From Asticcacaulis excentricus (GTDB lineage Bacteria > Pseudomonadota > Alphaproteobacteria > Caulobacterales > Caulobacteraceae): a stretch of 64,000 bases of DNA. Below are positions 1 to 64,000 of this stretch, one piece after another. The notes beneath the pieces were generated by a model. The model saw nothing but the letters and a program-made list of their open reading frames with translations, did not search any database and was not told where the DNA came from. Each line of letters opens with the position of its first letter. Positions within the stretch are counted from its first letter, which is position 1. The stretch covers positions 124,001 to 188,000 of the forward strand of contig NZ_AP018829.1 of assembly GCF_003966695.1 (NCBI RefSeq). Reading direction: 5' to 3'. A program made the translations under genes and the position numbers.

Positions 1-83
1 TGGTTTCACCTGAGTGTTGAGCGGCGTCCACCCCGGGACGTCCTCATCCTATTTTAACCGCCTGATTTGCAACAGTAAACTCT

Positions 84-129
84 GGAATGCGCGGGTTCCG
101 ATCGGCGCCGATCGGGACCCACGCATTCC
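84..129. repeat. 46-bp near-perfect palindrome
   Basis: The two 23-base arms meet at GGC|GCC (between 106 and 107). They read GGAATGCG-C/T-GGGT-T/C-CCGATCGGC, with two mismatches. There is no loop, so this is a cruciform-type or protein-binding palindrome rather than a terminator. It sits about 620 bp beyond the 3' end of the integrase gene. The function is unknown. Confidence 0.7.
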
Positions 130-753
130 AAATATCTCATCGAAATCAGATAATTATTGAAATTGCCGTGGTCCCACTTTTGGCGCCGATCTACACTCTT
201 GGGCCGGCTCTGATAGAGTTTCCGCGCCTCATTGAGCAAAAAAGAAACCCTATGTCAGTTTTTCAATCAGCCGCTGACAGAAGACACTTTCAGGATCTCG
301 CTGTAAACCGATTTCGGCTACTTCTAAGGCGCGATTCTGATTACCTTGATGTAAGTGTAGCTTCCCCCTCGAACGTGCCGCCAAATATTGCCTTTATCAC
401 GATTATATCATTTAGCGAACAAACAGCTAAAAAGCATCCTCAATTCCATCAACACCCCTGTGCCCCCAAAGGACTTACACATCTGTCCGGCGCATGTAGT
501 AAATTGTTTTGCCTAAAGGTTGGTACCGCTACCAAGGCGGCGACAGGCCGTTACGAAGCCAGCCGGCGCCACATGAATTTATTACGCTGATAGGAGGATG
601 CGAAATGCTGTTGGCGTTAACTCCATGAAGCGGCACAATCTAATAGATAGGCCGTTCGGCCTGTTTGCCTTGTCGGCGTACGCCTTGGCAAAGCCATCCC
701 GGCAGGCGGTCTGGCGGTTCGGCGCTGATCCGGTTCCGTCTCTGTGACGCGCC
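130..753. other. Stretch without a convincing gene
   Basis: No open frame here shows recognisable protein features. A 167-codon frame opening at 87 inside the palindrome has irregular composition and no motif. No tRNA, repeat array or transposase fragment was recognised. Confidence 0.5.
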
Positions 754-2067
754 TCACTGTTCAGAATAAAGATCGGGTTCAGGGGCTTCGCCCTTGCGCC
801 GTGGCCGGCGGCGGTTGATAGCGCCGGCGTCGAGCGTGTTCTTGATATGAGCGGCGTAGTATTTCTCGATCATCTCGACACTGGTGCGGCAGTTCTTGGC
901 GATCTGGTAGATGTCGGCGCCTTCCATGAGGCGGAGACAGATATAGGTGTGGCGCAGGCTGTAGGCGGTGCGCAACTGGCCGTCACGGTCTTCCTTGAGA
1001 CCATGGCGCTCTAAGAGGCTGTTGAAGAGCTTGATATGGTTGCCGGGGAAGACGGGGTCTTTCGGTTGAGGGAGAACGGGGGGCGGGATATCTACGCCCT
1101 CCCCCACTGCCCGCTTCTGCCGCTTGCTGACCTTTGGGAGGGTAACAGGCTTCGGACGGGCGAGAAGCCGCTCATAGACGTTCACCGCGCCCGGCATAGA
1201 CTTACAGTAGCCCACACCGATCTTCCTGCGTACCTCGATTTCCAGAATGCGCTCGCCGGTATCGGGATCGGTGACGATGGCCACGTCCCGATGCTGGAGG
1301 TTTTTAGCCTCATCAGGCCGTAGCCCGGTGTTTCCCATGAACAGCACGAAGTCATGCACCTGCTCGGCATTCCAGCGATGGCGACCGGGGGCCGTCTTCG
1401 CATACTCACGGGTGGCGGTATAGAGGGCCTTGTATTCCGCGGGGCTGAACCATGGCCGGTGCATGATCTTGCCCCGCGTCCCGTAGGGCGGTGACAGGTC
1501 TGGCAGATGAGTCAGCCACGCATGGCGCTGGGCCGTCTTCAGGACCTGCCGAAGGGTTACGATCTCATCATGGATGGTACTGCGAGACGGGGGCCTGGCC
1601 TTAGGGGCCTCCGCCTCCGGATTGGAAGCCAGAGCGTCGGGTTTCGGTGACCGGGGCTTGCGCCCGGTCTGCCCGGCCCTGTGCACGCGATACTCCTGCA
1701 CCTTACCGGCTGTGACCTCTGAGATACCCAGTTTACCGAAGAAGGGGCGCAGATGTAGCCTCAGACGGTGCTTGTGGCCCTCAACCCAGCGAGGGCTCCT
1801 CTGCCCTTCCGTTATGACCTCGTATTCCAGCTCGAACTGATCCGCCACCTTATCGAAGCTGATCTCTTTCTTCCTGATCAGACCGGCGCGGGACATGCCG
1901 CGCAGGTTAATGTACCAGTCCTCGGCAATCTCCTTAGCGAGGACAATGTCCTCCTCTTTGGTGCTGGACCGATGCTGCACGCCGTTGATGCTGGCAGAGC
2001 AATGCCAGGTGCGACCGGTACGCCGATACAGATGAACCTTACCGCCCAAAATCTCGTGGCTGGCCAT
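754..2067 (-). CDS. Tyrosine recombinase / phage-type integrase
   Basis: This 437-residue site-specific recombinase would catalyse integration and excision of a mobile element. The N-terminal half holds the arm- and core-binding regions, with a low-complexity Pro/Ala/Lys linker around residues 135-165. The C-terminal catalytic half shows the first arginine in TGLRPDEAKNL, the His-x-x-Arg-like box in YSLRHTYICLRL and the nucleophile region EKYYAAH near the end. This is the usual R...HxxR...Y order, so the protein looks full-length and active. The gene reads away from the tRNA-Met fragment at 2227-2270, with its promoter in the 100-odd bases between them. That position suggests it drives an element lying to the left of the tRNA scar. 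Which element it mobilises is inference. Confidence 0.93.
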   Translation of the reverse strand: MASHEILGGKVHLYRRTGRTWHCSASINGVQHRSSTKEEDIVLAKEIAEDWYINLRGMSRAGLIRKKEISFDKVADQFELEYEVITEGQRSPRWVEGHKHRLRLHLRPFFGKLGISEVTAGKVQEYRVHRAGQTGRKPRSPKPDALASNPEAEAPKARPPSRSTIHDEIVTLRQVLKTAQRHAWLTHLPDLSPPYGTRGKIMHRPWFSPAEYKALYTATREYAKTAPGRHRWNAEQVHDFVLFMGNTGLRPDEAKNLQHRDVAIVTDPDTGERILEIEVRRKIGVGYCKSMPGAVNVYERLLARPKPVTLPKVSKRQKRAVGEGVDIPPPVLPQPKDPVFPGNHIKLFNSLLERHGLKEDRDGQLRTAYSLRHTYICLRLMEGADIYQIAKNCRTSVEMIEKYYAAHIKNTLDAGAINRRRPRRKGEAPEPDLYSEQ

Positions 2068-2175
2068 GCGCTTTACCCCTCCACTCGCGTCACAGGAGAG
2101 ACGGTGACACCTTCGCGTCAGTTCGTCAAACTTTGTGCTAGACGCGCGCTAGGCGGATTTGAGGCCTAAACGCAG

Positions 2176-2199
2176 AAAGGCCTCCCGAAGGAGGCCTTT
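2176..2199 (-). terminator. Hairpin terminator downstream of the tRNA-Met fragment
   Basis: A perfect 10-bp stem (AAAGGCCTCC / GGAGGCCTTT) with a 4-base loop is followed on the minus strand by T-rich sequence. It lies about 27 bases past the 3' end of the tRNA fragment, where an initiator tRNA gene would have its own terminator. Confidence 0.75.
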
Positions 2200-2226
2200 A
2201 ATACATTGTATTTACTGGAAGTTTGG

Positions 2227-2270
2227 GTGCGGGAGCCAGATTTGAACTGACGACCTTCAGGTTATGAGCC
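2227..2270 (-). other. 3' fragment of initiator tRNA-Met: probable attachment-site scar
   Basis: On the minus strand the sequence matches the 3' half of an alphaproteobacterial tRNA-fMet: the CAU anticodon loop (GGCTCATAACC), variable region, T-arm with TTCAAAT, and acceptor strand. The T-stem carries paired changes (A-T instead of the usual G-C). The 5' half is absent: beyond 2270 the sequence no longer forms a D-arm or matching acceptor strand. A 3' tRNA fragment is the typical direct repeat left at the far end of an element integrated in a tRNA gene. By that geometry the element using it lies to the right, and an intact tRNA copy would lie outside the window. Confidence 0.7.
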
Positions 2271-2425
2271 GGACAAAGGTCTCAAGGCGAAGTCGGCGCT
2301 GGCAGCTATTGTACGCGAGTGCGCAAAGAACTATTTTCAAACGTGGAAGCCATCCCTAATGATCGTTTCGCACACTATCTAATGTACATTCCGCATTAAG
2401 CGGAATATACAAACCGCACGTTTCA

Positions 2426-3733
2426 ATGAATCCTCGCGAGATAATGGACAACGATCTTTTCCCCCGGCACATGACGTCGATACTAACAGAGGCTTTGCAA
2501 TCGGCCCGCGTCGTCAACGTCATTGGCCCCCGTCAGGCCGGCAAGACCACACTCGTGCGCGAACTCTATGGGCGTGGCCGCTTCGTGACGCTAGATCACG
2601 AAGCGACCCTTACCGCATTCGAGATTGATCCGGACGGCCAACTCGAAGCCCTGATTGCCGAAGGCGCCACTCCCCTGATCATCGATGAGGCGCAACGGTC
2701 AAAACGCCTCGCCCTGGCAATCAAAGCCCATGTCGATCTGCATCGCCGCATGGGCCAAATACTGCTCACGGGGTCATCGAATATATTTTCGAGTGCCGAG
2801 GTCATGGATTCGCTCGCCGGACGCGTCCAAACGCTCGTGCTACACCCGTTGTCGGCTGCGGAAATCTACCGTGAAGCCCCGACCGCTCTCTTGGACTGGG
2901 CGCAGCATTCCGCCGACCTCGCTAGCTTGCCAGACCTGCCTAAACTCACGCGCACTGAGGCTATCGATCTCCTGACAAAGGGCGGATACCCTGAAATCCG
3001 TCCGCTCGGCGAGCGTGCCCGGCAGCGCCGGTACCGCGCCTATATCGACAGTATCGTCGATCGCGACGTCGCTGATATTCTGAAAGTCCGCAAAACAGAC
3101 GCCTTGCGACGCACGATCGATCAATTAGCCGTGCGGACAGCAAATGAGCTGAACATGCAAGAGCTTTGCTCGAATGTCGGTATCCAGCGCCAAACGGCGG
3201 ATCAATATTGTGATATCCTTGAACGGCTATCTCTGGTTAAGCGCCTAGCCGCCTGGGCATCTGGGGAGGTCCGCCGCGATATCCGTCACCCGAAAATTCA
3301 TATGCTAGATACCGGGATTACCTCAGCGCTACGCAACCTGGGCACCGAAAGCTTTGCAGCTGACGCCCACCCGGCAGCGTTGGGCGGTCTCCTGGAAACT
3401 TGGGTCTTCAGTGAGTTACTCAAGAACCTTCCTTACGCCGATTCCGAATGGCGGCCATGGCATTGGCGTGGGGACGCTGGCCGCGAAGTGGATATACTGC
3501 TTGAAACAGGACGAGAACTCGTCGCCTTTGAGATCAAGGCATCTACCACTATCACGCCTGCGGACCTTAAAAACCTGAAATGGTTCACATCCGAAGGGCC
3601 CGGCAAAAGCTGGAAAGCGACTGGTATTATCATCTACCTGGGATCTCAACCGCTCAGTCTCGGCGACCGATTGTTTGCCCTGCCGTTATCGGTGTTCTGG
3701 GCAAAGAACTGGCGCAACAGCCGCGGGATTTAG
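2426..3733 (+). CDS. AAA-type ATPase with DUF4143 (COG1373 family)
   Basis: A 435-residue predicted ATPase. The Walker A motif GPRQAGKT is at about residues 34-41, the Walker B-like PLIIDEAQR near 85-92 and the sensor-like ILLTGSSN near 112. The middle is a winged-helix-like region, and the C-terminal DUF4143 part has a PD-(D/E)XK-like stretch (GREVDILLETG...VAFEIKAS). This matches the widespread COG1373 proteins, whose biological role is poorly defined; they are common in mobile and defence-rich DNA. The last codons run to the very edge of the IS remnant at about 3736, so the final residues may not be original. It stands alone, on the opposite strand from the integrase. Confidence 0.88.
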   Translation: MNPREIMDNDLFPRHMTSILTEALQSARVVNVIGPRQAGKTTLVRELYGRGRFVTLDHEATLTAFEIDPDGQLEALIAEGATPLIIDEAQRSKRLALAIKAHVDLHRRMGQILLTGSSNIFSSAEVMDSLAGRVQTLVLHPLSAAEIYREAPTALLDWAQHSADLASLPDLPKLTRTEAIDLLTKGGYPEIRPLGERARQRRYRAYIDSIVDRDVADILKVRKTDALRRTIDQLAVRTANELNMQELCSNVGIQRQTADQYCDILERLSLVKRLAAWASGEVRRDIRHPKIHMLDTGITSALRNLGTESFAADAHPAALGGLLETWVFSELLKNLPYADSEWRPWHWRGDAGREVDILLETGRELVAFEIKASTTITPADLKNLKWFTSEGPGKSWKATGIIIYLGSQPLSLGDRLFALPLSVFWAKNWRNSRGI

Positions 3734-3735
3734 GG

Positions 3736-4318
3736 TCCGGACTCGCTACGGCCACCAGACAACAGCGGCGGCGATTGCGACGGCGCTCATGAAGTTTTTG
3801 ATGTTTCGGTCAAAGCGTGTGGCGAGGCGACGCCAGTCCTCTAGTCGGCAGAACATGCGCTCAATGACGTTGCGCTGTTTGTAGATAGCCTTTTCGTATT
3901 CGTATTGGATTTTGCGGTACTTGCGCGGCGGAATGACGGCCTCGGTACCACGCGCGTCGAGCCATTAGCGCGGGGCTTGGCTGTCATAGCCTTTGTCGGC
4001 GACAAGTTCGGCGGAGGCCAGCAGGGCCTCGATGCGCAGCTTGGCCACCTTGCAATCGTGGACGTTGCCGGGCGTCAGGAGCAGGACGTGAGGACGCCCC
4101 TTCGCGTCGCAGAGGGCTTGGATTTTGGTGTTGCGTCCGCCCTTCGTGCGGCCGATACCCTGAGCCAAGGACCCCTTTTCCCCTACCGCGCAGCGGTGAA
4201 CCTTGATGCAACGGCTGTCTATGAACAGCTGATCCAGCGGATCCTCGGCACCCGCAAGCGCGCAGAAAATGCCCTCCCATATGCCATGCTCGGACCAGCA
4301 ACCGATGCGTTCCCGTAA
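3736..4318 (-). mobile_element. Decayed IS5-family insertion sequence (5'-truncated, nonsense-mutated)
   Basis: Minus-strand sequence encodes most of an IS5/IS427-type DDE transposase. It includes LFIDSRCIKVHRC, a GRTKGGRNTKIQAL stretch, ADKGYDS, and a C-terminal part ending near FMSAVAIAAVVWWP. The frame is broken by an in-frame TAA at about 3966, just after ADKGYDSQAPR, and the N-terminal third is missing where the element stops near 4318. It is therefore inactive. It lies directly upstream of the lasso peptide promoter region and may have replaced the original upstream sequence. Confidence 0.82.
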
Positions 4319-4342
4319 GTCTGTCTGCGTTCTGAGACTTAC
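4315..4342. promoter_or_regulatory. Inverted repeat upstream of the lasso precursor gene
   Basis: GTAAGTCT and AGACTTAC form a perfect 8-bp inverted repeat separated by 12 bases, ending 74 bases before the precursor start. It lies at the junction with the IS remnant. It could be an operator or a weak terminator; nothing in the sequence decides between them. Confidence 0.4.
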
Positions 4343-4416
4343 AGCCAATTCTCTTTCTCCTGTGATAGCTGAACCAAGGCAGGAATGGTCCTGCTGTTTC
4401 ATCATAGGAGATCAAT

Positions 4417-4566
4417 ATGCGTACCCAAATCCGTGAACTGCCCGCATGCACCGAAGACCGTATCGATCTCGGCGCCGCTTCCATCGAAACCCGGGGCATC
4501 GGCCAGCCCGTCGAGCAAGACGACGAGACGAGCTTCTACCAGCCGCTGGGCGTCTCCGCCGACTAA
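4417..4566 (+). CDS. Lasso peptide precursor, astexin-1-like
   Basis: A 49-codon gene with a strong AGGAG ribosome-binding site 6 bases before ATG. The predicted leader is residues 1-26 and ends in SIETR, with the threonine at position -2 that lasso maturation enzymes need. The 23-residue core begins GIGQPVEQDD and ends LGVSAD. By comparison with astexin-1 (core beginning GLSQGVEPD), the ring should form between Gly1 and Asp9, giving a nine-residue macrolactam; the tail holds Phe and Tyr at core positions 14 and 15 as candidate plug residues. The B and C genes follow immediately. Cleavage site, ring residue and plugs are inferred from family rules. The core differs clearly from the astexins I can recall. 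Confidence 0.93.
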   Translation: MRTQIRELPACTEDRIDLGAASIETRGIGQPVEQDDETSFYQPLGVSAD

Positions 4567-4572
4567 GGCAGG

Positions 4573-4598
4573 GGTGGGGGCGCCTTGTCGCCCCCACC
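4573..4598 (+). terminator. Hairpin between lasso precursor and maturation genes
   Basis: GGTGGGGGCG and CGCCCCCACC form a perfect 10-bp, almost all-GC stem with a 6-base loop. It lies between the precursor stop and the B gene start. No U-tract follows, so it is more likely an attenuator or an mRNA 3'-end stabiliser than a full terminator. Such intergenic hairpins are known in proteobacterial lasso clusters and are thought to set precursor transcript above enzyme transcript. Confidence 0.7.
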
Positions 4599-4608
4599 GT
4601 TCGCACCC

Positions 4609-5259
4609 ATGACCTACGCCATACCCGCTCATGTTTCGGTGGCTGTCTGCGAGGGACGACCGATTTTTCTGGACCTGAAAGCCAACCGATATTTCGCGCT
4701 TTCTGTAGAACTCGGAAAGGCGTTCCTTGATGGCCTTGACGACCAGAGTTGGTTGACCGATCCGTCCGTGACGGAAGCCCTCGTTAGGCAAGGCGTCTTA
4801 TGTCGCACGTGCGAAAACCAACCCCGGCGCGTCCCACAGATACCCCGCCCGACTCAGAGCCTTCTGGATGCCCCCCTACTCCCATCAGGGCGAGTTGACC
4901 ATCTTCTGGCCCTGACCGCGTACGTAAAGGCGCGGACGGAACTCAGGGTTAGCCCCTTTGAAGCGACTATCCGTCGCTTACAGCGACGCAAACAGAAGCA
5001 GACAACCGTCTCCAACACGCCAGTAGGTGAGGTCGTTGCCGCCCACAGTCGTTTGGGACGCATCGTCACCGTGGCGAACCGATGCCTGCCCCGATCTGTC
5101 GCCCTCATGGATATCCTCGCCTCACGAGACATGCACCCCACCTTTGTGATAGGTGTCCGCCTGCCATTTGCCGCCCACTGTTGGGTTCAGACGGATGATT
5201 ACCTGATCTCGGATCAGGCCCTGACCGTCTCCGACTACACGCCGATACTGGTCGTCTGA
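4609..5259 (+). CDS. Lasso peptide B protein (RRE-fused leader peptidase)
   Basis: The 216-residue lasso maturation protease would bind the precursor leader and cut it off before cyclisation. Residues 1-75 resemble the leader-recognition (RRE/PqqD-like) domain, with the usual VRQGVL end. Residues 95-216 form the transglutaminase-like cysteine protease domain: Cys159 in ANRCLPRSVAL, His190 in FAAHCWVQ and a probable Asp near 202 (ISDQAL). The ATG at 4609 is preferred over an in-frame TTG at 4585, because the TTG lies in the loop of the hairpin and adds only a Pro-rich extension. No good Shine-Dalgarno precedes 4609, as the hairpin occupies that space. The C gene starts one base after its stop. 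Confidence 0.93.
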   Translation: MTYAIPAHVSVAVCEGRPIFLDLKANRYFALSVELGKAFLDGLDDQSWLTDPSVTEALVRQGVLCRTCENQPRRVPQIPRPTQSLLDAPLLPSGRVDHLLALTAYVKARTELRVSPFEATIRRLQRRKQKQTTVSNTPVGEVVAAHSRLGRIVTVANRCLPRSVALMDILASRDMHPTFVIGVRLPFAAHCWVQTDDYLISDQALTVSDYTPILVV

Positions 5260-5260
5260 A

Positions 5261-6985
5261 ATGGCTCTTCGATACGTCGCGATCCTGTTACGCAATAACG
5301 CGCCTTTGACCTCAGACCTCGAGGTGCGAGCCTATGAAGCGGTGCTGAGATACTCAATACGGCTCGATAGGGTTGTGGTGTTCGCAAACGCGCCCCTGTC
5401 TCACAGCGGAGACTTCGTGTTTATCGGCGACGTTTTTCGAAAATCTGACTTCACATACGTTTCGGGGCCAGACATCACCCTGCTGCGGACGGGCTTCGAC
5501 TGGACGACACCTCTCACCGAGCACTACTGGGGTACGTACGTAGCCGTCACCGGACGGCCAGGCCCGGCTGCTTTTCGGGACCCCTCTGGCCAAATGCCCT
5601 GCTTGATTGCAGAGAAGCCGGAAGCCCTTTACGTGGCTTCGGATCTGGCGGCCCTGCGGGCGTTAACCTTGTTGCCATTTCACGTCAGTTGGTCCTCCCT
5701 CCACGCCCATCTTTTCGCGAGCGAACTGTGCAGACCCGACACCTGCCTTGAGGGTATTTCTGAGCTTCGCCCCGCCGAACTCGTTCAACTTGGCCCAACG
5801 GGCGACATCCAGAGGTTCACGGCCTGGCAACCTCCGGTCGCCGAAATCTCTGATGGTTTGATGGCCTACGCAGACCGGGCGCGAGCACTCAGGGAGATCG
5901 TTCTGAAGACCACTCAGGCTATCGGCTCCCGGCACACCTCGATTATTCTGGGCGTATCGGGCGGGCTTGACTCATCTGTCGCCGCTTCCGCATTGGGCAA
6001 TCATCCAGGACTTAAGCTGATGACCAAGGTTGCGCCAATGGCCGCCGGGGATGAGCGGCCCTTTGCGCGTCTCTTAGCGGACCACCTTGGGTACCCGCTT
6101 GAAGTAATCCATTACGATCTCGATGATATCGGCTTTTTAGCATCCCATCTGCAACACCTCGCGCGTCCCCGCCCGAACCTGAGCGGTCAGGCTGCGGAAA
6201 CAGCACTGCGGCGGCATTTTGGGATTACGGGTGAGGATGCGACTTTTAGCGGGTTCGGTGGGGACAATGTCTTTGGCTATCTCACATCCGGGGCTGTGCT
6301 CGCGGACTTACTTCTGACAAGGGGCCTGACGGGTCAGCCGTGGCGTACACTGGACGATCTGGCCCGCTTGACCGGCGATAATTATCTCGCGGTCGCACGC
6401 GCCGCCCTCAAAATTTTATGGCGTCGTAAACCCCGAACGTGGCCAACAGATCCTCGCGGTCTGACCCTCTCAGAAGCCCTGGCGCGCGAGCCGTTTGACC
6501 ATCCGTGGCTGTCGGGCTCGATAACCCTGCCCGGCAAGTATCGGCATCTGGAACTGGTCGCGCGTACCCAAAACCGGCTGGAGGGCTTCGACCGAAAAAC
6601 CGCTGGTCCCACGATCGCCCCGCTTTTGCTTCAGCCCATCGTGGAGCATTGCCTGGCCGTGCCCGTGTGGGAATGGTGCCGAGGGGGTGAGAACCGGTCC
6701 CTGGTCAGAGCCGCCTTCGCCGAAGATCTCCCGCTCGATATTCTTACCAGACGCACAAAGGGCTCACCGGGCGGCTTTTCCTACAAGCTATTCAAGACCA
6801 GACAAAAGGACATCCGCGAGATTCTACTGGATGGTAGCTTGCGCAAACACGGCATCATCGACGTCTCCGCAATCGAGGCGGAACTGTCCGACGACGCGGT
6901 AACCAAAGGCGCTTTTTATCACCGGCTTCTTGAGTTCACAGCGGCTGAACTCTGGGCAAACAGCGTCGGTCCATCAAAAAAGTAG
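5261..6985 (+). CDS. Lasso peptide C protein (macrolactam synthetase)
   Basis: A 574-residue asparagine-synthetase-like enzyme that would adenylate the ring acidic side chain of the core peptide and close the isopeptide bond to Gly1. The N-terminal part resembles the glutaminase-like domain of asparagine synthetase B but lacks the catalytic Cys2 (it begins MALRYVAI), as lasso cyclases do. The ATP-pyrophosphatase loop SGGLDSS is at residues 233-239, and a conserved FSGFGGDNVFGY stretch lies near 330. It is translationally adjacent to the B gene (one-base gap) and followed by a hairpin terminator. No maturation transporter gene (lasso D-type ABC exporter) follows, which fits the isopeptidase-linked lasso clusters of Caulobacterales. 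Confidence 0.95.
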   Translation: MALRYVAILLRNNAPLTSDLEVRAYEAVLRYSIRLDRVVVFANAPLSHSGDFVFIGDVFRKSDFTYVSGPDITLLRTGFDWTTPLTEHYWGTYVAVTGRPGPAAFRDPSGQMPCLIAEKPEALYVASDLAALRALTLLPFHVSWSSLHAHLFASELCRPDTCLEGISELRPAELVQLGPTGDIQRFTAWQPPVAEISDGLMAYADRARALREIVLKTTQAIGSRHTSIILGVSGGLDSSVAASALGNHPGLKLMTKVAPMAAGDERPFARLLADHLGYPLEVIHYDLDDIGFLASHLQHLARPRPNLSGQAAETALRRHFGITGEDATFSGFGGDNVFGYLTSGAVLADLLLTRGLTGQPWRTLDDLARLTGDNYLAVARAALKILWRRKPRTWPTDPRGLTLSEALAREPFDHPWLSGSITLPGKYRHLELVARTQNRLEGFDRKTAGPTIAPLLLQPIVEHCLAVPVWEWCRGGENRSLVRAAFAEDLPLDILTRRTKGSPGGFSYKLFKTRQKDIREILLDGSLRKHGIIDVSAIEAELSDDAVTKGAFYHRLLEFTAAELWANSVGPSKK

Positions 6986-7009
6986 CCCTGCCTTGGCGAT
7001 GGGCAGGGC
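6985..7009. terminator. Terminator hairpin after the lasso C gene
   Basis: GCCCTGCC and GGCAGGGC pair across a 9-base loop, beginning on the last base of the C gene stop codon. It separates the convergent lasso biosynthesis and isopeptidase transcripts. Confidence 0.6.
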
Positions 7010-7066
7010 CACAGTTCGGCGCCGGGCCTTCGCCCTACCGGAGATGCGCCGTTATCAGTAAAAAAA

Positions 7067-9118
7067 TCAGGGCTTATCGCCGGATGTGGCGGACGTCTTC
7101 GGCTCGCGGACGGCTGTCAGAAGCCACTGGGTGTACCAGTCAACTGTGGTCCGCATTACGGCCAGACGCTCTACCGGCTTGCGAGGATTGTGCATCGCGT
7201 CGGGATAGTAACGTAACTCGACGGGCACCTTCTCCCGTCTCTTCACCACAAAATCTTCCCAGGCCCCGACGAGGCTTGGCGCCCCAAAGACCTGCAGCAG
7301 GGCCGGCGTTGGGGCACCCGCGCTTTTGATCGGCGGACTGTTCAAGACCCAGTTTGCGGGTGAATCCGTAGTCGTGCCGCCATTCAATTCAGCGACTGTG
7401 GCCTGATAGGAGGCAGACAGGTTCTCGGCCGCGAGCCAACTCATATAGCCGCCGGACATTGAGTCAACGAGCACGGCCGCACCATATTTATGCCGACCGC
7501 TTTGCAGAGCCGCACGCACCGCAAACCCTGTTCGGCTCCAGCCTTGCAGCCCGATCCGGGTCGCGTCCGCAACGCCCCGTTCAGTCAACTGATCAATGAC
7601 CGCGTCGAAGTAGTCAGAGTACGCACGCCCCTCCTCCGACCGAGGCGGCATGGGCAAATCGGGCAGTTGAACGACCAGAAATCCTCTCTCCGCCAGGCTA
7701 AATGCGGCATAGCCCGCCGACGACAACCCCTCTGGCTGGAAGGTCGAACGATCCCAGCCATGGGTCTGTATGACAACGGGATAGCGCCGTCCCGCAGCGT
7801 AGCCCCGCGGCCAGTAAACGCCTGCCTGGATGATGCGACCACTCCCCGGAAGCTTAAACGTTTCCTCGGTAATATGTATGCCGGTTTTGAAGCCGGGGTT
7901 CAGGTCCCAAAGCTCTTTTGTTCCGCCTAGGGGTAGACGCATTCGAAGGGTCGGCGGGCGGTCGAACGCCTCGTCGATGAAAACGGAGTCCTGCGAGATC
8001 GGCCCGCGTGAAACTGCCACCCAACGCCCCGCGCGCTTTTCCCAGAGTCCGTCCGTACCCCCACCTACATCCCGGCAAAGGATGCGCTTAGATGTTTGGA
8101 ATTCGAGGGGCAAACACCGAGTGTCAATACGCTCGACGTCTGTTTTGCCCTCGAGCCTAACGCTCACGGTTTCTGGCGCACCTTCGGGGTTCAGTGTTGC
8201 CAGGGCGAACTGGCGTCCGTCTGGCGCCCACGCGACGGCTCCTCCGCCCGGCCCTACGGCGCGATCCACCAGCCGACGAAGTGAGAGCGCACCTTCTTCG
8301 GCTCCCCAGAGCGTCAGGACATTACCAGAGAGTGGCGGCGCGTTATTCTGTGCCTTCACCCAAGGAAGCTGGTTTCGCGGTTCGCGCCGCAGCAGTGTCA
8401 CGTCACCGCGCTTGGACACCGAGAGCGTCTCGGGAAGCCAATCGGGCGACCCACCCAGCTCAAACCTCCGAATCTTGCCGCCTTTTGAGACAAAGAGATC
8501 ACCGATTCCGGGGGCATCGGACGCCCCCGAGCCCGAACGGTTTCTCAAAAGGCTCGTTAGATTTTGATCGCTGACGACGATGCCTTTTTCGACCTCGCGT
8601 GCGTCCGACCACAACGGCCTTTCCGTGCCGGCTTCGATAAAGGCAAGCGCACCGCCCGCGACCGCCAGCCCCCGAACCCCGTACGGGGCGTGGCTGAGTT
8701 GAACCTCCTGTCCGCTGTTCAGATCAAAGCCAAACACCTGGCTCTGGCCGCTTTCACCAACACGGAGATAGACCAGATGTGCCTCGTCCATCCAAACCAC
8801 CCGGGAAATCCCCGGATCGTTGCCGGACACCTCAACTGAGACCAAGCGGCGCGGGTCGCAGGCCGCCTCACAGGCAGCTACATCAAACAGATCCAGGTCG
8901 TAGCGACGGATATTCCGCTCAACGTCACCGTAGTTCGTGATGATCGCGACCCTTGATTTCTTGGGTGAATGAAAGACCTGTTGCGGTTGGAATGCTGAGG
9001 GTTCACGCGCCAGTCGGAGCGCAATGATCTCGCGCATGTCGCTCTCGGCCGTAGCGCTCTGGCTGCCGAATAGCCAGATCGCCAGGACCGCGGACGACCA
9101 AAACAATCGGACAGTCAC
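7067..9118 (-). CDS. Lasso peptide isopeptidase (S9 prolyl-oligopeptidase-like)
   Basis: A 683-residue secreted serine hydrolase with a signal peptide (residues 1-24, ending SATA). A beta-propeller-like middle (about 50-400) is followed by an alpha/beta-hydrolase domain. The nucleophile is Ser528 in the GWSRTG elbow, His643 sits in YYPDAMHN, and the acidic member of the triad is not certain. The size, layout and position beside a lasso cluster match the astexin isopeptidases (AtxE type), which open the ring amide of threaded lasso peptides. Its start is only 4 bases after the receptor stop, so receptor and isopeptidase form one operon. The likely role is to linearise imported lasso peptide, for scavenging, signalling or self-protection. 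Confidence 0.93.
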   Translation of the reverse strand: MTVRLFWSSAVLAIWLFGSQSATAESDMREIIALRLAREPSAFQPQQVFHSPKKSRVAIITNYGDVERNIRRYDLDLFDVAACEAACDPRRLVSVEVSGNDPGISRVVWMDEAHLVYLRVGESGQSQVFGFDLNSGQEVQLSHAPYGVRGLAVAGGALAFIEAGTERPLWSDAREVEKGIVVSDQNLTSLLRNRSGSGASDAPGIGDLFVSKGGKIRRFELGGSPDWLPETLSVSKRGDVTLLRREPRNQLPWVKAQNNAPPLSGNVLTLWGAEEGALSLRRLVDRAVGPGGGAVAWAPDGRQFALATLNPEGAPETVSVRLEGKTDVERIDTRCLPLEFQTSKRILCRDVGGGTDGLWEKRAGRWVAVSRGPISQDSVFIDEAFDRPPTLRMRLPLGGTKELWDLNPGFKTGIHITEETFKLPGSGRIIQAGVYWPRGYAAGRRYPVVIQTHGWDRSTFQPEGLSSAGYAAFSLAERGFLVVQLPDLPMPPRSEEGRAYSDYFDAVIDQLTERGVADATRIGLQGWSRTGFAVRAALQSGRHKYGAAVLVDSMSGGYMSWLAAENLSASYQATVAELNGGTTTDSPANWVLNSPPIKSAGAPTPALLQVFGAPSLVGAWEDFVVKRREKVPVELRYYPDAMHNPRKPVERLAVMRTTVDWYTQWLLTAVREPKTSATSGDKP

Positions 9119-9122
9119 TGCC

Positions 9123-11720
9123 TCACCAACGCTGACTGAGCGTCACGCCGACATAGCGTCCGATGGCCGAATAGTTGGTGCTATCGAACGGCGTGTCACC
9201 GCCATAGGAGGTATAGATGAGCGGCGGCTTGGAATTGGTAAGGTTCAGGACCGCAAGTGAGATCTCCATACCTTTCTGGTTCCGGAGGCCAGTGAGACGG
9301 TAACTCGCCGTAACGTCGGCAATCGTTCGGCTATCAATTTTTACAACCGGCGTCCGCCGGGCATCGTCCAGCGCGCCCGTATGACTGAGGTACCCCGCAA
9401 ACGTGAACCGCTCGGATCGATAAACGCTCCCGGCTCGCAGACGCAGATGTGACGGGTTGAAAAGCGTTCCGGCAAGGTCAGCATACGGCTGACCGGGGCT
9501 CACCTGCTGGCGACTGTTGAGGTAACTGCCTCCCAGTGAGAGATCTAGTGACCGATCCGCGCCAAGTTCAAACCCATATTCCATCGACAGATCAATACCG
9601 TCGACCTTTTGAGATGACGCGTTGCGGTTTCGGTTATCAACGATAGCCTTAACGCGGCTTAGGTCAGTGCTCGGATTACCTGATAGGGTCAGTCCGAGGG
9701 AGGCCTGAGCGATCGCCGTATCGATATCAGACCGCGCGGGATTAAAGGTCACCATGTCTGCATATCGAGGATTCGTCAGCACCCCTGTGTATGAGGTGAG
9801 CAAGGCCACAATCTTGTCGGTGTAATCGATCTCGAAATAGCTGAGGCTGGCGGAAAAGCCACTCGCCCATTCCGGCCTGTATTGGAGTGTGGCGGTCAGC
9901 GTCTCGGCACGCTCAGGCTTAAGCGAAGGATTGCCGCCGCTGAGCGTGATGTAGGTTGCCCCCGTGGGAAACGCCGTACCGTACCCGGTTATAGGGCGCA
10001 GCGTCGTGGTCTGAGCACTGTACTGCTGCACAAAGCTCGGCGCTTTAAAAGACTCGCCCCAGGACGCTTTGACTGCAAGCCCTGAAACTGGCTCCCAGAC
10101 GAGACCAACCTTTGGGGTGCTAACTTCTTCAAGGTCGCGATAATTTTCGTAGCGCCCGGCCAGTGTCAAGGAGAGCTTGCGAATCCCGGGAATGCTGTTT
10201 TCAGGTGCAATCCACGGCAGAAAAAGTTCGGCAAAAGCATAGGTGGCATGCCGACGGACATCGAATTGTCCAATGCTATTGCCGCCAAAGACCCGCCAAT
10301 AGTCCATGCGGTTTGCCCTCAGCCCGGCACCCACCGCCAGTCGGGCCGTGCCCCCGGGCAATGTGAATAGCCCCCCTTCCCCGTTGAACTCGGCAGAGGC
10401 TGCCGTGTTGCAATAGCAGAGGGCCCCGAAATACCTGACCCCGCCATAATACTGATTTCCGGTGAGTTGGGCGTCGTCCTTTCCGACCTGCAGAAGGAGC
10501 GACGAACGCCAGCCATTGGCGTATTTCGTATCAAATTGCGTGGCTATAGAAAACGCCTCTGTTGATGGCGTATTGCGCACCCCCTCGAACTCTACGGGTT
10601 GGGTCTTAATCGCTGCCGATACCGCCTCCGAGGTGCGCTTACTGTAGAGCGCATCCACCTTCATGGAGAAGGTGTCGGAAAAATCATGGAACCCTGACAC
10701 GACCAGGTTTTGTCTCTCGATGGCAGGGAACAAGGTGTTTTCGCCATTCATATTTGCCGTGTAATCACGGTCAGCGGCCCGTATCCGCGTTACATCGGAG
10801 AGATCGAGCGCAACCATTAGGCCGCCAGCATCGCTTCTGTATCCCGAGACAAGGCTCATCTGCCGCTGGACATTTCCGCCATCAGTAGACCGCCCCAGTC
10901 GCCCACTGAGTGCCACGCCCTCGAAGCTGCGCTTAAGGGTGACATTGATCACCCCTCCAACGGCATCGGAGCCATAGAGCGCTGAGCTGCCATCTGCCAG
11001 TACCTCAATCTTTGAGATCGCAGACAAGGGAATGGTCGAGATATCCACGCCCGCGACAGACCCATCATCTGGAAGCCTGTGCCCATTCAGAAGGGTGAGA
11101 GTGGCGTCTGCCCCCAGGCCGCGGAGGTTGGGCTTGGAACCCGATGTGGTGTTTGAGTTACCAAGAGCCCCTTGCGTAAAGCCCACACCAGGGTTTTGTC
11201 CGCCATTGTAGTTTTGGCTTAGCGACCTGATTGCCTCCCCCAAGTCTGACTGCCCGGCGAGGCGGATTTCTTCGTCAGTCAGGACGATCACAGGGGCCGC
11301 CGGCGCGGCGCCTCGAATACGCGAGCCCGTGACAACCACCTCAGTGGGGGGCTCTGAGGCTTCATTTGATCGTTCGGCAGACGCCTTGTCCCGAACCTTC
11401 AGGGTGATAACGGCATCCGACGCGCTCGCGACAACAAGCGAGGTGCCCTGAAGCAATCGCGCCAAAGCCTCGTCTCTCGACAGTTCCCCCCTAAGCGTTG
11501 GAGCCGGGAACCGGGCCGCTTCTTCATACGGGAAGAGGATTTGAACCTTGGCCTGACGAGAGAACTCCATCAGGGCTTGGGCCGTGTTTTTGGTTTTGAT
11601 GTTGAAGGCGATGGGTGCCGTGTCTGCGTAAACAACCGATGCTGTCGCCAGACCGATTGCCAGAGAAATGGCCAGAGTCGATCCGCCACGCCGAAGCGCG
11701 TTGAACTTGCGTCCTATCAT
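9123..11720 (-). CDS. TonB-dependent receptor with N-terminal STN signalling domain
   Basis: An 865-residue outer-membrane receptor. After a signal region (about residues 1-33, ending VYA) comes an STN domain (IAFNIKTKNTAQALMEFS to about residue 108), a plug domain (GSRIRGAAPAAPVIVLTDEEI ... GVDISTIPLSAISKIEVLADG) and a long beta-barrel ending in the aromatic GVTLSQRW. STN domains contact FecR-type anti-sigma factors, so this receptor should both import a ligand and signal to the FecR/FecI pair at 16.5-18.0 kb. With the isopeptidase in the same operon, the ligand is probably the lasso peptide or a cargo it carries (inference from astexin-type loci). The 270 bp upstream hold its promoter, but no motif could be assigned with confidence. 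Confidence 0.95.
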   Translation of the reverse strand: MIGRKFNALRRGGSTLAISLAIGLATASVVYADTAPIAFNIKTKNTAQALMEFSRQAKVQILFPYEEAARFPAPTLRGELSRDEALARLLQGTSLVVASASDAVITLKVRDKASAERSNEASEPPTEVVVTGSRIRGAAPAAPVIVLTDEEIRLAGQSDLGEAIRSLSQNYNGGQNPGVGFTQGALGNSNTTSGSKPNLRGLGADATLTLLNGHRLPDDGSVAGVDISTIPLSAISKIEVLADGSSALYGSDAVGGVINVTLKRSFEGVALSGRLGRSTDGGNVQRQMSLVSGYRSDAGGLMVALDLSDVTRIRAADRDYTANMNGENTLFPAIERQNLVVSGFHDFSDTFSMKVDALYSKRTSEAVSAAIKTQPVEFEGVRNTPSTEAFSIATQFDTKYANGWRSSLLLQVGKDDAQLTGNQYYGGVRYFGALCYCNTAASAEFNGEGGLFTLPGGTARLAVGAGLRANRMDYWRVFGGNSIGQFDVRRHATYAFAELFLPWIAPENSIPGIRKLSLTLAGRYENYRDLEEVSTPKVGLVWEPVSGLAVKASWGESFKAPSFVQQYSAQTTTLRPITGYGTAFPTGATYITLSGGNPSLKPERAETLTATLQYRPEWASGFSASLSYFEIDYTDKIVALLTSYTGVLTNPRYADMVTFNPARSDIDTAIAQASLGLTLSGNPSTDLSRVKAIVDNRNRNASSQKVDGIDLSMEYGFELGADRSLDLSLGGSYLNSRQQVSPGQPYADLAGTLFNPSHLRLRAGSVYRSERFTFAGYLSHTGALDDARRTPVVKIDSRTIADVTASYRLTGLRNQKGMEISLAVLNLTNSKPPLIYTSYGGDTPFDSTNYSAIGRYVGVTLSQRW

Positions 11721-11995
11721 TGAAAAACCCCTTGCTCGCCCCGTTATCGGGCGTCAGGAGTAAGACAATCTGACGACATTTTGCGTCTAACTGGTGCGAG
11801 GAAAAATTTCAGTTTCGTGACGGACAGACAGACAATCCGGCTTCACTACTACAGGAGACGCCTCGCACGAACCTGATGACTGACTGAGAAGAAAGTCCAG
11901 TTTGCGCCCAATCCGGACATTCGCTACACTGCAAACATTCATGCCTATGAGCGGACTAAACGGGTTCTACCAAATAGCGCTCGGCGTGCATTTAG

Positions 11996-12562
11996 TCAGC
12001 CACCAAGCTTATTCCGGTTCTGATCAGAATACCATTCAGCTGGGAAACGCGAGAAATATCGCTCCTCTTCTTTTCGGTCAGCTTCGGTGATAGCATTTCG
12101 CATTTTTCCTGCCCTGTAGGTACCGGGCGACGGCCAAGTTGGCCGCGTACCTTTTGACTCTGGGTAAATTCGCCAACCTACGATTTGAGGAAGCATTTTA
12201 ATTCGTATAATTTCCGATGGTTTGATCGAGCGCGGTATAAGGATCTCCCAACCCATTGAAACTTTGACGTGCGCCATCGTCACAGCTTCAACCGCACTCA
12301 TTTCTTCAGGCTGTTTATCGAACCGGCCAACATGAACAGACTGAGTGTCTGGAACGCGAAAATACACCCCACAAATTCTCTCTCTGCTTCGCCGGCGAAG
12401 TTCGTGCAACCATTGATGGGTTGCGTAAAAATCAGGAAGTACCGGAAAACAGAAGACACCTTTAGCTGGGCCTGTCTCCCTCATGAAGCGAGACGGCGTT
12501 AGACCATTGCGCCTGATAGACGCCACAGACGACTCAGTTGTCAGGTGCACAAATGTCGCCAT
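11996..12562 (-). CDS. Unrecognised protein, possibly ADP-ribosyltransferase-like
   Basis: A 188-residue protein. Its opening, MATFVHLTTESSVASIRRNG, has the H-x-T plus '..I..NGL' pattern typical of KptA/PARP-like ADP-ribosyltransferase folds, and FPVLPDFYATHQWLHEL follows. A later stretch (EAVTMAHV..GWEILIPRSIKPSEIIRI) looks well structured. I do not know its family by name; the fold assignment is tentative. It stands between the lasso receptor and a disrupted DUF4062 gene that runs the other way, in a block that interrupts the usual receptor-fecR neighbourhood. The whole block therefore appears to be inserted. A toxin or defence function is possible but unproven. Confidence 0.6.
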   Translation of the reverse strand: MATFVHLTTESSVASIRRNGLTPSRFMRETGPAKGVFCFPVLPDFYATHQWLHELRRRSRERICGVYFRVPDTQSVHVGRFDKQPEEMSAVEAVTMAHVKVSMGWEILIPRSIKPSEIIRIKMLPQIVGWRIYPESKGTRPTWPSPGTYRAGKMRNAITEADRKEEERYFSRFPAEWYSDQNRNKLGG

Positions 12563-12967
12563 GTGAGTTCTCTTACACCGCCAATGCTATCGACGTTAAA
12601 ACTGCCTCGCACCGTCGAGAAGATAACTCACTAAGGGCAAGGGCAAAATTGTCGTATTGATAAAATATTCTGCACACTGAGCTCGGAATAGGGAACCCTG
12701 AAAGAATCTGCTCGTTATGTAAATTGAACCTTCTGATGTGCGCCCGAAGGCGACATTCACACACCTAAAGGTCGGCAGGCACAAAACCGGACATCGGTTC
12801 GGCGAAGTCATCAATTTAGTGCATTAGAGATTGGGCGATGCCTCTCAGATCAGATCGCCTGCGATAGCGCGGGCGTCATCGTTATCATACCGCCTTGCTT
12901 ATTCGGGTTTTGCAGAATCGAAACACTAGCTATAGTTCCCCGATAGAGCAAGGCGAGCTACCAGCTT
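12563..12967. other. Divergent intergenic region
   Basis: This region separates the divergent gene at 11996-12562 from the disrupted DUF4062 gene. Only short unconvincing frames occur. It should contain both promoters; no operator or repeat was recognised. Confidence 0.5.
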
Positions 12968-13832
12968 ATGGCGATTGAAAAACGGACTGTATTAACGATT
13001 TTTGTCGGTTCGCCGGGCGATGTAATGGAAGAACGCCAGATCGTCTTTGATATCGTTGAAGAATTGAACGACGTCCTTGCGCCGAGGCTTGGCTTTCTAC
13101 TGGAAGTTAGAGGCTGGGAGAGCGTCGTCAGAAAATCTGGTCGGCCTCAAAGCCAGATAAATCCCTTTGTCGACAAATGCGATTATTTTATCGGCATCAT
13201 GTGGAAGAAATGGGGTATGGCCCCTGACACGATGGGCGAGTTTTCGTCTGGATTTGAGGAGGAATTTTACAGGGCCTGTAAAATCAAATCAGGAGGGGAA
13301 GGCCCGGAAATCAGTATGTTTTTCCGTAAAATTCCGGATGAGGTTCTCGAGTACGGTAATGAGAACCTCCTCAAGGTAGTCAAATTTAGACAATCATTGA
13401 TCGATGGCTATGAGCATTTCTTCCAGGACTACGCCGATGTGGGGGATTTCGCCCGCTACATTCGGCGAACTCTGACTGAATTTTTGCTTGCGGTCAAAAG
13501 CAAAGAAGTAGAAGCCGATCAGTCCGGTCAATCGCTTCTTCTACCGAACAAACACAGTTCCGACATTGTTCCTCACAAAGCTTCCGCAATCGCAGACGAA
13601 GGTTCCCCGAAAGTATTTGACAACTCTCAATTAGATTTTGCCCGAAATGTGCTCAATGAACACAAGCAGTGGAATGAACTAACGTCCATTGAAGTTGCCC
13701 GGCTTCGCCTCATATCGGGTCGTGTCTCCCAGCAAGGAAACGACGAATATGTGTTAGGTAATCACGACAGCAATATTTTGTTTGCAAATAAAGCCTTGCT
13801 GGATTTGTCAAAAGCGGAAATTGGTTATCTAG

Positions 13833-14679
13833 GCTCAAGACTCATTGATCAGAGCCAGAAGATGACGGTAGCGGCGATAAGTATGGCAGAGAAGAAGGTG
13901 TGGGCACAGCGGTCGTATCGAGTGTGTACGCGCCGCCAGTCTTTGAGTTTGGCGAACATGTTTTCGACCTTATGGCGTTGCTTATAGAGTATTTTGTCAT
14001 GCTCGATCTGGACTTTTCGATTACGCTTTGAAGGGATGCAGGGGTTTATTCCTTTATCTTTCAGAGCATCACGGAACCAGTTGGCGTCATATCCCCGATC
14101 ACCCAGCAAAGTTTTTGCTTTGGGCAGTGTATCCAGCAGCAAGGCTGCGCCCTTGAAGTCGCTGACGTGTCCAGCGGTCAGCAACAGGCAGATAGGCCTG
14201 CCGTGCGGGTCGCTAACCGCATGAAGTTTGGAGTTCAGGCCACCTTTGGTGCGTCCGAGAAGGCGGGGAAATCCCCTTTTTTTAGCAGGCTGGCTGCGGT
14301 GCGGTGGGCTTTGAGATGCGTGGCGTCGATAATCAGTTGCTCCGGATCACCGGCCTGCGAGGCCAGAGCGCTGAAAATCCGATTGAAAACGCCCATCCGG
14401 CTCCAGCGCATGAAGCGGTTATAAAGCGTCTTGTGCGGACCATAGCCCTTGGGGGCATCCTTCCACTGAAGACCATGTTTTATAACGTAAATAATCCCGC
14501 TGACCACGCGCAGATCATCCACGCGAGGAACGCCATGCGACAACGGAAAATACCGGCGTATCCGGTTGAATTGCACATCAGACAGCAAAAACACATCAGC
14601 CATGATCCACCTCCTTCCAAAAGTGAATCACATCAACCCCCCCTTGGGAATCCCTCGCGTTAATTAATAGGGCCTGAGC
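13833..14679 (-). mobile_element. Complete IS5-family (IS427-type) element, 847 bp
   Basis: The ends are GCTCAAGACTCATTG (left) and, on the opposite strand at the right end, GCTCAGGCCCTATTA, an imperfect inverted repeat. It is flanked by a 4-bp duplication CTAG (13829-13832 and 14680-14683). The short target duplication, the length and two overlapping transposase frames with a slippery run fit the IS427 group. A remnant of the same element type lies at about 54936-55032. Confidence 0.93.
13849..14603 (-). CDS. IS5-family transposase, expressed by programmed frameshift
   Basis: OrfA (14603 down to 14235, 122 residues, beginning MADVFLLSDVQFNRIRRYFP) carries the N-terminal DNA-binding part and the first catalytic Asp in LIIDATHLKAHRTA. 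OrfB continues in another frame and ends at 13849. It carries GDRGYDANWF, with the second Asp, and the final YKQRHKVENMFAKLKDWRR with the catalytic Glu. The change of frame would occur at the A7G4 run (minus strand, 14283-14273), a typical slippery sequence of IS427 elements. All catalytic residues seem to be present, so the element may still be active. Confidence 0.88.
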
Positions 14680-16455
14680 CTAGTTCGTGGTGGACTTGAA
14701 CGGTTCAAGACGGGACACGTGCCCCTTTGGCACTGGCTTTTCAGCTACCAAGCCAATTTCAAAGAGACCTTAATAATCAACACGTTCACCGAGTCTGAAA
14801 CGCAAAAGCGAAGCAGCGTGAGCATACTAAGCTTAATGGCGGCGGATGTCGTCGGCATCAGCGATTTTTTTGATAGAGATCGCGTGATTGAAGTATGGCT
14901 CGATCAGAAACAACCCGATGACTTTCGAATAGAGGTAATAAAACATCTTGTAGAATGTGGGCAGGCCTCTGACGTCAAATTCTTTGAAGCAATCCATCCC
15001 GACTGGCCAGAAGCGCTGAAGGCGGCGGCGAAGGAAGCCGCTTTCACACTCAAAATGAAAAATGCCCCGTCGAGCACTTTGGAAGATCCGGAGAATATTC
15101 CAAACCACCTCTCAGACAGCGCCGGCATCGCTCTGTTTGCGAAATTGGAATCGTTCTCCACGGCCGCCTTGAACAACTGTTTGGCGCTTACCAATGCCGA
15201 GGTTCGGTATCGTTGCCTCCACGAACTCATCCTGCGCCGAGCGATTACAATCGATACAGCCAAAACGTTCATGAAGGACAGCAACGTTAAAACCCGATTC
15301 GAAGCGCTAATTGAGGCTGAGCGACTTGGACTGATTGTTTCGGAAGACGAAGCAAAGAAAGTCATCATAAAGTCCGAGCCAAAGCGCAGTGGTCTATTGT
15401 CTTCCTCCTCAAATCCGACGCCTGAAGAAGAGCGTTGGTGGAACGCCTACCGGCACCAGAAGTTATGCATGCACGCCGAGGCGGACCTGATTAACTCCCT
15501 CAAACCTGACTCCCTTCACAGTTGGGAAACGGAGCTTGCACTGTACGATGCTTATTTTCGGACTCACAGTGCCGAATTGAGAGCAAACTTGGCTGATGGA
15601 TTCAAGGGCGCGCTAGAGAATAAATTCGAAGCCCACACAAAGACTTTTTCAAATCTAGGGCTGGATCATTTCTCGACATCCAAGAATTTGCTGTCGTTCA
15701 TCGGCACCGGATTGGTTTCAGATGGACTGACCATTCTTTGCCGGCACGGCAGTAATGCCGACCTCCCGCTCGTGCGGAAATGCGTGGATAGTTTCGAGCC
15801 CTATTCCTCTATAGAACTGCTCCGCTTCCTTGCAAAGTTCGGCGAATGGGAGGATATTGAGCGTGTTGTCAAGATAGTGGGCAAAACGGATCCCCGATAC
15901 TATGGGCTGTTCTCAAATAATGACGACAACTATGATCTTGCCGCAAAAATAGTATGCAAACTCGCCACGAGGCGAACCATTGATTTGTTCAATTCGAGCA
16001 TATCGCCATACATCATGACGAAAATACTGAAATTTATTTCAAATAGAGATTTCCTGTCATTAACAGACGAGCACCTCTTAAAGATGTTTTCGAATGAATC
16101 AGATAACCTTCGCAGGATGGTCGCATTGAAATGCGTGCAGCATTTGCCGAAAACGCGGTTAAGCGCTCTCCTAGAGCGCTACCAAGTTAATGGCGAATAC
16201 AGGTATTACAACGTGATACACTGGCTAGACCTAGGGGTAAGTATGCCGAGCGATGTGGCGAGAACGGTCGCTAAGCGGGCGTCATCTTAGTCGCCCTATT
16301 GCAACGCGTTAATGCCGCAGGACCAGATCGGTATGGTTTTCATGGTCAGCTCCGGAGCCACGGGCAATGTCCGCTTTTTTCATTCGCACTAGGGACGCCG
16401 ATGTCTCCTAAGGGCCAACTCCGGAAATCTGGCGATGTGTGGTTCATTGATTGCT

Positions 16456-17397
16456 CTATAACCGCAACGAGATCGAGCCGTCGTTCCCGCGCTCGGCTCT
16501 TATGCCAAATGAAGACCGCAGGGAGTTTACGAAGATCGCGGGGTCTTTCGTCGTGAAGCGGCCACCAATGCGTATGGCGCCGATGTGTGGGTCAGCGATG
16601 GTGATCTTTTGAGTGAGATAGCGATTGTACTCTGACACAGCCGCCGCCAGCGTGACGCCATCTAACACGATCTCGTCGTTCTTCCAGGCGGTCAGAGCCT
16701 CAAAGGTCTCTGGATTGGCGGATGTGAGGCGGTAGGTTTGATGATCGCTCACGCTGGAAATCTCACCGGCTCTTACAATGTTCGGGGCAGGAGTGCTTTT
16801 TGAGGAGACCCTCCCCTCCCCGCGCTCAACGGCCATTTCTACGCCAGTTTCTTTGAGACGCAGATTGTATTGGCCGGGCGCCAGCGTGATTTCCTCCTTG
16901 CCTGCACGCACAACGAAGTCGCGTTGATCCACCTGTACCGTGATCGATATCTCGCCGCGATCGAGCCAGATTTGGCGCACCTGTTTTCCAAACTGCCAGC
17001 GCACCTTGCTGTCGGTGTTGATATCAATCCGCCCGCCGTCAGGCAGTGATAATGAACTGCGCTCGCCCACGGCGGTCATCGCCTCGGCGCGGTCCGTAGT
17101 CAGCCCCAGCGCCAGATACCCGCCGGCGACGATAGTGACGGCAGCGGCCGCGCCCGAAAGCCACCAACGCCGGGTGATACCTTTGGGTTTAGGGGATGGG
17201 GCTTTGGACAGAGTTTTCGGGAGGTTTTGCGATATCCATTGTGAGGTCGCGGACACCTTGACGAACGCCAGCGCGTTGGCCGGATCGCTCCGCCACCGCT
17301 CGAAGGCTTCTTCACTGCCACGGCCTGACTCCAGCCGCTCAAGCCAGTGAGCGGCCTCCTCAAGGCGCGTCAGTTCAACGTCATCAACCGAAGTCAC
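16456..17397 (-). CDS. FecR-family anti-sigma factor / sigma regulator
   Basis: A 313-residue inner-membrane signal transducer. The cytoplasmic N-terminal DUF4880-type region (EEAAHWLERLESG...FERWRSDPANALAF) is followed by one membrane segment at about residues 79-98. A periplasmic FecR domain (AVGERSSLSLPDGGRIDINTDSKV ... LDRGEISITV) comes next, then a C-terminal STN-like domain (EIVLDGVTLAAAVSEYNRY). It would receive the signal from the STN domain of the receptor at 9123-11720 and control the sigma factor encoded just upstream. It is 66 bp downstream of the sigma gene. The receptor and fecR genes are normally neighbours; here they are about 4.7 kb apart because of the inserted block. Confidence 0.93.
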   Translation of the reverse strand: MTSVDDVELTRLEEAAHWLERLESGRGSEEAFERWRSDPANALAFVKVSATSQWISQNLPKTLSKAPSPKPKGITRRWWLSGAAAAVTIVAGGYLALGLTTDRAEAMTAVGERSSLSLPDGGRIDINTDSKVRWQFGKQVRQIWLDRGEISITVQVDQRDFVVRAGKEEITLAPGQYNLRLKETGVEMAVERGEGRVSSKSTPAPNIVRAGEISSVSDHQTYRLTSANPETFEALTAWKNDEIVLDGVTLAAAVSEYNRYLTQKITIADPHIGAIRIGGRFTTKDPAIFVNSLRSSFGIRAERGNDGSISLRL

Positions 17398-17463
17398 CGC
17401 TTGCGTCCTGACAACCTATCCGCGTTCATGGCTGGAGACTGTAATCCCGCGCACCTCAGGAGT

Positions 17464-18036
17464 CTAATCCCGATCCGCGCGGGGGACCCGCAGGTCAACC
17501 GATGGCGGCGCCTCGGAAATCAGGTCAGGCCCAAGCTTCTGGGTCAGGAGGCCCATGCCGCGGGCCAGATGCGAGCGCACGCTTGAAGCCGATATACCCA
17601 TCACCTTGCCAGCCTCCTCAGCCGATAACTCGTGCAACCGGCACAGGATGAAGGCGTGGCGGCACTGCGGGGAGAACGTATCAATCGCCGCCATGACCTG
17701 TGCCACGCGCTCTTTGTTCTCTATCACCCTATGCGCATCAGGGGACGCGTCCGCAAAGTACATCGTCTCAAAGCTGGGCAAGGGCTGAAACGGAACCACC
17801 TTGCGACGTTTGAGGATGTTGAGGGAACGGGTGTAGACCATGCGCATCAGATAAACCCGCGGGTTTACGATGGACTGCCATTTCCTGTCGGCGATAACTT
17901 CGGTGAGAACATCCTGAACGAGGTCCTGGGCCGCGTCATTTGTCCCCAGAAGACGGCGCGCGAGTTTCACGAGCGCGGCCTCATTGGGAAGCACAGCGTC
18001 GGCGAACCAGCGGTCAATGTCACGAAACCATTTCAT
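17464..18036 (-). CDS. ECF sigma factor, FecI-like
   Basis: A 190-residue extracytoplasmic-function sigma-70 factor. Region 2 is recognisable (LVKLARRLLGTNDAAQDLVQ ... VNPRVYLMRMVYTRSLN), and region 4 ends with a helix-turn-helix (LHELSAEEAGKVMGISASSVRSHLARG). The following fecR and the STN receptor downstream indicate cell-surface signalling, probably activating the receptor-isopeptidase operon. Its ATG overlaps the stop codon of the preceding XRE regulator gene (ATGA), so the three genes XRE-fecI-fecR should be one transcript. That coupling to an XRE repressor is unusual for FecI/FecR modules. Confidence 0.93.
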   Translation of the reverse strand: MKWFRDIDRWFADAVLPNEAALVKLARRLLGTNDAAQDLVQDVLTEVIADRKWQSIVNPRVYLMRMVYTRSLNILKRRKVVPFQPLPSFETMYFADASPDAHRVIENKERVAQVMAAIDTFSPQCRHAFILCRLHELSAEEAGKVMGISASSVRSHLARGMGLLTQKLGPDLISEAPPSVDLRVPRADRD

Positions 18037-18284
18037 CTGACCTCTCCCGAGACAGGATCAGTTTCAAAAAAGGCGCCGACCGGCACATTGAGCAGTCGAC
18101 CGAGTTTGAAGAGTTCGGCCGGGTGGGCGCGAACGAACCCCGCCTCCATACTCATGAGCGTTTCCGCACCGAGGCCGCTTCGTTCAGACAGGACGGACAC
18201 GGTCAACCGCCGATTTGTTCGGGCCCTGGCGAGGTTCTGTCCGATAACCCTATCCACCTGTGAGGGAGGTAACCTAAACTGCAT
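18033..18284 (-). CDS. XRE-family regulator coupled to the FecI gene
   Basis: An 83-residue single-domain helix-turn-helix protein (IGQNLARARTNRRLTVSVLS, then ERSGLGAETLMSMEAG, ending in GRLLNVPVGAFFE). The start at 18284 is chosen because a strong GGAGGA lies 6 bases upstream; the frame stays open further upstream, but that extension is Cys/Arg-rich and unlikely. The stop overlaps the sigma factor start by 4 bases. It may repress its own operon and so gate production of the sigma factor. Confidence 0.8.
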   Translation of the reverse strand: MQFRLPPSQVDRVIGQNLARARTNRRLTVSVLSERSGLGAETLMSMEAGFVRAHPAELFKLGRLLNVPVGAFFETDPVSGEVR

Positions 18285-18439
18285 ATTCGCTCCTCCCACC
18301 TTTGCGGAACTATCGGTCCTGCGTTTTGAACGGGTCCCACATCGGTCGCATCGGGCGATCTCGAAAAAGCTACCCTCCATTTCGATGAACAAATTGTAGA
18401 TAGAATGGTCCAACTTGTACATATCCAAGGTAGAGGTTT

Positions 18440-18456
18440 AAGAACATTTTGTTCTT
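18440..18456. promoter_or_regulatory. Palindromic operator touching the start codon (copy 1)
   Basis: AAGAACATTTTGTTCTT has perfect 7-base arms around TTT and ends on the base before ATG at 18457. There is no room for a ribosome-binding site, so the message may be leaderless or the site may block initiation. The same site stands at 18862-18878. Confidence 0.75.
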
Positions 18457-18765
18457 ATGGAGACCTTGGCGACCCGACTAAAGGAACGAGCGCGGATTCT
18501 CGGCATCACGCATGTTGAAGCTGCGCGCAGGGCCGGATTGGATCGGAGAAACTACGGCCATTATGTGAGCGGGCGGAGCCGACCGAACTACGAAAATCTC
18601 ATAAAAATCGCTGATGCTCTGCACACCACTCCCAATTACTTGCTTGGCTACAGGCAATCAGACAAACCCGAACTCGATCAGTTGATCGGAGCCTGTCAGG
18701 CACTTAGTGGCGAGGAACTCAGGGTGCTGATCGGGACAGCCGAAACTTTGGCGAAATTGCGCTGA
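18457..18765 (+). CDS. XRE-family transcriptional regulator
   Basis: A 102-residue repressor-like protein with an N-terminal helix-turn-helix (LGITHVEAARRAGLDRRNYG, then HYVSGRSRPNYENLIKIAD) and a short helical C-terminal tail (DQLIGACQALSGEELRVLIG) probably used for dimerisation. It is a paralogue of the next gene, sharing the HYV(S/T)GRS.P motif and tail pattern. The palindrome AAGAACATTTTGTTCTT abuts its ATG, suggesting autorepression. It is divergent from the XRE-fecI-fecR operon, so the two could share control. Confidence 0.87.
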   Translation: METLATRLKERARILGITHVEAARRAGLDRRNYGHYVSGRSRPNYENLIKIADALHTTPNYLLGYRQSDKPELDQLIGACQALSGEELRVLIGTAETLAKLR

Positions 18766-18861
18766 CTTTTAAAAGGCACCCAAAATCAGACTATATGGGC
18801 GGGATTCGGAACATAATGTAGTTCAAAAACTACATATACTTCATATCATTTCGGCCGACCT

Positions 18862-18878
18862 GAGAACATTTTGTTCTC
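18862..18878. promoter_or_regulatory. Palindromic operator touching the start codon (copy 2)
   Basis: GAGAACATTTTGTTCTC differs from copy 1 only in the matched outer base of each arm, so the symmetry is kept. It again ends directly before ATG (18879). Confidence 0.75.
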
Positions 18879-19196
18879 ATGGATGCCTTTGCAAAGAATA
18901 TTCGTGCGCGCGCTGAGCAACTCGGGATGTCAAACGCCGAGGTGGCAGAGAGGTTAGGATTAGATCCCCGTCGTTATGGTCATTACGTAACAGGGCGCAG
19001 CGAACCGGACCTAGCTACCGTTGTTAAAATAGCGAACGTTTTAAAATCATCACCAAATCTACTCTTAGGCTTTGAGTTGGACTCGGTGAATAGCCGCGTC
19101 TCTCAACTGGTTGCGACGTGCAAATTTCTAAATGACACGCAGCTCGACATGCTTATTGATCTCGCCGAGACGACAGCAAAAAAGTCCCAGCCCTGA
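18879..19196 (+). CDS. XRE-family transcriptional regulator (paralogue)
   Basis: A 105-residue helix-turn-helix protein (LGMSNAEVAERLGLDPRRYG, then HYVTGRSEPDLATVVKIANV) similar along its whole length to the product of 18457-18765, including the C-terminal dimerisation-like tail (SQLVATCKFLNDTQLDMLID). Its start codon is preceded directly by the second copy of the palindrome. The pair looks like a tandem duplication that carried its operator; the two repressors may cross-regulate. Confidence 0.87.
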   Translation: MDAFAKNIRARAEQLGMSNAEVAERLGLDPRRYGHYVTGRSEPDLATVVKIANVLKSSPNLLLGFELDSVNSRVSQLVATCKFLNDTQLDMLIDLAETTAKKSQP

Positions 19197-19309
19197 GCGG
19201 TGTCGGCGCCTGACAACAGCGGATCAATTTTTTGTTGCAAATTAAGAAATCCAAACCACAATAAGTTTAGCTCAGATTCGGCGAGCAAATCCTTTTCGCA
19301 TGGCATCCC

Positions 19310-19729
19310 ATGGACGCAGATCACAAAGCACCGGAGCCCGTGGACCTGCACGTTGGGGCGATGCTGCGTAAGCGGCGGCGCAGTCTTGGCATGTCACAGG
19401 ACGTGCTGGCCACAGCGCTTGGGGTAACGGCCCAGCAGGTCCAGAAGTACGAGACCGCCGGCAGCCGCATCAGTGCGTCCAAGCTGTTTGAAGCCGCACA
19501 GGCCTTAAGCGTCCGGGTCTCCTACTTCTTCGAAGACCTCAGCGCTGAGGCAGAGTTAGGCGGGGCCGATATGCGGTCTGAGGTGGCGGTGTTTCTGGAG
19601 TGTCCCGAAGGTCTGGAAATGGCGTCCGTGTTTCCGCGCATCGAAGACCCAAACGTTCGTAAGCAGTTCCTCGGTCTGGCGCGCGCTATGGCGACGCCGA
19701 GGCCAGAGACCCGAGTACCGGAGGTGTAG
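19310..19729 (+). CDS. XRE-family regulator with C-terminal extension
   Basis: A 139-residue regulator. The helix-turn-helix lies at about residues 14-72 (GAMLRKRRRSLGMSQDVLAT ... ALGVTAQQVQKYETAGSRIS), followed by a short helical region (LEMASVFPRIEDPNVRKQFL). It belongs to the alphaproteobacterial type seen near conjugation genes and resembles the regulator at 39416-39802 (shared QQVQKYE and RISAS motifs). A hairpin terminator follows it. It may control luxR/luxI or the transfer genes. Confidence 0.87.
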   Translation: MDADHKAPEPVDLHVGAMLRKRRRSLGMSQDVLATALGVTAQQVQKYETAGSRISASKLFEAAQALSVRVSYFFEDLSAEAELGGADMRSEVAVFLECPEGLEMASVFPRIEDPNVRKQFLGLARAMATPRPETRVPEV

Positions 19730-19767
19730 CCCGGAAACGGGAGAGGCGCACCTCATCGCGTTTCAAT

Positions 19768-19799
19768 AAACCGCGGGTCGGCCCGTGACGCCGCGGTTT
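19768..19799 (+). terminator. Hairpin after the XRE gene
   Basis: AAACCGCGG and CCGCGGTTT form a perfect 9-bp stem across a 14-base loop, between the XRE gene and luxR. Confidence 0.6.
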
Positions 19800-19818
19800 G
19801 TGACATGACGAGGGGAAA

Positions 19819-20568
19819 ATGCCGCATACCCTATTAAGCGCCACCTGGTTCACCTTCGTAGAGGAGAGTGCCAAAGCGCAAACCCGCGAAGACGTTCTCG
19901 ACAGCTTCGGGCGCGCCGTGATGGCGCTCGGCTTTGACATGTACAATGTCTCCCTGATCCGGGATTTCGATTTCCCGGCAAGCCATCTGGGCTTCGGACT
20001 GAAAACCACCTACCCCGAGGACTGGCAAAAATATTACGCTGACCGCAACTGCGTGCGCTTCGATCCGGTCGCCAATCTCGCCAAGGGCTATGTCAGCCCC
20101 TTCTACTGGAGCGAGATAGACCGTCTCGCCCCTCTCTCCGCCCTGCAAAAGAGCTTTCTCAGCCTCGCCGAAGAGGCCGGACTGAACAATGGCATAGGCC
20201 TGCCCTTTATGGGGCCAGCGACCCTGATCGGCGGTGTGGCGCTCGCGACCTCATCAAAGACCGATGAACACCTGAGGGACCTCAATTCGCTGTGGGCCTT
20301 TTCCTCGCTCCTCTACCGGCGTCTGAAAGAGCTTGCCCTCCAGCACCGGCCGCCGCCAGGCTCCCTCGCCGGGCTCACCCCGCGCGAAATCGATATCCTG
20401 CAACTGGCCTCCCATGGCATCACTGATCGCGAACTGGGCAGGCAACTCGCGATCACCGAGAACACCGTCAACAGCCATTTCCGGAAGATCTTCGAAAAAC
20501 TCGGCGTCAATAACCGCATTCACGCCATCTCCTGCGCGGTACGATTAAACCTGATCAATCCCGCCTAA
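19819..20568 (+). CDS. LuxR-family quorum-sensing regulator
   Basis: A 249-residue regulator with an N-terminal autoinducer-binding domain (residues about 15-170; YPEDWQKYYADRNCVRFDPV carries the usual W, Y and D ligand residues) and a C-terminal LuxR helix-turn-helix (LTPREIDILQLASHGITDRE, then LAITENTVNSHFRKIFEKLG). The acyl-homoserine lactone synthase gene is the next gene on the same strand. Upstream of traG, this pair should couple conjugation to cell density, as in rhizobial symbiosis islands and Ti plasmids. No clear lux-box palindrome was found in the short gaps around it. Confidence 0.93.
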   Translation: MPHTLLSATWFTFVEESAKAQTREDVLDSFGRAVMALGFDMYNVSLIRDFDFPASHLGFGLKTTYPEDWQKYYADRNCVRFDPVANLAKGYVSPFYWSEIDRLAPLSALQKSFLSLAEEAGLNNGIGLPFMGPATLIGGVALATSSKTDEHLRDLNSLWAFSSLLYRRLKELALQHRPPPGSLAGLTPREIDILQLASHGITDRELGRQLAITENTVNSHFRKIFEKLGVNNRIHAISCAVRLNLINPA

Positions 20569-20638
20569 CCCTTACGGGTGATGCCGAATCGCAAACGCGT
20601 CTGACATCTTCAATGCTCTGTCCACGGAGGATTGAAGG

Positions 20639-21274
20639 ATGTTATCGATCGTTTCGGCCCGCACGATTAGTCAGTGTCCCTCTCTGTACCTGAGCCAGTT
20701 CCGCCTGCGTCACAGGCAGTTCATTGAGCGCCAGAAGTACGACGTCAAAATCATCGAGGATATGGAGTTCGATGAATACGACACTCTGGTGTCGGCCTAT
20801 CTCGTCTACAGCGAAGACGGAAAAACCGCTCTGGGCTGCAGCCGGCTGACTCCCGTCGCCTACGGGTGCATGCTGAAGGACCACTTCCCGGACCTCGTCG
20901 AGGATCACTCGATCTTCAGCAGCGAGCGCACCTGGGAAGGTACGCGTTTTTGCATCGACAACGCCCTGCCCGCCGACAAACGACGACACATCCTCCAGCA
21001 ACTCGCCGCGGGCTATCTGGAATTTGGCCTCAGCCGGGGAGCGGACCGCATCATCGGTCTGATGCCCACCCTGATCCTGCGTAGCGTCTTCGCCCGCAAC
21101 GGGATTCCCCTGACACCGCTTGGGCCCGTCCGCGCCATAGGCATTCACTCGAAAATTCAGGCGGCGGCCATTGAGATAACCGAAGACGCCTACCTCGCCG
21201 CGTGCGCTGTCACCGGGATCAACCGTCCTCTCGGTTTGATCGGTGCGCAGGGTCAGGTTCGCGATGTCGCCTGA
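20639..21274 (+). CDS. LuxI-family acyl-homoserine lactone synthase
   Basis: A 211-residue autoinducer synthase that would make acyl-homoserine lactone from S-adenosylmethionine and an acyl carrier. Key residues match LuxI numbering: Arg24, Phe28, Asp45, Asp48, Arg69 (GCSRL), and Glu100/Arg103 (WEGTRF). The usual Trp34 is a Tyr here (RQKYDV), a conservative change near the active site. A good AGGATTGAAGG site precedes the ATG. The gene overlaps the next small gene by 11 bases. Confidence 0.93.
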   Translation: MLSIVSARTISQCPSLYLSQFRLRHRQFIERQKYDVKIIEDMEFDEYDTLVSAYLVYSEDGKTALGCSRLTPVAYGCMLKDHFPDLVEDHSIFSSERTWEGTRFCIDNALPADKRRHILQQLAAGYLEFGLSRGADRIIGLMPTLILRSVFARNGIPLTPLGPVRAIGIHSKIQAAAIEITEDAYLAACAVTGINRPLGLIGAQGQVRDVA

Positions 21275-21491
21275 TGACGACCTGCCCACAGCGGAAGACC
21301 CGGATATGGTGGCCGAACGCATCGTTGCCGCCCTGCGTTTTCTGCTGGAAACCGCGCAAGCCTCAAACCTGACCTATCTGGTCCCTCACCTGACGCGATG
21401 CGTGACGGCGAGCGAAAGCGCCTATGTTAAAGAACGGCGACGGCGGTTTCGCAAACAGCCTAATGGCCATTCCTCCGGGAACGGACGATAA
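21264..21491 (+). CDS. Small protein overlapping luxI, unknown
   Basis: A 75-residue protein starting MSPDDDLPTAEDPDMVAERI inside the end of luxI (11-base overlap), with a helical centre and a very basic tail (KERRRRFRKQPNGHSSG). I do not recognise it. Its overlap with luxI and position before traG suggest co-expression; it might modulate quorum sensing or transfer, but that is a guess. Confidence 0.6.
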   Translation: MSPDDDLPTAEDPDMVAERIVAALRFLLETAQASNLTYLVPHLTRCVTASESAYVKERRRRFRKQPNGHSSGNGR

Positions 21492-21616
21492 CTACGCACC
21501 TCTACGCTTCGGCTTCTACTCATCTGATCGCCTTTCTATTCCTTCGCCCGCTGGCTTGTAGGCATTGCCGACCGAGCCTTGGTGGCCGATCCTTCCCGTT
21601 CAAGCTGGAGGGCGAC

Positions 21617-23590
21617 ATGCCATCATCCCGGATCATGTGGGGGCAAATCTTCGCGGTGATTGCGACGGTGATCATCGCCGTCTGGGCGGCCACCCAATAC
21701 ACGGCCTGGCGTCTGGGGTTTCAGGCCGGCCTAGGCGTTGCGTGGCTGCAAGGGCTGGGCGTGCCTGTCTATCCGCCCCACGCGTTTTTCCTGTGGTGGT
21801 ATGCCTATGACGCCTACGCCCCCAGGGTGTTTCTTGAAGGCGCGGTCATTGCCTCAGGGGGCAGTTTACTGGCCGTACCCCTGTCCCTCATCCTCTCAAG
21901 CTGGCGCACCCGAGCGTCAAGAAAAACCGACACCTACGGGTCGGCGCAATGGGCCGATCTGGATGCCATTCGCGCAAACCACTTGCTGGGCCCGGATGGC
22001 ATTGTGCTGGGCAAATGTGGCAAGGACTACATCCGTCACAACGGGGCTGAACACGTTCTTTGTTTTGCGCCCACGCGCTCTGGCAAGGGGGTGGGACTGG
22101 TCGTGCCCACGCTTTTGACATGGCCGGGCAGCGCCATCATCCACGACATCAAGGGCGAAAACTGGCAGCTGACGGCAGGGTTTCGGGCAAGCTTCGGGCG
22201 CGTCCTTCGCTTCGATCCGACCGCCTTATCATCGGCCGCCTATAACCCCCTCATGGAAATCCGCCGGGGTGAGTGGGAGGTGCGCGATGTGCAAAACATC
22301 GCCGATGTTCTGGTCGACCCCGAAGGCAGTCTGGAGCGACGCAATCATTGGGAAAAGACGAGCCACAGTCTCCTGGTCGGCGCCATCCTGCACGTCCTCT
22401 ACGCCGAAGCCGATAAAACGCTTGCCGGGGTCGCCAATTTTCTGTCGGACCCGCAGCGCTCTCTCGCCACGACCATGTCCGCCATGATGACGACACCTCA
22501 TCTGGGGGATGTAGGCCCGCACCCCGTTGTCGCCTCGGCAGCCCGCGAACTCCTCAACAAATCCGAGAATGAAAGGTCAGGCGTCCTCTCCACCGCCATG
22601 TCCTTTCTGGGGCTCTACCGCGATCCGGTCGTCGCCGCCGTCACCGGGCGGTCCGACTGGCGCATCGCCGATCTCGTCGATCCGCAGACCCCGACAAGCC
22701 TTTATCTGGTCGTGCCGCCCTCTGACATCAGCCGGACCAAGCCCCTGATCCGTCTGATCCTGAACCAGATTGGACGGCGCCTCACCGAAGAACTGAACCC
22801 TGGCGCGCGTCAGCGACTGTTGTTGATGCTCGATGAGTTTCCCGCGCTCGGTCGCCTCGATTTCTTTGAAAGCGCCCTGGCATTCATGGCCGGTTATGGC
22901 ATTCGCTCCGTGCTGATCGCCCAAAGTCTCAACCAGATCGAAAAAGCCTACGGCGCCAACAATTCGATCCTCGATAATTGTCATGTGCGCGTGGCCTTTG
23001 CGACTAATGATGAGCGCACCGCCCGCCGCATATCTGAAGCCCTCGGCACGGCGACCGAACAACGCGACCAGAAAAACTTCGCTGGCCACCGTCTGAGCCC
23101 CTGGCTCAGCCATCTGATGGTCTCGCGCTCAGAAACCGCCCGCCCGCTCCTGACGCCCGGCGAAGTCATGCAACTTCCCCCGTCGGACGCCATCGTCATG
23201 GTCTCCGGCATGGCGCCCCTTCGCGCCAAAAAGGTGCGCTATTATGAGGATGGCCGGTTTGGAGAGCGCGTCCTTTCGCCCCCCAAGCGATCCTCACAAC
23301 TCCCCGGCCGCCCCGACGACTGGACTCGGCTGCCGCTGAGACAACCCGTGACCTGTACTCAGGCAATCGAGGAACCGCCCGCCGTCGCGACGACAAAAGG
23401 CAAGGAAAAGCGTCTGCAACACGAACTTGGGGAAACTGCAAAATCGGTTCAACCATCACTGCCTTTTGACTACGGGCCATCGCAAGAGCGCAGAAAATCT
23501 CAGATCGCCCAGCTTCACGAAGCCCAACGCTCCAGCGGCTCTCTGGCCCAGCAAGCGGTGCTTGATCCAGATGACGGAATAAGCTTGTGA
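21617..23590 (+). CDS. traG: TraG/VirD4-type conjugative coupling protein
   Basis: A 657-residue type IV coupling protein that brings the relaxase-DNA complex to the Trb secretion channel. Two N-terminal membrane segments (about residues 10-30 and 70-95) precede the Walker A motif APTRSGKG at 151-158. The Walker B region RLLLMLDEFPALGRLD is near 400. The tail is Pro/Lys-rich and poorly conserved. GGAGG lies 6 bases before the ATG. The CopG-like gene follows 10 bases after its stop. In related elements trbB comes next, but here it lies about 19.5 kb away. No relaxase gene is seen nearby. Confidence 0.95.
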   Translation: MPSSRIMWGQIFAVIATVIIAVWAATQYTAWRLGFQAGLGVAWLQGLGVPVYPPHAFFLWWYAYDAYAPRVFLEGAVIASGGSLLAVPLSLILSSWRTRASRKTDTYGSAQWADLDAIRANHLLGPDGIVLGKCGKDYIRHNGAEHVLCFAPTRSGKGVGLVVPTLLTWPGSAIIHDIKGENWQLTAGFRASFGRVLRFDPTALSSAAYNPLMEIRRGEWEVRDVQNIADVLVDPEGSLERRNHWEKTSHSLLVGAILHVLYAEADKTLAGVANFLSDPQRSLATTMSAMMTTPHLGDVGPHPVVASAARELLNKSENERSGVLSTAMSFLGLYRDPVVAAVTGRSDWRIADLVDPQTPTSLYLVVPPSDISRTKPLIRLILNQIGRRLTEELNPGARQRLLLMLDEFPALGRLDFFESALAFMAGYGIRSVLIAQSLNQIEKAYGANNSILDNCHVRVAFATNDERTARRISEALGTATEQRDQKNFAGHRLSPWLSHLMVSRSETARPLLTPGEVMQLPPSDAIVMVSGMAPLRAKKVRYYEDGRFGERVLSPPKRSSQLPGRPDDWTRLPLRQPVTCTQAIEEPPAVATTKGKEKRLQHELGETAKSVQPSLPFDYGPSQERRKSQIAQLHEAQRSSGSLAQQAVLDPDDGISL

Positions 23591-23600
23591 GAGAAGCGCC

Positions 23601-23996
23601 ATGAAGAAGGTACGGATGACAATCTATCTCGAACCAGACGTGCATGCCCACCTTGCGGATTATGCCGCGCGTCGTCGTCAACCGCTCTCGATCATGGTCG
23701 AAGCCGCTGTTGCGGCCTTCGTGGATCCTGAGGCACGAGAGAGCCAGATGCTGCGTCGTCTCAGTCGCATGGACCGCCAGCTCGAAAAGCTGTCGAGAGA
23801 CACGAACATCTCAATCGAGGGGTTCTTCGTGTTTATCTGGCTTTGGCTCGCAGCAAATCCCTCAAACCCTGAACCTGACGCCGCCACACGCGCGTCGGTT
23901 ACCGAGCGATACGATAGATACATGGAAGCCTTGGGGCAGCGCCTCGCGAGAGGTGCAAAAAGCAGCGATAGGTTGGCTTCAGCGGAGGAGACCTGA
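23601..23996 (+). CDS. CopG-like ribbon-helix-helix protein of trb loci
   Basis: A 131-residue protein with an N-terminal ribbon-helix-helix pattern (KKVRMTIYLEPDVHAHLADY, then SIMVEAAVAAFV). A coiled segment (residues about 48-70) and a hydrophobic stretch (GFFVFIWLWLA, 77-87) follow, and the tail is charged. Proteins of this type regularly sit between traG and trbB in sphingomonad-type conjugative elements and probably repress the transfer genes. The normal neighbour trbB is displaced by the cargo region that begins directly after this gene. Confidence 0.88.
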   Translation: MKKVRMTIYLEPDVHAHLADYAARRRQPLSIMVEAAVAAFVDPEARESQMLRRLSRMDRQLEKLSRDTNISIEGFFVFIWLWLAANPSNPEPDAATRASVTERYDRYMEALGQRLARGAKSSDRLASAEET

Positions 23997-24210
23997 AAGA
24001 TCCGACCGTTCCAAAAGGATGGTGCGACAAGCCTGGTCCTTGCGAGGGATCGCCCCTTCTCTTTGAACTTCAAAAGCGGTTGCCTTTTCCTATTGCCAGG
24101 GAACGATTGTCAGAGAAGCGCCCACTGCGGACGTTCCAGGAACGCTAGAAGTCTGGTCCGATAGCGGACCTCCAACCGCACCCTTGGGACAATCACCTGT
24201 ACGGTAGCTG

Positions 24211-24640
24211 AATCTTCTCAGAAGTTGGAGCCTCCAGCAAACCCGGGGCGGCTCAGTCCTTTTTGCACGCCGGTCTACAGCCAGTCTTTTTTACGCGTCT
24301 GGTCATGACGGATCAGAAAGCGATGCAACACAAATTGACTGATTACAATGCCTTTCAAAGACAAGGCATCGCGCAGTTCGTGGAGTGTGCTGCCGCGGGT
24401 GTCCGCGAGCCAGCCCAGTATAGCCTCAGCGTGGGCCTCGGTTTTTCGAGATCGGCGATCGCCCCCTTGGGGGACTGGGGCGCAGGTGCCCCCGATCTTT
24501 CTCTTGATGGCGACAACGGCTTACGCTGGCGGCGCTCACATTATACCGTCCTCCAGCATCCCTGTGCGTCGCGCCACCTGCCACCGCAGCCAGAACGCGT
24601 TCCCGAATATCCACCGAAAGTGCAGTTGCCATACCAGTAG
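24211..24640 (-). mobile_element. Insertion-sequence scars: IS3-type end and frameshifted IS630-like transposase start
   Basis: At 24211-24256 the sequence resembles a terminal repeat common in alphaproteobacterial IS3-family elements (on the minus strand it contains GAGCCGCCCCGGGTTT and GGAGGCTCCAACTTC). From 24632 down to about 24260 the minus strand begins an IS630-type transposase (MATALSVDIRERVLAAVAGG...), which then continues only through frameshifts. No complete transposase remains. The rest of 23997-24867 has no gene that I can support. Confidence 0.65.
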
Positions 24641-24867
24641 GCCTCCCTGTCGACAGACAACTTGAACCAGATCATCGCTGATTTGGGAATCCCCCCCGAT
24701 TCATTCGGAAGGGGAAACGCTCTAGCCTGGTTTTCGACTCCCGGTTACGGCGTGACCGCTCATAGCGCCGACATCACAAAAAAAGCAAATGTTCGTCAAC
24801 TGTTCTTCAACTTGGTCGTTTCGCAGCGACGGGGCCATTGGGCTGAAAACGTGAGCGAAGAGCAGCG

Positions 24868-25113
24868 TTACCAATCCAAATGAACCGGACACCGAGTGGC
24901 GACAAAACGGGCTTTCACCGACATGTAACAACCACAGAAACCGCACACGAGCCGCGCCTGTGCGATGTCACGATGAGGACACTTCGAACAAAGAGCAATT
25001 CTAGCGTCAAAAACTTCAGAAGCTACAAATGCAAGCCCTGTTTTCAATACATCTGAAGCTGTCGCAATAAATGAATTTGAAGGTACATCTTCGATCATTC
25101 GATCCTCTCTCAT
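24868..25113 (-). CDS. Small zinc-ribbon protein at the end of the microcin operon
   Basis: An 81-residue protein with a Cys pattern CSKCPHRD ... CGFCGCYMSVKARF ... CP, which looks like a metal-binding ribbon of the type in small DUF6171-like proteins. Its start overlaps the thioredoxin-like gene stop (ATGA), so it is the last gene of the six-gene minus-strand operon. It has no signal peptide and is probably cytoplasmic. It could be an immunity protein, since it is the only small cytoplasmic orphan of the operon, but nothing proves this. Base composition is AT-rich like the rest of the operon. Confidence 0.75.
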   Translation of the reverse strand: MREDRMIEDVPSNSFIATASDVLKTGLAFVASEVFDARIALCSKCPHRDIAQARLVCGFCGCYMSVKARFVATRCPVHLDW

Positions 25114-25490
25114 GACGCGTCCATATCCTCATTCTGCTTCACGCAATTATAGATAAGTTCATGCAGCTTTTCAGCGTGTTCCCGCGGAGATCCTTCTGAA
25201 TAAAACCCAGCCCACTTCCGACGCAATTGACCTTTTTGAAAAAAAAGAAAGCCGGGAAACTCAGCCAATTTAAAAATTTCCAAGACTTTATCTAAAGCAT
25301 CATCTTCTGCTGTAATCCAAGTGAATACTGCAACGTCCATTTCCATTTCCACAATAGATAATAACGTTTCACTCAAATTGTGGCAGGGTTTACATCCGTC
25401 CATACCTACCATCAAGAAGCAGGCATCGCATTGCGTTATTTCGGCTTGAACCTGCGCAAACGTTAGGCCATGGAGATCAATTAATTGCAT
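25110..25490 (-). CDS. Thioredoxin-like protein with CKPC active site
   Basis: A 126-residue protein with a thioredoxin fold pattern: active-site Cys33-Lys-Pro-Cys36 (MVGMDGCKPCHNL), a central strand region (DVAVFTWITAED), cis-Pro-like EFPGFLFFQKGQ and a C-terminal helix. No signal peptide is visible with the start chosen at 25490, which overlaps the preceding gene by 10 bases; a longer upstream reading exists but lies inside that gene. In an operon whose precursor has six cysteines, it may act on precursor thiols or disulfides. It lies between the ClpP-fold gene and the zinc-ribbon gene. Confidence 0.85.
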   Translation of the reverse strand: MQLIDLHGLTFAQVQAEITQCDACFLMVGMDGCKPCHNLSETLLSIVEMEMDVAVFTWITAEDDALDKVLEIFKLAEFPGFLFFQKGQLRRKWAGFYSEGSPREHAEKLHELIYNCVKQNEDMDAS

Positions 25491-26314
25491 ACATAAGCAC
25501 CCTGTATCTGTCGATGAATAAAATTTCGTCCTTTGTATAACTCCTGAACTATAAACCATTCCTTTGCTGATTTCGGAAACCAGTAATCAACAATTTTTCT
25601 TTTTGTACATGATCTATACATCAATGGGTCTGCAACAGTCAAAGTCTGAGATTTTGCTGCACTGTCTAATAATTTCAATTCATCGGAGAGATCATACCAA
25701 TACAGACCCACTTTATGTGCAAGGCGAAAATTTTCATGCGTCTCATAAACGTGAACAGCAACACCCACGTTTCGCTTAAGTTCTCGAGCTAATTCGTCCG
25801 GATCAGACACTCCAGCATTTACAAGAGAATTTTTTATTTTTTCTTCGAGTTTATCATCAACTTTCGATGGCCCCCCGTGAAGTTGTATAGTCGAAAATGG
25901 AAGGACAGTAAGTCTTCGAGCCGCCACTGAGACATAATTTCCACAACTAGACGCGCATCGTCCCAGTACTTCAACTGGCCATCCCTTAGCATAAATTATA
26001 TTTGCCGCTGCGATCGAACTCTCAACCTCTCCACCTGCCGAAGTTATTCTCAGTTTTAAATTTTTACGATCGATATGGCGCCCCAGACATTTCAACAGCG
26101 GACCGTCGGATGGGCCGACATACCTTAGCAAGGTGCCGCCATTTTCAAGAGAGCAAATTGGGGCCGCCCCTTGCGCAACAGCCCTCTCAGCATCCCGCGC
26201 TTCCACTGCAGCCTGCAGTCCGGGCGACTCAACCTCTGCAACCGAGGACCCGAAAGACATCGCAGCCGCAAAAAAACACGCAATCCAAAACATATAAACC
26301 GACTTTAGCTTCAC
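25481..26314 (-). CDS. Exported ClpP/crotonase-fold protein (COG3904-like)
   Basis: A 277-residue protein with an N-terminal signal peptide (hydrophobic residues about 7-23). The core resembles periplasmic ClpP-fold proteins: ITSAGGEVESSIAAANII (91 onward) matches the substrate and oxyanion-binding turn, GRCASSCGN places a candidate nucleophile at Ser122, and IQLHGG gives His146. A serine protease-like function at the cell surface or in the periplasm is plausible; the acidic residue is not identified. It is directly downstream of the Cys-rich precursor gene. Such a gene is not part of the known microcin V-type systems, so it may be a processing enzyme or a protease that gives self-protection. 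Confidence 0.8.
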   Translation of the reverse strand: MKLKSVYMFWIACFFAAAMSFGSSVAEVESPGLQAAVEARDAERAVAQGAAPICSLENGGTLLRYVGPSDGPLLKCLGRHIDRKNLKLRITSAGGEVESSIAAANIIYAKGWPVEVLGRCASSCGNYVSVAARRLTVLPFSTIQLHGGPSKVDDKLEEKIKNSLVNAGVSDPDELARELKRNVGVAVHVYETHENFRLAHKVGLYWYDLSDELKLLDSAAKSQTLTVADPLMYRSCTKRKIVDYWFPKSAKEWFIVQELYKGRNFIHRQIQGAYVCN

Positions 26315-26393
26315 GGGAGCCCCCTTAGAAGTGCGCTCGAGACAATCACGAGCGCACCATTTCCAAGTCCATCAGTACGACGGTAGTTCTAAA

Positions 26394-26540
26394 TCAAACC
26401 CAGGTACCGTTGTCGGAGCACTCTTCTTTGCAAAACCGAAGACAGCTACCAGATTCATTGCAGATATAAGTACACGTGCGTGTACAAACTTGATCCCCAC
26501 CCACAACTTCGCTCAACTCGTCTACAGACAACTCTCTCAT
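26394..26540 (-). CDS. Cys-rich double-glycine microcin-like precursor peptide
   Basis: A 48-residue peptide. The 15-residue leader MRELSVDELSEVVGG ends in Gly-Gly and matches class II microcin leaders (microcin V: MRTLTLNELDSVSGG). The predicted 33-residue core starts DQVCTRTCTYIC and holds six cysteines at core positions 4, 8, 12, 18, 22 and 26, that is C-x3-C-x3-C-x5-C-x3-C-x3-C, a symmetrical pattern, followed by a short tail ending GTWV. GGAG lies 6-7 bases before the ATG. An in-frame upstream ATG gives a longer form without leader character. The C39-peptidase transporter gene lies 90 bp upstream on the same strand. Disulfide bonds, or cross-links made by an unknown enzyme, are inferred. 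I know no described family with this spacing. Confidence 0.87.
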   Translation of the reverse strand: MRELSVDELSEVVGGDQVCTRTCTYICNESGSCLRFCKEECSDNGTWV

Positions 26541-26629
26541 AAAAATTCTCCATGACATACGATCGCGGGAAATCCCCGCAAATACAATCATACATGTCAA
26601 ATAATATGATTCAAGTGAATTTTTAAATT

Positions 26630-28780
26630 TCAGCGAGAAATCTCAAATGATTTAAGATCAATACCATCGGAAATTACATATGAATTTACTTCCGTTATTT
26701 TAGCGCCATATACATCCACAATTCTATCGGCTTTTTTTATTAGAGAAGGTCTATGAGCGACTGCGATTCTAGTAATGTCTAATTCACGTATAATTTGCGA
26801 TATAATTTCTTCTGTTTCTTCATCTATATTGGCGGTCCCCTCATCTAAAATCAATATTTTCGGTTTGCGATATAGCGCTCTTGCCAAAAGCAATCTCTGT
26901 TTCTGGCCTCCAGATAAACTCGACCCCATATCTCCCACTAGAGTATGATAGCCCATCGGCATTTTCAGTATTTCATTGTGAATTTGCGCGATTTTGGCGG
27001 CTTCGTGAATTGTAGCAGTATCGAAATCCGAACTAAAAAATGAGATATTCTCGGCAATGGTCCCCGATAAGAGGTTATCATTTTGAGCTACATATCCAAC
27101 AGATGCCCTCCAGCTTCTCCAGCGAGCGGGGGTTGCCTCATGGCCATCCAACTTTATGGTTCCTTCGTTAGGTGGCATCAAGCCGAGCATTAGCTTGACC
27201 AACGTGCTCTTCCCACCACCGGAAGGGCCAGTTATTGCAATATACTCTCCAGCTTGGATCTTGAGCGTTGCATCCTTAAAAACCCACCTGTCAGCGTCTC
27301 CATAACGATAAGATAAATTTTGAAGTTCGATATCACCTTCAACGGCTCGCAAGTCCTCCTGCCCCCCCATATCTTCAGAAGTGGCATGCACTAGGTCACT
27401 CAATCGATCCATATGTAGTGAAATTAAGCGGAATTGTGTGAATTGCTGCACCAATGCTAGTGATCGGTCGACAAATATTTGTCGAAAGGCCAAAAACGCC
27501 ACCAACATACCGACTGACAATCCTTCGTTATTTAAGATCGATTTTGCGCCGAAATATAGTATCGCAACCGTCTGAATACCGTTCGCTGCCATGACGATGG
27601 AATTTAAGAAAATCTCTACGCGTGCAGATTTTGCTGCGGAATCGAAGACAAGGCTAAATAGGTTCCTCCAGTTAGCTTCACGGACAGATTCAAAACCCAT
27701 GATTTTGATCGGAGAAATCGCCCGTAGAGTCTCCATCAAGTATGTTTGCTCATTAGCTGAATTCGCAATTTGTGCCTCTGACCGATCGCGAATGATTGGA
27801 TAAAAGGCCCAATTGATCGCACCAATTAGGAACAGTCCCGCAAAAACTATTGCAGACAGTTTCATAGAATAAAAAATTAAAATTGATGCAGATACCAGCG
27901 CCATGGTGCCATCGATTAGCACTGAAGCAATACCCTGAGTAAGAACTTGTTGAATGGTCTTAGTCGACCCAAAGCGGGAGAGTATGTCTCCCATATGCCG
28001 TTTTTCAAAAAACCCAATCGGAAGCTTCATTACATGCTGCATCAAATTGCCTACTATCTGATATACAAGCTGAAAGCCTAAAAGCCGAATGGACCATTCA
28101 CGAAGACCGCTAATCACAGCAAGTAATATTGCCAGTATAAAAAAACCTGCCGCTACGACAATGAGTAAGCTGTCATCGCTTCGCCCGATTGCTTCATCAA
28201 TGACAATTTGAACTTGGAACGGTGCTGCTAATACCAGCAATTGAAGTGACAACGAAACGAACAAAATATATACAAACGATTTGTACAATCCCTCAAATCC
28301 GGACGCCAGATTTTTTAATCCAATTTTCGATTTATCAAATATAATATTAAAATTTTGCGGTTTTACTATCTCCAGTGCCACACCAGTAAATTTTTCAGAG
28401 AAAGCTTCAATGCCGTATTCTATTTCCCCTAAATTTGGATCTAATACGGTAAATTTTTTACCTTTTACACTTTTCAAAACAACGAAATGGTTTAGTTCCC
28501 AATGCAGGATTGCGGGCATCTTGAGCTCACCCAAATGATGCAATTCCAATCTTAATGCTCTAGCAGACAAGCCTAGCTGCTGGCATAGGTCGATCATTGT
28601 AGACAGATTAAGCCCGTTAAGACCCACATTAAATCGTCTTCTTATTCCATTTAGGTCAATCCTATGCCCGTGAAAATTTGACACCATTGCTAGGCACGCC
28701 AATCCACACTCTGATGCCTCAGCCTGATAAATCATGGGCATGCGATAAGAATTTTTAATGCCAGTCCAAATATTGGTCAT
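26630..28780 (-). CDS. Peptidase-containing ABC transporter (PCAT, CvaB-like)
   Basis: A 716-residue bifunctional exporter. The N-terminal C39 peptidase (about residues 14-140) has Gln19, Cys25 in ASECGLACLA, His98 in LNHFVVLK and Asp114 in VLDPNLG, so it should be active and cut after Gly-Gly. Six membrane helices (about 170-440) precede the ATPase, which has Walker A GPSGGGKST, signature LSGGQKQRLLLARAL and Walker B ILILDEGTANID. The start at 28780 overlaps the HlyD-type gene stop by 4 bases (ATGA); longer in-frame starts exist. Together with the adaptor gene it would cut the leader of the 48-residue precursor and export it through a TolC-like channel encoded elsewhere. Confidence 0.95.
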   Translation of the reverse strand: MTNIWTGIKNSYRMPMIYQAEASECGLACLAMVSNFHGHRIDLNGIRRRFNVGLNGLNLSTMIDLCQQLGLSARALRLELHHLGELKMPAILHWELNHFVVLKSVKGKKFTVLDPNLGEIEYGIEAFSEKFTGVALEIVKPQNFNIIFDKSKIGLKNLASGFEGLYKSFVYILFVSLSLQLLVLAAPFQVQIVIDEAIGRSDDSLLIVVAAGFFILAILLAVISGLREWSIRLLGFQLVYQIVGNLMQHVMKLPIGFFEKRHMGDILSRFGSTKTIQQVLTQGIASVLIDGTMALVSASILIFYSMKLSAIVFAGLFLIGAINWAFYPIIRDRSEAQIANSANEQTYLMETLRAISPIKIMGFESVREANWRNLFSLVFDSAAKSARVEIFLNSIVMAANGIQTVAILYFGAKSILNNEGLSVGMLVAFLAFRQIFVDRSLALVQQFTQFRLISLHMDRLSDLVHATSEDMGGQEDLRAVEGDIELQNLSYRYGDADRWVFKDATLKIQAGEYIAITGPSGGGKSTLVKLMLGLMPPNEGTIKLDGHEATPARWRSWRASVGYVAQNDNLLSGTIAENISFFSSDFDTATIHEAAKIAQIHNEILKMPMGYHTLVGDMGSSLSGGQKQRLLLARALYRKPKILILDEGTANIDEETEEIISQIIRELDITRIAVAHRPSLIKKADRIVDVYGAKITEVNSYVISDGIDLKSFEISR

Positions 28781-30024
28781 TTCGCAAGGCGCCCGGCTGC
28801 GAATATAGGATCCATAATCCACTCCCAAATACTACGCTTATCTATTATTATTTCTGCGGTAAAATGCATTCCGGGTTGAAGTGGGATTTTTTCATTATAT
28901 GCCTTCACAAATCCATCCTTCAATTTTGCCCTAACCTTAAACACAGGAGAATCTATCTTAACTCCGGGAGCATTTATCTCTGAAGGAGCAATGACCGTAT
29001 TCGAAACGGAAATGATAGTTCCATGACCAGTACCGAATTTTTGATACGGAAACGCCGAGTACTTCAACGAAACGTTCTGGCCAACTTTTATAAATCCCGC
29101 AGCTTCTGACGTTACAAACATCTCAGCAAATAGAGCACCGTTCTCGGGAACCATAACAACTGCAGTCATTCCCTCATTCATATACTGTCCACGTTCAACC
29201 AGTATGATTGATGCTCGTCCGTTTATCGGAGATTTTATTACGTACTTTCCACTGTCGAAAATTTCATTTATTTGTTGCTTATTATTAATTCTGGAAATAT
29301 TTGCAACTTGTCCCTGTTCCTTCAATTTTGCATTCGAGCTTTCAATCTCCGACTCAGCAGCTTGAATCTGTTGTTCCAAAACCATTAATTGAGAATTATA
29401 GGAGGCGTAACTTTCCTTCGCGCTCAGATAATTGTTTTCCAGCTCATTGAGCCTTGAGCTTGAAATATAACCTTTTTCAAGTAGTTTTTTGTTTTTTTCC
29501 AGTTCTGAAAATGATATTTGCTCCTTACGGCTAAACAGTGATAAATTCTCTTTTACGTAATTACGCTGCTCTACCAACATTTCTTTCTTTGCGTAGAGCC
29601 CACCAATTAACGCTTTCAATTGCTCATATCTGGCCTTTTCAGCAAAATCAAAGGCATCGGCTTCCATTTTCTTGAGAGACACTCGTCGTGTGAGAGCATT
29701 TTCTGAGTCGCTATCCGTCGAAGACTTTACGGTCAATATAGCTTCACCAGCTCTCACCGGATCTCCCTCATTGACAAGGACATCCTCAACAACGCCGGCT
29801 TGTTCCGCGGACAAGCGACTTATCCCACCGATAGGCACCAACCAGCCGATTACCGATTCCTTGCGCGAAAATGTCGCCATTGATCCGAACAAGGCAGAAC
29901 ACAGCACCGTAGCTGAAAGAAAGAAACCGAATATCGTCCATCGCCCCCCTACCGAAAGTATCACCTTCCCATCCAACCGTTTGGCGGAAGCTTTGAACAC
30001 TTCTTTTCGAAATAGATCGCTCAA
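28777..30024 (-). CDS. HlyD/CvaA-family membrane fusion protein
   Basis: A 415-residue periplasmic adaptor. It has a short cytoplasmic N-terminus, one membrane helix (about residues 29-50) and a biotinyl-lipoyl-like half (AEQAGVVEDVLVNEGDPVRAG). A long coiled-coil hairpin (about 105-245) follows, then the returning lipoyl half (KSPINGRASIILVERGQYMN) and a beta-barrel region. This is the layout of CvaA-type adaptors that link PCAT exporters to TolC. It is the first gene of the microcin operon and overlaps the PCAT gene. Codon use is AT-rich, unlike the flanking transfer and imu genes, which indicates recent transfer. Confidence 0.93.
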   Translation of the reverse strand: MSDLFRKEVFKASAKRLDGKVILSVGGRWTIFGFFLSATVLCSALFGSMATFSRKESVIGWLVPIGGISRLSAEQAGVVEDVLVNEGDPVRAGEAILTVKSSTDSDSENALTRRVSLKKMEADAFDFAEKARYEQLKALIGGLYAKKEMLVEQRNYVKENLSLFSRKEQISFSELEKNKKLLEKGYISSSRLNELENNYLSAKESYASYNSQLMVLEQQIQAAESEIESSNAKLKEQGQVANISRINNKQQINEIFDSGKYVIKSPINGRASIILVERGQYMNEGMTAVVMVPENGALFAEMFVTSEAAGFIKVGQNVSLKYSAFPYQKFGTGHGTIISVSNTVIAPSEINAPGVKIDSPVFKVRAKLKDGFVKAYNEKIPLQPGMHFTAEIIIDKRSIWEWIMDPIFAAGRLAK

Positions 30025-30063
30025 GCACTACCCCCCTATGGCTGCAAAGCGAACTAAGTCTTT

Positions 30064-30300
30064 CTATCTATGATTGTCAAGCTCCACGACGTTGACCCTG
30101 GTTTTATCCCGTTTGAGTTCGCTCCGGCAGTTGGCGCCCCATGTCGCTGTAGAACGGCCGCAGGTGCTCACGAATGTGGGAGAGGTCAACGAACCGGTCG
30201 ATTGAGCGGATAGATGGTCGGTTGGCACATGACGTTCGAGGTTGAACTCGTAAAACAGTGCCGCCTGCATCACCGTCCGCTCGCCCATCATGACCGAAAC
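30064..30300 (-). mobile_element. Fragment of an IS1182-like transposase gene
   Basis: Minus-strand sequence starts MMGERTVMQAALFYEFNLER, typical of IS1182-type transposases, then shifts frame and ends within about 80 codons. It is a decayed scar between the microcin operon and dnaE2. Part of it (near 30090-30135) resembles sequence at about 60175-60215, so related scars exist elsewhere in the window. Confidence 0.6.
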
Positions 30301-30384
30301 CCCTGCTACAAAAGCAGTGAATCAGGACTTCAGGTCGTTAGCAACTCCGACTTTTTCAACACTATCGGCCAAAACCGGTCTCCT

Positions 30385-33300
30385 TCACCGAAAATCCCTA
30401 CTCTTCTGCACCCAGCCCCCACCCTGCGCTCTGGCCACTCGTGCATCCTGTCCGGGGCCACCATTGCGGAACTCATCGCCGGGCATACGGGGCACACTGA
30501 GCGGTGTGTCGCGTTCACCGACACTGGCCAGAAGCGGTGACAGATCGAAGACGGAGCGCGCGATCAGGTGCACCACCTCGCCTTCGCGCTGGGTATAGCC
30601 GTTGATGGCCACAAAGGACGAGCCATAGACGGCCGCCTTATGAGCGACCGCGACCTTCTCCCAAACCACCACATTGGCGTCGCGGGTCTCGTCCTCAAGC
30701 GTCATGAACATCACGCCATTGGCGGAGCCGGGTTTCTGGCGGACGAGCACCATGCCCGCCACGCTGACGCTGCGCCCATCTTTTGAGGCCATGGCGTCCG
30801 CGCAGGTCATCAGGCCGCGTTGGCGCAGCTCTTCGCGCAGGAACGAGACGGGGTGCGTCCCGAGAGTGAGGCCCAGGTGATTGTAGTCTTCGACCACCCT
30901 GGCCCCGGCCGTCATGGGTTTGAGGATCACTTGCGGTTCAGGCATAGCGGTTGTCTCTCCTGCCCCCGCCTCCAGATGATCAAATAAGGGTAAGGGATCA
31001 TCGCGCAGGGCACGGATGGCAAACAGGGCGTCCCTGCGATTTAAACCGAGGGCGGGAGAGAACGCATCGGCCTTAGCCAGTTGCCGCAGCGTCGCCACCG
31101 GGGTACGCGCCCGCTTCCACAGATCGGGGATGGATGTGAAGGGGTGATCTCCGCGGTACAGGATCATCCTAGCAATGTCCGCGCTTTTTAGCCCTTTGAC
31201 GAGCCGGAAGCCTAAGCGCACGGCATAGCGTCCCGGTCGGTGTGTCTCCTCCAGCGTACAGTCCCAGCGCGAGGCATTGACGCAGACCGGGCGGACCGCC
31301 ACGCCGTGTTCCTTAGCGTTGCGCACCAGCTGCGCCGGGGCATAGAAGCCCATGGGCTGGGAGTTGAGGAGCGCGGCGCAGAAGACGTCCGGATGATGGC
31401 ATTTCATCCAGGAGGAGGCATAGGCGATCAGCGCGAAGGAATAGGCGTGCGACTCCGGAAACCCATAGGAGCCAAACCCTTCCAGCTGGCTGAATATCTG
31501 TTCGGCATAGTCCCGTGTGTAGCCGTTTGTGAGCATCCCCTGCACGATCTCGTCATGGAATTTTGAGACGCCGCCGGTGTGTTTGAAGGTGGCCATGGCG
31601 CGGCGGACCATATCGGCGCGCCCCGGCGAGAAGCCGGCCGCCTTGATGACAACCGACATGGCCTGCTCCTGAAACAAAGGCACGCCCAGGGTTTTCGAGA
31701 GAATGGCCTCCAGTTCCTTTGAGGGATAGGTGACCTCTTCCGTGCCCTCACGCCGTCGCAGGTAGGGATGCACCATACCGCCCTGGATGGGGCCAGGCCG
31801 GACGATGGCGACCTGCACCACAAGGTCATAGAAGGTCCGCGGCCTGGTGCGCGGCAGCATGGCCTGCTGGGCGCGGCTTTCGATCTGGAAGACACCGACC
31901 GTATCGGCCTTGCGGATCATGGCGTAGGTGCGCGGGTCTTCGGCCGGGATGGTGGCGAGATCAAGCTTTATGCCCTTGACCTCAGCGAGCATATCGAGCG
32001 AGCGCTTCATGCACGACATCATGCCAAGCCCCAGGCAATCGACCTTCATGAAGGCCAGCACGTCGATATCGTCCTTGTCCCATTCGATGACCTGCCGGGC
32101 TTTCATGCGCGCGGGCTGGATCGGCACCAGTTCGTCGAGCCGGTCGTGGGTCAGGACAAAGCCACCCGGATGCTGGCTCAAATGCCGCGGCACGTTCATC
32201 AAGAGCAGGTGCAGGTCGATGGCGAGCTTCAGGCGCCGGTCATTGAGGTTGAGCCCTAAGCCTTCGGCCTCGGTCAAAGTCATGCCGCCCCGGTGCCAGT
32301 GGGTCACCTGTTTGGAGATCAGCTTGATCGTATCTTCGGGATAGCCCATCACCTTGAGCACGGCCCGGATGGCCCCGCGCGTGCGGAACCGCGTGACGAC
32401 GGCGGTAAGGGCGGCGTGCGAACGGCCATAGGTCTCATAGACCCATTGCAGCACCTCCTCACGGCGCTGGTGTTCGAAGTCCACATCGATATCGGGCGGC
32501 TCCCCCCGCTCTTCGGAGATAAAGCGCTCGAACAGAAGATCGTTGCGATCGGGATCGACGCTCGTAATGCCCAGCACAAAACAGACGCAGGAGTTGGCGG
32601 CCGAGCCTCGACCCTGACAAAGGATGTCCTGCGAGCGGGCGAAGTTGACGATGGCATTCACCGTCAAAAAATAGGGCGCGTAGTTGAGCTTCTCGATCAG
32701 GGTCAGTTCATGGCGCAGAAGGTCGATGACCTTTTGCGGCACGCCTTCCTGGTAGCGCCGCTTCGCGCCTTCCCAGGTCAGTTTTTTGAGGGCGTCGATG
32801 GCTGACAGTCCCGGTAAAAGCTTTTCTTCCGGATATTGGTATTTAAGCTCGTCGAGGCTGAAACGGCACTGATCGGCGATCTCGGCGCTGCGCCTTAAGG
32901 CACCCTCATAGCCCGGAAGCAGGCGATACATCTCCTCGGGCGTCTTCAGATAGCGATCGGCGTAGCGGTGGCGCAGATCCCCCAGGGTGTCGATGGTGCA
33001 GTTGTGGCGGATACAGGTGACCACGTCGTGCAACTGGTCGCGCTCATGGACATGATAGAGGACGTCATTGGTGACGACGGTGGGCACGCGCACCCTGGCC
33101 GCCAGGTTCGACAGGTCATGCAAACGCAGATGATCGCCCTGCCGGCGACGCAGCGTCAGCGCCATATGGGCGCGCTCGGCAAAAATGGTCTTGAAGCGAC
33201 GCAGGCGCTGGGCGCAGACCTCGTCGGCCTCGTCCGGGAGGAAGATGCCGATCAGACCTGCATTGAAGTCCTCGACATCCTGCCAGGTGAGGTCACAGCG

Positions 33301-33612
33301 CCCCTTGCCGCCCCGCGCCTTGCCCACCGTCAAAAGCCGCGACAGGCGCGCATAGGCGGCCCGGTCAGTGGGATAGACCAGAAGCGAAGACCCATCGCTA
33401 AGATCGAGGTGACAGCCGACGATCAGGCGCACGCCTGTCGCTTTGGCGGCCACATGGGCACGCACCATACCGGCGAGTGTGTTGCGATCCGCAATGGCCA
33501 GCGCCTCAAGACCCAGCGTCTGTGCGCGCACGAACAGCTCATCTGGGGATGAACAGCCCTGCAGGAAGGAGAAGTAGGACGCGCACTGAAGCTCGACATA
33601 AGGTGGCTGCAT
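30385..33612 (-). CDS. dnaE2: Error-prone DNA polymerase DnaE2 (ImuC)
   Basis: A 1075-residue C-family polymerase alpha subunit of the SOS mutasome. The N-terminal PHP domain (YVELQCASYFSFLQGCSSPD) has the changed metal-binding residues typical of DnaE2, and the polymerase core shows PDIDVDFEHQRREEVLQWVY and the aspartates of FMKVDCLGLGMM. An HhH region and an OB-fold (GMVLVRQKPGSANGVMFMTL) follow. It is the last gene of the LexA-controlled imu operon and overlaps imuB by one base. It would carry out translesion synthesis together with ImuA and ImuB. As an extra copy on mobile DNA, it could raise mutation rates in new hosts. Confidence 0.96.
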   Translation of the reverse strand: MQPPYVELQCASYFSFLQGCSSPDELFVRAQTLGLEALAIADRNTLAGMVRAHVAAKATGVRLIVGCHLDLSDGSSLLVYPTDRAAYARLSRLLTVGKARGGKGRCDLTWQDVEDFNAGLIGIFLPDEADEVCAQRLRRFKTIFAERAHMALTLRRRQGDHLRLHDLSNLAARVRVPTVVTNDVLYHVHERDQLHDVVTCIRHNCTIDTLGDLRHRYADRYLKTPEEMYRLLPGYEGALRRSAEIADQCRFSLDELKYQYPEEKLLPGLSAIDALKKLTWEGAKRRYQEGVPQKVIDLLRHELTLIEKLNYAPYFLTVNAIVNFARSQDILCQGRGSAANSCVCFVLGITSVDPDRNDLLFERFISEERGEPPDIDVDFEHQRREEVLQWVYETYGRSHAALTAVVTRFRTRGAIRAVLKVMGYPEDTIKLISKQVTHWHRGGMTLTEAEGLGLNLNDRRLKLAIDLHLLLMNVPRHLSQHPGGFVLTHDRLDELVPIQPARMKARQVIEWDKDDIDVLAFMKVDCLGLGMMSCMKRSLDMLAEVKGIKLDLATIPAEDPRTYAMIRKADTVGVFQIESRAQQAMLPRTRPRTFYDLVVQVAIVRPGPIQGGMVHPYLRRREGTEEVTYPSKELEAILSKTLGVPLFQEQAMSVVIKAAGFSPGRADMVRRAMATFKHTGGVSKFHDEIVQGMLTNGYTRDYAEQIFSQLEGFGSYGFPESHAYSFALIAYASSWMKCHHPDVFCAALLNSQPMGFYAPAQLVRNAKEHGVAVRPVCVNASRWDCTLEETHRPGRYAVRLGFRLVKGLKSADIARMILYRGDHPFTSIPDLWKRARTPVATLRQLAKADAFSPALGLNRRDALFAIRALRDDPLPLFDHLEAGAGETTAMPEPQVILKPMTAGARVVEDYNHLGLTLGTHPVSFLREELRQRGLMTCADAMASKDGRSVSVAGMVLVRQKPGSANGVMFMTLEDETRDANVVVWEKVAVAHKAAVYGSSFVAINGYTQREGEVVHLIARSVFDLSPLLASVGERDTPLSVPRMPGDEFRNGGPGQDARVARAQGGGWVQKSRDFR

Positions 33613-35132
33613 CAGTCGAACTTCCCATGCAGATACCAGTTGAGAGAGCCGGTGCCGCTGTGTTCGCCATCACCGGCCCGGAAGACCCAGAAGCGCTCGC
33701 CCGTGGCCGCTTCAAGGATATAGTAGTCGCGCACCTTGCCAGTTTCGGCCTCGCTGACCCACCACTCCCCCTTGACGCGTTCAGGGCCATCGGCACAGAC
33801 GACGCTGTAGCGCTGACCGCGCCAGGTAAAGGCGCGCGGCGGATGATCGGGCAAGGCCGCGAGCGCCTGCACCGGTTCGGGGCGATAAAGGCGCGCCGGG
33901 CGGCGATAGCGGGCATTGCGAGGTGAGCCAATCACGGATGCCGAAGGCGCGAGCCGTCTGACCGAGCGCTCCGGGATGTCGCTTGCCACCTCCACCGCGC
34001 GGTAAAGTCGGCCTTCGCCGTAGCGATTGCTGAGCGTATCCCATAGATCTTCGACGTCCGGGCGGCTGGGTGCGGCAAAGCTCGTGGCGACCTGGGTGAA
34101 GGACAGCGGTTCGACCAGAGGGGCGGACAGGGTCATTTTGTCGATGCCGAAGCCCGGCTCAACGGTTTCGATCTTATCGATCAGCAGTTTCGACAGGCGC
34201 TTGACGTCGCGCACCGGCTTCGCGGTACCGACGGATATGGTCTCGATGCGGCTATCGACGCGCACAAAGTGCAGATCGAGCCGTCGCGCCCCCAGCCCCG
34301 CCTCTTCCAGTTTCAGGCATAAGGCTTCAGTCAAACGGCGGGTATATTTCTCAAGCGTGTCAGGTGCCCCGATGGGCTCAAAGAAAGCGCGTTCGACCGA
34401 GATCAGTTCGGGGACGTGGACGGGCTCAATGGGCTCGGCCAGTCGCCCAAACGCCATATCGACGCGCCGCCACAGGTCGGGACCATAGCGCAGCGCCAGC
34501 GGGGCGCGCGGCTTGGCCGCCAGTTCACCGATCGTGTCGATACCGATGAGGCGCAACTCCTCGACCGTCTCGGCCGACAGGCGAAGCGCCGCGACCGGCA
34601 GGGGCAGTATCGCTTCGGCGGACTTACACGCTGGAATGATCAGCGAAGACTCACCCGCAAAGCGCACCAGGGCATGGGCGGCCCCCCAGCTATCCGCGAC
34701 GGTGGCGTAGGCTGTGATGTGGAGGGCCTCAAGACGCCGCAGCATATCGGAGACCAGAGCGGCCTCTCCCCCATAGAGATGGGCCGCGCCGGTGATATCA
34801 AGGATCAGACCATCCGGCGGATCCGCGGCCACCACGGGTGAGTAGAGACGCAAGGCCCAGACGGCGAGTGTCTCCAGCGCGTCGGCGTCGCGCTCCAGCT
34901 CAGCGTCACGCACCTCAAGTCCCTCGATCAGCACCTGCGCCTTGGCCACCGCCATGCCCGGTCTAACGCCGCGTTGATGAGCGTGCGCATCGACCGCCGT
35001 GACGAGGCGTCGGCTGCCGACCTTGCTCTGTAGCACCAGAGGTCGCTCAAGCGGTAGCGCGTCTAGGCCCACAGCGCGGCGCAGACGATCGGTCCCCCAG
35101 AATGGCAGATAGAGGCTGAGGTAGCGGGCCAT
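33612..35132 (-). CDS. imuB: ImuB, inactive Y-family polymerase-like mutasome protein
   Basis: A 506-residue Y-family polymerase homologue that bridges ImuA, DnaE2 and the beta clamp in known imu systems. The fingers/palm part starts MARYLSLYLPFWGTDRLRRA; the usual catalytic aspartates are not at their expected places, as in other ImuB proteins. A little-finger region and a C-terminal ImuB-type tail (RYRRPARLYRPEPVQALAAL ... EWWVSEAETGKVRDYY) follow. It overlaps dnaE2 by one base and lies 6 bp downstream of the 172-residue gene at 35139-35657. Confidence 0.94.
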   Translation of the reverse strand: MARYLSLYLPFWGTDRLRRAVGLDALPLERPLVLQSKVGSRRLVTAVDAHAHQRGVRPGMAVAKAQVLIEGLEVRDAELERDADALETLAVWALRLYSPVVAADPPDGLILDITGAAHLYGGEAALVSDMLRRLEALHITAYATVADSWGAAHALVRFAGESSLIIPACKSAEAILPLPVAALRLSAETVEELRLIGIDTIGELAAKPRAPLALRYGPDLWRRVDMAFGRLAEPIEPVHVPELISVERAFFEPIGAPDTLEKYTRRLTEALCLKLEEAGLGARRLDLHFVRVDSRIETISVGTAKPVRDVKRLSKLLIDKIETVEPGFGIDKMTLSAPLVEPLSFTQVATSFAAPSRPDVEDLWDTLSNRYGEGRLYRAVEVASDIPERSVRRLAPSASVIGSPRNARYRRPARLYRPEPVQALAALPDHPPRAFTWRGQRYSVVCADGPERVKGEWWVSEAETGKVRDYYILEAATGERFWVFRAGDGEHSGTGSLNWYLHGKFD

Positions 35133-35138
35133 GACACC

Positions 35139-35657
35139 CTACACCGCCTGTCGCGTGAGAGGATCGACCCAGTCGGCCCAGGCTTCAAGCAGGGCGTCAC
35201 GTTCAGCCGTCAGGACGTCGAGTGGCACGGCCACGGAGGCCGAGCGACGAATGGGCTCGCTGAGGCCGGAAACATGGATGTCGTAGATCGGCTGATGACG
35301 GCTGACGCTGCCCCAGCCGCCCACCGTGAGCGTCTTCGTATAGATGGGACTGACGGCTGAGATGGCCTGAAGACTGATCAGAAGATGGGTCAGGTCGAAC
35401 AGGCCCGGCGATACGCCGTCCCTTTGATGATAACGCCGCCAGGCGGCGACGAGTTGCGCATGCGCGCGTCTGAGTGCGGCCCTTTCCGCTTCTGAGCCAT
35501 CCTCCGACTGGAACCACAGGGTTTGAGGCAGGCCCTGGATATGGACCGGAAACGCCAGATGCGTGTCTTCATAAAGGCCGTTTGCCCATACCGGCCCGAT
35601 AGCGACGAGGGGCGCCAGCGCCACCACCTTCCCCGCACAGGTGACAAGTTCACTCAT
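35139..35657 (-). CDS. Unknown protein inside the imu operon (172 residues)
   Basis: No family recognised. The protein starts MSELVTCAGKVVALAPLVAI and has an even, well-folded composition without signal peptide or membrane segment. It overlaps the preceding 85-residue gene by 4 bases and ends 6 bases before imuB, so it must be co-transcribed with the LexA-controlled cassette. Textbook imu operons run imuA-imuB-dnaE2 directly, so it is an accessory gene. Mutasome partner, damage tolerance or unrelated passenger are all possible. Confidence 0.8.
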   Translation of the reverse strand: MSELVTCAGKVVALAPLVAIGPVWANGLYEDTHLAFPVHIQGLPQTLWFQSEDGSEAERAALRRAHAQLVAAWRRYHQRDGVSPGLFDLTHLLISLQAISAVSPIYTKTLTVGGWGSVSRHQPIYDIHVSGLSEPIRRSASVAVPLDVLTAERDALLEAWADWVDPLTRQAV

Positions 35658-35911
35658 GCGATATCCGCGTAATCGGTCTGATAGAGATCAACGACGTCGA
35701 GGATCTGGGGGGCGCGCGGCAATTGCGGCAGGGGCGAGCCATCGGCGTGGTATCTGTAGCCGGCCACATCGTAATAGACACTACCTTTGGGACCGATCTT
35801 CTGCACGCAGGCCATATAGTCGCGCTCATGGCGGGCGACCGTGAGCAGGACGGCGGCCCCATCGAACAGGGCTAATTGGGTGTGTTCATCCGGTGTCTCG
35901 AATAACTGCAT
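35654..35911 (-). CDS. Unknown small protein inside the imu operon (85 residues)
   Basis: An 85-residue protein starting MQLFETPDEHTQLALFDGAA, with a strong AGGAGGGAG ribosome-binding site. The opening resembles the clamp-binding motif style (QLxLF: QLALF), which would fit contact with the beta sliding clamp. This is inferred from the motif only. It lies 13 bp downstream of imuA and overlaps the next gene (ATGA). No family name is known to me. Confidence 0.78.
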   Translation of the reverse strand: MQLFETPDEHTQLALFDGAAVLLTVARHERDYMACVQKIGPKGSVYYDVAGYRYHADGSPLPQLPRAPQILDVVDLYQTDYADIA

Positions 35912-35924
35912 AGTCTCCCTCCTC

Positions 35925-36677
35925 TTAAGATGCGGCCCGCAGGGTGTTTGTCATTTGGGCGTCCCCGCATAGGCGGATACGCCCCTCCCCGTCACAGGCC
36001 TCGACCTCGAAATCATGACACTCGCCGCCCCGGGCCCGGATCAGTTCGAGCATCCAGCGCGCGCGTCCGACGCCGCGCACCGGCAAAGGCGCCGAGTTCA
36101 GTTCGGTGACGCGCCAGCGGGTAAAAGCGGCTGTGGGGCGGCCAAAGTCTTTGGCATCGACCTGCCGGCGCCAGCGGCGCACGATCAGGGCGAGCGTCCC
36201 TGTGCCCTCCGCCGCCATCAGAAGACGTTGCGAGGCGACACGGGAGAGATTGGCGAGTTCGCCCACGACCGCGGTGAGGCCGCCGTGGCGCAGGGCTTCC
36301 TCACAAGCCCCCAGCACGGCGGCCTCATCGCCGGCTTCGAAGAAGACGACCTTGTCATCGGTGAGGCCTGAACGGGCGAGTGCCGGGGCAAACAGATCAG
36401 GCTGCGTATAGGCCCAGAGAACACGCCCCCCAGAGCGCGCCGCGATCCCGGCGGCAAAGGCGATGGCGGCGGCCCCATCTACCGCGCCATTGGCGCCACC
36501 GGCGATCTCGTGCAGAGCCCCAAAGGCCAGCCCCCCCTTGGGAATACGGGTGTCGATGTCGGGAACGCCGAAGGGGAGAACGACGCGTCTGGGCGCACTG
36601 TGGCCGCCGATATGGTCGATCCGGTCTCGCAAAGCGCTGAGGACGGCGGGGTTGGCAGCGGGCATGACATCAAGCAT
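35925..36677 (-). CDS. imuA: ImuA, RecA-like mutasome protein
   Basis: A 250-residue RecA/SulA-like protein that supports ImuB and DnaE2 in SOS mutagenesis. Visible features are LPFGVPDIDTRIPKGGLAFG with GALHEIAG (the ImuA N-terminal core), GRVLWAYTQPDLFAPAL and the ARWMLELIRARGGECHDFEV end. Two starts are possible, at 36677 and 36665; the second has the better-spaced AGGA. A LexA box lies 24 bp upstream of the first. It is the first gene of a five-gene operon. Confidence 0.93.
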   Translation of the reverse strand: MLDVMPAANPAVLSALRDRIDHIGGHSAPRRVVLPFGVPDIDTRIPKGGLAFGALHEIAGGANGAVDGAAAIAFAAGIAARSGGRVLWAYTQPDLFAPALARSGLTDDKVVFFEAGDEAAVLGACEEALRHGGLTAVVGELANLSRVASQRLLMAAEGTGTLALIVRRWRRQVDAKDFGRPTAAFTRWRVTELNSAPLPVRGVGRARWMLELIRARGGECHDFEVEACDGEGRIRLCGDAQMTNTLRAAS

Positions 36678-36700
36678 CCTTTCTGAACGCCAAAGACTAT

Positions 36701-36715
36701 GTTCGCTTTTTGTTC
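36701..36715 (-). promoter_or_regulatory. LexA (SOS) box of the imu operon
   Basis: GTTCGCTTTTTGTTC is an exact GTTC-N7-GTTC direct repeat, the established alphaproteobacterial LexA site. It lies 24 bases before the imuA start, where LexA would block transcription of the whole imu operon until DNA damage. Confidence 0.9.
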
Positions 36716-37066
36716 TTTAATTGGAACAAGAGTCAATAGGCCAAGATCGGCGTCTGCGTGCTGCCAGAAACTGTCAGGGCACCAGATCGGAGTGGAATCG
36801 TGAGGAGTCACAAATCCTTAACGGCGGACTCCTGGAAAACAAATCAAGAACAAATTTCTGTGAATTGCCTGTTGCCTATCCAGCCCGAGGAAATGCTTCC
36901 TCGGCCCTCATTGGACTCAGGAAGGACGCAACAGCTACTACCATGTCTTCGTCATCCCGGCCTCGCATGTCGGGATTCACCAAAACAGGCAGGGTCTGGG
37001 AGACTTGGAATGCCAGCGGTTACAAACTGTGGCGCTCGGCAAACCGCTCGTAGCCCCGCGTCCGCT
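36716..37066. other. Intergenic stretch without a supported gene
   Basis: Between the imu promoter and the convergent MOSC gene end. Short frames here have no recognisable content, and no repeat or IS end was identified. Confidence 0.5.
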
Positions 37067-37588
37067 TCACGGCTGCGGTATTTCGTCAATTTCAGGCATC
37101 AGGCGGTCACCGACACGAAAACGGCCACCCGTGATGACCCGTGCGGTGATCCCGCCGTGTCCACGCACGGCATTATAGCCTCCGACACCAAACGTCTCTT
37201 CCATACGCGAACAGGGATGGCATTCGCCGGTGTATTCGAGCACCGCTTCACCCAGCCGGAAGCGCTTATCCTTCAGCGCCAGCAGATTGATCCCTGAGGT
37301 GACGACGTTGCGCCGAAGCGCGTGCGCCTGCACGGACACGCCGAGGAAGCTTGCGATCGCATGCATGTCCTCCTGGCCGATAAGCGTCAGGTGCCGGTTG
37401 CCACTTCGTCCCTGATAATGGTCACCGATTAAGCCAACCTCAGGTGACAGATGGGCCTCGTCCGCAGCGATAATCTCTCCTCGCCGCTCCGGCCGCAAAC
37501 CTATCCACTGCACCGTGCCGGGACGCACCGGAGCCTGCAGGAGATGAGCGAGACTGGACTTGGGATGAAAGGCCATGGTGGAGGGCAT
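37067..37588 (-). CDS. MOSC-domain protein
   Basis: A 173-residue single-domain MOSC protein (molybdenum-cofactor sulfurase C-terminal type). Typical elements are EVGLIGDHYQGRSGNRHLTL (the GDxh...G...R..QV-like section), LRRNVVTSGINLLALKDKRF and GECHPCSRMEE, with the conserved cysteine, followed by HGGITARVITGG. MOSC proteins bind sulfur or molybdenum cofactor and are used in detoxification or sulfur transfer. It stands alone with no partner gene, so its substrate is unknown. Confidence 0.9.
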   Translation of the reverse strand: MPSTMAFHPKSSLAHLLQAPVRPGTVQWIGLRPERRGEIIAADEAHLSPEVGLIGDHYQGRSGNRHLTLIGQEDMHAIASFLGVSVQAHALRRNVVTSGINLLALKDKRFRLGEAVLEYTGECHPCSRMEETFGVGGYNAVRGHGGITARVITGGRFRVGDRLMPEIDEIPQP

Positions 37589-37778
37589 CGGTCACGAGCA
37601 ATTTTGGCCGTCAGCTTAGTCGCGTACAGGCGCATTCTCCAGCTTTAAAGATCGCAAAACTGAGGCTGACCGCGATCTCCGCCAGAGGTGGACCACCAAC
37701 CTGACACAATCTTAACTGGTCATCCCGCGCCTCTTCCGTTAACTCTAATGTGGGCGCGTCAATCGGGGCTAACGAACA

Positions 37779-38465
37779 TTGACCGATCAGATTGAGGAAA
37801 AGCTGGCGTCACTGACGCAGCGGCAGAAAGAGGTGATGCGGCTTATCGCCCGCCATTACCGTGACAAGGAAATCGCGCGGATTTTGAACATCAGCGAGCA
37901 TACGGCGCGCGCGCATGCCGACGCCGTGCGCGACAAGTTGGGCGGCATTAGTCGGCGGGAAGCGGCCCGTTTTCTTAGCGACCACGCAGACGTTTTGGGT
38001 ATCCCCCCTGAACGGGAATATCAGTCATCGGGAATAGCGCAGACCGGCCATGAACCGTCATCCTGTGGTCATCCCTCCCCTATCGGAGATACCGATGACC
38101 ATCCCCACGCTTCCCTCGACGCCCCCTTACCCACAGTCGGTCACGATGCAGTGGGCGCACATCGAGACCGCGCTCAGATACCTGGCAGTGCCAGAGAAGG
38201 CGCATCTGATCAGCGAGACGCTTTCGGCGATCCGGCAGGAATACCAAACCACGCCGGAGAAGCTCGTCTTTACCCTGATCTCAGCCTGCGCCTGGCTCAC
38301 GGACGAGACGGCGTCCATGGCTGGCTCGCCCAACTCAACCTCCTTCAATGGACACTTCTGACTCTGGGACTAACCCTGTGCGTCGTCCTGATCATTGGCG
38401 GTGTGATGGGGGCCCTGATCGGAATTTTCCAGGCCATTCGCGAACTCAGCGGCCAGACCGGATAA
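37779..38465 (+). CDS. LuxR-type helix-turn-helix protein with C-terminal membrane anchor
   Basis: A 228-residue protein beginning at TTG. Residues 9-65 are a LuxR/GerE helix-turn-helix (LTQRQKEVMRLIARHYRDKE, then LNISEHTARAHADAVRDKLG). A long Pro/His/Asp-rich linker (about 85-180) follows, and residues 190-215 form a membrane helix (TLGLTLCVVLIIGGVMGALI). Similar membrane-tethered LuxR-type regulators occur in sphingomonads. The linker region shows poor codon regularity because a second frame (38095-38361) overlaps it. A terminator hairpin follows the stop. Confidence 0.75.
   Translation: MTDQIEEKLASLTQRQKEVMRLIARHYRDKEIARILNISEHTARAHADAVRDKLGGISRREAARFLSDHADVLGIPPEREYQSSGIAQTGHEPSSCGHPSPIGDTDDHPHASLDAPLPTVGHDAVGAHRDRAQIPGSAREGASDQRDAFGDPAGIPNHAGEARLYPDLSLRLAHGRDGVHGWLAQLNLLQWTLLTLGLTLCVVLIIGGVMGALIGIFQAIRELSGQTG
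38095..38361 (+). CDS. Overlapping frame with strong coding signal, 88 residues
   Basis: Within the linker of the membrane-tethered regulator gene, another frame starting MTIPTLPSTPPYPQSVTMQW reads on through YLAVPEKAHLISETLSAIRQ. Its third codon positions are almost all G or C, as in true genes of this genome, while the host frame loses this bias over the same bases. GGAG lies 7-8 bases before the ATG. It may be a genuine overlapping gene, or show that the regulator's linker arose from an old frameshift. Confidence 0.45.
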   Translation: MTIPTLPSTPPYPQSVTMQWAHIETALRYLAVPEKAHLISETLSAIRQEYQTTPEKLVFTLISACAWLTDETASMAGSPNSTSFNGHF

Positions 38466-38472
38466 CCTGTAT

Positions 38473-38497
38473 CCGGCTGGGCGCATAACCCAGCCGG
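38473..38497. terminator. Terminator hairpin after the membrane-tethered regulator
   Basis: CCGGCTGGG and CCCAGCCGG form a perfect 9-bp stem with a 7-base loop, 7 bases after the stop codon. Confidence 0.65.
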
Positions 38498-38525
38498 TAA
38501 GAGACCGGCCCTAACTGGAGACTTG

Positions 38526-38888
38526 ATGATGAAACGATCGGAAATGGTATTGGCGGGCGCTGAACGTCTCTTTCAGACCGAAGAGGCAGTCGATCGCGCG
38601 CTTACGGAAACGGGCGAGATGCTTGCCGCCCTGCTGCGTATGCGCATGGCTGGCGGCCTTTCTGCGGTGATGGGACAGGAAGCGGTCGAAGGTATCATTA
38701 GCAGCGCCAACGCGCTGGCCCAGGCCCGACGCGAAATCATCTCTGTGCACGGTCACCTCAATGAGGTCAAAACCCAGATGGGTTGTGCTACGGTCGCGAT
38801 TGGGACAGGGTATGATAAGCCTATTACCGGTCGGCAGGACCAATTTACTGAGGCCATGGATCAGGGGCAGCCACAGCCCGCAAATTAA
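38526..38888 (+). CDS. Hypothetical helical protein (120 residues)
   Basis: I do not recognise this protein. It starts MMKRSEMVLAGAERLFQTEE and is mostly helical (ALTETGEMLAALLRMRMAGG, then AVEGIISSANALAQARREII), with a Gln/Pro-rich tail and no membrane segment. GGAG precedes two adjacent ATG codons (38526, 38529). It shares its direction with the next membrane protein gene, 12 bp downstream. Confidence 0.7.
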   Translation: MMKRSEMVLAGAERLFQTEEAVDRALTETGEMLAALLRMRMAGGLSAVMGQEAVEGIISSANALAQARREIISVHGHLNEVKTQMGCATVAIGTGYDKPITGRQDQFTEAMDQGQPQPAN

Positions 38889-38900
38889 ACAGAAGGCGCC

Positions 38901-39335
38901 ATGCAGTATTTGCACCTGATCTGGGTCTGGGCGGGACACATAACCGTCCTGTTGTGTGGTAGCTTGGCCATCTGGCGAGGCGGTTGGGCTGAGCGGTCCA
39001 CCGCCATTGTCATTTGGGTGGCGTGGTTTCTGACACCCGTACTGCAAATGCAAAACTACGATCCGGGCATGTTGATTACGGTCATGGACGGGATCGTGGT
39101 GCTGATCGTATTCAGCATCTCCTGTTATTCCCGGAGAATCTGGACTCTTTTTATGACCGTGTTTGTTCTGGCGAGCTTCCTGGCCCATTTTGCAGCCGAT
39201 CTCGTCCCATATGTCGGGTATTTCTCATATCTGACCGCCATGGGATTGCTTGGCGGCTATGGCGTCGCGCTGACTCTGGGAGGCGCCGCGCTGGAAGCAG
39301 AATATTTACGAAAGAAATCCACAATGCACGCCTGA
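38901..39335 (+). CDS. Hypothetical integral membrane protein (144 residues)
   Basis: Four to five hydrophobic helices are visible: residues about 5-22, 32-50, 56-76, 82-102 and 110-130. No enzymatic motif is recognised. It follows the helical protein gene closely and ends at a strong terminator hairpin, so the two form a small operon of unknown function. Confidence 0.75.
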   Translation: MQYLHLIWVWAGHITVLLCGSLAIWRGGWAERSTAIVIWVAWFLTPVLQMQNYDPGMLITVMDGIVVLIVFSISCYSRRIWTLFMTVFVLASFLAHFAADLVPYVGYFSYLTAMGLLGGYGVALTLGGAALEAEYLRKKSTMHA

Positions 39336-39361
39336 GGTGTAAGGGCTGACACCCTTACACC
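39336..39361. terminator. Terminator hairpin
   Basis: GGTGTAAGGG and CCCTTACACC form a perfect 10-bp stem with a 6-base loop immediately after the stop codon of the membrane protein gene. Confidence 0.7.
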
Positions 39362-39415
39362 AATGAAACTAAGCTGGGTTTCTGCTTCTTGGTATGCGGG
39401 GTCGCGTTCAGGTCC

Positions 39416-39802
39416 ATGTCTCATCCCCATTTCATTGATGTTCAGGTCGGCAAACGTCTTCGCGAGTTTCGCGAAGCCAATCGACTTTCCCAAACAGACT
39501 TGGCCAGTGCCCTGGGCATCACCTTCCAGCAGGTCCAGAAATACGAAAGCGGTCACAACCGCATCAGCGCCTCAAGGCTTCATGCAGCGGCGTGTTTCCT
39601 GAAAGTGCCGGTGTCCGACTTCTTTGAGGGCCAGGATGATATAGCGCCCGAAGGTCTGTCTGAGTCAGAAGCGCGTATCTGGGCCTTCACGCGCACCTCC
39701 GAGGGACAAAGGCTTTCCCGGTATTTCAGTCAGTTGAGCACGCCCATGAGACGCAGTGTTGTCTCCGTGGTCAAGGCTCTGCTCGCCGAGCAGAAAGAGT
39801 AA
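39416..39802 (+). CDS. XRE-family regulator
   Basis: A 128-residue regulator with an N-terminal helix-turn-helix (KRLREFREANRLSQTDLASA, then LGITFQQVQKYESGHNRISA) and a C-terminal helical tail (RYFSQLSTPMRRSVVSVVKA). The start at 39416 (MSHPHFIDVQ) is preferred over an upstream in-frame codon because the additional residues look random. It resembles the regulator at 19310-19729 and may act on the same transfer genes. It converges with the lipoprotein gene. Confidence 0.85.
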   Translation: MSHPHFIDVQVGKRLREFREANRLSQTDLASALGITFQQVQKYESGHNRISASRLHAAACFLKVPVSDFFEGQDDIAPEGLSESEARIWAFTRTSEGQRLSRYFSQLSTPMRRSVVSVVKALLAEQKE

Positions 39803-39835
39803 AACGGTTTCGTGGCCGGTGTCTTCTTCGTCGAA

Positions 39836-40609
39836 CTATCTGACCGGCGCCAGTTTCGCCGACTCGATATGCCAGCGGCGCTGAGCCGGTGTGGCCCCGT
39901 CCACATTGTTGACGCGGCGAAGCGTGTAGCTCCCCTTAAAGCGCTGATGCTCTCCAGTCTTCAGCACCGCATCGATGGTGACCGGCACGCTCTGAAACAC
40001 CGACCCCGCCCCGGCATCGCCCTCGGGCAATTCTCCAATCGTCACCGTGGAGGACCGGGTCTCTGCAAAGCCCGCGCTGAACCGCGCTAAGGACTGGTTG
40101 GGCGGACCGTCCTCGCCCCATTGCGACCAAGCCGTGCCGTAGTCCCGCGCATTGATGGCCGAATAATAGAGGCGGATGACCGCCGCTGCCGCTTGCGCAC
40201 TTTTGGGATCGGGCTGGCAGTCGGCGATCGGTGCGTCCTTATCGTCGAAGAGCGCGCAACTGCGGGCAATCTCATCGGACATCAGGGCGCAACTGTTGGC
40301 GACGTTGCAGGGTGGATGCGTCGCCGGGGATACATTCCGGCAGCTCTTCGCAAGACGCTCGGCCGCCTTCGCGCCGATTTCGGTCGAACAGGCCACGGGT
40401 CCCTCCGCCTCGGTCGCAGGCAGGGTTTCCAGCGCCGAACGCGAAACCGGGGCCGCCGACACGGGATCGACGATCTCTATGCCGCCCGATGCTGTGTTTC
40501 CCGAGTCTGCCCGGGAAGCCGTATCGGGTGCCTCGCCCTCTCGCGCGCCGCAGGCACTCAGGACGCACAAGGCCGCCATCAAAACGGGGCTCAGGGCTAT
40601 AGGCTTCAT
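39836..40609 (-). CDS. Putative lipoprotein of unknown function
   Basis: A 257-residue protein with a lipoprotein signal peptide (lipobox LSAC, mature Cys at residue 20). An Ala/Ser-rich linker follows, then a Cys-rich middle (CSTEIGAKAAERLAKSCRNV ... CNVANSCALMSDEI). The C-terminal domain (AAAVIRLYYSAINARDYGTA, then WSQWGEDG) looks like the NTF2-type fold found at the end of several bacterial lipoproteins. Known proteins of this design occur in Caulobacterales without assigned function. Six or more cysteines suggest disulfides in the periplasm. Confidence 0.8.
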   Translation of the reverse strand: MKPIALSPVLMAALCVLSACGAREGEAPDTASRADSGNTASGGIEIVDPVSAAPVSRSALETLPATEAEGPVACSTEIGAKAAERLAKSCRNVSPATHPPCNVANSCALMSDEIARSCALFDDKDAPIADCQPDPKSAQAAAAVIRLYYSAINARDYGTAWSQWGEDGPPNQSLARFSAGFAETRSSTVTIGELPEGDAGAGSVFQSVPVTIDAVLKTGEHQRFKGSYTLRRVNNVDGATPAQRRWHIESAKLAPVR

Positions 40610-40693
40610 CGGTCGCTCCTCTCGGCGGCTGCGGGTTTCCTAAAGCGTGCTTTGCAAATAAGCCATTCCCATCTGAGATGAGGCGGTTTTACC

Positions 40694-41092
40694 TTACGCC
40701 TGCACCTCAGATTGGGACTGCACCGACCACCCGGTAATCCGATCCTTGCGAAACGTGCGTTCCTCCTGCCGGTTGAGGCACACCCCTTCGATATAGGCAC
40801 CGAGGCTGCGCCAGTTGGAGACGCGACGCTCGGTGACCACGCCATCGCGATCGGCGTAGGTGAAGGTGGCAAACTCACCTTCTTCGCCTTCGACCCAGCG
40901 CGGATCCGTTGCGGCCAGGTCGCGATCATGCTTATCGAGCGTACGCGCAACCTCCGGATCGGCCCGCTTGTATTTCGAGGGATTGCGCAGGGCCTCCGTC
41001 GAAGTCTTATCCCGTCTAATGCCTATCAGATAGGTCAGAGCCGCGCCCGCGATAAGCCCTGTCACAAAGGCGATCAGTGTCGTTAAGGTCAT
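40694..41092 (-). CDS. Membrane-anchored protein with WYL-like end
   Basis: A 132-residue protein. One N-terminal membrane helix (residues 5-24, LIAFVTGLIAGAALTYLIGI) is followed by a charged linker. The C-terminal part (SLGAYIEGVCLNRQEERTFR, then KDRITGW) resembles the beta-sheet of WYL domains, which bind ligands or nucleic acid. Its start overlaps the EEP-family gene stop by one base, so the two are translated together. The function is unknown. Confidence 0.7.
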   Translation of the reverse strand: MTLTTLIAFVTGLIAGAALTYLIGIRRDKTSTEALRNPSKYKRADPEVARTLDKHDRDLAATDPRWVEGEEGEFATFTYADRDGVVTERRVSNWRSLGAYIEGVCLNRQEERTFRKDRITGWSVQSQSEVQA

Positions 41093-42147
41093 TACTTGCC
41101 TCCCCGAACGAGATCAATGGCGATCGGCCAATGGTCGGAGGTGCCAGACCCCTCGCCGGTTTCGGCGTTGAAGCGGAAGGCCTTGGGACGCATGACCTGA
41201 TCTCGATCGTCCCACTGCAATTGTTCAGTGTCGGTCAGAACCGTGCGGAAGGTCTTGGGATCTATGGCCCAGTCCTGGCTCGCGCCGCTGGCCTTCTGGG
41301 TGATGACATCGAGATAGGACCAGGTCTTTTCGCGACCATAGAACTGGCTGCCGTTGCCACGGCAGACATTGTCCAGTTGTGCCGGCAAGACCCAGCCGGT
41401 AAAAGCCGCCGCAAGCCCTTTACGTTCTTCCGGCGCACAGTTGAAATTGAAGTCGCCCGCCGCCAGGATGACGTGGCTCTGCGGCAGTTTGGCGGCCAGG
41501 GCCGCTATCGTCTGTGCGGCGATTTCCCGGCACACGCGCGGATTGCCGCCGGACGGCAGATGTCCGCCAAAGAGGGTCAGCGTCTTACCGTCCTGCAGAG
41601 CCAGATCGACCTGCAAAAGGTCGCGCGTCGTACCGGCAGACCCATCGCGGCTCTTGCAGTCTGAGGCCTTTGTCAGATCCACCGGGAAAGATTTAGGTGT
41701 AAAGCCATTGGCCAGAGGCAGTTTGGACAGAAGGGCGACCTTGATCCCACGCTGATCGGGCTTAGGCGCCGGACGGTTGGGATCGGCGTCCAGCAGCACC
41801 GCTGTCACATAGGCGGCACCGGCGTTATTCAGTGCGCCTTTGATCGCCTCAAGGCTCGCCTGGCTTTCCACCTCGGTCAGGACGAGGACATCCGGCCCCC
41901 GTCCGAAATCAAAGCGCTGGATGACGCGCGCGACGTTTGCGGCTTTGGCCGACACCCAGGCCGGGGTGTTGATGACCTCGTTGCTCGAGCCATTGGGCGT
42001 CCGGGGGTCGTCTTCGGCGTCAAAGAAGTTTTCGACATTATAGGTCATGACGGTCAGGCGCGGTGCGGCCTCCTGCGCGGCAGCGCCGCCCGTAATGACA
42101 AGGCTCAACAGGCCGCTTACCAGCCAGGGGGCAGTTTTCAGGGTCAT
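41092..42147 (-). CDS. Secreted endonuclease/exonuclease/phosphatase-family protein
   Basis: A 351-residue EEP-fold hydrolase with a signal peptide (residues 1-24, ending GAAA). Family landmarks are MTYNVENFFDAEDD, VLVLTEVESQ (metal-binding Glu), ILAAGDFNFN (catalytic Asp and Asn) and the terminal SDHWPIAIDL (Asp-His). All active-site residues seem to be present, so a periplasmic or extracellular nuclease or phosphodiesterase is likely. The natural substrate is not evident. It is followed by the WYL-like membrane protein gene with a one-base overlap. Confidence 0.9.
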   Translation of the reverse strand: MTLKTAPWLVSGLLSLVITGGAAAQEAAPRLTVMTYNVENFFDAEDDPRTPNGSSNEVINTPAWVSAKAANVARVIQRFDFGRGPDVLVLTEVESQASLEAIKGALNNAGAAYVTAVLLDADPNRPAPKPDQRGIKVALLSKLPLANGFTPKSFPVDLTKASDCKSRDGSAGTTRDLLQVDLALQDGKTLTLFGGHLPSGGNPRVCREIAAQTIAALAAKLPQSHVILAAGDFNFNCAPEERKGLAAAFTGWVLPAQLDNVCRGNGSQFYGREKTWSYLDVITQKASGASQDWAIDPKTFRTVLTDTEQLQWDDRDQVMRPKAFRFNAETGEGSGTSDHWPIAIDLVRGGK

Positions 42148-42216
42148 GACGGGCTCCTTTGATATTGGCTCATTTACCGACAGGGCTTCGATGCCGTCCA
42201 GCGGTTTTGAGGTGCA

Positions 42217-42579
42217 CTACCCCGAAACGGCGGTCGCCTGCGCCGCTTCGAGCGTCGCCATGGCCTCAACAAAGCTCAGGCTATTACCTGCCTGCGGCAG
42301 GTCAAACGCGACACCTTCAAAATCAGCAAAGACCCATTTGTCCTCGCGCAGCATACGCAGGGTCGCGCCATCACGCGAGACGTCCTTTCGATCGACCTCG
42401 GTCATGGCCCGCGTCTCCCAGTCAGTAAGCAGCTTTTCAATTCGACGCTGCATGGACGTCAGGGTGCCGGCCGCACAGGCGCGACCTTTGACAAGCGGTT
42501 GCGGCAGGTCTCGCAAGGCGGCGATCATTGCGGCCAGGCGGTCATGATAGAGGCCCAAGCCTTCGGGGTTGAGGCTCAT
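42217..42579 (-). CDS. Hypothetical protein (120 residues)
   Basis: No known family recognised. The protein starts MSLNPEGLGLYHDRLAAMIA and is mainly helical with a conserved-looking DKWVFADFEGVAFDLPQAGN section. There is no signal peptide or membrane segment. It lies upstream of the secreted EEP gene on the same strand with a 69-bp gap and divergent from the SRAP gene. Confidence 0.7.
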   Translation of the reverse strand: MSLNPEGLGLYHDRLAAMIAALRDLPQPLVKGRACAAGTLTSMQRRIEKLLTDWETRAMTEVDRKDVSRDGATLRMLREDKWVFADFEGVAFDLPQAGNSLSFVEAMATLEAAQATAVSG

Positions 42580-42687
42580 ATCATCCTTCCGATCTGTCAG
42601 CGAGAGCGGTGGGGTGCCACGCTGTTATAGCCCTTGGCAAGGTGCCGATATTGGGTTTCACTGAACGGCCCACAGGAAGAACGACCG

Positions 42688-43401
42688 ATGTGTAATCTCT
42701 ACTCAATGACCAGCAATAAAGCGGCCATTCGCGCCCTTGCCCGGGTCCTTAAATCATCGGTCGGCAATCTGCCCCTGTTCGAATACATCGGCGCCAATGG
42801 GTTTGGCCCCATTGTGCGCAACACCGGCGAGGGCCGCGAACTGGCCATGTGCCGGTGGGGGATGCCCTCTCCGCCTTTCACGCTCAAGGGCAAAAACTAC
42901 GATGCCGGTGTCACCAATATCCGCAACACGGACAAGCCCTACTGGGCCAAATGGCTGACGGATCCGGCAAACCGGTGCCTCGTGCCGTTTACGTCCTTCT
43001 CGGAGCCCGATCAGGTGTCCGGCAGCAATGTCATCCACTGGTTCGCCCAAAGCCCTGAGCGCCCCCTGCTCTTCTTTGCCGGCATCTGGACGCCTCAGTG
43101 GACCTCCGTGCGCAAGGTCAGGGACGGCGAGACGACGGATGACCTCTATGCCTTCCTGACCACGACGGCGAACGCCGAAGTCGGCGCGATTCATGACAAG
43201 GCTATGCCCGTTATTCTGACGACGGAAGCCGAGTGCGACCTGTGGATGACGGGCTCATGGAGCGAGGTTCAGTTGCTGCAGCGCCCCCTACCCGACGGTA
43301 GCCTAAGCGTCGTGGCGACCGGACGGCGCAAGGACGGGCCGCATCTGGATGAGTTGAATAGCCTTTCAGGTGGGTCCGCCACGCAAGATTCGTTGCTCTA
43401 G
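42688..43401 (+). CDS. SRAP-family protein (YedK/HMCES-like)
   Basis: A 237-residue SOS-response-associated peptidase-type protein that forms a covalent link to abasic sites in single-stranded DNA. The start at 42688 puts the catalytic cysteine at position 2 (MCNLYSMT), exposed once Met is removed; an in-frame upstream start would destroy this. Other family features are the CRWGMPSPP loop, NIRNTD, RCLVPFTSFSEPD (conserved Glu) and HDKAMPVIL (active His). With the imu cassette, the cargo region has two DNA-damage functions. No LexA box was recognised in front of it. Confidence 0.93.
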   Translation: MCNLYSMTSNKAAIRALARVLKSSVGNLPLFEYIGANGFGPIVRNTGEGRELAMCRWGMPSPPFTLKGKNYDAGVTNIRNTDKPYWAKWLTDPANRCLVPFTSFSEPDQVSGSNVIHWFAQSPERPLLFFAGIWTPQWTSVRKVRDGETTDDLYAFLTTTANAEVGAIHDKAMPVILTTEAECDLWMTGSWSEVQLLQRPLPDGSLSVVATGRRKDGPHLDELNSLSGGSATQDSLL

Positions 43402-43575
43402 GTTTCAATAGCCGTCATGTCAATGACAATTAAATAATCAGCATACGGATTATTTGCCGTCGTCTGAATCTAAAGCTACGCCGACGCCCTACGCCCTTCA
43501 TTTCCCAGTTGCCGTTGCTCCGTTTGTCGCTGTCACTGAGCTCTCCACACGCCGCCTTTGGCCCCGGAGACGAAC

Positions 43576-44547
43576 ATGGCAGACGGACAAAACATCATCC
43601 CCATGGCGTTGTCGCGCAGCACGCTTATGCTGCGCTCCGCGCTTGGGACTGACATCACCGCCTTCATGGAGGACCCGGAAACGGTCGAGGTGATGCTGAA
43701 CCCGGATGGGCGCCTTTGGGTCGACCGGTTAGGACGCGGTCTTGTCGAGACGGGCTGCAGTCTCGGCGTTTCAGCCGGTGAACGCATCATCCGGCTTGTC
43801 GCCGATCATGTGGGGGTTGAAGTCCACAAGGCGTCACCGCGCCTGTCCGCCGAACTGCCCGAGAGCGGTGCCCGTTTTGAAGGCCTCCTGCCGCCGCTGG
43901 TATCCGGCCCCACATTTGCCATTCGCAAACCCGCGGGCGTCGTCTTCACGCTTGGCGACTATGTCCGAAAAGGCATTCTGACAGAGCTACAGGCTGACCT
44001 CTTGCGCTCTGCCGTTCTGAGGCGTCGTAACATCCTGGTGGTGGGCCCGACCTCTTCGGGCAAGACGACGCTGACCAATGCCCTTTTGGCAGAGGTCGCC
44101 AAGCAGGATGATCGTGTCATCCTGATCGAAGATACCCGTGAACTTCAGTGCGCCGCTCCCAATTGTGTTGCCCTGAGAACCCGCGAGGGCACCGCCAGCC
44201 TGTCTGATCTCGTCCGATCCTCATTGCGGCTTCGTCCCGACCGCATACTCATCGGCGAGGTCCGCGGCGCAGAAGCCCTTGAACTTCTCAAGGCCTGGGG
44301 CACTGGGCATCCCGGGGGCGTCGGCACCTTGCATGCCGGTTCGGCTCTGGGTGCGTTGCTGCGTCTGGAGCAACTGATCCAGGAAGCCACGGTCACCGTT
44401 CCCCGACATCTGATCGCCGAGACCATCAACCTCATCGCGGTTCTCGAAGGCCGGGGCCTTGAACGCCGCCTCTCAGAGCTTGTCGAAGTCCGTGGGCTTG
44501 GACCCGGCGGCGAGTATCAGCTTTTCCCCCTCCCTCACCCGCACTGA
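43576..44547 (+). CDS. trbB: TrbB, conjugal transfer ATPase
   Basis: A 323-residue VirB11-type hexameric ATPase of the Trb type IV secretion system. Walker A is GPTSSGKT at 157-164; the Asp box RVILIEDTRELQ and the Walker B/His-box regions (RILIGEVRGAEAL, GHPGGVGTLHAGSA) follow. The ATG at 43576 has GGAG 7 bases upstream and is preferred over a TTG 18 bases earlier. It is the first gene of a tightly packed ten-gene operon. Its usual upstream neighbours traG and copG are about 19.5 kb away. Confidence 0.96.
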   Translation: MADGQNIIPMALSRSTLMLRSALGTDITAFMEDPETVEVMLNPDGRLWVDRLGRGLVETGCSLGVSAGERIIRLVADHVGVEVHKASPRLSAELPESGARFEGLLPPLVSGPTFAIRKPAGVVFTLGDYVRKGILTELQADLLRSAVLRRRNILVVGPTSSGKTTLTNALLAEVAKQDDRVILIEDTRELQCAAPNCVALRTREGTASLSDLVRSSLRLRPDRILIGEVRGAEALELLKAWGTGHPGGVGTLHAGSALGALLRLEQLIQEATVTVPRHLIAETINLIAVLEGRGLERRLSELVEVRGLGPGGEYQLFPLPHPH

Positions 44548-44558
44548 AAGGATACGTC

Positions 44559-44879
44559 ATGCGTTCATGTTCTAACCTCGTAACGGTCGCGGCCACGACT
44601 CTGGCCATCTCTGCGGTGTTCGCCGCCCCCGCACTCGCCGCCGGTTCCGGCATGCCGTGGGAGACACCTCTGCAAAACATCCTGCAATCCATCGAAGGGC
44701 CCGTGGCCAAGATCGTCTCGGTCATCATTATCATCGTCACGGGGCTGACGCTGGCCTTCGGCGAAAGCAGCGGCGGATTCCGACGCCTGATTCAAATCGT
44801 CTTCGGACTCTCCATCGCCTTCGCTGCCTCCTCCTTCTTTCTGACCTTCTTCTCCTTCGGCGGCGGGGCGCTGATCTGA
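44559..44879 (+). CDS. trbC: TrbC, pilin-like protein
   Basis: A 106-residue VirB2-type pilin precursor with a long signal segment (about residues 1-28, ending ALAAG) and two hydrophobic helices (VSVIIIIVTGLTLAFGESSG and IVFGLSIAFAASSFFLTFFS). In RP4-type systems TrbC is cleaved and may be cyclised; no enzyme for this is visible here. Its stop overlaps the trbD start (ATGA). Confidence 0.93.
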   Translation: MRSCSNLVTVAATTLAISAVFAAPALAAGSGMPWETPLQNILQSIEGPVAKIVSVIIIIVTGLTLAFGESSGGFRRLIQIVFGLSIAFAASSFFLTFFSFGGGALI

Positions 44880-45160
44880 TGTCGGCCGGTTCCGCAGACA
44901 ACGGCGTCCCCCCCGCCTACGCGGCACCGGTCTACAGGGCTCTGATAGAGCCCATCCTGATGGCCGGCGCCCCGCGGGCGCTGGCCATCGTCAACGGCAC
45001 AGTGGCCGCCGCTTTGGGGCTGGGTTTGCGCCTGTGGGTCGCAGGACTGGTTCTGGGCCTGATCGGCCACGCACTGGCCGTCTGGGCGGCACGCAAGGAT
45101 CCCGATTTCGTCGAGGTCGCCCGTCGCCACATACGACTGCCCTCCTACTTCGATGTGTGA
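44879..45160 (+). CDS. trbD: TrbD
   Basis: A 93-residue VirB3-type inner-membrane protein. It opens MSAGSADNGVPPAYAAPVYR and has two hydrophobic helices (PRALAIVNGTVAAALGLGLR and LVLGLIGHALAVWAA), then the family ending HIRLPSYFDV. It starts inside the trbC stop and ends 3 bases before trbE. Confidence 0.92.
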   Translation: MSAGSADNGVPPAYAAPVYRALIEPILMAGAPRALAIVNGTVAAALGLGLRLWVAGLVLGLIGHALAVWAARKDPDFVEVARRHIRLPSYFDV

Positions 45161-45163
45161 GAC

Positions 45164-47590
45164 ATGTTCAATCTCTCAGAGTACCGTAGGCGCCAGACCC
45201 AACTCAGCGACTATCTGCCCTGGGCCGCGCTCGTCGCGTCAGGCATTGTCCTCAACAAAGACGGCTCGCTGCAGCGGACACTCCGTTTCCGGGGGCCGGA
45301 CCTTGATAGCGCCATCGCGGTTGAACTCAGCGCCATCAGCCAGAGACTGAACAGCCTCTTTCGGCGGCTGGGTGAAGGCTGGAGCCTGTGCATCGAAGCC
45401 CAGCGTATCGCCGCCTCCGACTACCCCCAAAGCGTGTTCGATGATCCCGCCTCAGCTCTGGTCGATGCCGAACGCCGCGCGTCCTTTGAAGCGTTTGAGG
45501 CCCACTTTGAATCCCGCTATTTCCTGACCCTCGTCTATCTGCCACCCCAAGACCTGAAGGCCAGGGGGCAGACCTGGCTGTTCGAAGGTGGGGCGAGCGG
45601 TGATACCGCCGTCTGGGACCGGGTGTCCGTCTTTCAGGATCAGACCGAACGCGTGCGCAAGATGATCGAAGGCCTGATGCCCGAGTGCGACTGGCTCGAT
45701 AACCCCGGCACGCTCACCTATCTGCATTCGACCGTTTCAACGCGTTCACACACGGTGGCTCCACCCGAGGTTCCGATGCATCTGGACGCCCTTCTGGCGG
45801 ACCAGCCCTTGACGGGTGGCCTGTCGCCCAAGCTCGGCGACCATCATCTGCGCATCCTCTCCATAACAGGCTTTCCAGGCGCAACCGTGCCCGGCCTTCT
45901 TGATGACCTTAACCGCCTGGGCTTTGCCTATCGCTGGTCAACGCGGGCGCTCCTTATGGATAAGGTCAGCGCTGGCAAGGTCTTAACCCGAATCCGGCGT
46001 CAATGGTTTGCCAAAAGGAAAAGCGTCGGCGCCATCCTGAAGGAGGTGATGACAAATGAGGCCTCGGCACTGGTCGACAATGACGCGGCCAACAAGGCCG
46101 CCGATGCCGATGCCGCCTTGCAGGACTTAGGTGCCGATCTCGCCGGCTACGCCTATGTCACGATCACGCTTGTCGTCTCAGACGCCGACGCAAACCTCGC
46201 CGATGAGAAGGCTCGCCTGCTCGAAAAGACGATCCAGGCCCGAGACTGCGTTTGCGTCAACGAAGGTCTCAATGCCGTCGACGCCTGGCTGGGCAGTCTG
46301 CCCGGCCATCTCTACGCCAATGTGCGCCGCCCCCCGATCTCCACCTTAAATCTCGCCCACCTTATGCCGGTATCCGCCGTCTGGGCAGGCCCCGATCACA
46401 ACGGGCATCTGAATGGGCCCCCGCTCTGCTTCGCAAAGACCGAGGGCAGCACGCCGTTTCGTCTGTCGCTGCATGTCGGTGACGTGGGCCACACCCTTGT
46501 GATCGGACCTACAGGTGCGGGCAAATCCGTTCTTCTGGCCCTGCTCGCCCTGCAGTTTCGACGCTATGCGGGTGCGCAGGTTTTCGCCTTTGACTTCGGC
46601 CTATCCCTGCGCGCCGCCGGGCTGGCCATGGGCGGTGACTGGCATGATCTCGGCGAACCGGAACAGGGGAATATCCGGCTCCAGCCCCTTCGTCGCATCG
46701 ATGAGACCGCTGAATGCGCCTGGGCCTCAGACTGGCTGTGTGATCTTCTCGCGCGCGAAGGTATTGAAACCACCCCGGACGTTAAGGCCCACCTCTGGTC
46801 GGCACTCTGCGCACTGGCATCGGCACCTGCTGATCAACGTACCCTCTCAGGAATGTGCGCCCTCATCCAGTCATTGCCTCTAAAGCAGGCCTTAAAGCCC
46901 TATTGCCTTGAAGGCCCAAACGGCGCGTTGCTTGATAATGACGCCGATACCCTCAGCCTGAAGCCCATCCAGATCTTTGAAACGCAAGGTCTGATAGGCA
47001 CACCGCCGGCGGCCTCTGTCCTCGCCTACCTCTTTCATCGGATCGAAGGCCAGCTTGATGGCCGCCCGACCCTCATCCTGATCGACGAAGGCTGGCTGGC
47101 CCTTGATGACCCAACGTTTTCCGGACGCCTGAAAGAGTGGCTGAAGACACTCCGCAAGGCCAATGCGAGCGTTCTCTTCGCCACGCAAAGCCTCGCCGAT
47201 ATCGAACGTAGCGCCATTAGCGCGGCCCTTATAGAGAGTTGCCCGTCAAGGATCTTCCTGCCCAACGCCGCCGCGCTCGAGCCAGGCCTTAGCCCCCTTT
47301 ATCGACGCTTTGGTCTGAACGACCGGCAGATCGAGATCATTGCTTACGCCCAGCCGCGTCGGGACTACTACCTGCAGTCCCCGCTCGGAAACCGCCTGTT
47401 CGATCTCGATCTCGGCGAGGTCGCTCTAAGCCTGTGCGCCTCAGCGTCCAAGGCCGATCAGACCGACATCGACCGCATAGTTCGCGACCACGGACGAGAC
47501 GCCTTTTTGCCCGCGTGGCTTCGCTTCAAGGGCGTCGAATGGGCCGCCGCTCTCATCTCTCCCCCCGCGCAACCGGAGCCTTCCCTATGA
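45164..47590 (+). CDS. trbE: TrbE, conjugal transfer ATPase
   Basis: An 808-residue VirB4-type ATPase. It opens MFNLSEYRRRQTQLSDYLPW, has Walker A GPTGAGKSVLL at about residues 448-458, and Walker B PTLILIDEGWLALDD near 640. It powers assembly of the secretion channel and pilus. It is full-length and without visible damage. The end overlaps the trbJ start by 4 bases. Confidence 0.96.
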   Translation: MFNLSEYRRRQTQLSDYLPWAALVASGIVLNKDGSLQRTLRFRGPDLDSAIAVELSAISQRLNSLFRRLGEGWSLCIEAQRIAASDYPQSVFDDPASALVDAERRASFEAFEAHFESRYFLTLVYLPPQDLKARGQTWLFEGGASGDTAVWDRVSVFQDQTERVRKMIEGLMPECDWLDNPGTLTYLHSTVSTRSHTVAPPEVPMHLDALLADQPLTGGLSPKLGDHHLRILSITGFPGATVPGLLDDLNRLGFAYRWSTRALLMDKVSAGKVLTRIRRQWFAKRKSVGAILKEVMTNEASALVDNDAANKAADADAALQDLGADLAGYAYVTITLVVSDADANLADEKARLLEKTIQARDCVCVNEGLNAVDAWLGSLPGHLYANVRRPPISTLNLAHLMPVSAVWAGPDHNGHLNGPPLCFAKTEGSTPFRLSLHVGDVGHTLVIGPTGAGKSVLLALLALQFRRYAGAQVFAFDFGLSLRAAGLAMGGDWHDLGEPEQGNIRLQPLRRIDETAECAWASDWLCDLLAREGIETTPDVKAHLWSALCALASAPADQRTLSGMCALIQSLPLKQALKPYCLEGPNGALLDNDADTLSLKPIQIFETQGLIGTPPAASVLAYLFHRIEGQLDGRPTLILIDEGWLALDDPTFSGRLKEWLKTLRKANASVLFATQSLADIERSAISAALIESCPSRIFLPNAAALEPGLSPLYRRFGLNDRQIEIIAYAQPRRDYYLQSPLGNRLFDLDLGEVALSLCASASKADQTDIDRIVRDHGRDAFLPAWLRFKGVEWAAALISPPAQPEPSL

Positions 47591-48339
47591 CCTCCCACCC
47601 GTCACGCCGGTCTCTTCTCGGCGTTCCTCTTTTGGGTTTGCTGACAGGCGGTCTTTTGCCGTCGCTGGCATCGGCTCAGATAGTGGTCTTTGATCCCAGC
47701 ACCTATGCCCAAACGGTTCTGACCGCGACCCGCGCCCTGCAGCAGATCAATAACCAGATCGCATCGCTGCGCAATCAGGCGCAGTCTCTGATCAATCAGG
47801 CCCGCAATCTCACGGCCCTGCCCTACTCGGCTCTGTCTGAATTACAGGCCACGCTGGCCAAGACCCGCGCCCTGATCTCGCAGGCCCAGAACATCGCCTA
47901 CGAGGTCCGCTCAATCGATGAGACCTTCAAAAAACTCTACAGCCTTGAGGCCCTGACGGGCACCGACAGGGCCCTCGTTGAGAACGCCAAGGCACGCTGG
48001 AAGACGACCGTTGGCGGGCTGCAGGATGCGATGCGATTACAGGCCACCGTCATGGGAAACCTGTCTGCCAACCAGACACAGATGGCGGCCCTTGTTACCG
48101 CTAGTCAGTCGGCCGACGGCGCCTTATCGGCCACACAGGCCGGCAACCAGATCTTGGCCTTGCAGGTCCAGCAGCTCAATGACCTCACCGCCCTGATGGC
48201 CGCCAATGCGCGCGCTCAAAACATCAAGGCTGCGGACGACGCCGCGGCGGCGGCGGAAGCGCAGGAGAAGCGCAAACGCTTTCTGCAGCGCCGCAAGGGC
48301 TATGCGCCCGGCTCAGCCAAGATGTTCTACGAGGACTGA
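47587..48339 (+). CDS. trbJ: TrbJ
   Basis: A 250-residue VirB5-type exported protein. It has a signal peptide of twin-arginine-like look (SRRSLLGVPLLGLLTGG, ending ASA) and a long helical body rich in Gln/Asn/Ala (LQQINNQIASLRNQAQSLIN), as in minor pilus components. The lysine-rich tail KRKRFLQRRKGYAPGSAKM is typical. The start at 47587 is set by the ATGA overlap with trbE. Confidence 0.94.
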   Translation: MTSHPSRRSLLGVPLLGLLTGGLLPSLASAQIVVFDPSTYAQTVLTATRALQQINNQIASLRNQAQSLINQARNLTALPYSALSELQATLAKTRALISQAQNIAYEVRSIDETFKKLYSLEALTGTDRALVENAKARWKTTVGGLQDAMRLQATVMGNLSANQTQMAALVTASQSADGALSATQAGNQILALQVQQLNDLTALMAANARAQNIKAADDAAAAAEAQEKRKRFLQRRKGYAPGSAKMFYED

Positions 48340-48342
48340 GCC

Positions 48343-49668
48343 ATGACCAATACCGGCGTCATCGACCAGTTTCTGGAAGTCTTCACCCGCTACATCGACA
48401 GCGGCTTCGGACTTGTGCAGGGCGATGTGGCCTTCGTGGCCACGACGCTGATCGTCATCGATATGACACTGGCCGCGCTCTTCTGGACCTTCGATGGTGC
48501 CGCCGAAAACGATATTCTGGCGCGCCTGATCAAAAAGACGCTGTTTGTCGGCGCTTTTGCCTATCTCATCAGCAACTGGAACCACTTAGCAGCCATCGTC
48601 TTCAACAGTTTCGCAGGCCTCGGACTCAAAGCTGCAGGCACCGGTTTCTCGGTCGCCGACCTGATGCGACCCGGCAAGCTGGCCCAGACGGGGCTTGACG
48701 CCGGCGCCCCGCTTCTCGAGGCCGCCTCAGATGTGATGGGGGCCTCCACCCTCTTTCCCGACTTGATCCAGATCGGCTGTTTAGGGCTCGCCTGGCTCTT
48801 GGTGGTTCTCGCCTTCTTCATCCTGGCGATCCAGATGTTCGTCGTCCTTATCGAGTTCAAGCTGACGACGCTTGCAGGCTTTGTCCTCATCCCATTTGGT
48901 CTTTTTGGCAAATCCGCCTTCATGGCCGAAAAGGTCCTCGGCAACGTCGTCTCGTCGGGCATCAAGGTTTTGGTACTGGCCGTTATTACCGGTATCGGCT
49001 CAACGCTCTTCGATACGTTCGTGCGGGACTTCGGAGACGCCTTGCCTACCATCGAAGACGCCATGGCTGTGGTGCTGGCCGCCCTCACCCTCCTGGGGCT
49101 TGGCATTTTCGGTCCCTCGATTGCCAATGGCCTGGTCTCTGGCGGTCCCCAACTTGGCGCAGGTTCCGCCGTTGGCACAGGCCTCGCCGCCGCAGGCGCG
49201 GTTGGTGCAGGTGTTGCCGGTATTGGCATGGCGGCCCGAGGCGCTTTGGCGCTTGGCGCCGGGGCGGCGGGTCTGGCACGCGGGGGCGCGGCGGCCGCTG
49301 GCGCGGCCCAGGCCGCCTATGGAATGGGGGCCATGGGCCGAAAGGGTGCCTCGGCCGTGGCAGGCGGTTTGAGCAGCGTGGCGCGTGCCGCAGCCTCCCC
49401 TCTCGCCCGTTCGGTTGAAGCCACCACGAGGGCGTTTCGCGACAGCTATGCGCAAGGGGTGAAAGGCGGATTTGAGGCAAGCGGCGGCACCGTCGGCCAA
49501 AGATCTGCCTCGGGAGCTCAAACACCTTCCGCCGAGGCCCCGCAGTGGGCGCGCGATATGCGCCGTAACCAGTCCTTCCACGCCGCCTCGAGCGCTTCCA
49601 TCCATGCTGTGCGCTCAGGGGATGCCGCCGGTGGAGGCCATACCGTGAATCTCAATCAGGGTGAATAG
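48343..49668 (+). CDS. trbL: TrbL
   Basis: A 441-residue polytopic VirB6-type membrane protein. Five to six hydrophobic helices fall between residues about 25 and 260, followed by a Gly/Ala-rich segment (about 265-350) and a polar tail. It would form the inner-membrane channel part. The gene for the entry-exclusion lipoprotein TrbK, often found between trbJ and trbL, is absent. Confidence 0.94.
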   Translation: MTNTGVIDQFLEVFTRYIDSGFGLVQGDVAFVATTLIVIDMTLAALFWTFDGAAENDILARLIKKTLFVGAFAYLISNWNHLAAIVFNSFAGLGLKAAGTGFSVADLMRPGKLAQTGLDAGAPLLEAASDVMGASTLFPDLIQIGCLGLAWLLVVLAFFILAIQMFVVLIEFKLTTLAGFVLIPFGLFGKSAFMAEKVLGNVVSSGIKVLVLAVITGIGSTLFDTFVRDFGDALPTIEDAMAVVLAALTLLGLGIFGPSIANGLVSGGPQLGAGSAVGTGLAAAGAVGAGVAGIGMAARGALALGAGAAGLARGGAAAAGAAQAAYGMGAMGRKGASAVAGGLSSVARAAASPLARSVEATTRAFRDSYAQGVKGGFEASGGTVGQRSASGAQTPSAEAPQWARDMRRNQSFHAASSASIHAVRSGDAAGGGHTVNLNQGE

Positions 49669-49670
49669 CC

Positions 49671-50354
49671 ATGCTGAAGTCCACCTCATCTCGATACAGC
49701 GAAACCCCCGCGCCGATCACGCCCTACCAGGCAGCCGCCAAAGCCTGGGATGACCGCATGGGCTCCGCGCGCGTTCAGGCCAGAAATTGGCGGTTGATGG
49801 CCTTTTGCGCGCTCGGTTTAAGTGCGGGCCTCGCCTCTGCCCTCGTCTGGCAATCCGCCCGCGGCCATATCGTGCCCTGGGTGGTAGAGATCAGCCCGCA
49901 GGGCCAGGTGCAGGCGGTCGCCCCCGCTCAGGGCGACTATACACCGACTGACCCGCAAATCGCCTTTCAGCTTTCGGAGTTTATTGCGCAGGTGCGCTCG
50001 GTCCCTGCAGACCCCGTCGTGATGCGTCGCAACTGGCTGAAAGCCTATGACTTTACGAGTGACATCGGAGCGCAGGCCCTGAACGGTTACGCCCAAGGCA
50101 ACGATCCGTTCGCCCGCTCGGGCACGGAACAGGTCGATATCGAGGTCACGAGCGTCCTTCGCGCCTCTCCAACATCCTTCCGCGTCACATGGCTCGAGCG
50201 CCGATACGTCTCCGGCCAACTCGCGGCCACCGAGCGCTGGCAGGCGATCTTGACTGTACAGATCATACCGCCCCGCGATCCGGAGCGCCTGCGCAAGAAC
50301 CCCCTCGGCCTTTACGTCACCGCCCTCACCTGGACCCGCGAGCTAAACCCATGA
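49671..50354 (+). CDS. trbF: TrbF
   Basis: A 227-residue VirB8-type protein: a cytoplasmic N-terminus, one membrane helix (about residues 42-62, LMAFCALGLSAGLASALVWQ) and a periplasmic NTF2-like domain ending FRVTWLERRYVSGQLAATER. It is a bitopic scaffold of the Trb channel. It overlaps trbG by 4 bases. Confidence 0.95.
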   Translation: MLKSTSSRYSETPAPITPYQAAAKAWDDRMGSARVQARNWRLMAFCALGLSAGLASALVWQSARGHIVPWVVEISPQGQVQAVAPAQGDYTPTDPQIAFQLSEFIAQVRSVPADPVVMRRNWLKAYDFTSDIGAQALNGYAQGNDPFARSGTEQVDIEVTSVLRASPTSFRVTWLERRYVSGQLAATERWQAILTVQIIPPRDPERLRKNPLGLYVTALTWTRELNP

Positions 50355-51226
50355 CCCCTTCCCGCTTACTTACAATTACCCTGGCGCTCACCCTCTTCGG
50401 AACCGCCGCCGCTGACGCCCGACCCAAAGGTCGCCTTTCGCCAAGGCCCGCCGTCGCTCAGGATCGGCCCGCAGATGAGGTGCGCAAAGCCAATGAAGCG
50501 GCACGGGTTGAGCCGGCGAGTGATAGCTTTGCCAATGCCGTTCAGGTCTACCCCTACACACCCGGCGCGCTTTATCGCGTCTACACCTCCGTGGGCAAGG
50601 TGACCGACATCGCGCTGCAGCCCGGAGAACAACTCACGGGCTCTGGTCCGATTGCCGCCGGGGATACGGTGCGCTGGATCATCGGCTCAACGGAAAGCGG
50701 CACAGGCACCGAACGTCAGGTGCACATTCTGATCAAGCCAACCGCCAACCAGCTCTCCACCAATCTCGTCATCAATACGGATCGGCGCACCTACCATATC
50801 GAGGTTCAGGCTCTGCCCTCGACCTATATGGCCTCCGTCTCCTGGCGTTATCCACTGGATGAGATGAAGGCGCTGGAGGTGAAGGCCGAACGGGTGCGCG
50901 AACAGATGCCCGTGGCCTCGGGCCTCACCCCGGAGACCCTGAATTTCAAATACCGTCTGGAGGGGGCCAAGGTGCCCTGGCGGCCCGTCCGCGCCTTTGA
51001 TGACGGCCGTCAGGTGTTTATTGAACTGCCCGCCGCAATCGCCGCAACGGATTTGCCCCCTCTGTTCCTGCTCGGTGCCGACGGCAAAGCGGAACTGGTG
51101 AACTACCGCGTCAGTCACCGCTTCATAATTGTCGATCGCCTCTTTTCGACTGCAGAAATGCGCATTGGTGAAAAGTCACGCCAGAAGGCCGTGCGGATCC
51201 GGTTTACGGGAGGCCCACGTTCATGA
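50351..51226 (+). CDS. trbG: TrbG
   Basis: A 291-residue VirB9-type outer-membrane-associated protein with a signal peptide (residues about 1-22, ending ADA). The start at 50351 is supported by the ATGA overlap with trbF; upstream in-frame codons lie inside trbF. The body has the usual AVQVYPYTPGALYRVYTSVG and C-terminal VNYRVSHRFIIVDRLFSTAE. It joins TrbI and a lipoprotein in the outer-membrane core complex. Confidence 0.95.
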   Translation: MTPSRLLTITLALTLFGTAAADARPKGRLSPRPAVAQDRPADEVRKANEAARVEPASDSFANAVQVYPYTPGALYRVYTSVGKVTDIALQPGEQLTGSGPIAAGDTVRWIIGSTESGTGTERQVHILIKPTANQLSTNLVINTDRRTYHIEVQALPSTYMASVSWRYPLDEMKALEVKAERVREQMPVASGLTPETLNFKYRLEGAKVPWRPVRAFDDGRQVFIELPAAIAATDLPPLFLLGADGKAELVNYRVSHRFIIVDRLFSTAEMRIGEKSRQKAVRIRFTGGPRS

Positions 51227-52419
51227 GTGAGACCAATCCCAACCTCGCAGAGGCGCTACGTCTGAGACCAGACCCGAAACCCGTTTTGCGACTGTCCCGC
51301 AAGGCTCTTGCGGTGACGGGTATAATCGCAGGCGCAGGCATTGGCGGCGCTCTGATGCTGGCACTGGCTCCCCCTGCCAAGCCAACCGTCCCACGCCCTG
51401 AAGTCTCCGCCCCTGAGAAGCGACCGCGCAGCAACGAAACGCTCAACAGGCTACCGGCAAGCTACGCCGATGTGCCCGTCCTCGGCCCGCCACTGCCCGG
51501 AGACCTGGGCAAACCTATGCTCAATAGCGGGCTCGTCGCGACGGGCGACGGCGGCGAGCAGAATGTAGTGTCTGGTCAGGGTGCCTTGGGATCGAGTGAG
51601 CCGCCTTCGGCACCACCTAGCCCTGATGACCAAACCCGGCTAAACGCCCGCTCAAGTTCCGTGTTTGCGCCGGGCAATGCTCCAAAAGCGCAGGTCGAGC
51701 CTTCTCCCCTGCCGCTACCGGCGCTGCCTGATCTCGCGCGTTTGATGGCGCCTCAACAGGAACTCCCGCGCAACGCCGCGGATAAGCAGACAGCGTTTCT
51801 TCGGGCAGACACTGATCGTTCGAGTGTCAGTGACGCGCGTCTGATTACACCAGCCTCCCCCTATCTCATTCAGGCTGGCAGCGTGCTACCCGCCGCACTC
51901 GTCACCGGCATCCGCTCTGACCTTCCGGGTCAGGTCATCGCGCAGGTGACGCAGGATGTCTACGACACGCTTGGGCAGGGTCACCTTCTGATACCTAAAG
52001 GGTCGCGTCTCCTGGGCGAATACGATAGCGCTATTGCCTTCGGACAAAGCCGCGTCCTTCTGGCCTGGCGACGCCTGATCCTTCCCAACGGAAAATCCCT
52101 CATCCTGGAGCGCCTGTCCGCCGCCGATGTGAGCGGGCAGGCCGGTCTTGAAGATCGCACCGATTATCATTTCGATGGTCTCCTCGCCGCGGGTGCCCTG
52201 TCCACCGTGTTAAGCGTGGGCGCGCAAGCCGGGTCGTCCGACAGCGATTCCGACATCGTGCGGGCTATTCGCGAGGGCGCCGGAGACAGCATCAGCCGAA
52301 CAGGGCAACGCATCGTCGAGCGTCAATTGAACATCACTCCCACCCTGACAATTAGGCCCGGACACCGCGTGCGGGTGATCCTGTCGAAAGACCTTGTCTT
52401 AGAACCCTATGGACGCTGA
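51223..52419 (+). CDS. trbI: TrbI
   Basis: A 398-residue VirB10-type protein spanning the envelope: a short cytoplasmic part, a membrane helix (about residues 27-47), a Pro-rich linker (50-190) and a C-terminal barrel domain (SPYLIQAGSVLPAALVTGIR ... GHLLIPKGSRLLGEYDSAIA). The ends are intact and overlap trbG by 4 bases. It closes the core trb operon. Confidence 0.95.
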   Translation: MSETNPNLAEALRLRPDPKPVLRLSRKALAVTGIIAGAGIGGALMLALAPPAKPTVPRPEVSAPEKRPRSNETLNRLPASYADVPVLGPPLPGDLGKPMLNSGLVATGDGGEQNVVSGQGALGSSEPPSAPPSPDDQTRLNARSSSVFAPGNAPKAQVEPSPLPLPALPDLARLMAPQQELPRNAADKQTAFLRADTDRSSVSDARLITPASPYLIQAGSVLPAALVTGIRSDLPGQVIAQVTQDVYDTLGQGHLLIPKGSRLLGEYDSAIAFGQSRVLLAWRRLILPNGKSLILERLSAADVSGQAGLEDRTDYHFDGLLAAGALSTVLSVGAQAGSSDSDSDIVRAIREGAGDSISRTGQRIVERQLNITPTLTIRPGHRVRVILSKDLVLEPYGR

Positions 52420-52420
52420 C

Positions 52421-52651
52421 ATGGCCAAGCTAAAACTCGGGCCACTTCCCGACGACAAGCCCGTTAAGGTGACGATTGACCTTCCCGCAGCCGTTCATCG
52501 CGACCTCCTCGCCTACGCAGACGCCCTCACACGGCAGACCGGCCAGAAGATTGATGAACCCAACCGTCTGATACCGATCATGCTGGAACGGTTCATGGCG
52601 TCTGACCGCGCCTTTACGCAAACCGCGCGCCGATCACAGGTGTTCAATTAG
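52421..52651 (+). CDS. DUF2274-family small protein
   Basis: A 76-residue DUF2274 protein (MAKLKLGPLPDDKPVKVTID) that regularly ends trb operons in Proteobacteria. The composition suggests a ribbon-helix-helix-like fold (VKVTIDLPAAVHRDLLAYAD). It begins 1 base after trbI and probably regulates transfer. The family is not functionally characterised. Confidence 0.9.
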   Translation: MAKLKLGPLPDDKPVKVTIDLPAAVHRDLLAYADALTRQTGQKIDEPNRLIPIMLERFMASDRAFTQTARRSQVFN

Positions 52652-52663
52652 GGGGAGACCGCC

Positions 52664-52955
52664 ATGAACACGACGTTTCTATTACTCGCTCAGTATGATG
52701 GCCGCGCCGTCATCCCGATTGAATGGGTCTGCCGGGATTACTTTTCTCATCTGACCCCGATCAAGCTGATAGCCAAGATCTCCGCAGGCGATATTGCGAT
52801 CCCCGCTGGTGAGAATTGAAAACAGCCAGAAATGCGCCAAAGGCGTTCATCTTCAGGACCTGGCGGGCTACCTTGATGAACGAACAGCCGAGGCGAGAAA
52901 AGAGATGACCGCACTCATTGGCCCCTCGCATAGCCGGGCCAGAAGTCACCACTGA
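52664..52955 (+). pseudogene. prtN-like pyocin-activator gene, frameshifted
   Basis: The start (MNTTFLLLAQYDGRAVIPIE, then WVCRDYFSHLTPIKLIAKIS) matches PrtN-type activators. The frame then stops at 52831 after IPAGEN. Removing one C from the CCCC run at 52801-52804 restores IPLVRIENSQKCAKGVHLQD and a full C-terminus ending at 52955, with ARKEMTALIG and a short basic tail. A single-base insertion has therefore probably killed the gene, unless a sequencing error is responsible. PrtN activates bacteriocin genes in Pseudomonas; in trb-bearing elements the family may activate transfer or excision. Confidence 0.82.
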
Positions 52956-52981
52956 ACGCTGCAAGCCATCGGGCGAACCGA

Positions 52982-53242
52982 TTACATTTTCTGGCGATTC
53001 GCGGGCATGGCCGAGTGCGGAGAGTAATGGAACTCCGGCGTACGCAGCTTAAACCACTCAGGAGACAGGCAGGCCCTGCTTAAAGCACCGGGCAACCACC
53101 GGGACCGCATCTGCGCTACCAGGAGGCTCAGCGTCTGACGATAGATTTCCTCCTTTACGCCCTTGGTGCGCGCCTTGTAAATGGTGGTTAACCCACGTTC
53201 GCGGGATGGCCGTTTATGCAGACCGAATTCGCTTTTGGTCAA
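52982..53242 (-). CDS. Hypothetical basic protein (86 residues)
   Basis: No family recognised. It is Arg/Lys-rich (GLHKRPSRERGLTTIYKART) and overlaps the preceding small frame by 4 bases (ATGA), as in true gene pairs. It lies between the dead prtN and the first IS110 element, in sequence that may be degrading. Confidence 0.4.
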   Translation of the reverse strand: MTKSEFGLHKRPSRERGLTTIYKARTKGVKEEIYRQTLSLLVAQMRSRWLPGALSRACLSPEWFKLRTPEFHYSPHSAMPANRQKM

Positions 53243-53442
53243 ATCCTCAGCACGATCAGGTCAATGAGCGCGCTGTTGCCTTGCGCAGACGGATGCAAGC
53301 GCACCCAGTAACCCCTGTTCTTAGCGAACATCTCAAGCTCGCGCGCCTGTCGACTCCACGTGTTGATATCCACCTCACTGGTATGCGCGCAGCTATAATG
53401 GCCAGCATCACCAGTAGCGATAATCTGCCGGAGTTCCTGCAA
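53239..53442 (-). CDS. Hypothetical protein (67 residues, TTG start)
   Basis: A short frame with plausible globular composition (LQELRQIIATGDAGHYSCAH and an ending GNSALIDLIVLRI). The start codon would be TTG with AGAAG upstream; an in-frame stop lies 5 codons before it. It overlaps the next frame. It may be a remnant of a larger gene. Confidence 0.4.
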   Translation of the reverse strand: MQELRQIIATGDAGHYSCAHTSEVDINTWSRQARELEMFAKNRGYWVRLHPSAQGNSALIDLIVLRI

Positions 53443-53620
53443 AGTTACTTCTTTTCACGACATCTGCCCCGCAGCCTTCGACGAATGGTGATCGCCATAG
53501 CATCCCGTTGCGGCTCAGGGCCATAGTCCGATACTGACGTGATGGGGTGGACGGCTCCCGCTCCCGGCATCTAGGTGCCATACTGTGGCTGTCAAAGGTC
53601 ACAACATTGGAGAGCCATCC

Positions 53621-54643
53621 ATGAAAGAGGTTACCACGATCGGTCTTGATATTGCCAAGCATGTTTTCCAAGCCCATGGGATAGCGGCCGATGGGGCGGT
53701 TGTTTTTCGACGAAAGTTACGTCGAAACGAGGTTGGAGCCTTTTTCGCAGGGCTTCCATCCTGCCTAATCGGTATTGAAGCGTGCGCTACAGCTCATTTC
53801 TGGGCGCGGCAACTGATTGATTTGGGCCACCAAGTCAAACTCATTCCGGCAGCTTATGTGAAGCCTTACGTGAAGCGACAAAAGAATGATGCCGCTGATG
53901 CCGAAGCCATATGCGAGGCAGTCACTCGGCCGACGATGCGCTTTGTGCCGGTGAAGACCGAGGAACAGCAAAGCGTGCTGATGCTTCACCGCGTCCGCGA
54001 ACTCCTCATTCGGCAACGGACTATGCTTGTAAACGCCCTTAGGGGGCACCTTGCCGAACTTGGGCTCGTGACCCAGCTGGGTGCCCGCGGCGTTGATATG
54101 CTGTTAGCCTTAGTGGAAGACGAAGACCACGACATGATCACCACAGTCGCTCGTACAGCCTTACTCCCGATCGCCCAACAATTGCGGGACCTGGACCTGC
54201 AGGTTGGCGAGGTGGATAAGCAGATATTGGCTTGGCACCGGTCGAATGATCTCAGCCAAAGGCTTGAGACTATACCCGGGATTGGCCCGATTACGGCCAG
54301 CGCTATCGCCGCTACGGTAGCTGATGCATCTTTGTTCAAATCGGGCCGGCAGCTTGCCGCCTGGCTTGGCCTTGTGCCGCGTCAAAACTCGTCTGGAGGA
54401 AAAGAGCGGCTTGGCAAAATCACCAAGCAGGGCGATCCCTATATCCGACGATTGCTGGTCGTGGGTGCGGCCGCTGTCTTGCGATTTAGCAAAAGCGCAA
54501 AATCGACGACAGCGGCGTGGGGTGCTGGAATGTTGTCTCGAAAACCGTACACCGTAGTGGCCGTTGCTATGGCCAACAAGATGGCGCGCATTGCCTGGGC
54601 GCTCATGGTGAACGGAACACGCTTTAACGGAATGACCGCGTAG
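53621..54643 (+). CDS. IS110-family DEDD transposase (recombinase)
   Basis: A 340-residue recombinase starting MKEVTTIGLDIAKHVF. The N-terminal RuvC-like domain has the acidic residues in GLDIAKHVF, IGIEACA and KNDAADAEAI. The C-terminal Transposase_20 domain (TIPGIGPITASAIAATVADA, then LGLVPRQNSSGGKERLG) includes the Ser of SSGGK used in strand transfer by this family. The frame is complete, so the element may be active. The ATG at 53621 is chosen over an upstream in-frame start because of the family beginning. Confidence 0.93.
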   Translation: MKEVTTIGLDIAKHVFQAHGIAADGAVVFRRKLRRNEVGAFFAGLPSCLIGIEACATAHFWARQLIDLGHQVKLIPAAYVKPYVKRQKNDAADAEAICEAVTRPTMRFVPVKTEEQQSVLMLHRVRELLIRQRTMLVNALRGHLAELGLVTQLGARGVDMLLALVEDEDHDMITTVARTALLPIAQQLRDLDLQVGEVDKQILAWHRSNDLSQRLETIPGIGPITASAIAATVADASLFKSGRQLAAWLGLVPRQNSSGGKERLGKITKQGDPYIRRLLVVGAAAVLRFSKSAKSTTAAWGAGMLSRKPYTVVAVAMANKMARIAWALMVNGTRFNGMTA

Positions 54644-54902
54644 GCCACCTGCGCAGGTTCAGCGAATTGGTGAGGTGCTGATGGTGTGATGAATGCGGTC
54701 GATACCGAGATTGGAAAAACCCGTCGTTGGGAGCTGGCGCAAAAAAAGCGCGATGACGTGTCTGGGATCCAATCTGCGGAATACATCAGGGCCAGCGGCA
54801 ATGAACGGCCGCATCAAAAGGCCGGACACATGCCTGCACCCGACCGATATCAATACACCAAAATCTTCTTGCCAATAGGGAGCCGTCCACACATGCTCCC
54901 CA
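54644..54902 (+). ncRNA. Candidate bridge RNA region of IS110 copy 1
   Basis: 259 bases of non-coding sequence between the transposase stop and the right element end. IS1111-group elements carry their bridge RNA on this side of the gene. No loop structure could be assigned by eye. The second copy has the same sequence at 61440-61698. Confidence 0.35.
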
Positions 54903-55032
54903 TTTCTTGGCCACCCGAAACTAGAATTTCCGGGGGTACACACTCGATACGACCGCTGTGCCCACACCTTCTTCTCTGCCATACTCATCGCCGCTACCGT
55001 CATCTTCTGGCTCTGATCAATGAGTCCTGAGC
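54903..55032 (+). mobile_element. Two nested IS scars: IS3-type end and IS5-type end
   Basis: 54903-54935 is nearly the same as the left end of the IS3-family element at about 60238 (CCACCCGAAACTAGAATTTC). 54936-55032 is the terminal 97 bases of the same IS5-family element type as at 13833 (C-terminal codons YDRCAHTFFSAILIAATVIF and terminal repeat), followed by CTAG at 55033-55036. So an IS5 copy was entered by the IS3 element, whose end then received IS110. Confidence 0.8.
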
Positions 55033-55128
55033 CTAGGAAATTCTCAGCTCTGGACGCTTACGCACTGCTGATGCCCTCCTGCGCCAAAGCGCGGCGAGCC
55101 ACGTGACGTGCCGCGTCATCCCTTAGAG

Positions 55129-56430
55129 TCAGGCCGATTTAGCGAGATTCCTTAGAAACGCAGTCATCGCGCTTTCAATCTGACGGATTTGATCGCCTGC
55201 CTCTCCCGCCTTTTGTGTCGAGTTCTCAGCCAGCCCAAACGCACTGTCGGCAATGTCTCCTGTCATCAGAGCACTCTTGACGATGATACCTATTTCATTA
55301 TTTGAACTGTCGGCCCGGCGACTGATCTCGGTCGCTGATGCCTCTTGCTGTCGCACGGCCCCTGCAATAGACGACGACCCCATGTTGATGTCCGCAATGG
55401 CATTATTAATATCGAGGAGTGACATCGATATGCGGTCCGCGATACCCTTCAGATCGCCAATATGACTGGATATCTCGACGGTGGCTTTCTTAGAATTATT
55501 AGCCAGTTGTTTTACCTCTGAGGCTACGACGGCAAACCCTTTACCCGCCTCGCCGGCACGGGCGGCCTCAATGGTCGCGTTGAGCGCCAAAAGATTTGTT
55601 TGTTCGGCGACCCCCTGAATGACACCGGTAAACCCGTGGATTTGATCCGTCGCACGCAATAAAAGATCCTTGATCTTGAGCGATTCATTCACCGTCTCGG
55701 CGATCTTGTTGATCGACGTGACGTTGACCTCGAGTTGTCTCGATATTTCGCCAATTGACGAAGACAATTGCTCGGTCGCTTCTGATATCTGACGCGCGTT
55801 CTCCATAGCTCTTTCTGGGGCCGAATTATTGGTCTTGGCATGGGCGCGGACGGATTCGGTTTCCGCTTTCAGACGGGCGGAATAGGTCTGAATTTCTGCA
55901 ATCGTCGCATTTAGGAGGCTGACGTTTTGTGCGACTTCGGCGTTAAACAAATCGCCCAAGGCCTGACGGCGGTTTGCCGCCTCTTTCTCCATCACCTCAA
56001 AATAAAAGGTAACAACAACCGCCAGATCTTTAAAGACGGCCTGAAGGACCGACTCAACGACTTTCTCGCGATCTTTAATTTCAGATTTCGGCAAGGTATC
56101 CATTGCCGTATTGAGGAGATTAGATGCGTAATTTGCGTAGGCCATAACGTATCCAAAGCAATCCAGGCTCTGTGAAACGTTCTCTATGATGGCGCGCTGT
56201 TTCTCAAAATATTCGTCGTCAAACTGGCCATTTACGATTTTTTTGAGCTTAAACCGCTCGGTTTCAGCGACCTCGGCCGGCAGAGTGCTCCAGTTGACCC
56301 CCAGACCTCGCCGGTAGGTATCGAGGAGCATGGCCTCAAAGCGCGTCAATAACCGCGCCTCTACCTTGCGTCCTATGGCGGCCTGCTCCGAGGTCAAGGT
56401 TGGGAAGCGTTGCTTGTAGGGATGAGACAC
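55129..56430 (-). CDS. Methyl-accepting chemotaxis protein with globin-type sensor
   Basis: A 433-residue soluble chemoreceptor without membrane segments. The N-terminal 165 residues look like a protoglobin (HemAT-like) sensor domain that could bind haem and sense oxygen. The C-terminal half is a methyl-accepting signalling domain with the CheA/CheW-binding tip [20 protein letters not shown], then [20 protein letters not shown]. The sensor identification rests on layout ([20 protein letters not shown] region) and is less certain than the signalling domain. It stands alone; no che genes are nearby. Flanked by IS elements, it may be part of a mobilised segment. Confidence 0.9.
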
Positions 56431-56549
56431 GACGTAATCTCCAGGACGAATCTGACCTCATCCTGCGTGCCACAGGATTGGTTAAAAAACGTTGTTCGAG
56501 ATTCTCTCTATCATTACCCTGCCGCCTTTTTGGGTGTTTACACGTTAAG

Positions 56550-56584
56550 GGCCCGTCCGGAAGCATTAAGCTTCGGGCCGGGCC
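56550..56584. terminator. Hairpin downstream of the SDR gene
   Basis: Arms GGCCCGTCCGGAAGC and GCTTCGGGCCGGGCC pair in 13 of 15 positions around a 5-base loop, between the SDR stop and the chemoreceptor start. Confidence 0.5.
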
Positions 56585-56604
56585 AATGTTGTTAAGTGGA
56601 CTTA

Positions 56605-57432
56605 TTATCGCGGTTGCAGATCACCAAAGAAGTACGAGGACGTCACTCCCCCATCCATCAGGAAATCACTGCCACTGATAAAAGCACCGTCTGGTCCCAT
56701 TAACAGAGCAGCGAGGTTGGCAACCTCGTCCGGTGTGCCAGCACGACCGCAGGGCGACAGGTCTATCATTCGACGATACCCTTCGCCACGCGGGCCCGTA
56801 AGCTCGTCACGAGCCAAAGGGGTTATGATTATGCCGGGGCTGATCGCATTGACGCGCGCACCACGTCTGCCCCAGCGCACCGCTTCACTCATCACCCGCA
56901 AAACGTTAGCGCGCTTCGAGAGCTGATAGGCATGGAGTGTATCTTTGACCGAGTCTGGCTGCAAGAACGAGAGGTCAAGCAACTCTTCTGTAGGCGTAAG
57001 CGCCAGAGCTCTGTCCTGTTCGGGCGAAAGCGCCGGCAGCCTGTGCCCGGATTGTGACGCGATCACCACGGCCGATCCACCCCGACTGACGACGTGTCCG
57101 AAAAGTTCCAGTAGCAGCGCGGTTCCATACAAGTCGACTTTTAATATTGCCGAAACTGGCGCCTGGCTCGGCGACACGCCCGCCGAATGGATCACCTGCG
57201 TCACCTCTCCAATCGAAGTCGCCCGATCGACAAGCGACTGAACGGACGCACGCGAAGAAATATCAACCACCGCAGTGTGGGTCTTGTAACCCGCCGCCTT
57301 CAATATTTCGGCTGCGGCGTCCGCATTCGCCTGGTGCAGGTCCGCCAATAAGATTTGCTTCCCGGTGCCAACCCGACGGGCAATGGCTTGGCCAATGGAC
57401 CCAGCCCCTATGAGCACGACTACATCTGACAT
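56605..57432 (-). CDS. Short-chain dehydrogenase/reductase
   Basis: A 275-residue classical SDR oxidoreductase. The nucleotide-binding motif is GAGSIGQAIA at residues 9-18, D-type NAD(P) contacts follow (LLADLHQ, VDIS), and the active-site region has VIASQSGH (Ser) and the YxxxK motif in YQLSKRA. The C-terminal SPGIIITPLARDELTGPRGE is typical. The start at 57432 has GGAG at the right spacing; an earlier in-frame start lacks SDR features. It is the same strand as the NTF2-like and AKR genes but separated from them by a terminator. The substrate is unknown. Confidence 0.92.
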   Translation of the reverse strand: MSDVVVLIGAGSIGQAIARRVGTGKQILLADLHQANADAAAEILKAAGYKTHTAVVDISSRASVQSLVDRATSIGEVTQVIHSAGVSPSQAPVSAILKVDLYGTALLLELFGHVVSRGGSAVVIASQSGHRLPALSPEQDRALALTPTEELLDLSFLQPDSVKDTLHAYQLSKRANVLRVMSEAVRWGRRGARVNAISPGIIITPLARDELTGPRGEGYRRMIDLSPCGRAGTPDEVANLAALLMGPDGAFISGSDFLMDGGVTSSYFFGDLQPR

Positions 57433-57571
57433 AATGGTCTCCTTCTTGTTTTGGATTGATATCAGTTTGGGGAGATTTGACGAAAGCCCGCTTAACCGCT
57501 GCCGCTGGAGCGATATGTCGAAAAGTGTGAGCGGTTTTCGACAAAAATATCGCAACAAAACAGAGATTTAG

Positions 57572-57606
57572 AGCGGGATGATGCTTCCATTCAAAATCAT
57601 CCCGCT
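57572..57606. terminator. Hairpin downstream of the NTF2-like gene
   Basis: AGCGGGATGAT and ATCATCCCGCT form a perfect 11-bp stem with a 13-base loop. It ends the AKR-NTF2 transcript on the minus strand. Confidence 0.65.
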
Positions 57607-57652
57607 GTGTTTGCTTCAAAAGCGTACCCGCATGGCCACGGATGCGGCGACG

Positions 57653-58048
57653 CTAGTAGCTACAGGTGTGTAAATTGACGAGACGCCAGGCGCCGGATTT
57701 CCTAGCGTAAACTTCCGTGAAGGCGAGATCGAAGCTGGCTCTGTGACCGGAAAAACGAACATCGAAACGGGCCTTACCAAACAGCGCCGCCGCATCCCCA
57801 TAGACCCGAGCGGTAAGCTCACGAGGAGAGATACGCTCATAGACAAAGCGTCCCGACCGCATTTCCTCGATCCACTCCGACTTCGAAGAAACGCGCCCGT
57901 TTAAATGCACAAAAATCAGGTCGTCGTCGAACAGGTTTGCGACCCGATCAACGTCGCGGTCGGTCTTCCAACGAAACTTATCCGTTGAAAGTTTGACTAT
58001 ATCCTCAGCCGTAATCTCGCTGTCTGGCCAACCTTCCAGGGTCATCAC
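57653..58048 (-). CDS. SnoaL/NTF2-like protein
   Basis: A 131-residue single-domain protein of the NTF2-like DUF4440 type: TDRDVDRVANLFDDDLIFVH, then GRVSSKSEWIEEMRSGRFVY, with the sheet end SGAWRLVNLHTCSY. Such proteins bind small molecules or isomerise them. Its start overlaps the aldo/keto reductase stop (ATGA), so both are one operon. Together they probably handle a common small substrate. Confidence 0.87.
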   Translation of the reverse strand: MMTLEGWPDSEITAEDIVKLSTDKFRWKTDRDVDRVANLFDDDLIFVHLNGRVSSKSEWIEEMRSGRFVYERISPRELTARVYGDAAALFGKARFDVRFSGHRASFDLAFTEVYARKSGAWRLVNLHTCSY

Positions 58049-59037
58049 ATCATCCCCAGAACGGGATGCGTTCGATAAGGACGTTCCAAAGCTTCAATGT
58101 CTTCGCGTGCCAGTTGGATGTCGAGCGCGGCTACCGCCTCTTCTACATGCGATACCGCCGTTGTTCCCACTATAGGCGCCGTGACAAACGGCTTGCTCAA
58201 CATCCACGCCAGTGCGGTTTGCGCCATGGACAGTCCGAGGGTCTTTGCAACCGCCTGGAGATTAGCTACCACCACCTTGTCGAGATCATTGGTTGAGTCC
58301 CAGACCCATTTGGAAACTTCATCGACCTTGACGCGCTCCGTCACCGTTCCCCAGGGGTGGGCAAGGCGCCCCCCGGCAAGAGGGCTCCAGGGCGTAACAC
58401 CCACCTTGCGATCCTCGCAAAGCGGAATCATCTCACGCTCTTCCTCTCGGTAGATGAGGTTATAGTGGTTCTGCATTACAGAGAATTTCGTCCAGCCCTG
58501 CCGCTCGGCAATCGACTGCATCCTCTCAAACTGCCATGCATACATGGTGGAAGCACCGATGTAGCGAACCTTGCCCATTTTCACGACATCATGAAGGGCC
58601 TCCATCGTCTCTTCCATCGGTGTGTGAGGGTCAAGACGGTGGATGGTGTAAAGATCGACATAGTCCATCCCCAAGCGTTTCAGACTCTTGTCTATTTCCG
58701 ACAAAATAGCTTTTCGCGAAAGCCCGCTGCCATTAGGCTTACCCGCCCGCATCTCCATACGCACCTTGGTTGCGACAACAACGTCGTCGCGGGGAAGTCC
58801 CAGGGCACGGATTAATCGGCCTGTAATCTCCTCGCTGGTACCAAGCTGATAGACATTGGCCGTATCGAAGTAATTGATGCCCAGCTCCACGGCCTTCGTA
58901 AAAATGGGCTTAGCCTCATCAAAATCTCTTGCCCAAGGGAACAGCCCATTTTCACTTCCGGGCTTGCCAAAGCTCATCATACCCAGACAAATCTTCGACA
59001 CGTCGAGGCCCGTGTTCCCCAGTTTCACGTACTTCAT
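58045..59037 (-). CDS. Aldo/keto reductase
   Basis: A 330-residue NADPH-dependent reductase of the AKR superfamily. It opens KLGNTGLDVSKICLGMMSFG. The catalytic tetrad is in NYFDTANVYQLG (Asp, Tyr), VVVATKV (Lys) and DLYTIHRLDP (His), and the cofactor part is WSPLAGGRLAHPWG. It is close to the YajO/YghZ-type soluble reductases. It is divergent from a LysR gene 126 bp away, which is probably its regulator. The substrate is not evident. Confidence 0.94.
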   Translation of the reverse strand: MKYVKLGNTGLDVSKICLGMMSFGKPGSENGLFPWARDFDEAKPIFTKAVELGINYFDTANVYQLGTSEEITGRLIRALGLPRDDVVVATKVRMEMRAGKPNGSGLSRKAILSEIDKSLKRLGMDYVDLYTIHRLDPHTPMEETMEALHDVVKMGKVRYIGASTMYAWQFERMQSIAERQGWTKFSVMQNHYNLIYREEEREMIPLCEDRKVGVTPWSPLAGGRLAHPWGTVTERVKVDEVSKWVWDSTNDLDKVVVANLQAVAKTLGLSMAQTALAWMLSKPFVTAPIVGTTAVSHVEEAVAALDIQLAREDIEALERPYRTHPVLGMM

Positions 59038-59163
59038 AGCGACACCTTATCCCTGAAATCCCGTCGAGCCACCCGCCCGGCACCATAAGATAAAACAGTA
59101 ACGCCTTTCGCTTTTGCCGATTAGGCGCTAAATTCTACATGGACTGATACTCGGAGCTTATAG

Positions 59164-60066
59164 ATGGACCGTGATGAACTGGCGGACCTGACGGCATTTG
59201 TGGCTGTGGCGGAAGAACGCAGTTTCACCCGGGCGGCCATCCGGCTGGCGACCTCCCAGTCTGCTGTGAGCCAAACCGTGCGTCGGCTCGAAGAGCGTCT
59301 GGGCGTGCGACTTTTGACGCGTAACACTCGCCATGTCGCCCCAACCGAGGCAGGTGAACACCTCCTAGGGACGCTAAGGCCAGCCTTCTCTGACATTGAT
59401 GCAACTTTAGTTGCCCTCGGCAGGTTTAGGGACAAACCAGCCGGAACGATCCGCCTTACGGCAGGACGTCATGCGGCCGAAACCCTTCTGTGGCCAGCCA
59501 TTTCGGAGCTAATGAACCAATACCCGGACATAAATGCCGAAATTTCTGTCGACTCAGCGCTCACGGACATTGTCAGCGACAGGTTTGATGCCGGTGTCCG
59601 ACTCGGAGAACAGATTGAAAAAGATATGATCGCGGTGCGCATCGGTCCAGAGATGCGAATGGCCGTTGTCGCGTCTCCGGAATACTTACGTGCGCACGAA
59701 GTGCCCTTGACGCCCCACGATCTTACTCGGCACAAGTGTATCAACATCCGTCTGCCGACAAAGGGGGGGCTCTATATCTGGGAGTTTGGTCGGGACGGAC
59801 GCGAGATCAACGTTCGCGTTGAGGGCCGACTTGTGTTCAACGATGTAACATTCGTGCTCTCAGCGGCGATTAATCATTATGGGATTGCCTGCGTTCTTGA
59901 GGGACAGGCACAACCAATGCTGCAAGACGGGCGGCTGATGCGCGTTCTCGAGGACTGGTGCCCGCCCTTCGCCGGATACCATTTGTATTATCCAAGCCGG
60001 CGTCAGATGTCGCCTGCCTTTTCCTTGCTGGTTGAGAAGCTAAAGTTCCGCGGGAAACAAGGCTAG
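59164..60066 (+). CDS. LysR-family regulator, divergent from the aldo/keto reductase
   Basis: A 300-residue LysR-type regulator. The N-terminal winged helix is MDRDELADLTAFVAVAEERS, then FTRAAIRLATSQSAVSQTVR. The substrate-binding part starts near 95 (GTIRLTAGRHAAETLLWPAI). It shares the layout of the LysR at 62955-63848 (HRxAETxLWP/HAANTVLWP, RFDAGVRLGEQ). By divergent position it should control the AKR-NTF2 operon. Confidence 0.94.
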   Translation: MDRDELADLTAFVAVAEERSFTRAAIRLATSQSAVSQTVRRLEERLGVRLLTRNTRHVAPTEAGEHLLGTLRPAFSDIDATLVALGRFRDKPAGTIRLTAGRHAAETLLWPAISELMNQYPDINAEISVDSALTDIVSDRFDAGVRLGEQIEKDMIAVRIGPEMRMAVVASPEYLRAHEVPLTPHDLTRHKCINIRLPTKGGLYIWEFGRDGREINVRVEGRLVFNDVTFVLSAAINHYGIACVLEGQAQPMLQDGRLMRVLEDWCPPFAGYHLYYPSRRQMSPAFSLLVEKLKFRGKQG

Positions 60067-60272
60067 GTTTGGCAGTTTCTCTACCGAGACCCTACCTTGC
60101 CAGCGCCGTGCCCTCCGCACAGCGAGCGCGGTGTCTGATCTTCACACCCTGCTAAATAGGCGTCCACCGACGTTGCCCCCAGGTTTTATCCGCGTTTGAG
60201 TTCGCTCTGGCGGTTTGTGACCTGCTACCCATTTCTTGGCCACCCGAAACTAGAATTTCCGGGGGTTAGGGC

Positions 60273-61073
60273 TCATGGTGCGGCGAGCGCCGAGGAGCCG
60301 GACACGAGTGATATCGGGGGTTTATTGCCGATGGCACTATGGGGTCGGACTTCATTGTAGTCCTTACGCCAAGACTCCATCTTTTCCCGGGCGTCGTCAA
60401 GGCTCATGAACCAGTGCGCGTTCAGACACTCCGCCCGGAACTTGCCGTTGAAAGACTCGATAAAGACGTTATCTGTCGGCTTTCCAGGCCGTGAGAAGTC
60501 GAGCGTAACTCCCTTCTGATAAGCCCAGAGGTCAAGGTCGCGAGAGATAAATTCCGAGCCCTGATCAACCCGAATGACCCTTGGATAGCCGACGCGCTTA
60601 CAGACATTTTCCAAGGTCTGTACGACGTCTTCGCCGCGGTAAGTGTAGCGGGGGTCAATCGCCGGCGAAAAGCGGGAAAACGTGTCCACGACAGTCAATA
60701 TGCGTAATTTCCGGCCGGTGCAGAGCTGATCGTGGACAAAGTCCATGGCCCAGGTCTCGTTGTGACGCGTGGCTTCACGGCGATCCTCCCGAAGTTTGGC
60801 CTTCACGCGACGCTTGGGTGGTTTCTTCCTGAGCTGAAGGCCCAATTCGTTGTAAAGCCTGTAGATTCGTTTCGGATTAACGACCCAGCCTTCACGTACG
60901 AGAAGCACATGTATGCGCCTGTAGCCATACCGAACTCGAGTTTGGGCGATCTCTGTAATCCGCTTTTTCAGGTCGGCCTGATCACCTGTGCGCGGCTTGT
61001 AGAGGTACATCGGGCGATCAATCCGAAGTGCCCGACAGGCTCTTCGGACTGACACCTGCCAGGTGGCAATCAC
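60273..61073 (-). CDS. IS3-family transposase OrfB (DDE integrase core)
   Basis: At least 266 residues. It holds the HTH_21 region (RACRALRIDRPMYLYKPRTG) and an rve integrase core with Asp in WAMDFVHDQL, Asp in VIRVDQGSEF and Glu in FIESFNGKFR. It ends SAIGNKPPISLV. It would be translated as an OrfAB fusion by -1 frameshifting at AAAAAAG (minus strand, 61118-61112), giving KKALRPAARRELVDRVIATW at the join. All catalytic residues are present. Confidence 0.93.
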   Translation of the reverse strand: MIATWQVSVRRACRALRIDRPMYLYKPRTGDQADLKKRITEIAQTRVRYGYRRIHVLLVREGWVVNPKRIYRLYNELGLQLRKKPPKRRVKAKLREDRREATRHNETWAMDFVHDQLCTGRKLRILTVVDTFSRFSPAIDPRYTYRGEDVVQTLENVCKRVGYPRVIRVDQGSEFISRDLDLWAYQKGVTLDFSRPGKPTDNVFIESFNGKFRAECLNAHWFMSLDDAREKMESWRKDYNEVRPHSAIGNKPPISLVSGSSALAAP

Positions 61074-61105
61074 CCGGTCAACAAGCTCACGTCTGGCGGC
61101 AGGCC

Positions 61106-61372
61106 TCAGCGCTTTTTTGCGAGAACATCCTGCAACATGGCTTTATCAAGCGACAGATCCGCGACAATGCGTTTCAGCTTCGCGTTTTCCTCTTCCAGTT
61201 GGCGCATGCGCCGCATCTCTGACGGCATCAATCCAGCGTACTTTTTACGCCAATTGTAGAACGTCGCGTCCGATATGCCAGCCTTGCGACAGACCTCGGC
61301 GACCGCCACGCCGTCATCTGCCTGCTTCAAGATGAACGCGATCTGCGACTCCGTGAACTTCGACTTCTTCAT
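61106..61372 (-). CDS. IS3-family transposase OrfA
   Basis: An 88-residue helix-turn-helix protein starting MKKSKFTESQIAFILKQADD, followed by a leucine-zipper-like region (MRQLEEENAKLKRIVADLSL). The start at 61372 is chosen over one 21 bases upstream by comparison with the family. It ends in AKKR just past the slippery run used to make the OrfAB fusion. Confidence 0.92.
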   Translation of the reverse strand: MKKSKFTESQIAFILKQADDGVAVAEVCRKAGISDATFYNWRKKYAGLMPSEMRRMRQLEEENAKLKRIVADLSLDKAMLQDVLAKKR

Positions 61373-61439
61373 GAAATTCTCCTCATCCCGCAACCGGGAT
61401 TTTAATTGGAAAATTCCAGTTTTAAATGGCCTCGATTTT

Positions 61440-62807
61440 TGGGGAGCATGTGTGGACGGCTCCCTATTGGCAAGAAGATTTTGGTGTATTGATATCGGTC
61501 GGGTGCAGGCATGTGTCCGGCCTTTTGATGCGGCCGTTCATTGCCGCTGGCCCTGATGTATTCCGCAGATTGGATCCCAGACACGTCATCGCGCTTTTTT
61601 TGCGCCAGCTCCCAACGACGGGTTTTTCCAATCTCGGTATCGACCGCATTCATCACACCATCAGCACCTCACCAATTCGCTGAACCTGCGCAGGTGGCCT
61701 ACGCGGTCATTCCGTTAAAGCGTGTTCCGTTCACCATGAGCGCCCAGGCAATGCGCGCCATCTTGTTGGCCATAGCAACGGCCACTACGGTGTACGGTTT
61801 TCGAGACAACATTCCAGCACCCCACGCCGCTGTCGTCGATTTTGCGCTTTTGCTAAATCGCAAGACAGCGGCCGCACCCACGACCAGCAATCGTCGGATA
61901 TAGGGATCGCCCTGCTTGGTGATTTTGCCAAGCCGCTCTTTTCCTCCAGACGAGTTTTGACGCGGCACAAGGCCAAGCCAGGCGGCAAGCTGCCGGCCCG
62001 ATTTGAACAAAGATGCATCAGCTACCGTAGCGGCGATAGCGCTGGCCGTAATCGGGCCAATCCCGGGTATAGTCTCAAGCCTTTGGCTGAGATCATTCGA
62101 CCGGTGCCAAGCCAATATCTGCTTATCCACCTCGCCAACCTGCAGGTCCAGGTCCCGCAATTGTTGGGCGATCGGGAGTAAGGCTGTACGAGCGACTGTG
62201 GTGATCATGTCGTGGTCTTCGTCTTCCACTAAGGCTAACAGCATATCAACGCCGCGGGCACCCAGCTGGGTCACGAGCCCAAGTTCGGCAAGGTGCCCCC
62301 TAAGGGCGTTTACAAGCATAGTCCGTTGCCGAATGAGGAGTTCGCGGACGCGGTGAAGCATCAGCACGCTTTGCTGTTCCTCGGTCTTCACCGGCACAAA
62401 GCGCATCGTCGGCCGAGTGACTGCCTCGCATATGGCTTCGGCATCAGCGGCATCATTCTTTTGTCGCTTCACGTAAGGCTTCACATAAGCTGCCGGAATG
62501 AGTTTGACTTGGTGGCCCAAATCAATCAGTTGCCGCGCCCAGAAATGAGCTGTAGCGCACGCTTCAATACCGATTAGGCAGGATGGAAGCCCTGCGAAAA
62601 AGGCTCCAACCTCGTTTCGACGTAACTTTCGTCGAAAAACAACCGCCCCATCGGCCGCTATCCCATGGGCTTGGAAAACATGCTTGGCAATATCAAGACC
62701 GATCGTGGTAACCTCTTTCATGGATGGCTCTCCAATGTTGTGACCTTTGACAGCCACAGTATGGCACCTAGATGCCGGGAGCGGGAGCCGTCCACCCCAT
62801 CACGTCA
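61440..62807 (-). mobile_element. IS110-family (IS1111-type) element, copy 2, 1368 bp
   Basis: An inverted duplicate of 53535-54902, of the same length and with the same end sequences; the encoded proteins are identical. The copies face each other around 6.5 kb of DNA, so recombination between them would invert this segment. The candidate bridge RNA region is 61440-61698. Confidence 0.92.
61699..62721 (-). CDS. IS110-family DEDD transposase (recombinase), copy 2
   Basis: This product has the same 340 residues as that of 53621-54643, with intact DEDD and Ser motifs. Sequence identity of the two copies points to recent transposition. Confidence 0.93.
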   Translation of the reverse strand: MKEVTTIGLDIAKHVFQAHGIAADGAVVFRRKLRRNEVGAFFAGLPSCLIGIEACATAHFWARQLIDLGHQVKLIPAAYVKPYVKRQKNDAADAEAICEAVTRPTMRFVPVKTEEQQSVLMLHRVRELLIRQRTMLVNALRGHLAELGLVTQLGARGVDMLLALVEDEDHDMITTVARTALLPIAQQLRDLDLQVGEVDKQILAWHRSNDLSQRLETIPGIGPITASAIAATVADASLFKSGRQLAAWLGLVPRQNSSGGKERLGKITKQGDPYIRRLLVVGAAAVLRFSKSAKSTTAAWGAGMLSRKPYTVVAVAMANKMARIAWALMVNGTRFNGMTA

Positions 62808-62954
62808 CAGGCAGCCCTCGAACGGCCGACGTAACACTAAGGATGCGCAATTAAATCATCCTTGAGGGCTTTTGTGGCAAACCAATCCGTAAGATCTTGT
62901 ACGCCTGTGAGCGGACGAGCACTTCACTGTGAGAGGGGCTGCGATCAGAGTGCC

Positions 62955-63848
62955 TCAGCCCCGATAGCGTAAGGCATCCACGATGACGGCAAAAGCCGCA
63001 GAGTTCTGGCGGCCGGATGGGTAGTAGAGATGGTACCCTGGATAGGGCTCACACCAATCCAGCAAAACGGCCTCAAGGCGACCGTCTTCCAGATAGGGGC
63101 GCACCAGGTCCGAAGGCAAAAAGCCAACCCCTGCGCCACTGAGGGCGGCTGCCAAGACTTGCGACAAGCTGTTGAACACCAGTTGTCCGTCGACACGAAC
63201 CCTCAGTTCATGGCCTTTACGTTCAAATTCCCACGCATAAATCGCCCCAGACGTCGGAAGGCGCAGGTTAATGCAGTTGTGTGATGTGAGATCCTGCGGG
63301 ATCACTGGGCGCCCATGCGTCTTGAAATAGGCCGGTGTTGCGACAGGTACCATCTGCATGTCGGGACCGATGCGAACCGCCACCATGTCTTTAGCCACCT
63401 GCTCGCCAAGACGAACACCTGCATCATATCTCTCAGAGACAATGTCGGTCAGGCTGTAATCTATGGTGATTTCAACCCTGATGTCGGGATAGGCCGGCAG
63501 TAACCTTTCGACGACAGGCCAAAGAACCGTGTTGGCCGCGTGCTCACCCGTGGTTATGCGGACCGTGCCAGATGGCTTATCGCGTAAAGCGGTCAGAGCC
63601 GATAGCTCGGCTTCGATTTCCTCAAAACGTGGAGCCACCGTCTTGAGCAAGCGCTCACCAGCTTCCGTAGGCGCGACGCTGCGCGTCGTTCGTGTCAATA
63701 ACCGCAGCCCAAGCCTCGCTTCAAGACCGCGCAGCGTATGACTCAACGCTGACTGCGACACACCCAGTTTGCCCGCCGCCCTCGTAAAATTGCCCTCTCG
63801 CGCAATGGTCACGAAGGCGACGAGATCGTTCATGTATTCGCGCGACAT
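62955..63848 (-). CDS. LysR-family regulator
   Basis: A 297-residue LysR-type regulator (MSREYMNDLVAFVTIAREGN, then FTRAAGKLGVSQSALSHTLR). The start at 63848 has AGGA upstream; the in-frame codons before it are not family-like. The ligand domain has GTVRITTGEHAANTVLWPVV and SERYDAGVRLGEQVAKDMVA. It closely resembles the LysR at 59164-60066. It is divergent from the gene starting at 63977, which it probably regulates. Confidence 0.93.
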   Translation of the reverse strand: MSREYMNDLVAFVTIAREGNFTRAAGKLGVSQSALSHTLRGLEARLGLRLLTRTTRSVAPTEAGERLLKTVAPRFEEIEAELSALTALRDKPSGTVRITTGEHAANTVLWPVVERLLPAYPDIRVEITIDYSLTDIVSERYDAGVRLGEQVAKDMVAVRIGPDMQMVPVATPAYFKTHGRPVIPQDLTSHNCINLRLPTSGAIYAWEFERKGHELRVRVDGQLVFNSLSQVLAAALSGAGVGFLPSDLVRPYLEDGRLEAVLLDWCEPYPGYHLYYPSGRQNSAAFAVIVDALRYRG

Positions 63849-63976
63849 ATATGAATCCTGCTCATAACTACATGCACGTCTTAGCATCTAATCTCATGAG
63901 AGGTCATCGGTTAGTATTTGCTGGCGCTTCCTTTTTGCGCCTTTTTCCCCATATCCACTCCCCTGAAGGAGCACAC

Positions 63977-64000
63977 ATGCCCATCGATGTGCTTGGTTAC
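63977..64000 (+). CDS. Start of a gene cut by the window end
   Basis: Eight codons (MPIDVLGY) after a strong GAAGGAG. The opening would fit an NAD(P)-dependent alcohol dehydrogenase of the zinc type, but eight residues are too few to decide. It is divergent from the LysR gene, the usual arrangement for a regulated oxidoreductase. Confidence 0.6.

Follow-up and report, generated by a model that had tools for sequence, protein, structure and literature searches.

Introduction

Mature class II microcins have a size of about 5–10 kDa (PMC10233263), and their immunity proteins are small (51–216 aa) and located in the inner membrane (PMC10233263, PMC9746304). Known class II immunity genes adjoin, and often overlap, the precursor gene (PMC10233263). 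The immunity proteins of Gram-negative peptide bacteriocins share no sequence signature; candidates are usually picked for lying nearby, being small and having membrane helices (PMC9746304, PMC10233263), and one published pipeline retains only immunity candidates of 30–250 aa (PMC9746304). Term searches of the main texts of these two sources found no mention of ClpP, Clp, zinc ribbon or thioredoxin.

Three further systems are relevant. In glycocin clusters, a peptidase-containing transporter (PCAT) occurs with thioredoxin-like enzymes, and the peptides carry nested disulfides (PMC12457901, PMC6405829). The Cdz proteins of Caulobacter are glycine-zipper proteins, and their partner CdzI is predicted to have three transmembrane (TM) domains and has no obvious homologues (PMC5380434). 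The nisin resistance protein NSR (family S41) and the MccC-cleaving peptidase are peptidases that destroy an antimicrobial (PMC4698656, PMC10233263). Double-glycine (GG) leader peptides of PCATs serve in signalling too (PMC7018657).

Results

Operon layout and comparison with described systems

The window, i.e. the whole 64,000-nucleotide stretch of Asticcacaulis excentricus DNA analysed, contains an operon of six open reading frames (ORFs) at 24868..30024, all on the minus strand and packed closely or overlapping:

28777..30024, minus strand, HlyD-family membrane-fusion adaptor, TTG start (Pfam HlyD_3, 7.4e-15)
26630..28780, minus strand, PCAT, i.e. C39 peptidase plus ABC transporter (Peptidase_C39, 1.1e-34; ABC_tran, 1.2e-34)
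26394..26540, minus strand, precursor, 48 aa (ORF with homologues in locus L161)
25481..26314, minus strand, ClpP-fold protein, 277 aa, GTG start (profile against PDB sequences), N-terminal signal peptide (by eye)
25110..25559, likely start 25490, minus strand, thioredoxin-like protein with CKPC (profile against PDB sequences)
24868..25113, minus strand, zinc-ribbon protein, motif CxxC..CxxCGCxMxxKA..CPxxxW, weakly DUF6171-like

The HlyD and PCAT genes overlap by 4 bp, as do the zinc-ribbon and thioredoxin-like genes, and the precursor gene lies 89 bp from the PCAT stop and 79 bp from the ClpP-like gene. The GC content is 0.40–0.45 across 25001–30000, versus 0.56–0.65 in the 5 kb flanking each side. 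A preliminary description of this DNA had proposed a compact, AT-rich set of six genes on one strand, carried as cargo of a conjugative element; coordinates, overlaps and GC profile all agree with the layout, and a mobile-element setting is supported by the position of the operon between traG and a trbB-like gene. The gene set is probably mobile. ORFs beside the operon look like transposase fragments when read by eye, and one of these (24263–24640) is without a Pfam match. Promoter and terminator scans stayed at chance level, there were no Rfam matches within 23000–31000, and the 64-kb window contains no tRNA.

The exporter had been described as a PCAT with an intact C39 triad, accompanied by a HlyD-type adaptor, and both the Pfam matches and the triad alignment agree: C25, H98 and D114 are present in the window PCAT and unchanged in its nearest homologue, and the adaptor matched TIGR01843 (9.6e-41, 140 bits, under the subfamily cut-off of 209). 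None of the precursor, ClpP-like, thioredoxin-like and zinc-ribbon proteins reached Pfam cut-offs.

With class IIa microcins (microcin V type), the window has in common the leader type (MREL..EL..V.GG, which we take to resemble the microcin V leader), a PCAT, HlyD and the mobile setting; unlike them, it has a 33-aa mirror-symmetric core with six cysteines, a ClpP-fold partner, and thioredoxin-like and zinc-ribbon genes. The class II microcin label of the preliminary description holds for the GG leader and for the PCAT with C39 triad and membrane-fusion protein beside the precursor, but neither for size, the core of 3.75 kDa being below about 5–10 kDa (PMC10233263), nor for an adjacent small inner-membrane immunity protein: none was recognised among the six ORFs by reading, and the neighbour of the precursor is the 277-aa ClpP-fold protein with its signal peptide.

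Glycocins (sublancin, glycocin F, thermoglycocin) share with the window a PCAT and thioredoxin-like oxidoreductases, and the nested disulfides of their hairpin cores (PMC12457901, PMC6405829) may have a counterpart in the window core. The window differs from them in that no glycosyltransferase is found among the six ORFs (Pfam/TIGR), and in its Gram-negative host and its zinc-ribbon and ClpP-like genes. Cdz shares small exported proteins, an ABC transporter with adaptor and a cluster without a TolC homologue (PMC5380434); the bacterial family is probably the same as the window's. The window core has no GxxxG zipper, however, and its partner has a ClpP fold, not the architecture of the three-TM CdzI. 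NSR belongs to family S41, whereas the window partner is ClpP-like, and proteolytic protection is likened in principle only. Glycocin cysteine spacing is longer than the CX3C of the window. Animal β-hairpin antimicrobial peptides with CX3C have nested cross-strand disulfides in two rungs and are cationic; they are an analogy to the window core only and not homologous.

A sister operon in the Brevundimonas diminuta family

We searched 148 genomes of the Brevundimonas diminuta family with the ClpP family; 15 genomes matched, and 14 loci from these were examined, 13 of them new (L160 is the same stretch as L031). PCAT, HlyD, GG peptide and ClpP-like gene were found together in two of the 14 (L161 and L173), and the remaining 12 contained no convincing GG peptide or PCAT. 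L161, from a genome (G846) of the same genus as Asticcacaulis sp. AC466 (G730, locus L031), holds all six window components on a single strand, with two precursors and in a different gene order:

2202–2420, same strand as the rest of the set, zinc ribbon (2e-11 pairwise against the window)
2442–4580, same strand as the rest of the set, PCAT (49% identical to the window's)
4580–5821, same strand as the rest of the set, HlyD
5829–6203, same strand as the rest of the set, thioredoxin-like protein with CDAC (4e-6 pairwise against the window)
6306–6461 and 6598–6747, same strand as the rest of the set, two peptides, CX3C-X17-CX3C
6822–7637, same strand as the rest of the set, ClpP-like protein

With leader, PCAT and adaptor present in the window and all six parts recurring here, though reordered, the preliminary reading as a GG-peptide export operon is upheld, and peptide export by the operon, as predicted from these genes, is well supported. 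A class-wide PCAT search matched seven of 385 genomes, the window's own included; around the PCATs of the other six (L106–L111), a stretch of ~1.5 kb contained no six-cysteine peptide. The expectation that a small peptide gene accompanies the transporter in related operons was thus confirmed in L161, which has two, but a six-cysteine peptide did not accompany these six PCATs. In the genus of L161, related PCATs are accompanied by what look by eye like RiPP-type enzymes, namely an ATP-grasp-like ORF in L178 and a radical-SAM-like ORF in L179.

Precursor peptide and its cysteines

The precursor consists of a 15-aa leader ending in GG (MRELSVDELSEVVGG) and a 33-aa core, CX3CX3C-X5-CX3CX3C. Against TIGR01847, the leader scored 14.0 bits, below the cut-off of 15.7. 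The core (computed reduced monoisotopic mass 3749.5 Da) carries a charge of −2.3, i.e. it is acidic and not cationic. Its six cysteines are mirror-symmetric, with all three nested pairs sharing a single centre; when six cysteines are placed at random in 33 positions, 0.8% of the arrangements show such symmetry, which is unusual but by itself not decisive.

The peptides of L161 keep an MREL...EV-G leader ahead of their CX3C-X17-CX3C cores. Since these homologues are present in the sister operon, the precursor is no chance ORF, and the 48-residue precursor with GG leader and six-cysteine core that had been read from the sequence stands. Alignment of the three sequences revealed that cysteines 1, 2, 5 and 6 are kept in both L161 peptides, whereas cysteines 3 and 4 are jointly absent; this joint absence fits nested pairing in a hairpin, and suggests that the core may hold nested disulfides. 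Of the GG site and cysteines whose conservation had been put at stake in the preliminary description, GG (or GA) and four cysteines are kept in the nearest relative, and the inner pair is lost. Chou–Fasman propensities favoured β-structure for arm 1 and not clearly for arm 2, so that a helical hairpin is also conceivable; the hairpin may be β or helical. Nested pairing is read from three sequences, and the acidic core and the not clearly β-prone arm 2 count against the disulfide-peptide bacteriocin proposed below.

Searching with the precursor itself gave no match in 72,556 plasmids. When the window's own genome and 99 relatives were searched, 22 of these 100 matched at E ≤ 1, its own included, and the best non-self match had an E-value of 0.0148. 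By its coordinates, a weak match (G018:C1:2147121-2147243, E 0.579) is the site of an L161 peptide: the direct search lost a true relative among noise. A search with all three precursors matched three of 148 genomes of the B. diminuta family, namely the L161 genome and two leader-only matches.

The ClpP-like family and its pairing with GG peptides

The preliminary description had named an exported ClpP-fold protein, and a family profile compared with PDB sequences matched ClpP (1.9e-5; Pfam Clp protease below cut-off), with a signal peptide seen by eye. Ser122 and His146 align with the active-site Ser and His of ClpP; no third triad residue was recognised. Ser122 and His146 are invariant in all 30 aligned proteins, Cys120 and Cys124 are also conserved, and the motif C-x-S-x-C-x-N-Y...H is found in 92 of 101 family ORFs. 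Since the ClpP-site Ser and His are kept, cleavage is possible. Read by eye, the N-terminus of most paired members carries a membrane anchor, a lipobox or a signal peptide; in the L161 protein a signal peptide is not clear.

A tblastn search of plasmids with the window protein returned seven records (26 and 19 with related queries), and a scan over genomes of 84,980 species returned 249 ClpP-like relatives; for the 80 best-scoring of these, the locus was examined, and six loci contained a C39 protein. Peptide, ClpP-like gene, HlyD and PCAT occur together in Klebsiella (L010), Vibrio maritimus (L012), Pantoea dispersa (L015) and Sphingomonas (L023, exporter genes on the opposite strand), and this set was absent from plasmid loci L011, L016–L022 and L024. 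Brevundimonas diminuta has three peptide/ClpP pairs, one beside PCAT-HlyD, and the peptides beside ClpP1 and ClpP2 have the C-terminal tail PAADLAGLY in common; Asaia has two tandem pairs behind a HlyD fragment. Within example pairs, the coordinate differences were small (−3, 0, 4, 12, 41, 52, 65, 73, 75 and 80), and a few of the pairs overlap.

For 119 ClpP-like ORFs in 114 loci, we observed a GG-leader ORF on the same strand and no more than 150 bp away in 15 cases (14 without L166, rejected as an overlapping-frame artefact), a PCAT within 3 kb in 14 and either link in 19 (18 without L166). Such a GG ORF accompanied 13 of 1104 control genes, and six of these 13 ORFs are probably the genuine GG peptides of the loci concerned (15/119 versus 13/1104, Fisher p = 3.6e-9); in the loci of the 84,980-species scan alone, adjacency was 7/83 (p = 2.3e-4). 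These statistics are enriched by ascertainment bias because the query alignment (A2) held PCAT-linked members. The count omits L027 and L028 (stretch and species of L119), L120 (identical with L119) and L160 (identical with L031). In four Vibrio loci (L051, L054, L069 and L073), a PCAT lies within 3 kb of the ClpP-like gene, but the 150 bp around that gene contain no GG peptide; these loci therefore count as PCAT-linked only. Massilia L052, with a gap of 599 bp, was dropped as a pair, as the proteins closest to it in the tree come from unlinked loci.

For about 85% of the 119 ORFs, neither link was seen at these distances (150 bp for a GG peptide, 3 kb for a PCAT), which indicates that the pairing is a recurrent recruitment and that the family has other roles too. 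A class-wide ClpP search matched eight of 385 genomes, the window's own included; at the eight places outside the window (L135–L142), a GG-leader ORF was absent from the adjoining 150 bp and the cut-offs applied gave no PCAT. The regular-expression matches of L141 and L142 lie ~1 kb away and are chance-like. Of eight family-carrying genomes searched for C39 proteins, four were without a match. Asticcacaulis sp. AC466 (L031) has a solitary ClpP-like gene, 71% identical to that of L161, and at E 1e-8 its genome gave no match to C39.

On a tree of 101 proteins, the GG label (19 rows, including Massilia and the four Vibrio loci; unlinked loci L011, L019, L021, L022, L024, L137–L142, L165 and L168–L172 left off) needs 12 changes, at least nine of them forced by supported branches. 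These 12 are fewer than in every one of 500 shuffles, and they indicate that the association was gained or lost many times.

A thioredoxin-like and zinc-ribbon module

The thioredoxin-like protein carries its CxxC as CKPC, and its family profile matched thioredoxin among PDB sequences (best 1.7e-6; Pfam Thioredoxin below cut-off), which together place it in the thioredoxin superfamily. The ATG at 25490 is its likelier start because relatives are without most of the N-terminal extension. The zinc ribbon scored 16.0 bits (window) and 23.3 bits (L161) against DUF6171, short of the gathering score of 27, and its profile found nothing among PDB sequences at E 1. Both earlier assignments survive, the first with support from the thioredoxin profile. 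On reading the sequences, we saw no export signal in either protein.

A single thioredoxin-like query found itself alone among 299 genomes of the order and nothing in plasmids, where the zinc-ribbon query gave six weak matches; the L189 zinc-ribbon and thioredoxin-like proteins as queries gave no match there. With a two-member thioredoxin alignment, 249 genomes of the order yielded five matches, one being the genome of the window itself. Two of the five (L188 and L189) have the thioredoxin-like protein, zinc ribbon and GG peptide together, for which reason the first two look like a module. L189 adds PCAT and HlyD, and L188 lies at a contig end with the zinc ribbon on the opposite strand; a ClpP-like gene was absent from the stretches examined at both, the L188 contig ending there. 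A four-member alignment matched 89 of 240 genomes class-wide, with non-self scores below 36 bits and most ORFs ~300 aa or longer, and none of 26 such places inspected had a zinc ribbon. The subfamily of the window, L161, L188 and L189 is well set apart from other thioredoxins (34 bits or less among the loci examined, below 36 bits class-wide), and the zinc-ribbon profile found all four of its loci and no other examined locus at E 0.5.

Core cysteine counts of the five module peptides are all even (2, 4, 4, 4 and 6), the L189 peptide having just two. From this, the co-occurrence and the glycocin parallel, we read the pair as probably handling cysteines.

Discussion

The most interesting feature of this operon is its recurrent ClpP-fold partner, and the system appears to belong to the GG-peptide/PCAT bacteriocin kind. 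We propose that it encodes a bacteriocin, namely an exported peptide with disulfides, together with a redox pair and a cognate immunity protein of ClpP fold that may be proteolytic, a reading to which we give an even chance of being right. The GG leader would be recognised, the C39 domain of the PCAT would cleave the 48-aa precursor, and the core would leave by way of PCAT, HlyD and an outer-membrane protein of TolC type whose gene lies elsewhere. To judge by its symmetry and the absence of the inner pair in relatives, the core would fold as a hairpin with nested disulfides C1–C6, C2–C5 and C3–C4. The thioredoxin-like and zinc-ribbon proteins, which co-occur, may act together as a redox/chaperone pair, either holding the cysteines in a state fit for export or determining how they pair. 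On the periplasmic face, the exported ClpP-fold protein would bind the peptide as cognate self-protection factor and most likely cleave it with its conserved Ser-His pair.

Immunity through the ClpP-fold protein is suggested by several features. ClpP-like genes pair with precursors across short gaps or start-stop overlaps, placed like known class II immunity genes, and no other obvious candidate is present in minimal loci (in L010, L012 and L015, none was seen in the interval separating the peptide gene from the exporter genes). The solitary copy in AC466 resembles orphan immunity genes, B. diminuta and Asaia have an own copy per precursor (L161 is the exception), and most paired members appear, by eye, to have a signal peptide, lipobox or anchor. 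In L023, HlyD is flanked by a further small gene of hypothetical product, which makes other immunity candidates conceivable. The two peptides of L161 with one ClpP, the unclear signal peptide of that ClpP-like protein, the mostly unlinked family, and L188 and L189 without ClpP count against the immunity reading.

With a minor but real chance, the ClpP-fold protein is instead a maturation or quality-control protease, trimming the exported peptide or removing precursor that has misfolded in the envelope, with self-protection achieved otherwise. Such a role would suit its precursor partners of differing type (including Vibrio L051 with, by eye, a radical-SAM-like ORF), the shared tail of the B. 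diminuta peptides as a possible recognition tag, the single ClpP-like gene that serves two peptides in L161, and the solitary majority of homologues. However, type I PCAT export is usually described as bypassing the periplasm, one ClpP-like gene per precursor in B. diminuta and Asaia does not look like a shared protease, and L010, L012 and L015 would be left without an obvious immunity gene.

It is unlikely that the exported peptide is a signal, metal binder or surface-structure component rather than antibacterial. PCAT GG-leader peptides also signal (PMC7018657) and the core is acidic, but the patchy distribution, fast-diverging cores, multiplied pairs and solitary partner look like bacteriocin and immunity. 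Installation of a covalent cysteine modification or a metal by the thioredoxin-like and zinc-ribbon proteins, i.e. a new RiPP class, appears distinctly unlikely: the two co-occur at all four loci and PCATs of the L161 genus accompany ATP-grasp-like (L178) and radical-SAM-like (L179) ORFs by eye, yet no Pfam family of modifying enzymes is matched above cut-off by either protein, and core cysteine numbers are even, as disulfides require. An unexpressed, decaying island remnant, to which the flanking transposase-like ORFs (by eye; the one tested without Pfam match) might point, is highly improbable given six open frames, intact active-site residues and the entire set conserved in L161.

Returning to the bacteriocin and immunity reading, we tentatively extend it, in a form rather more likely to be wrong than right: ClpP-fold envelope proteins could be an unnamed bacteriocin-immunity class, repeatedly recruited by proteobacterial GG-peptide systems, which bind and cleave their cognate peptide and here guard a three-rung disulfide ladder made with a dedicated thioredoxin-like/zinc-ribbon pair. 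Among the matches listed by literature searches, no paper reported peptide/ClpP-like pairing or ClpP-like bacteriocin immunity, and a 277-aa candidate would escape the published pipeline because of its 30–250 aa limit. The recurrent pairing and the thioredoxin-like/zinc-ribbon module go beyond the earlier reading of this DNA. The symmetric cysteine ladder together with this module would offer a compact, testable scaffold for disulfide peptides. Furthermore, if the pairing means immunity, it would provide a searchable handle for peptide bacteriocins in alpha- and gammaproteobacteria and, if true, represent self-protection of a kind without report among the matches listed.

Setting of the peptide operon and neighboring genes

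We examined the surroundings of the six-gene peptide operon, for which the relevant features of the window are as follows.

21617: traG
43558: trbB-like T2SSE gene
30385-36677: apparent imuA-imuB-dnaE2 cassette (Pfam test on imuB only)
53585-54643 and 61699-62757: two 352-aa ORFs, on opposite strands
4585-11720: lasso-peptide type gene set, encoding a transglutaminase-like B protein, an Asn-synthase-like C protein, an S9 peptidase and a TonB receptor

The traG and trbB-like genes are separated by approximately 20 kb, within which both the peptide operon and the imuA-imuB-dnaE2-like cassette are located; the two are perhaps cargo of a conjugative element. Residues 1-60 are identical in both 352-aa ORFs, which probably belong to a single insertion sequence present in two copies, one on each side of the 55-61 kb region. 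No lasso precursor was seen upstream of the lasso-type genes, and it may have been lost, given the IS-like ORFs read by eye at 3965-4499.

Related loci in other genomes

The following loci were noted, with enzyme-like ORFs in L051, L178 and L179 named by eye.

L031 8896-9672: solitary ClpP-like gene, Asticcacaulis sp. AC466
L051 3067-9344: Vibrio thalassae; double-glycine (GG) peptide, radical-SAM-like ORF, HlyD, PCAT, acetyltransferase-like ORF and ClpP-like gene
L178 3384-8227 and L179 6365-10003: PCAT loci from the genus of the sister locus L161
L119 6786-7142 and 8108-8506: two GG peptides, Brevundimonas diminuta

The AC466 ClpP-like protein is 71% identical to that of L161, and the AC466 genome yielded no C39 match. 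In L178 and L179, GG peptides occur together with an ATP-grasp-like or a radical-SAM-like ORF, respectively, and the L179 peptide contains YSMGG repeats.

Both B. diminuta peptides share the C-terminal tail PAADLAGLY, while their middles differ; perhaps this tail is a tag by which each peptide is recognized by its ClpP-like partner.
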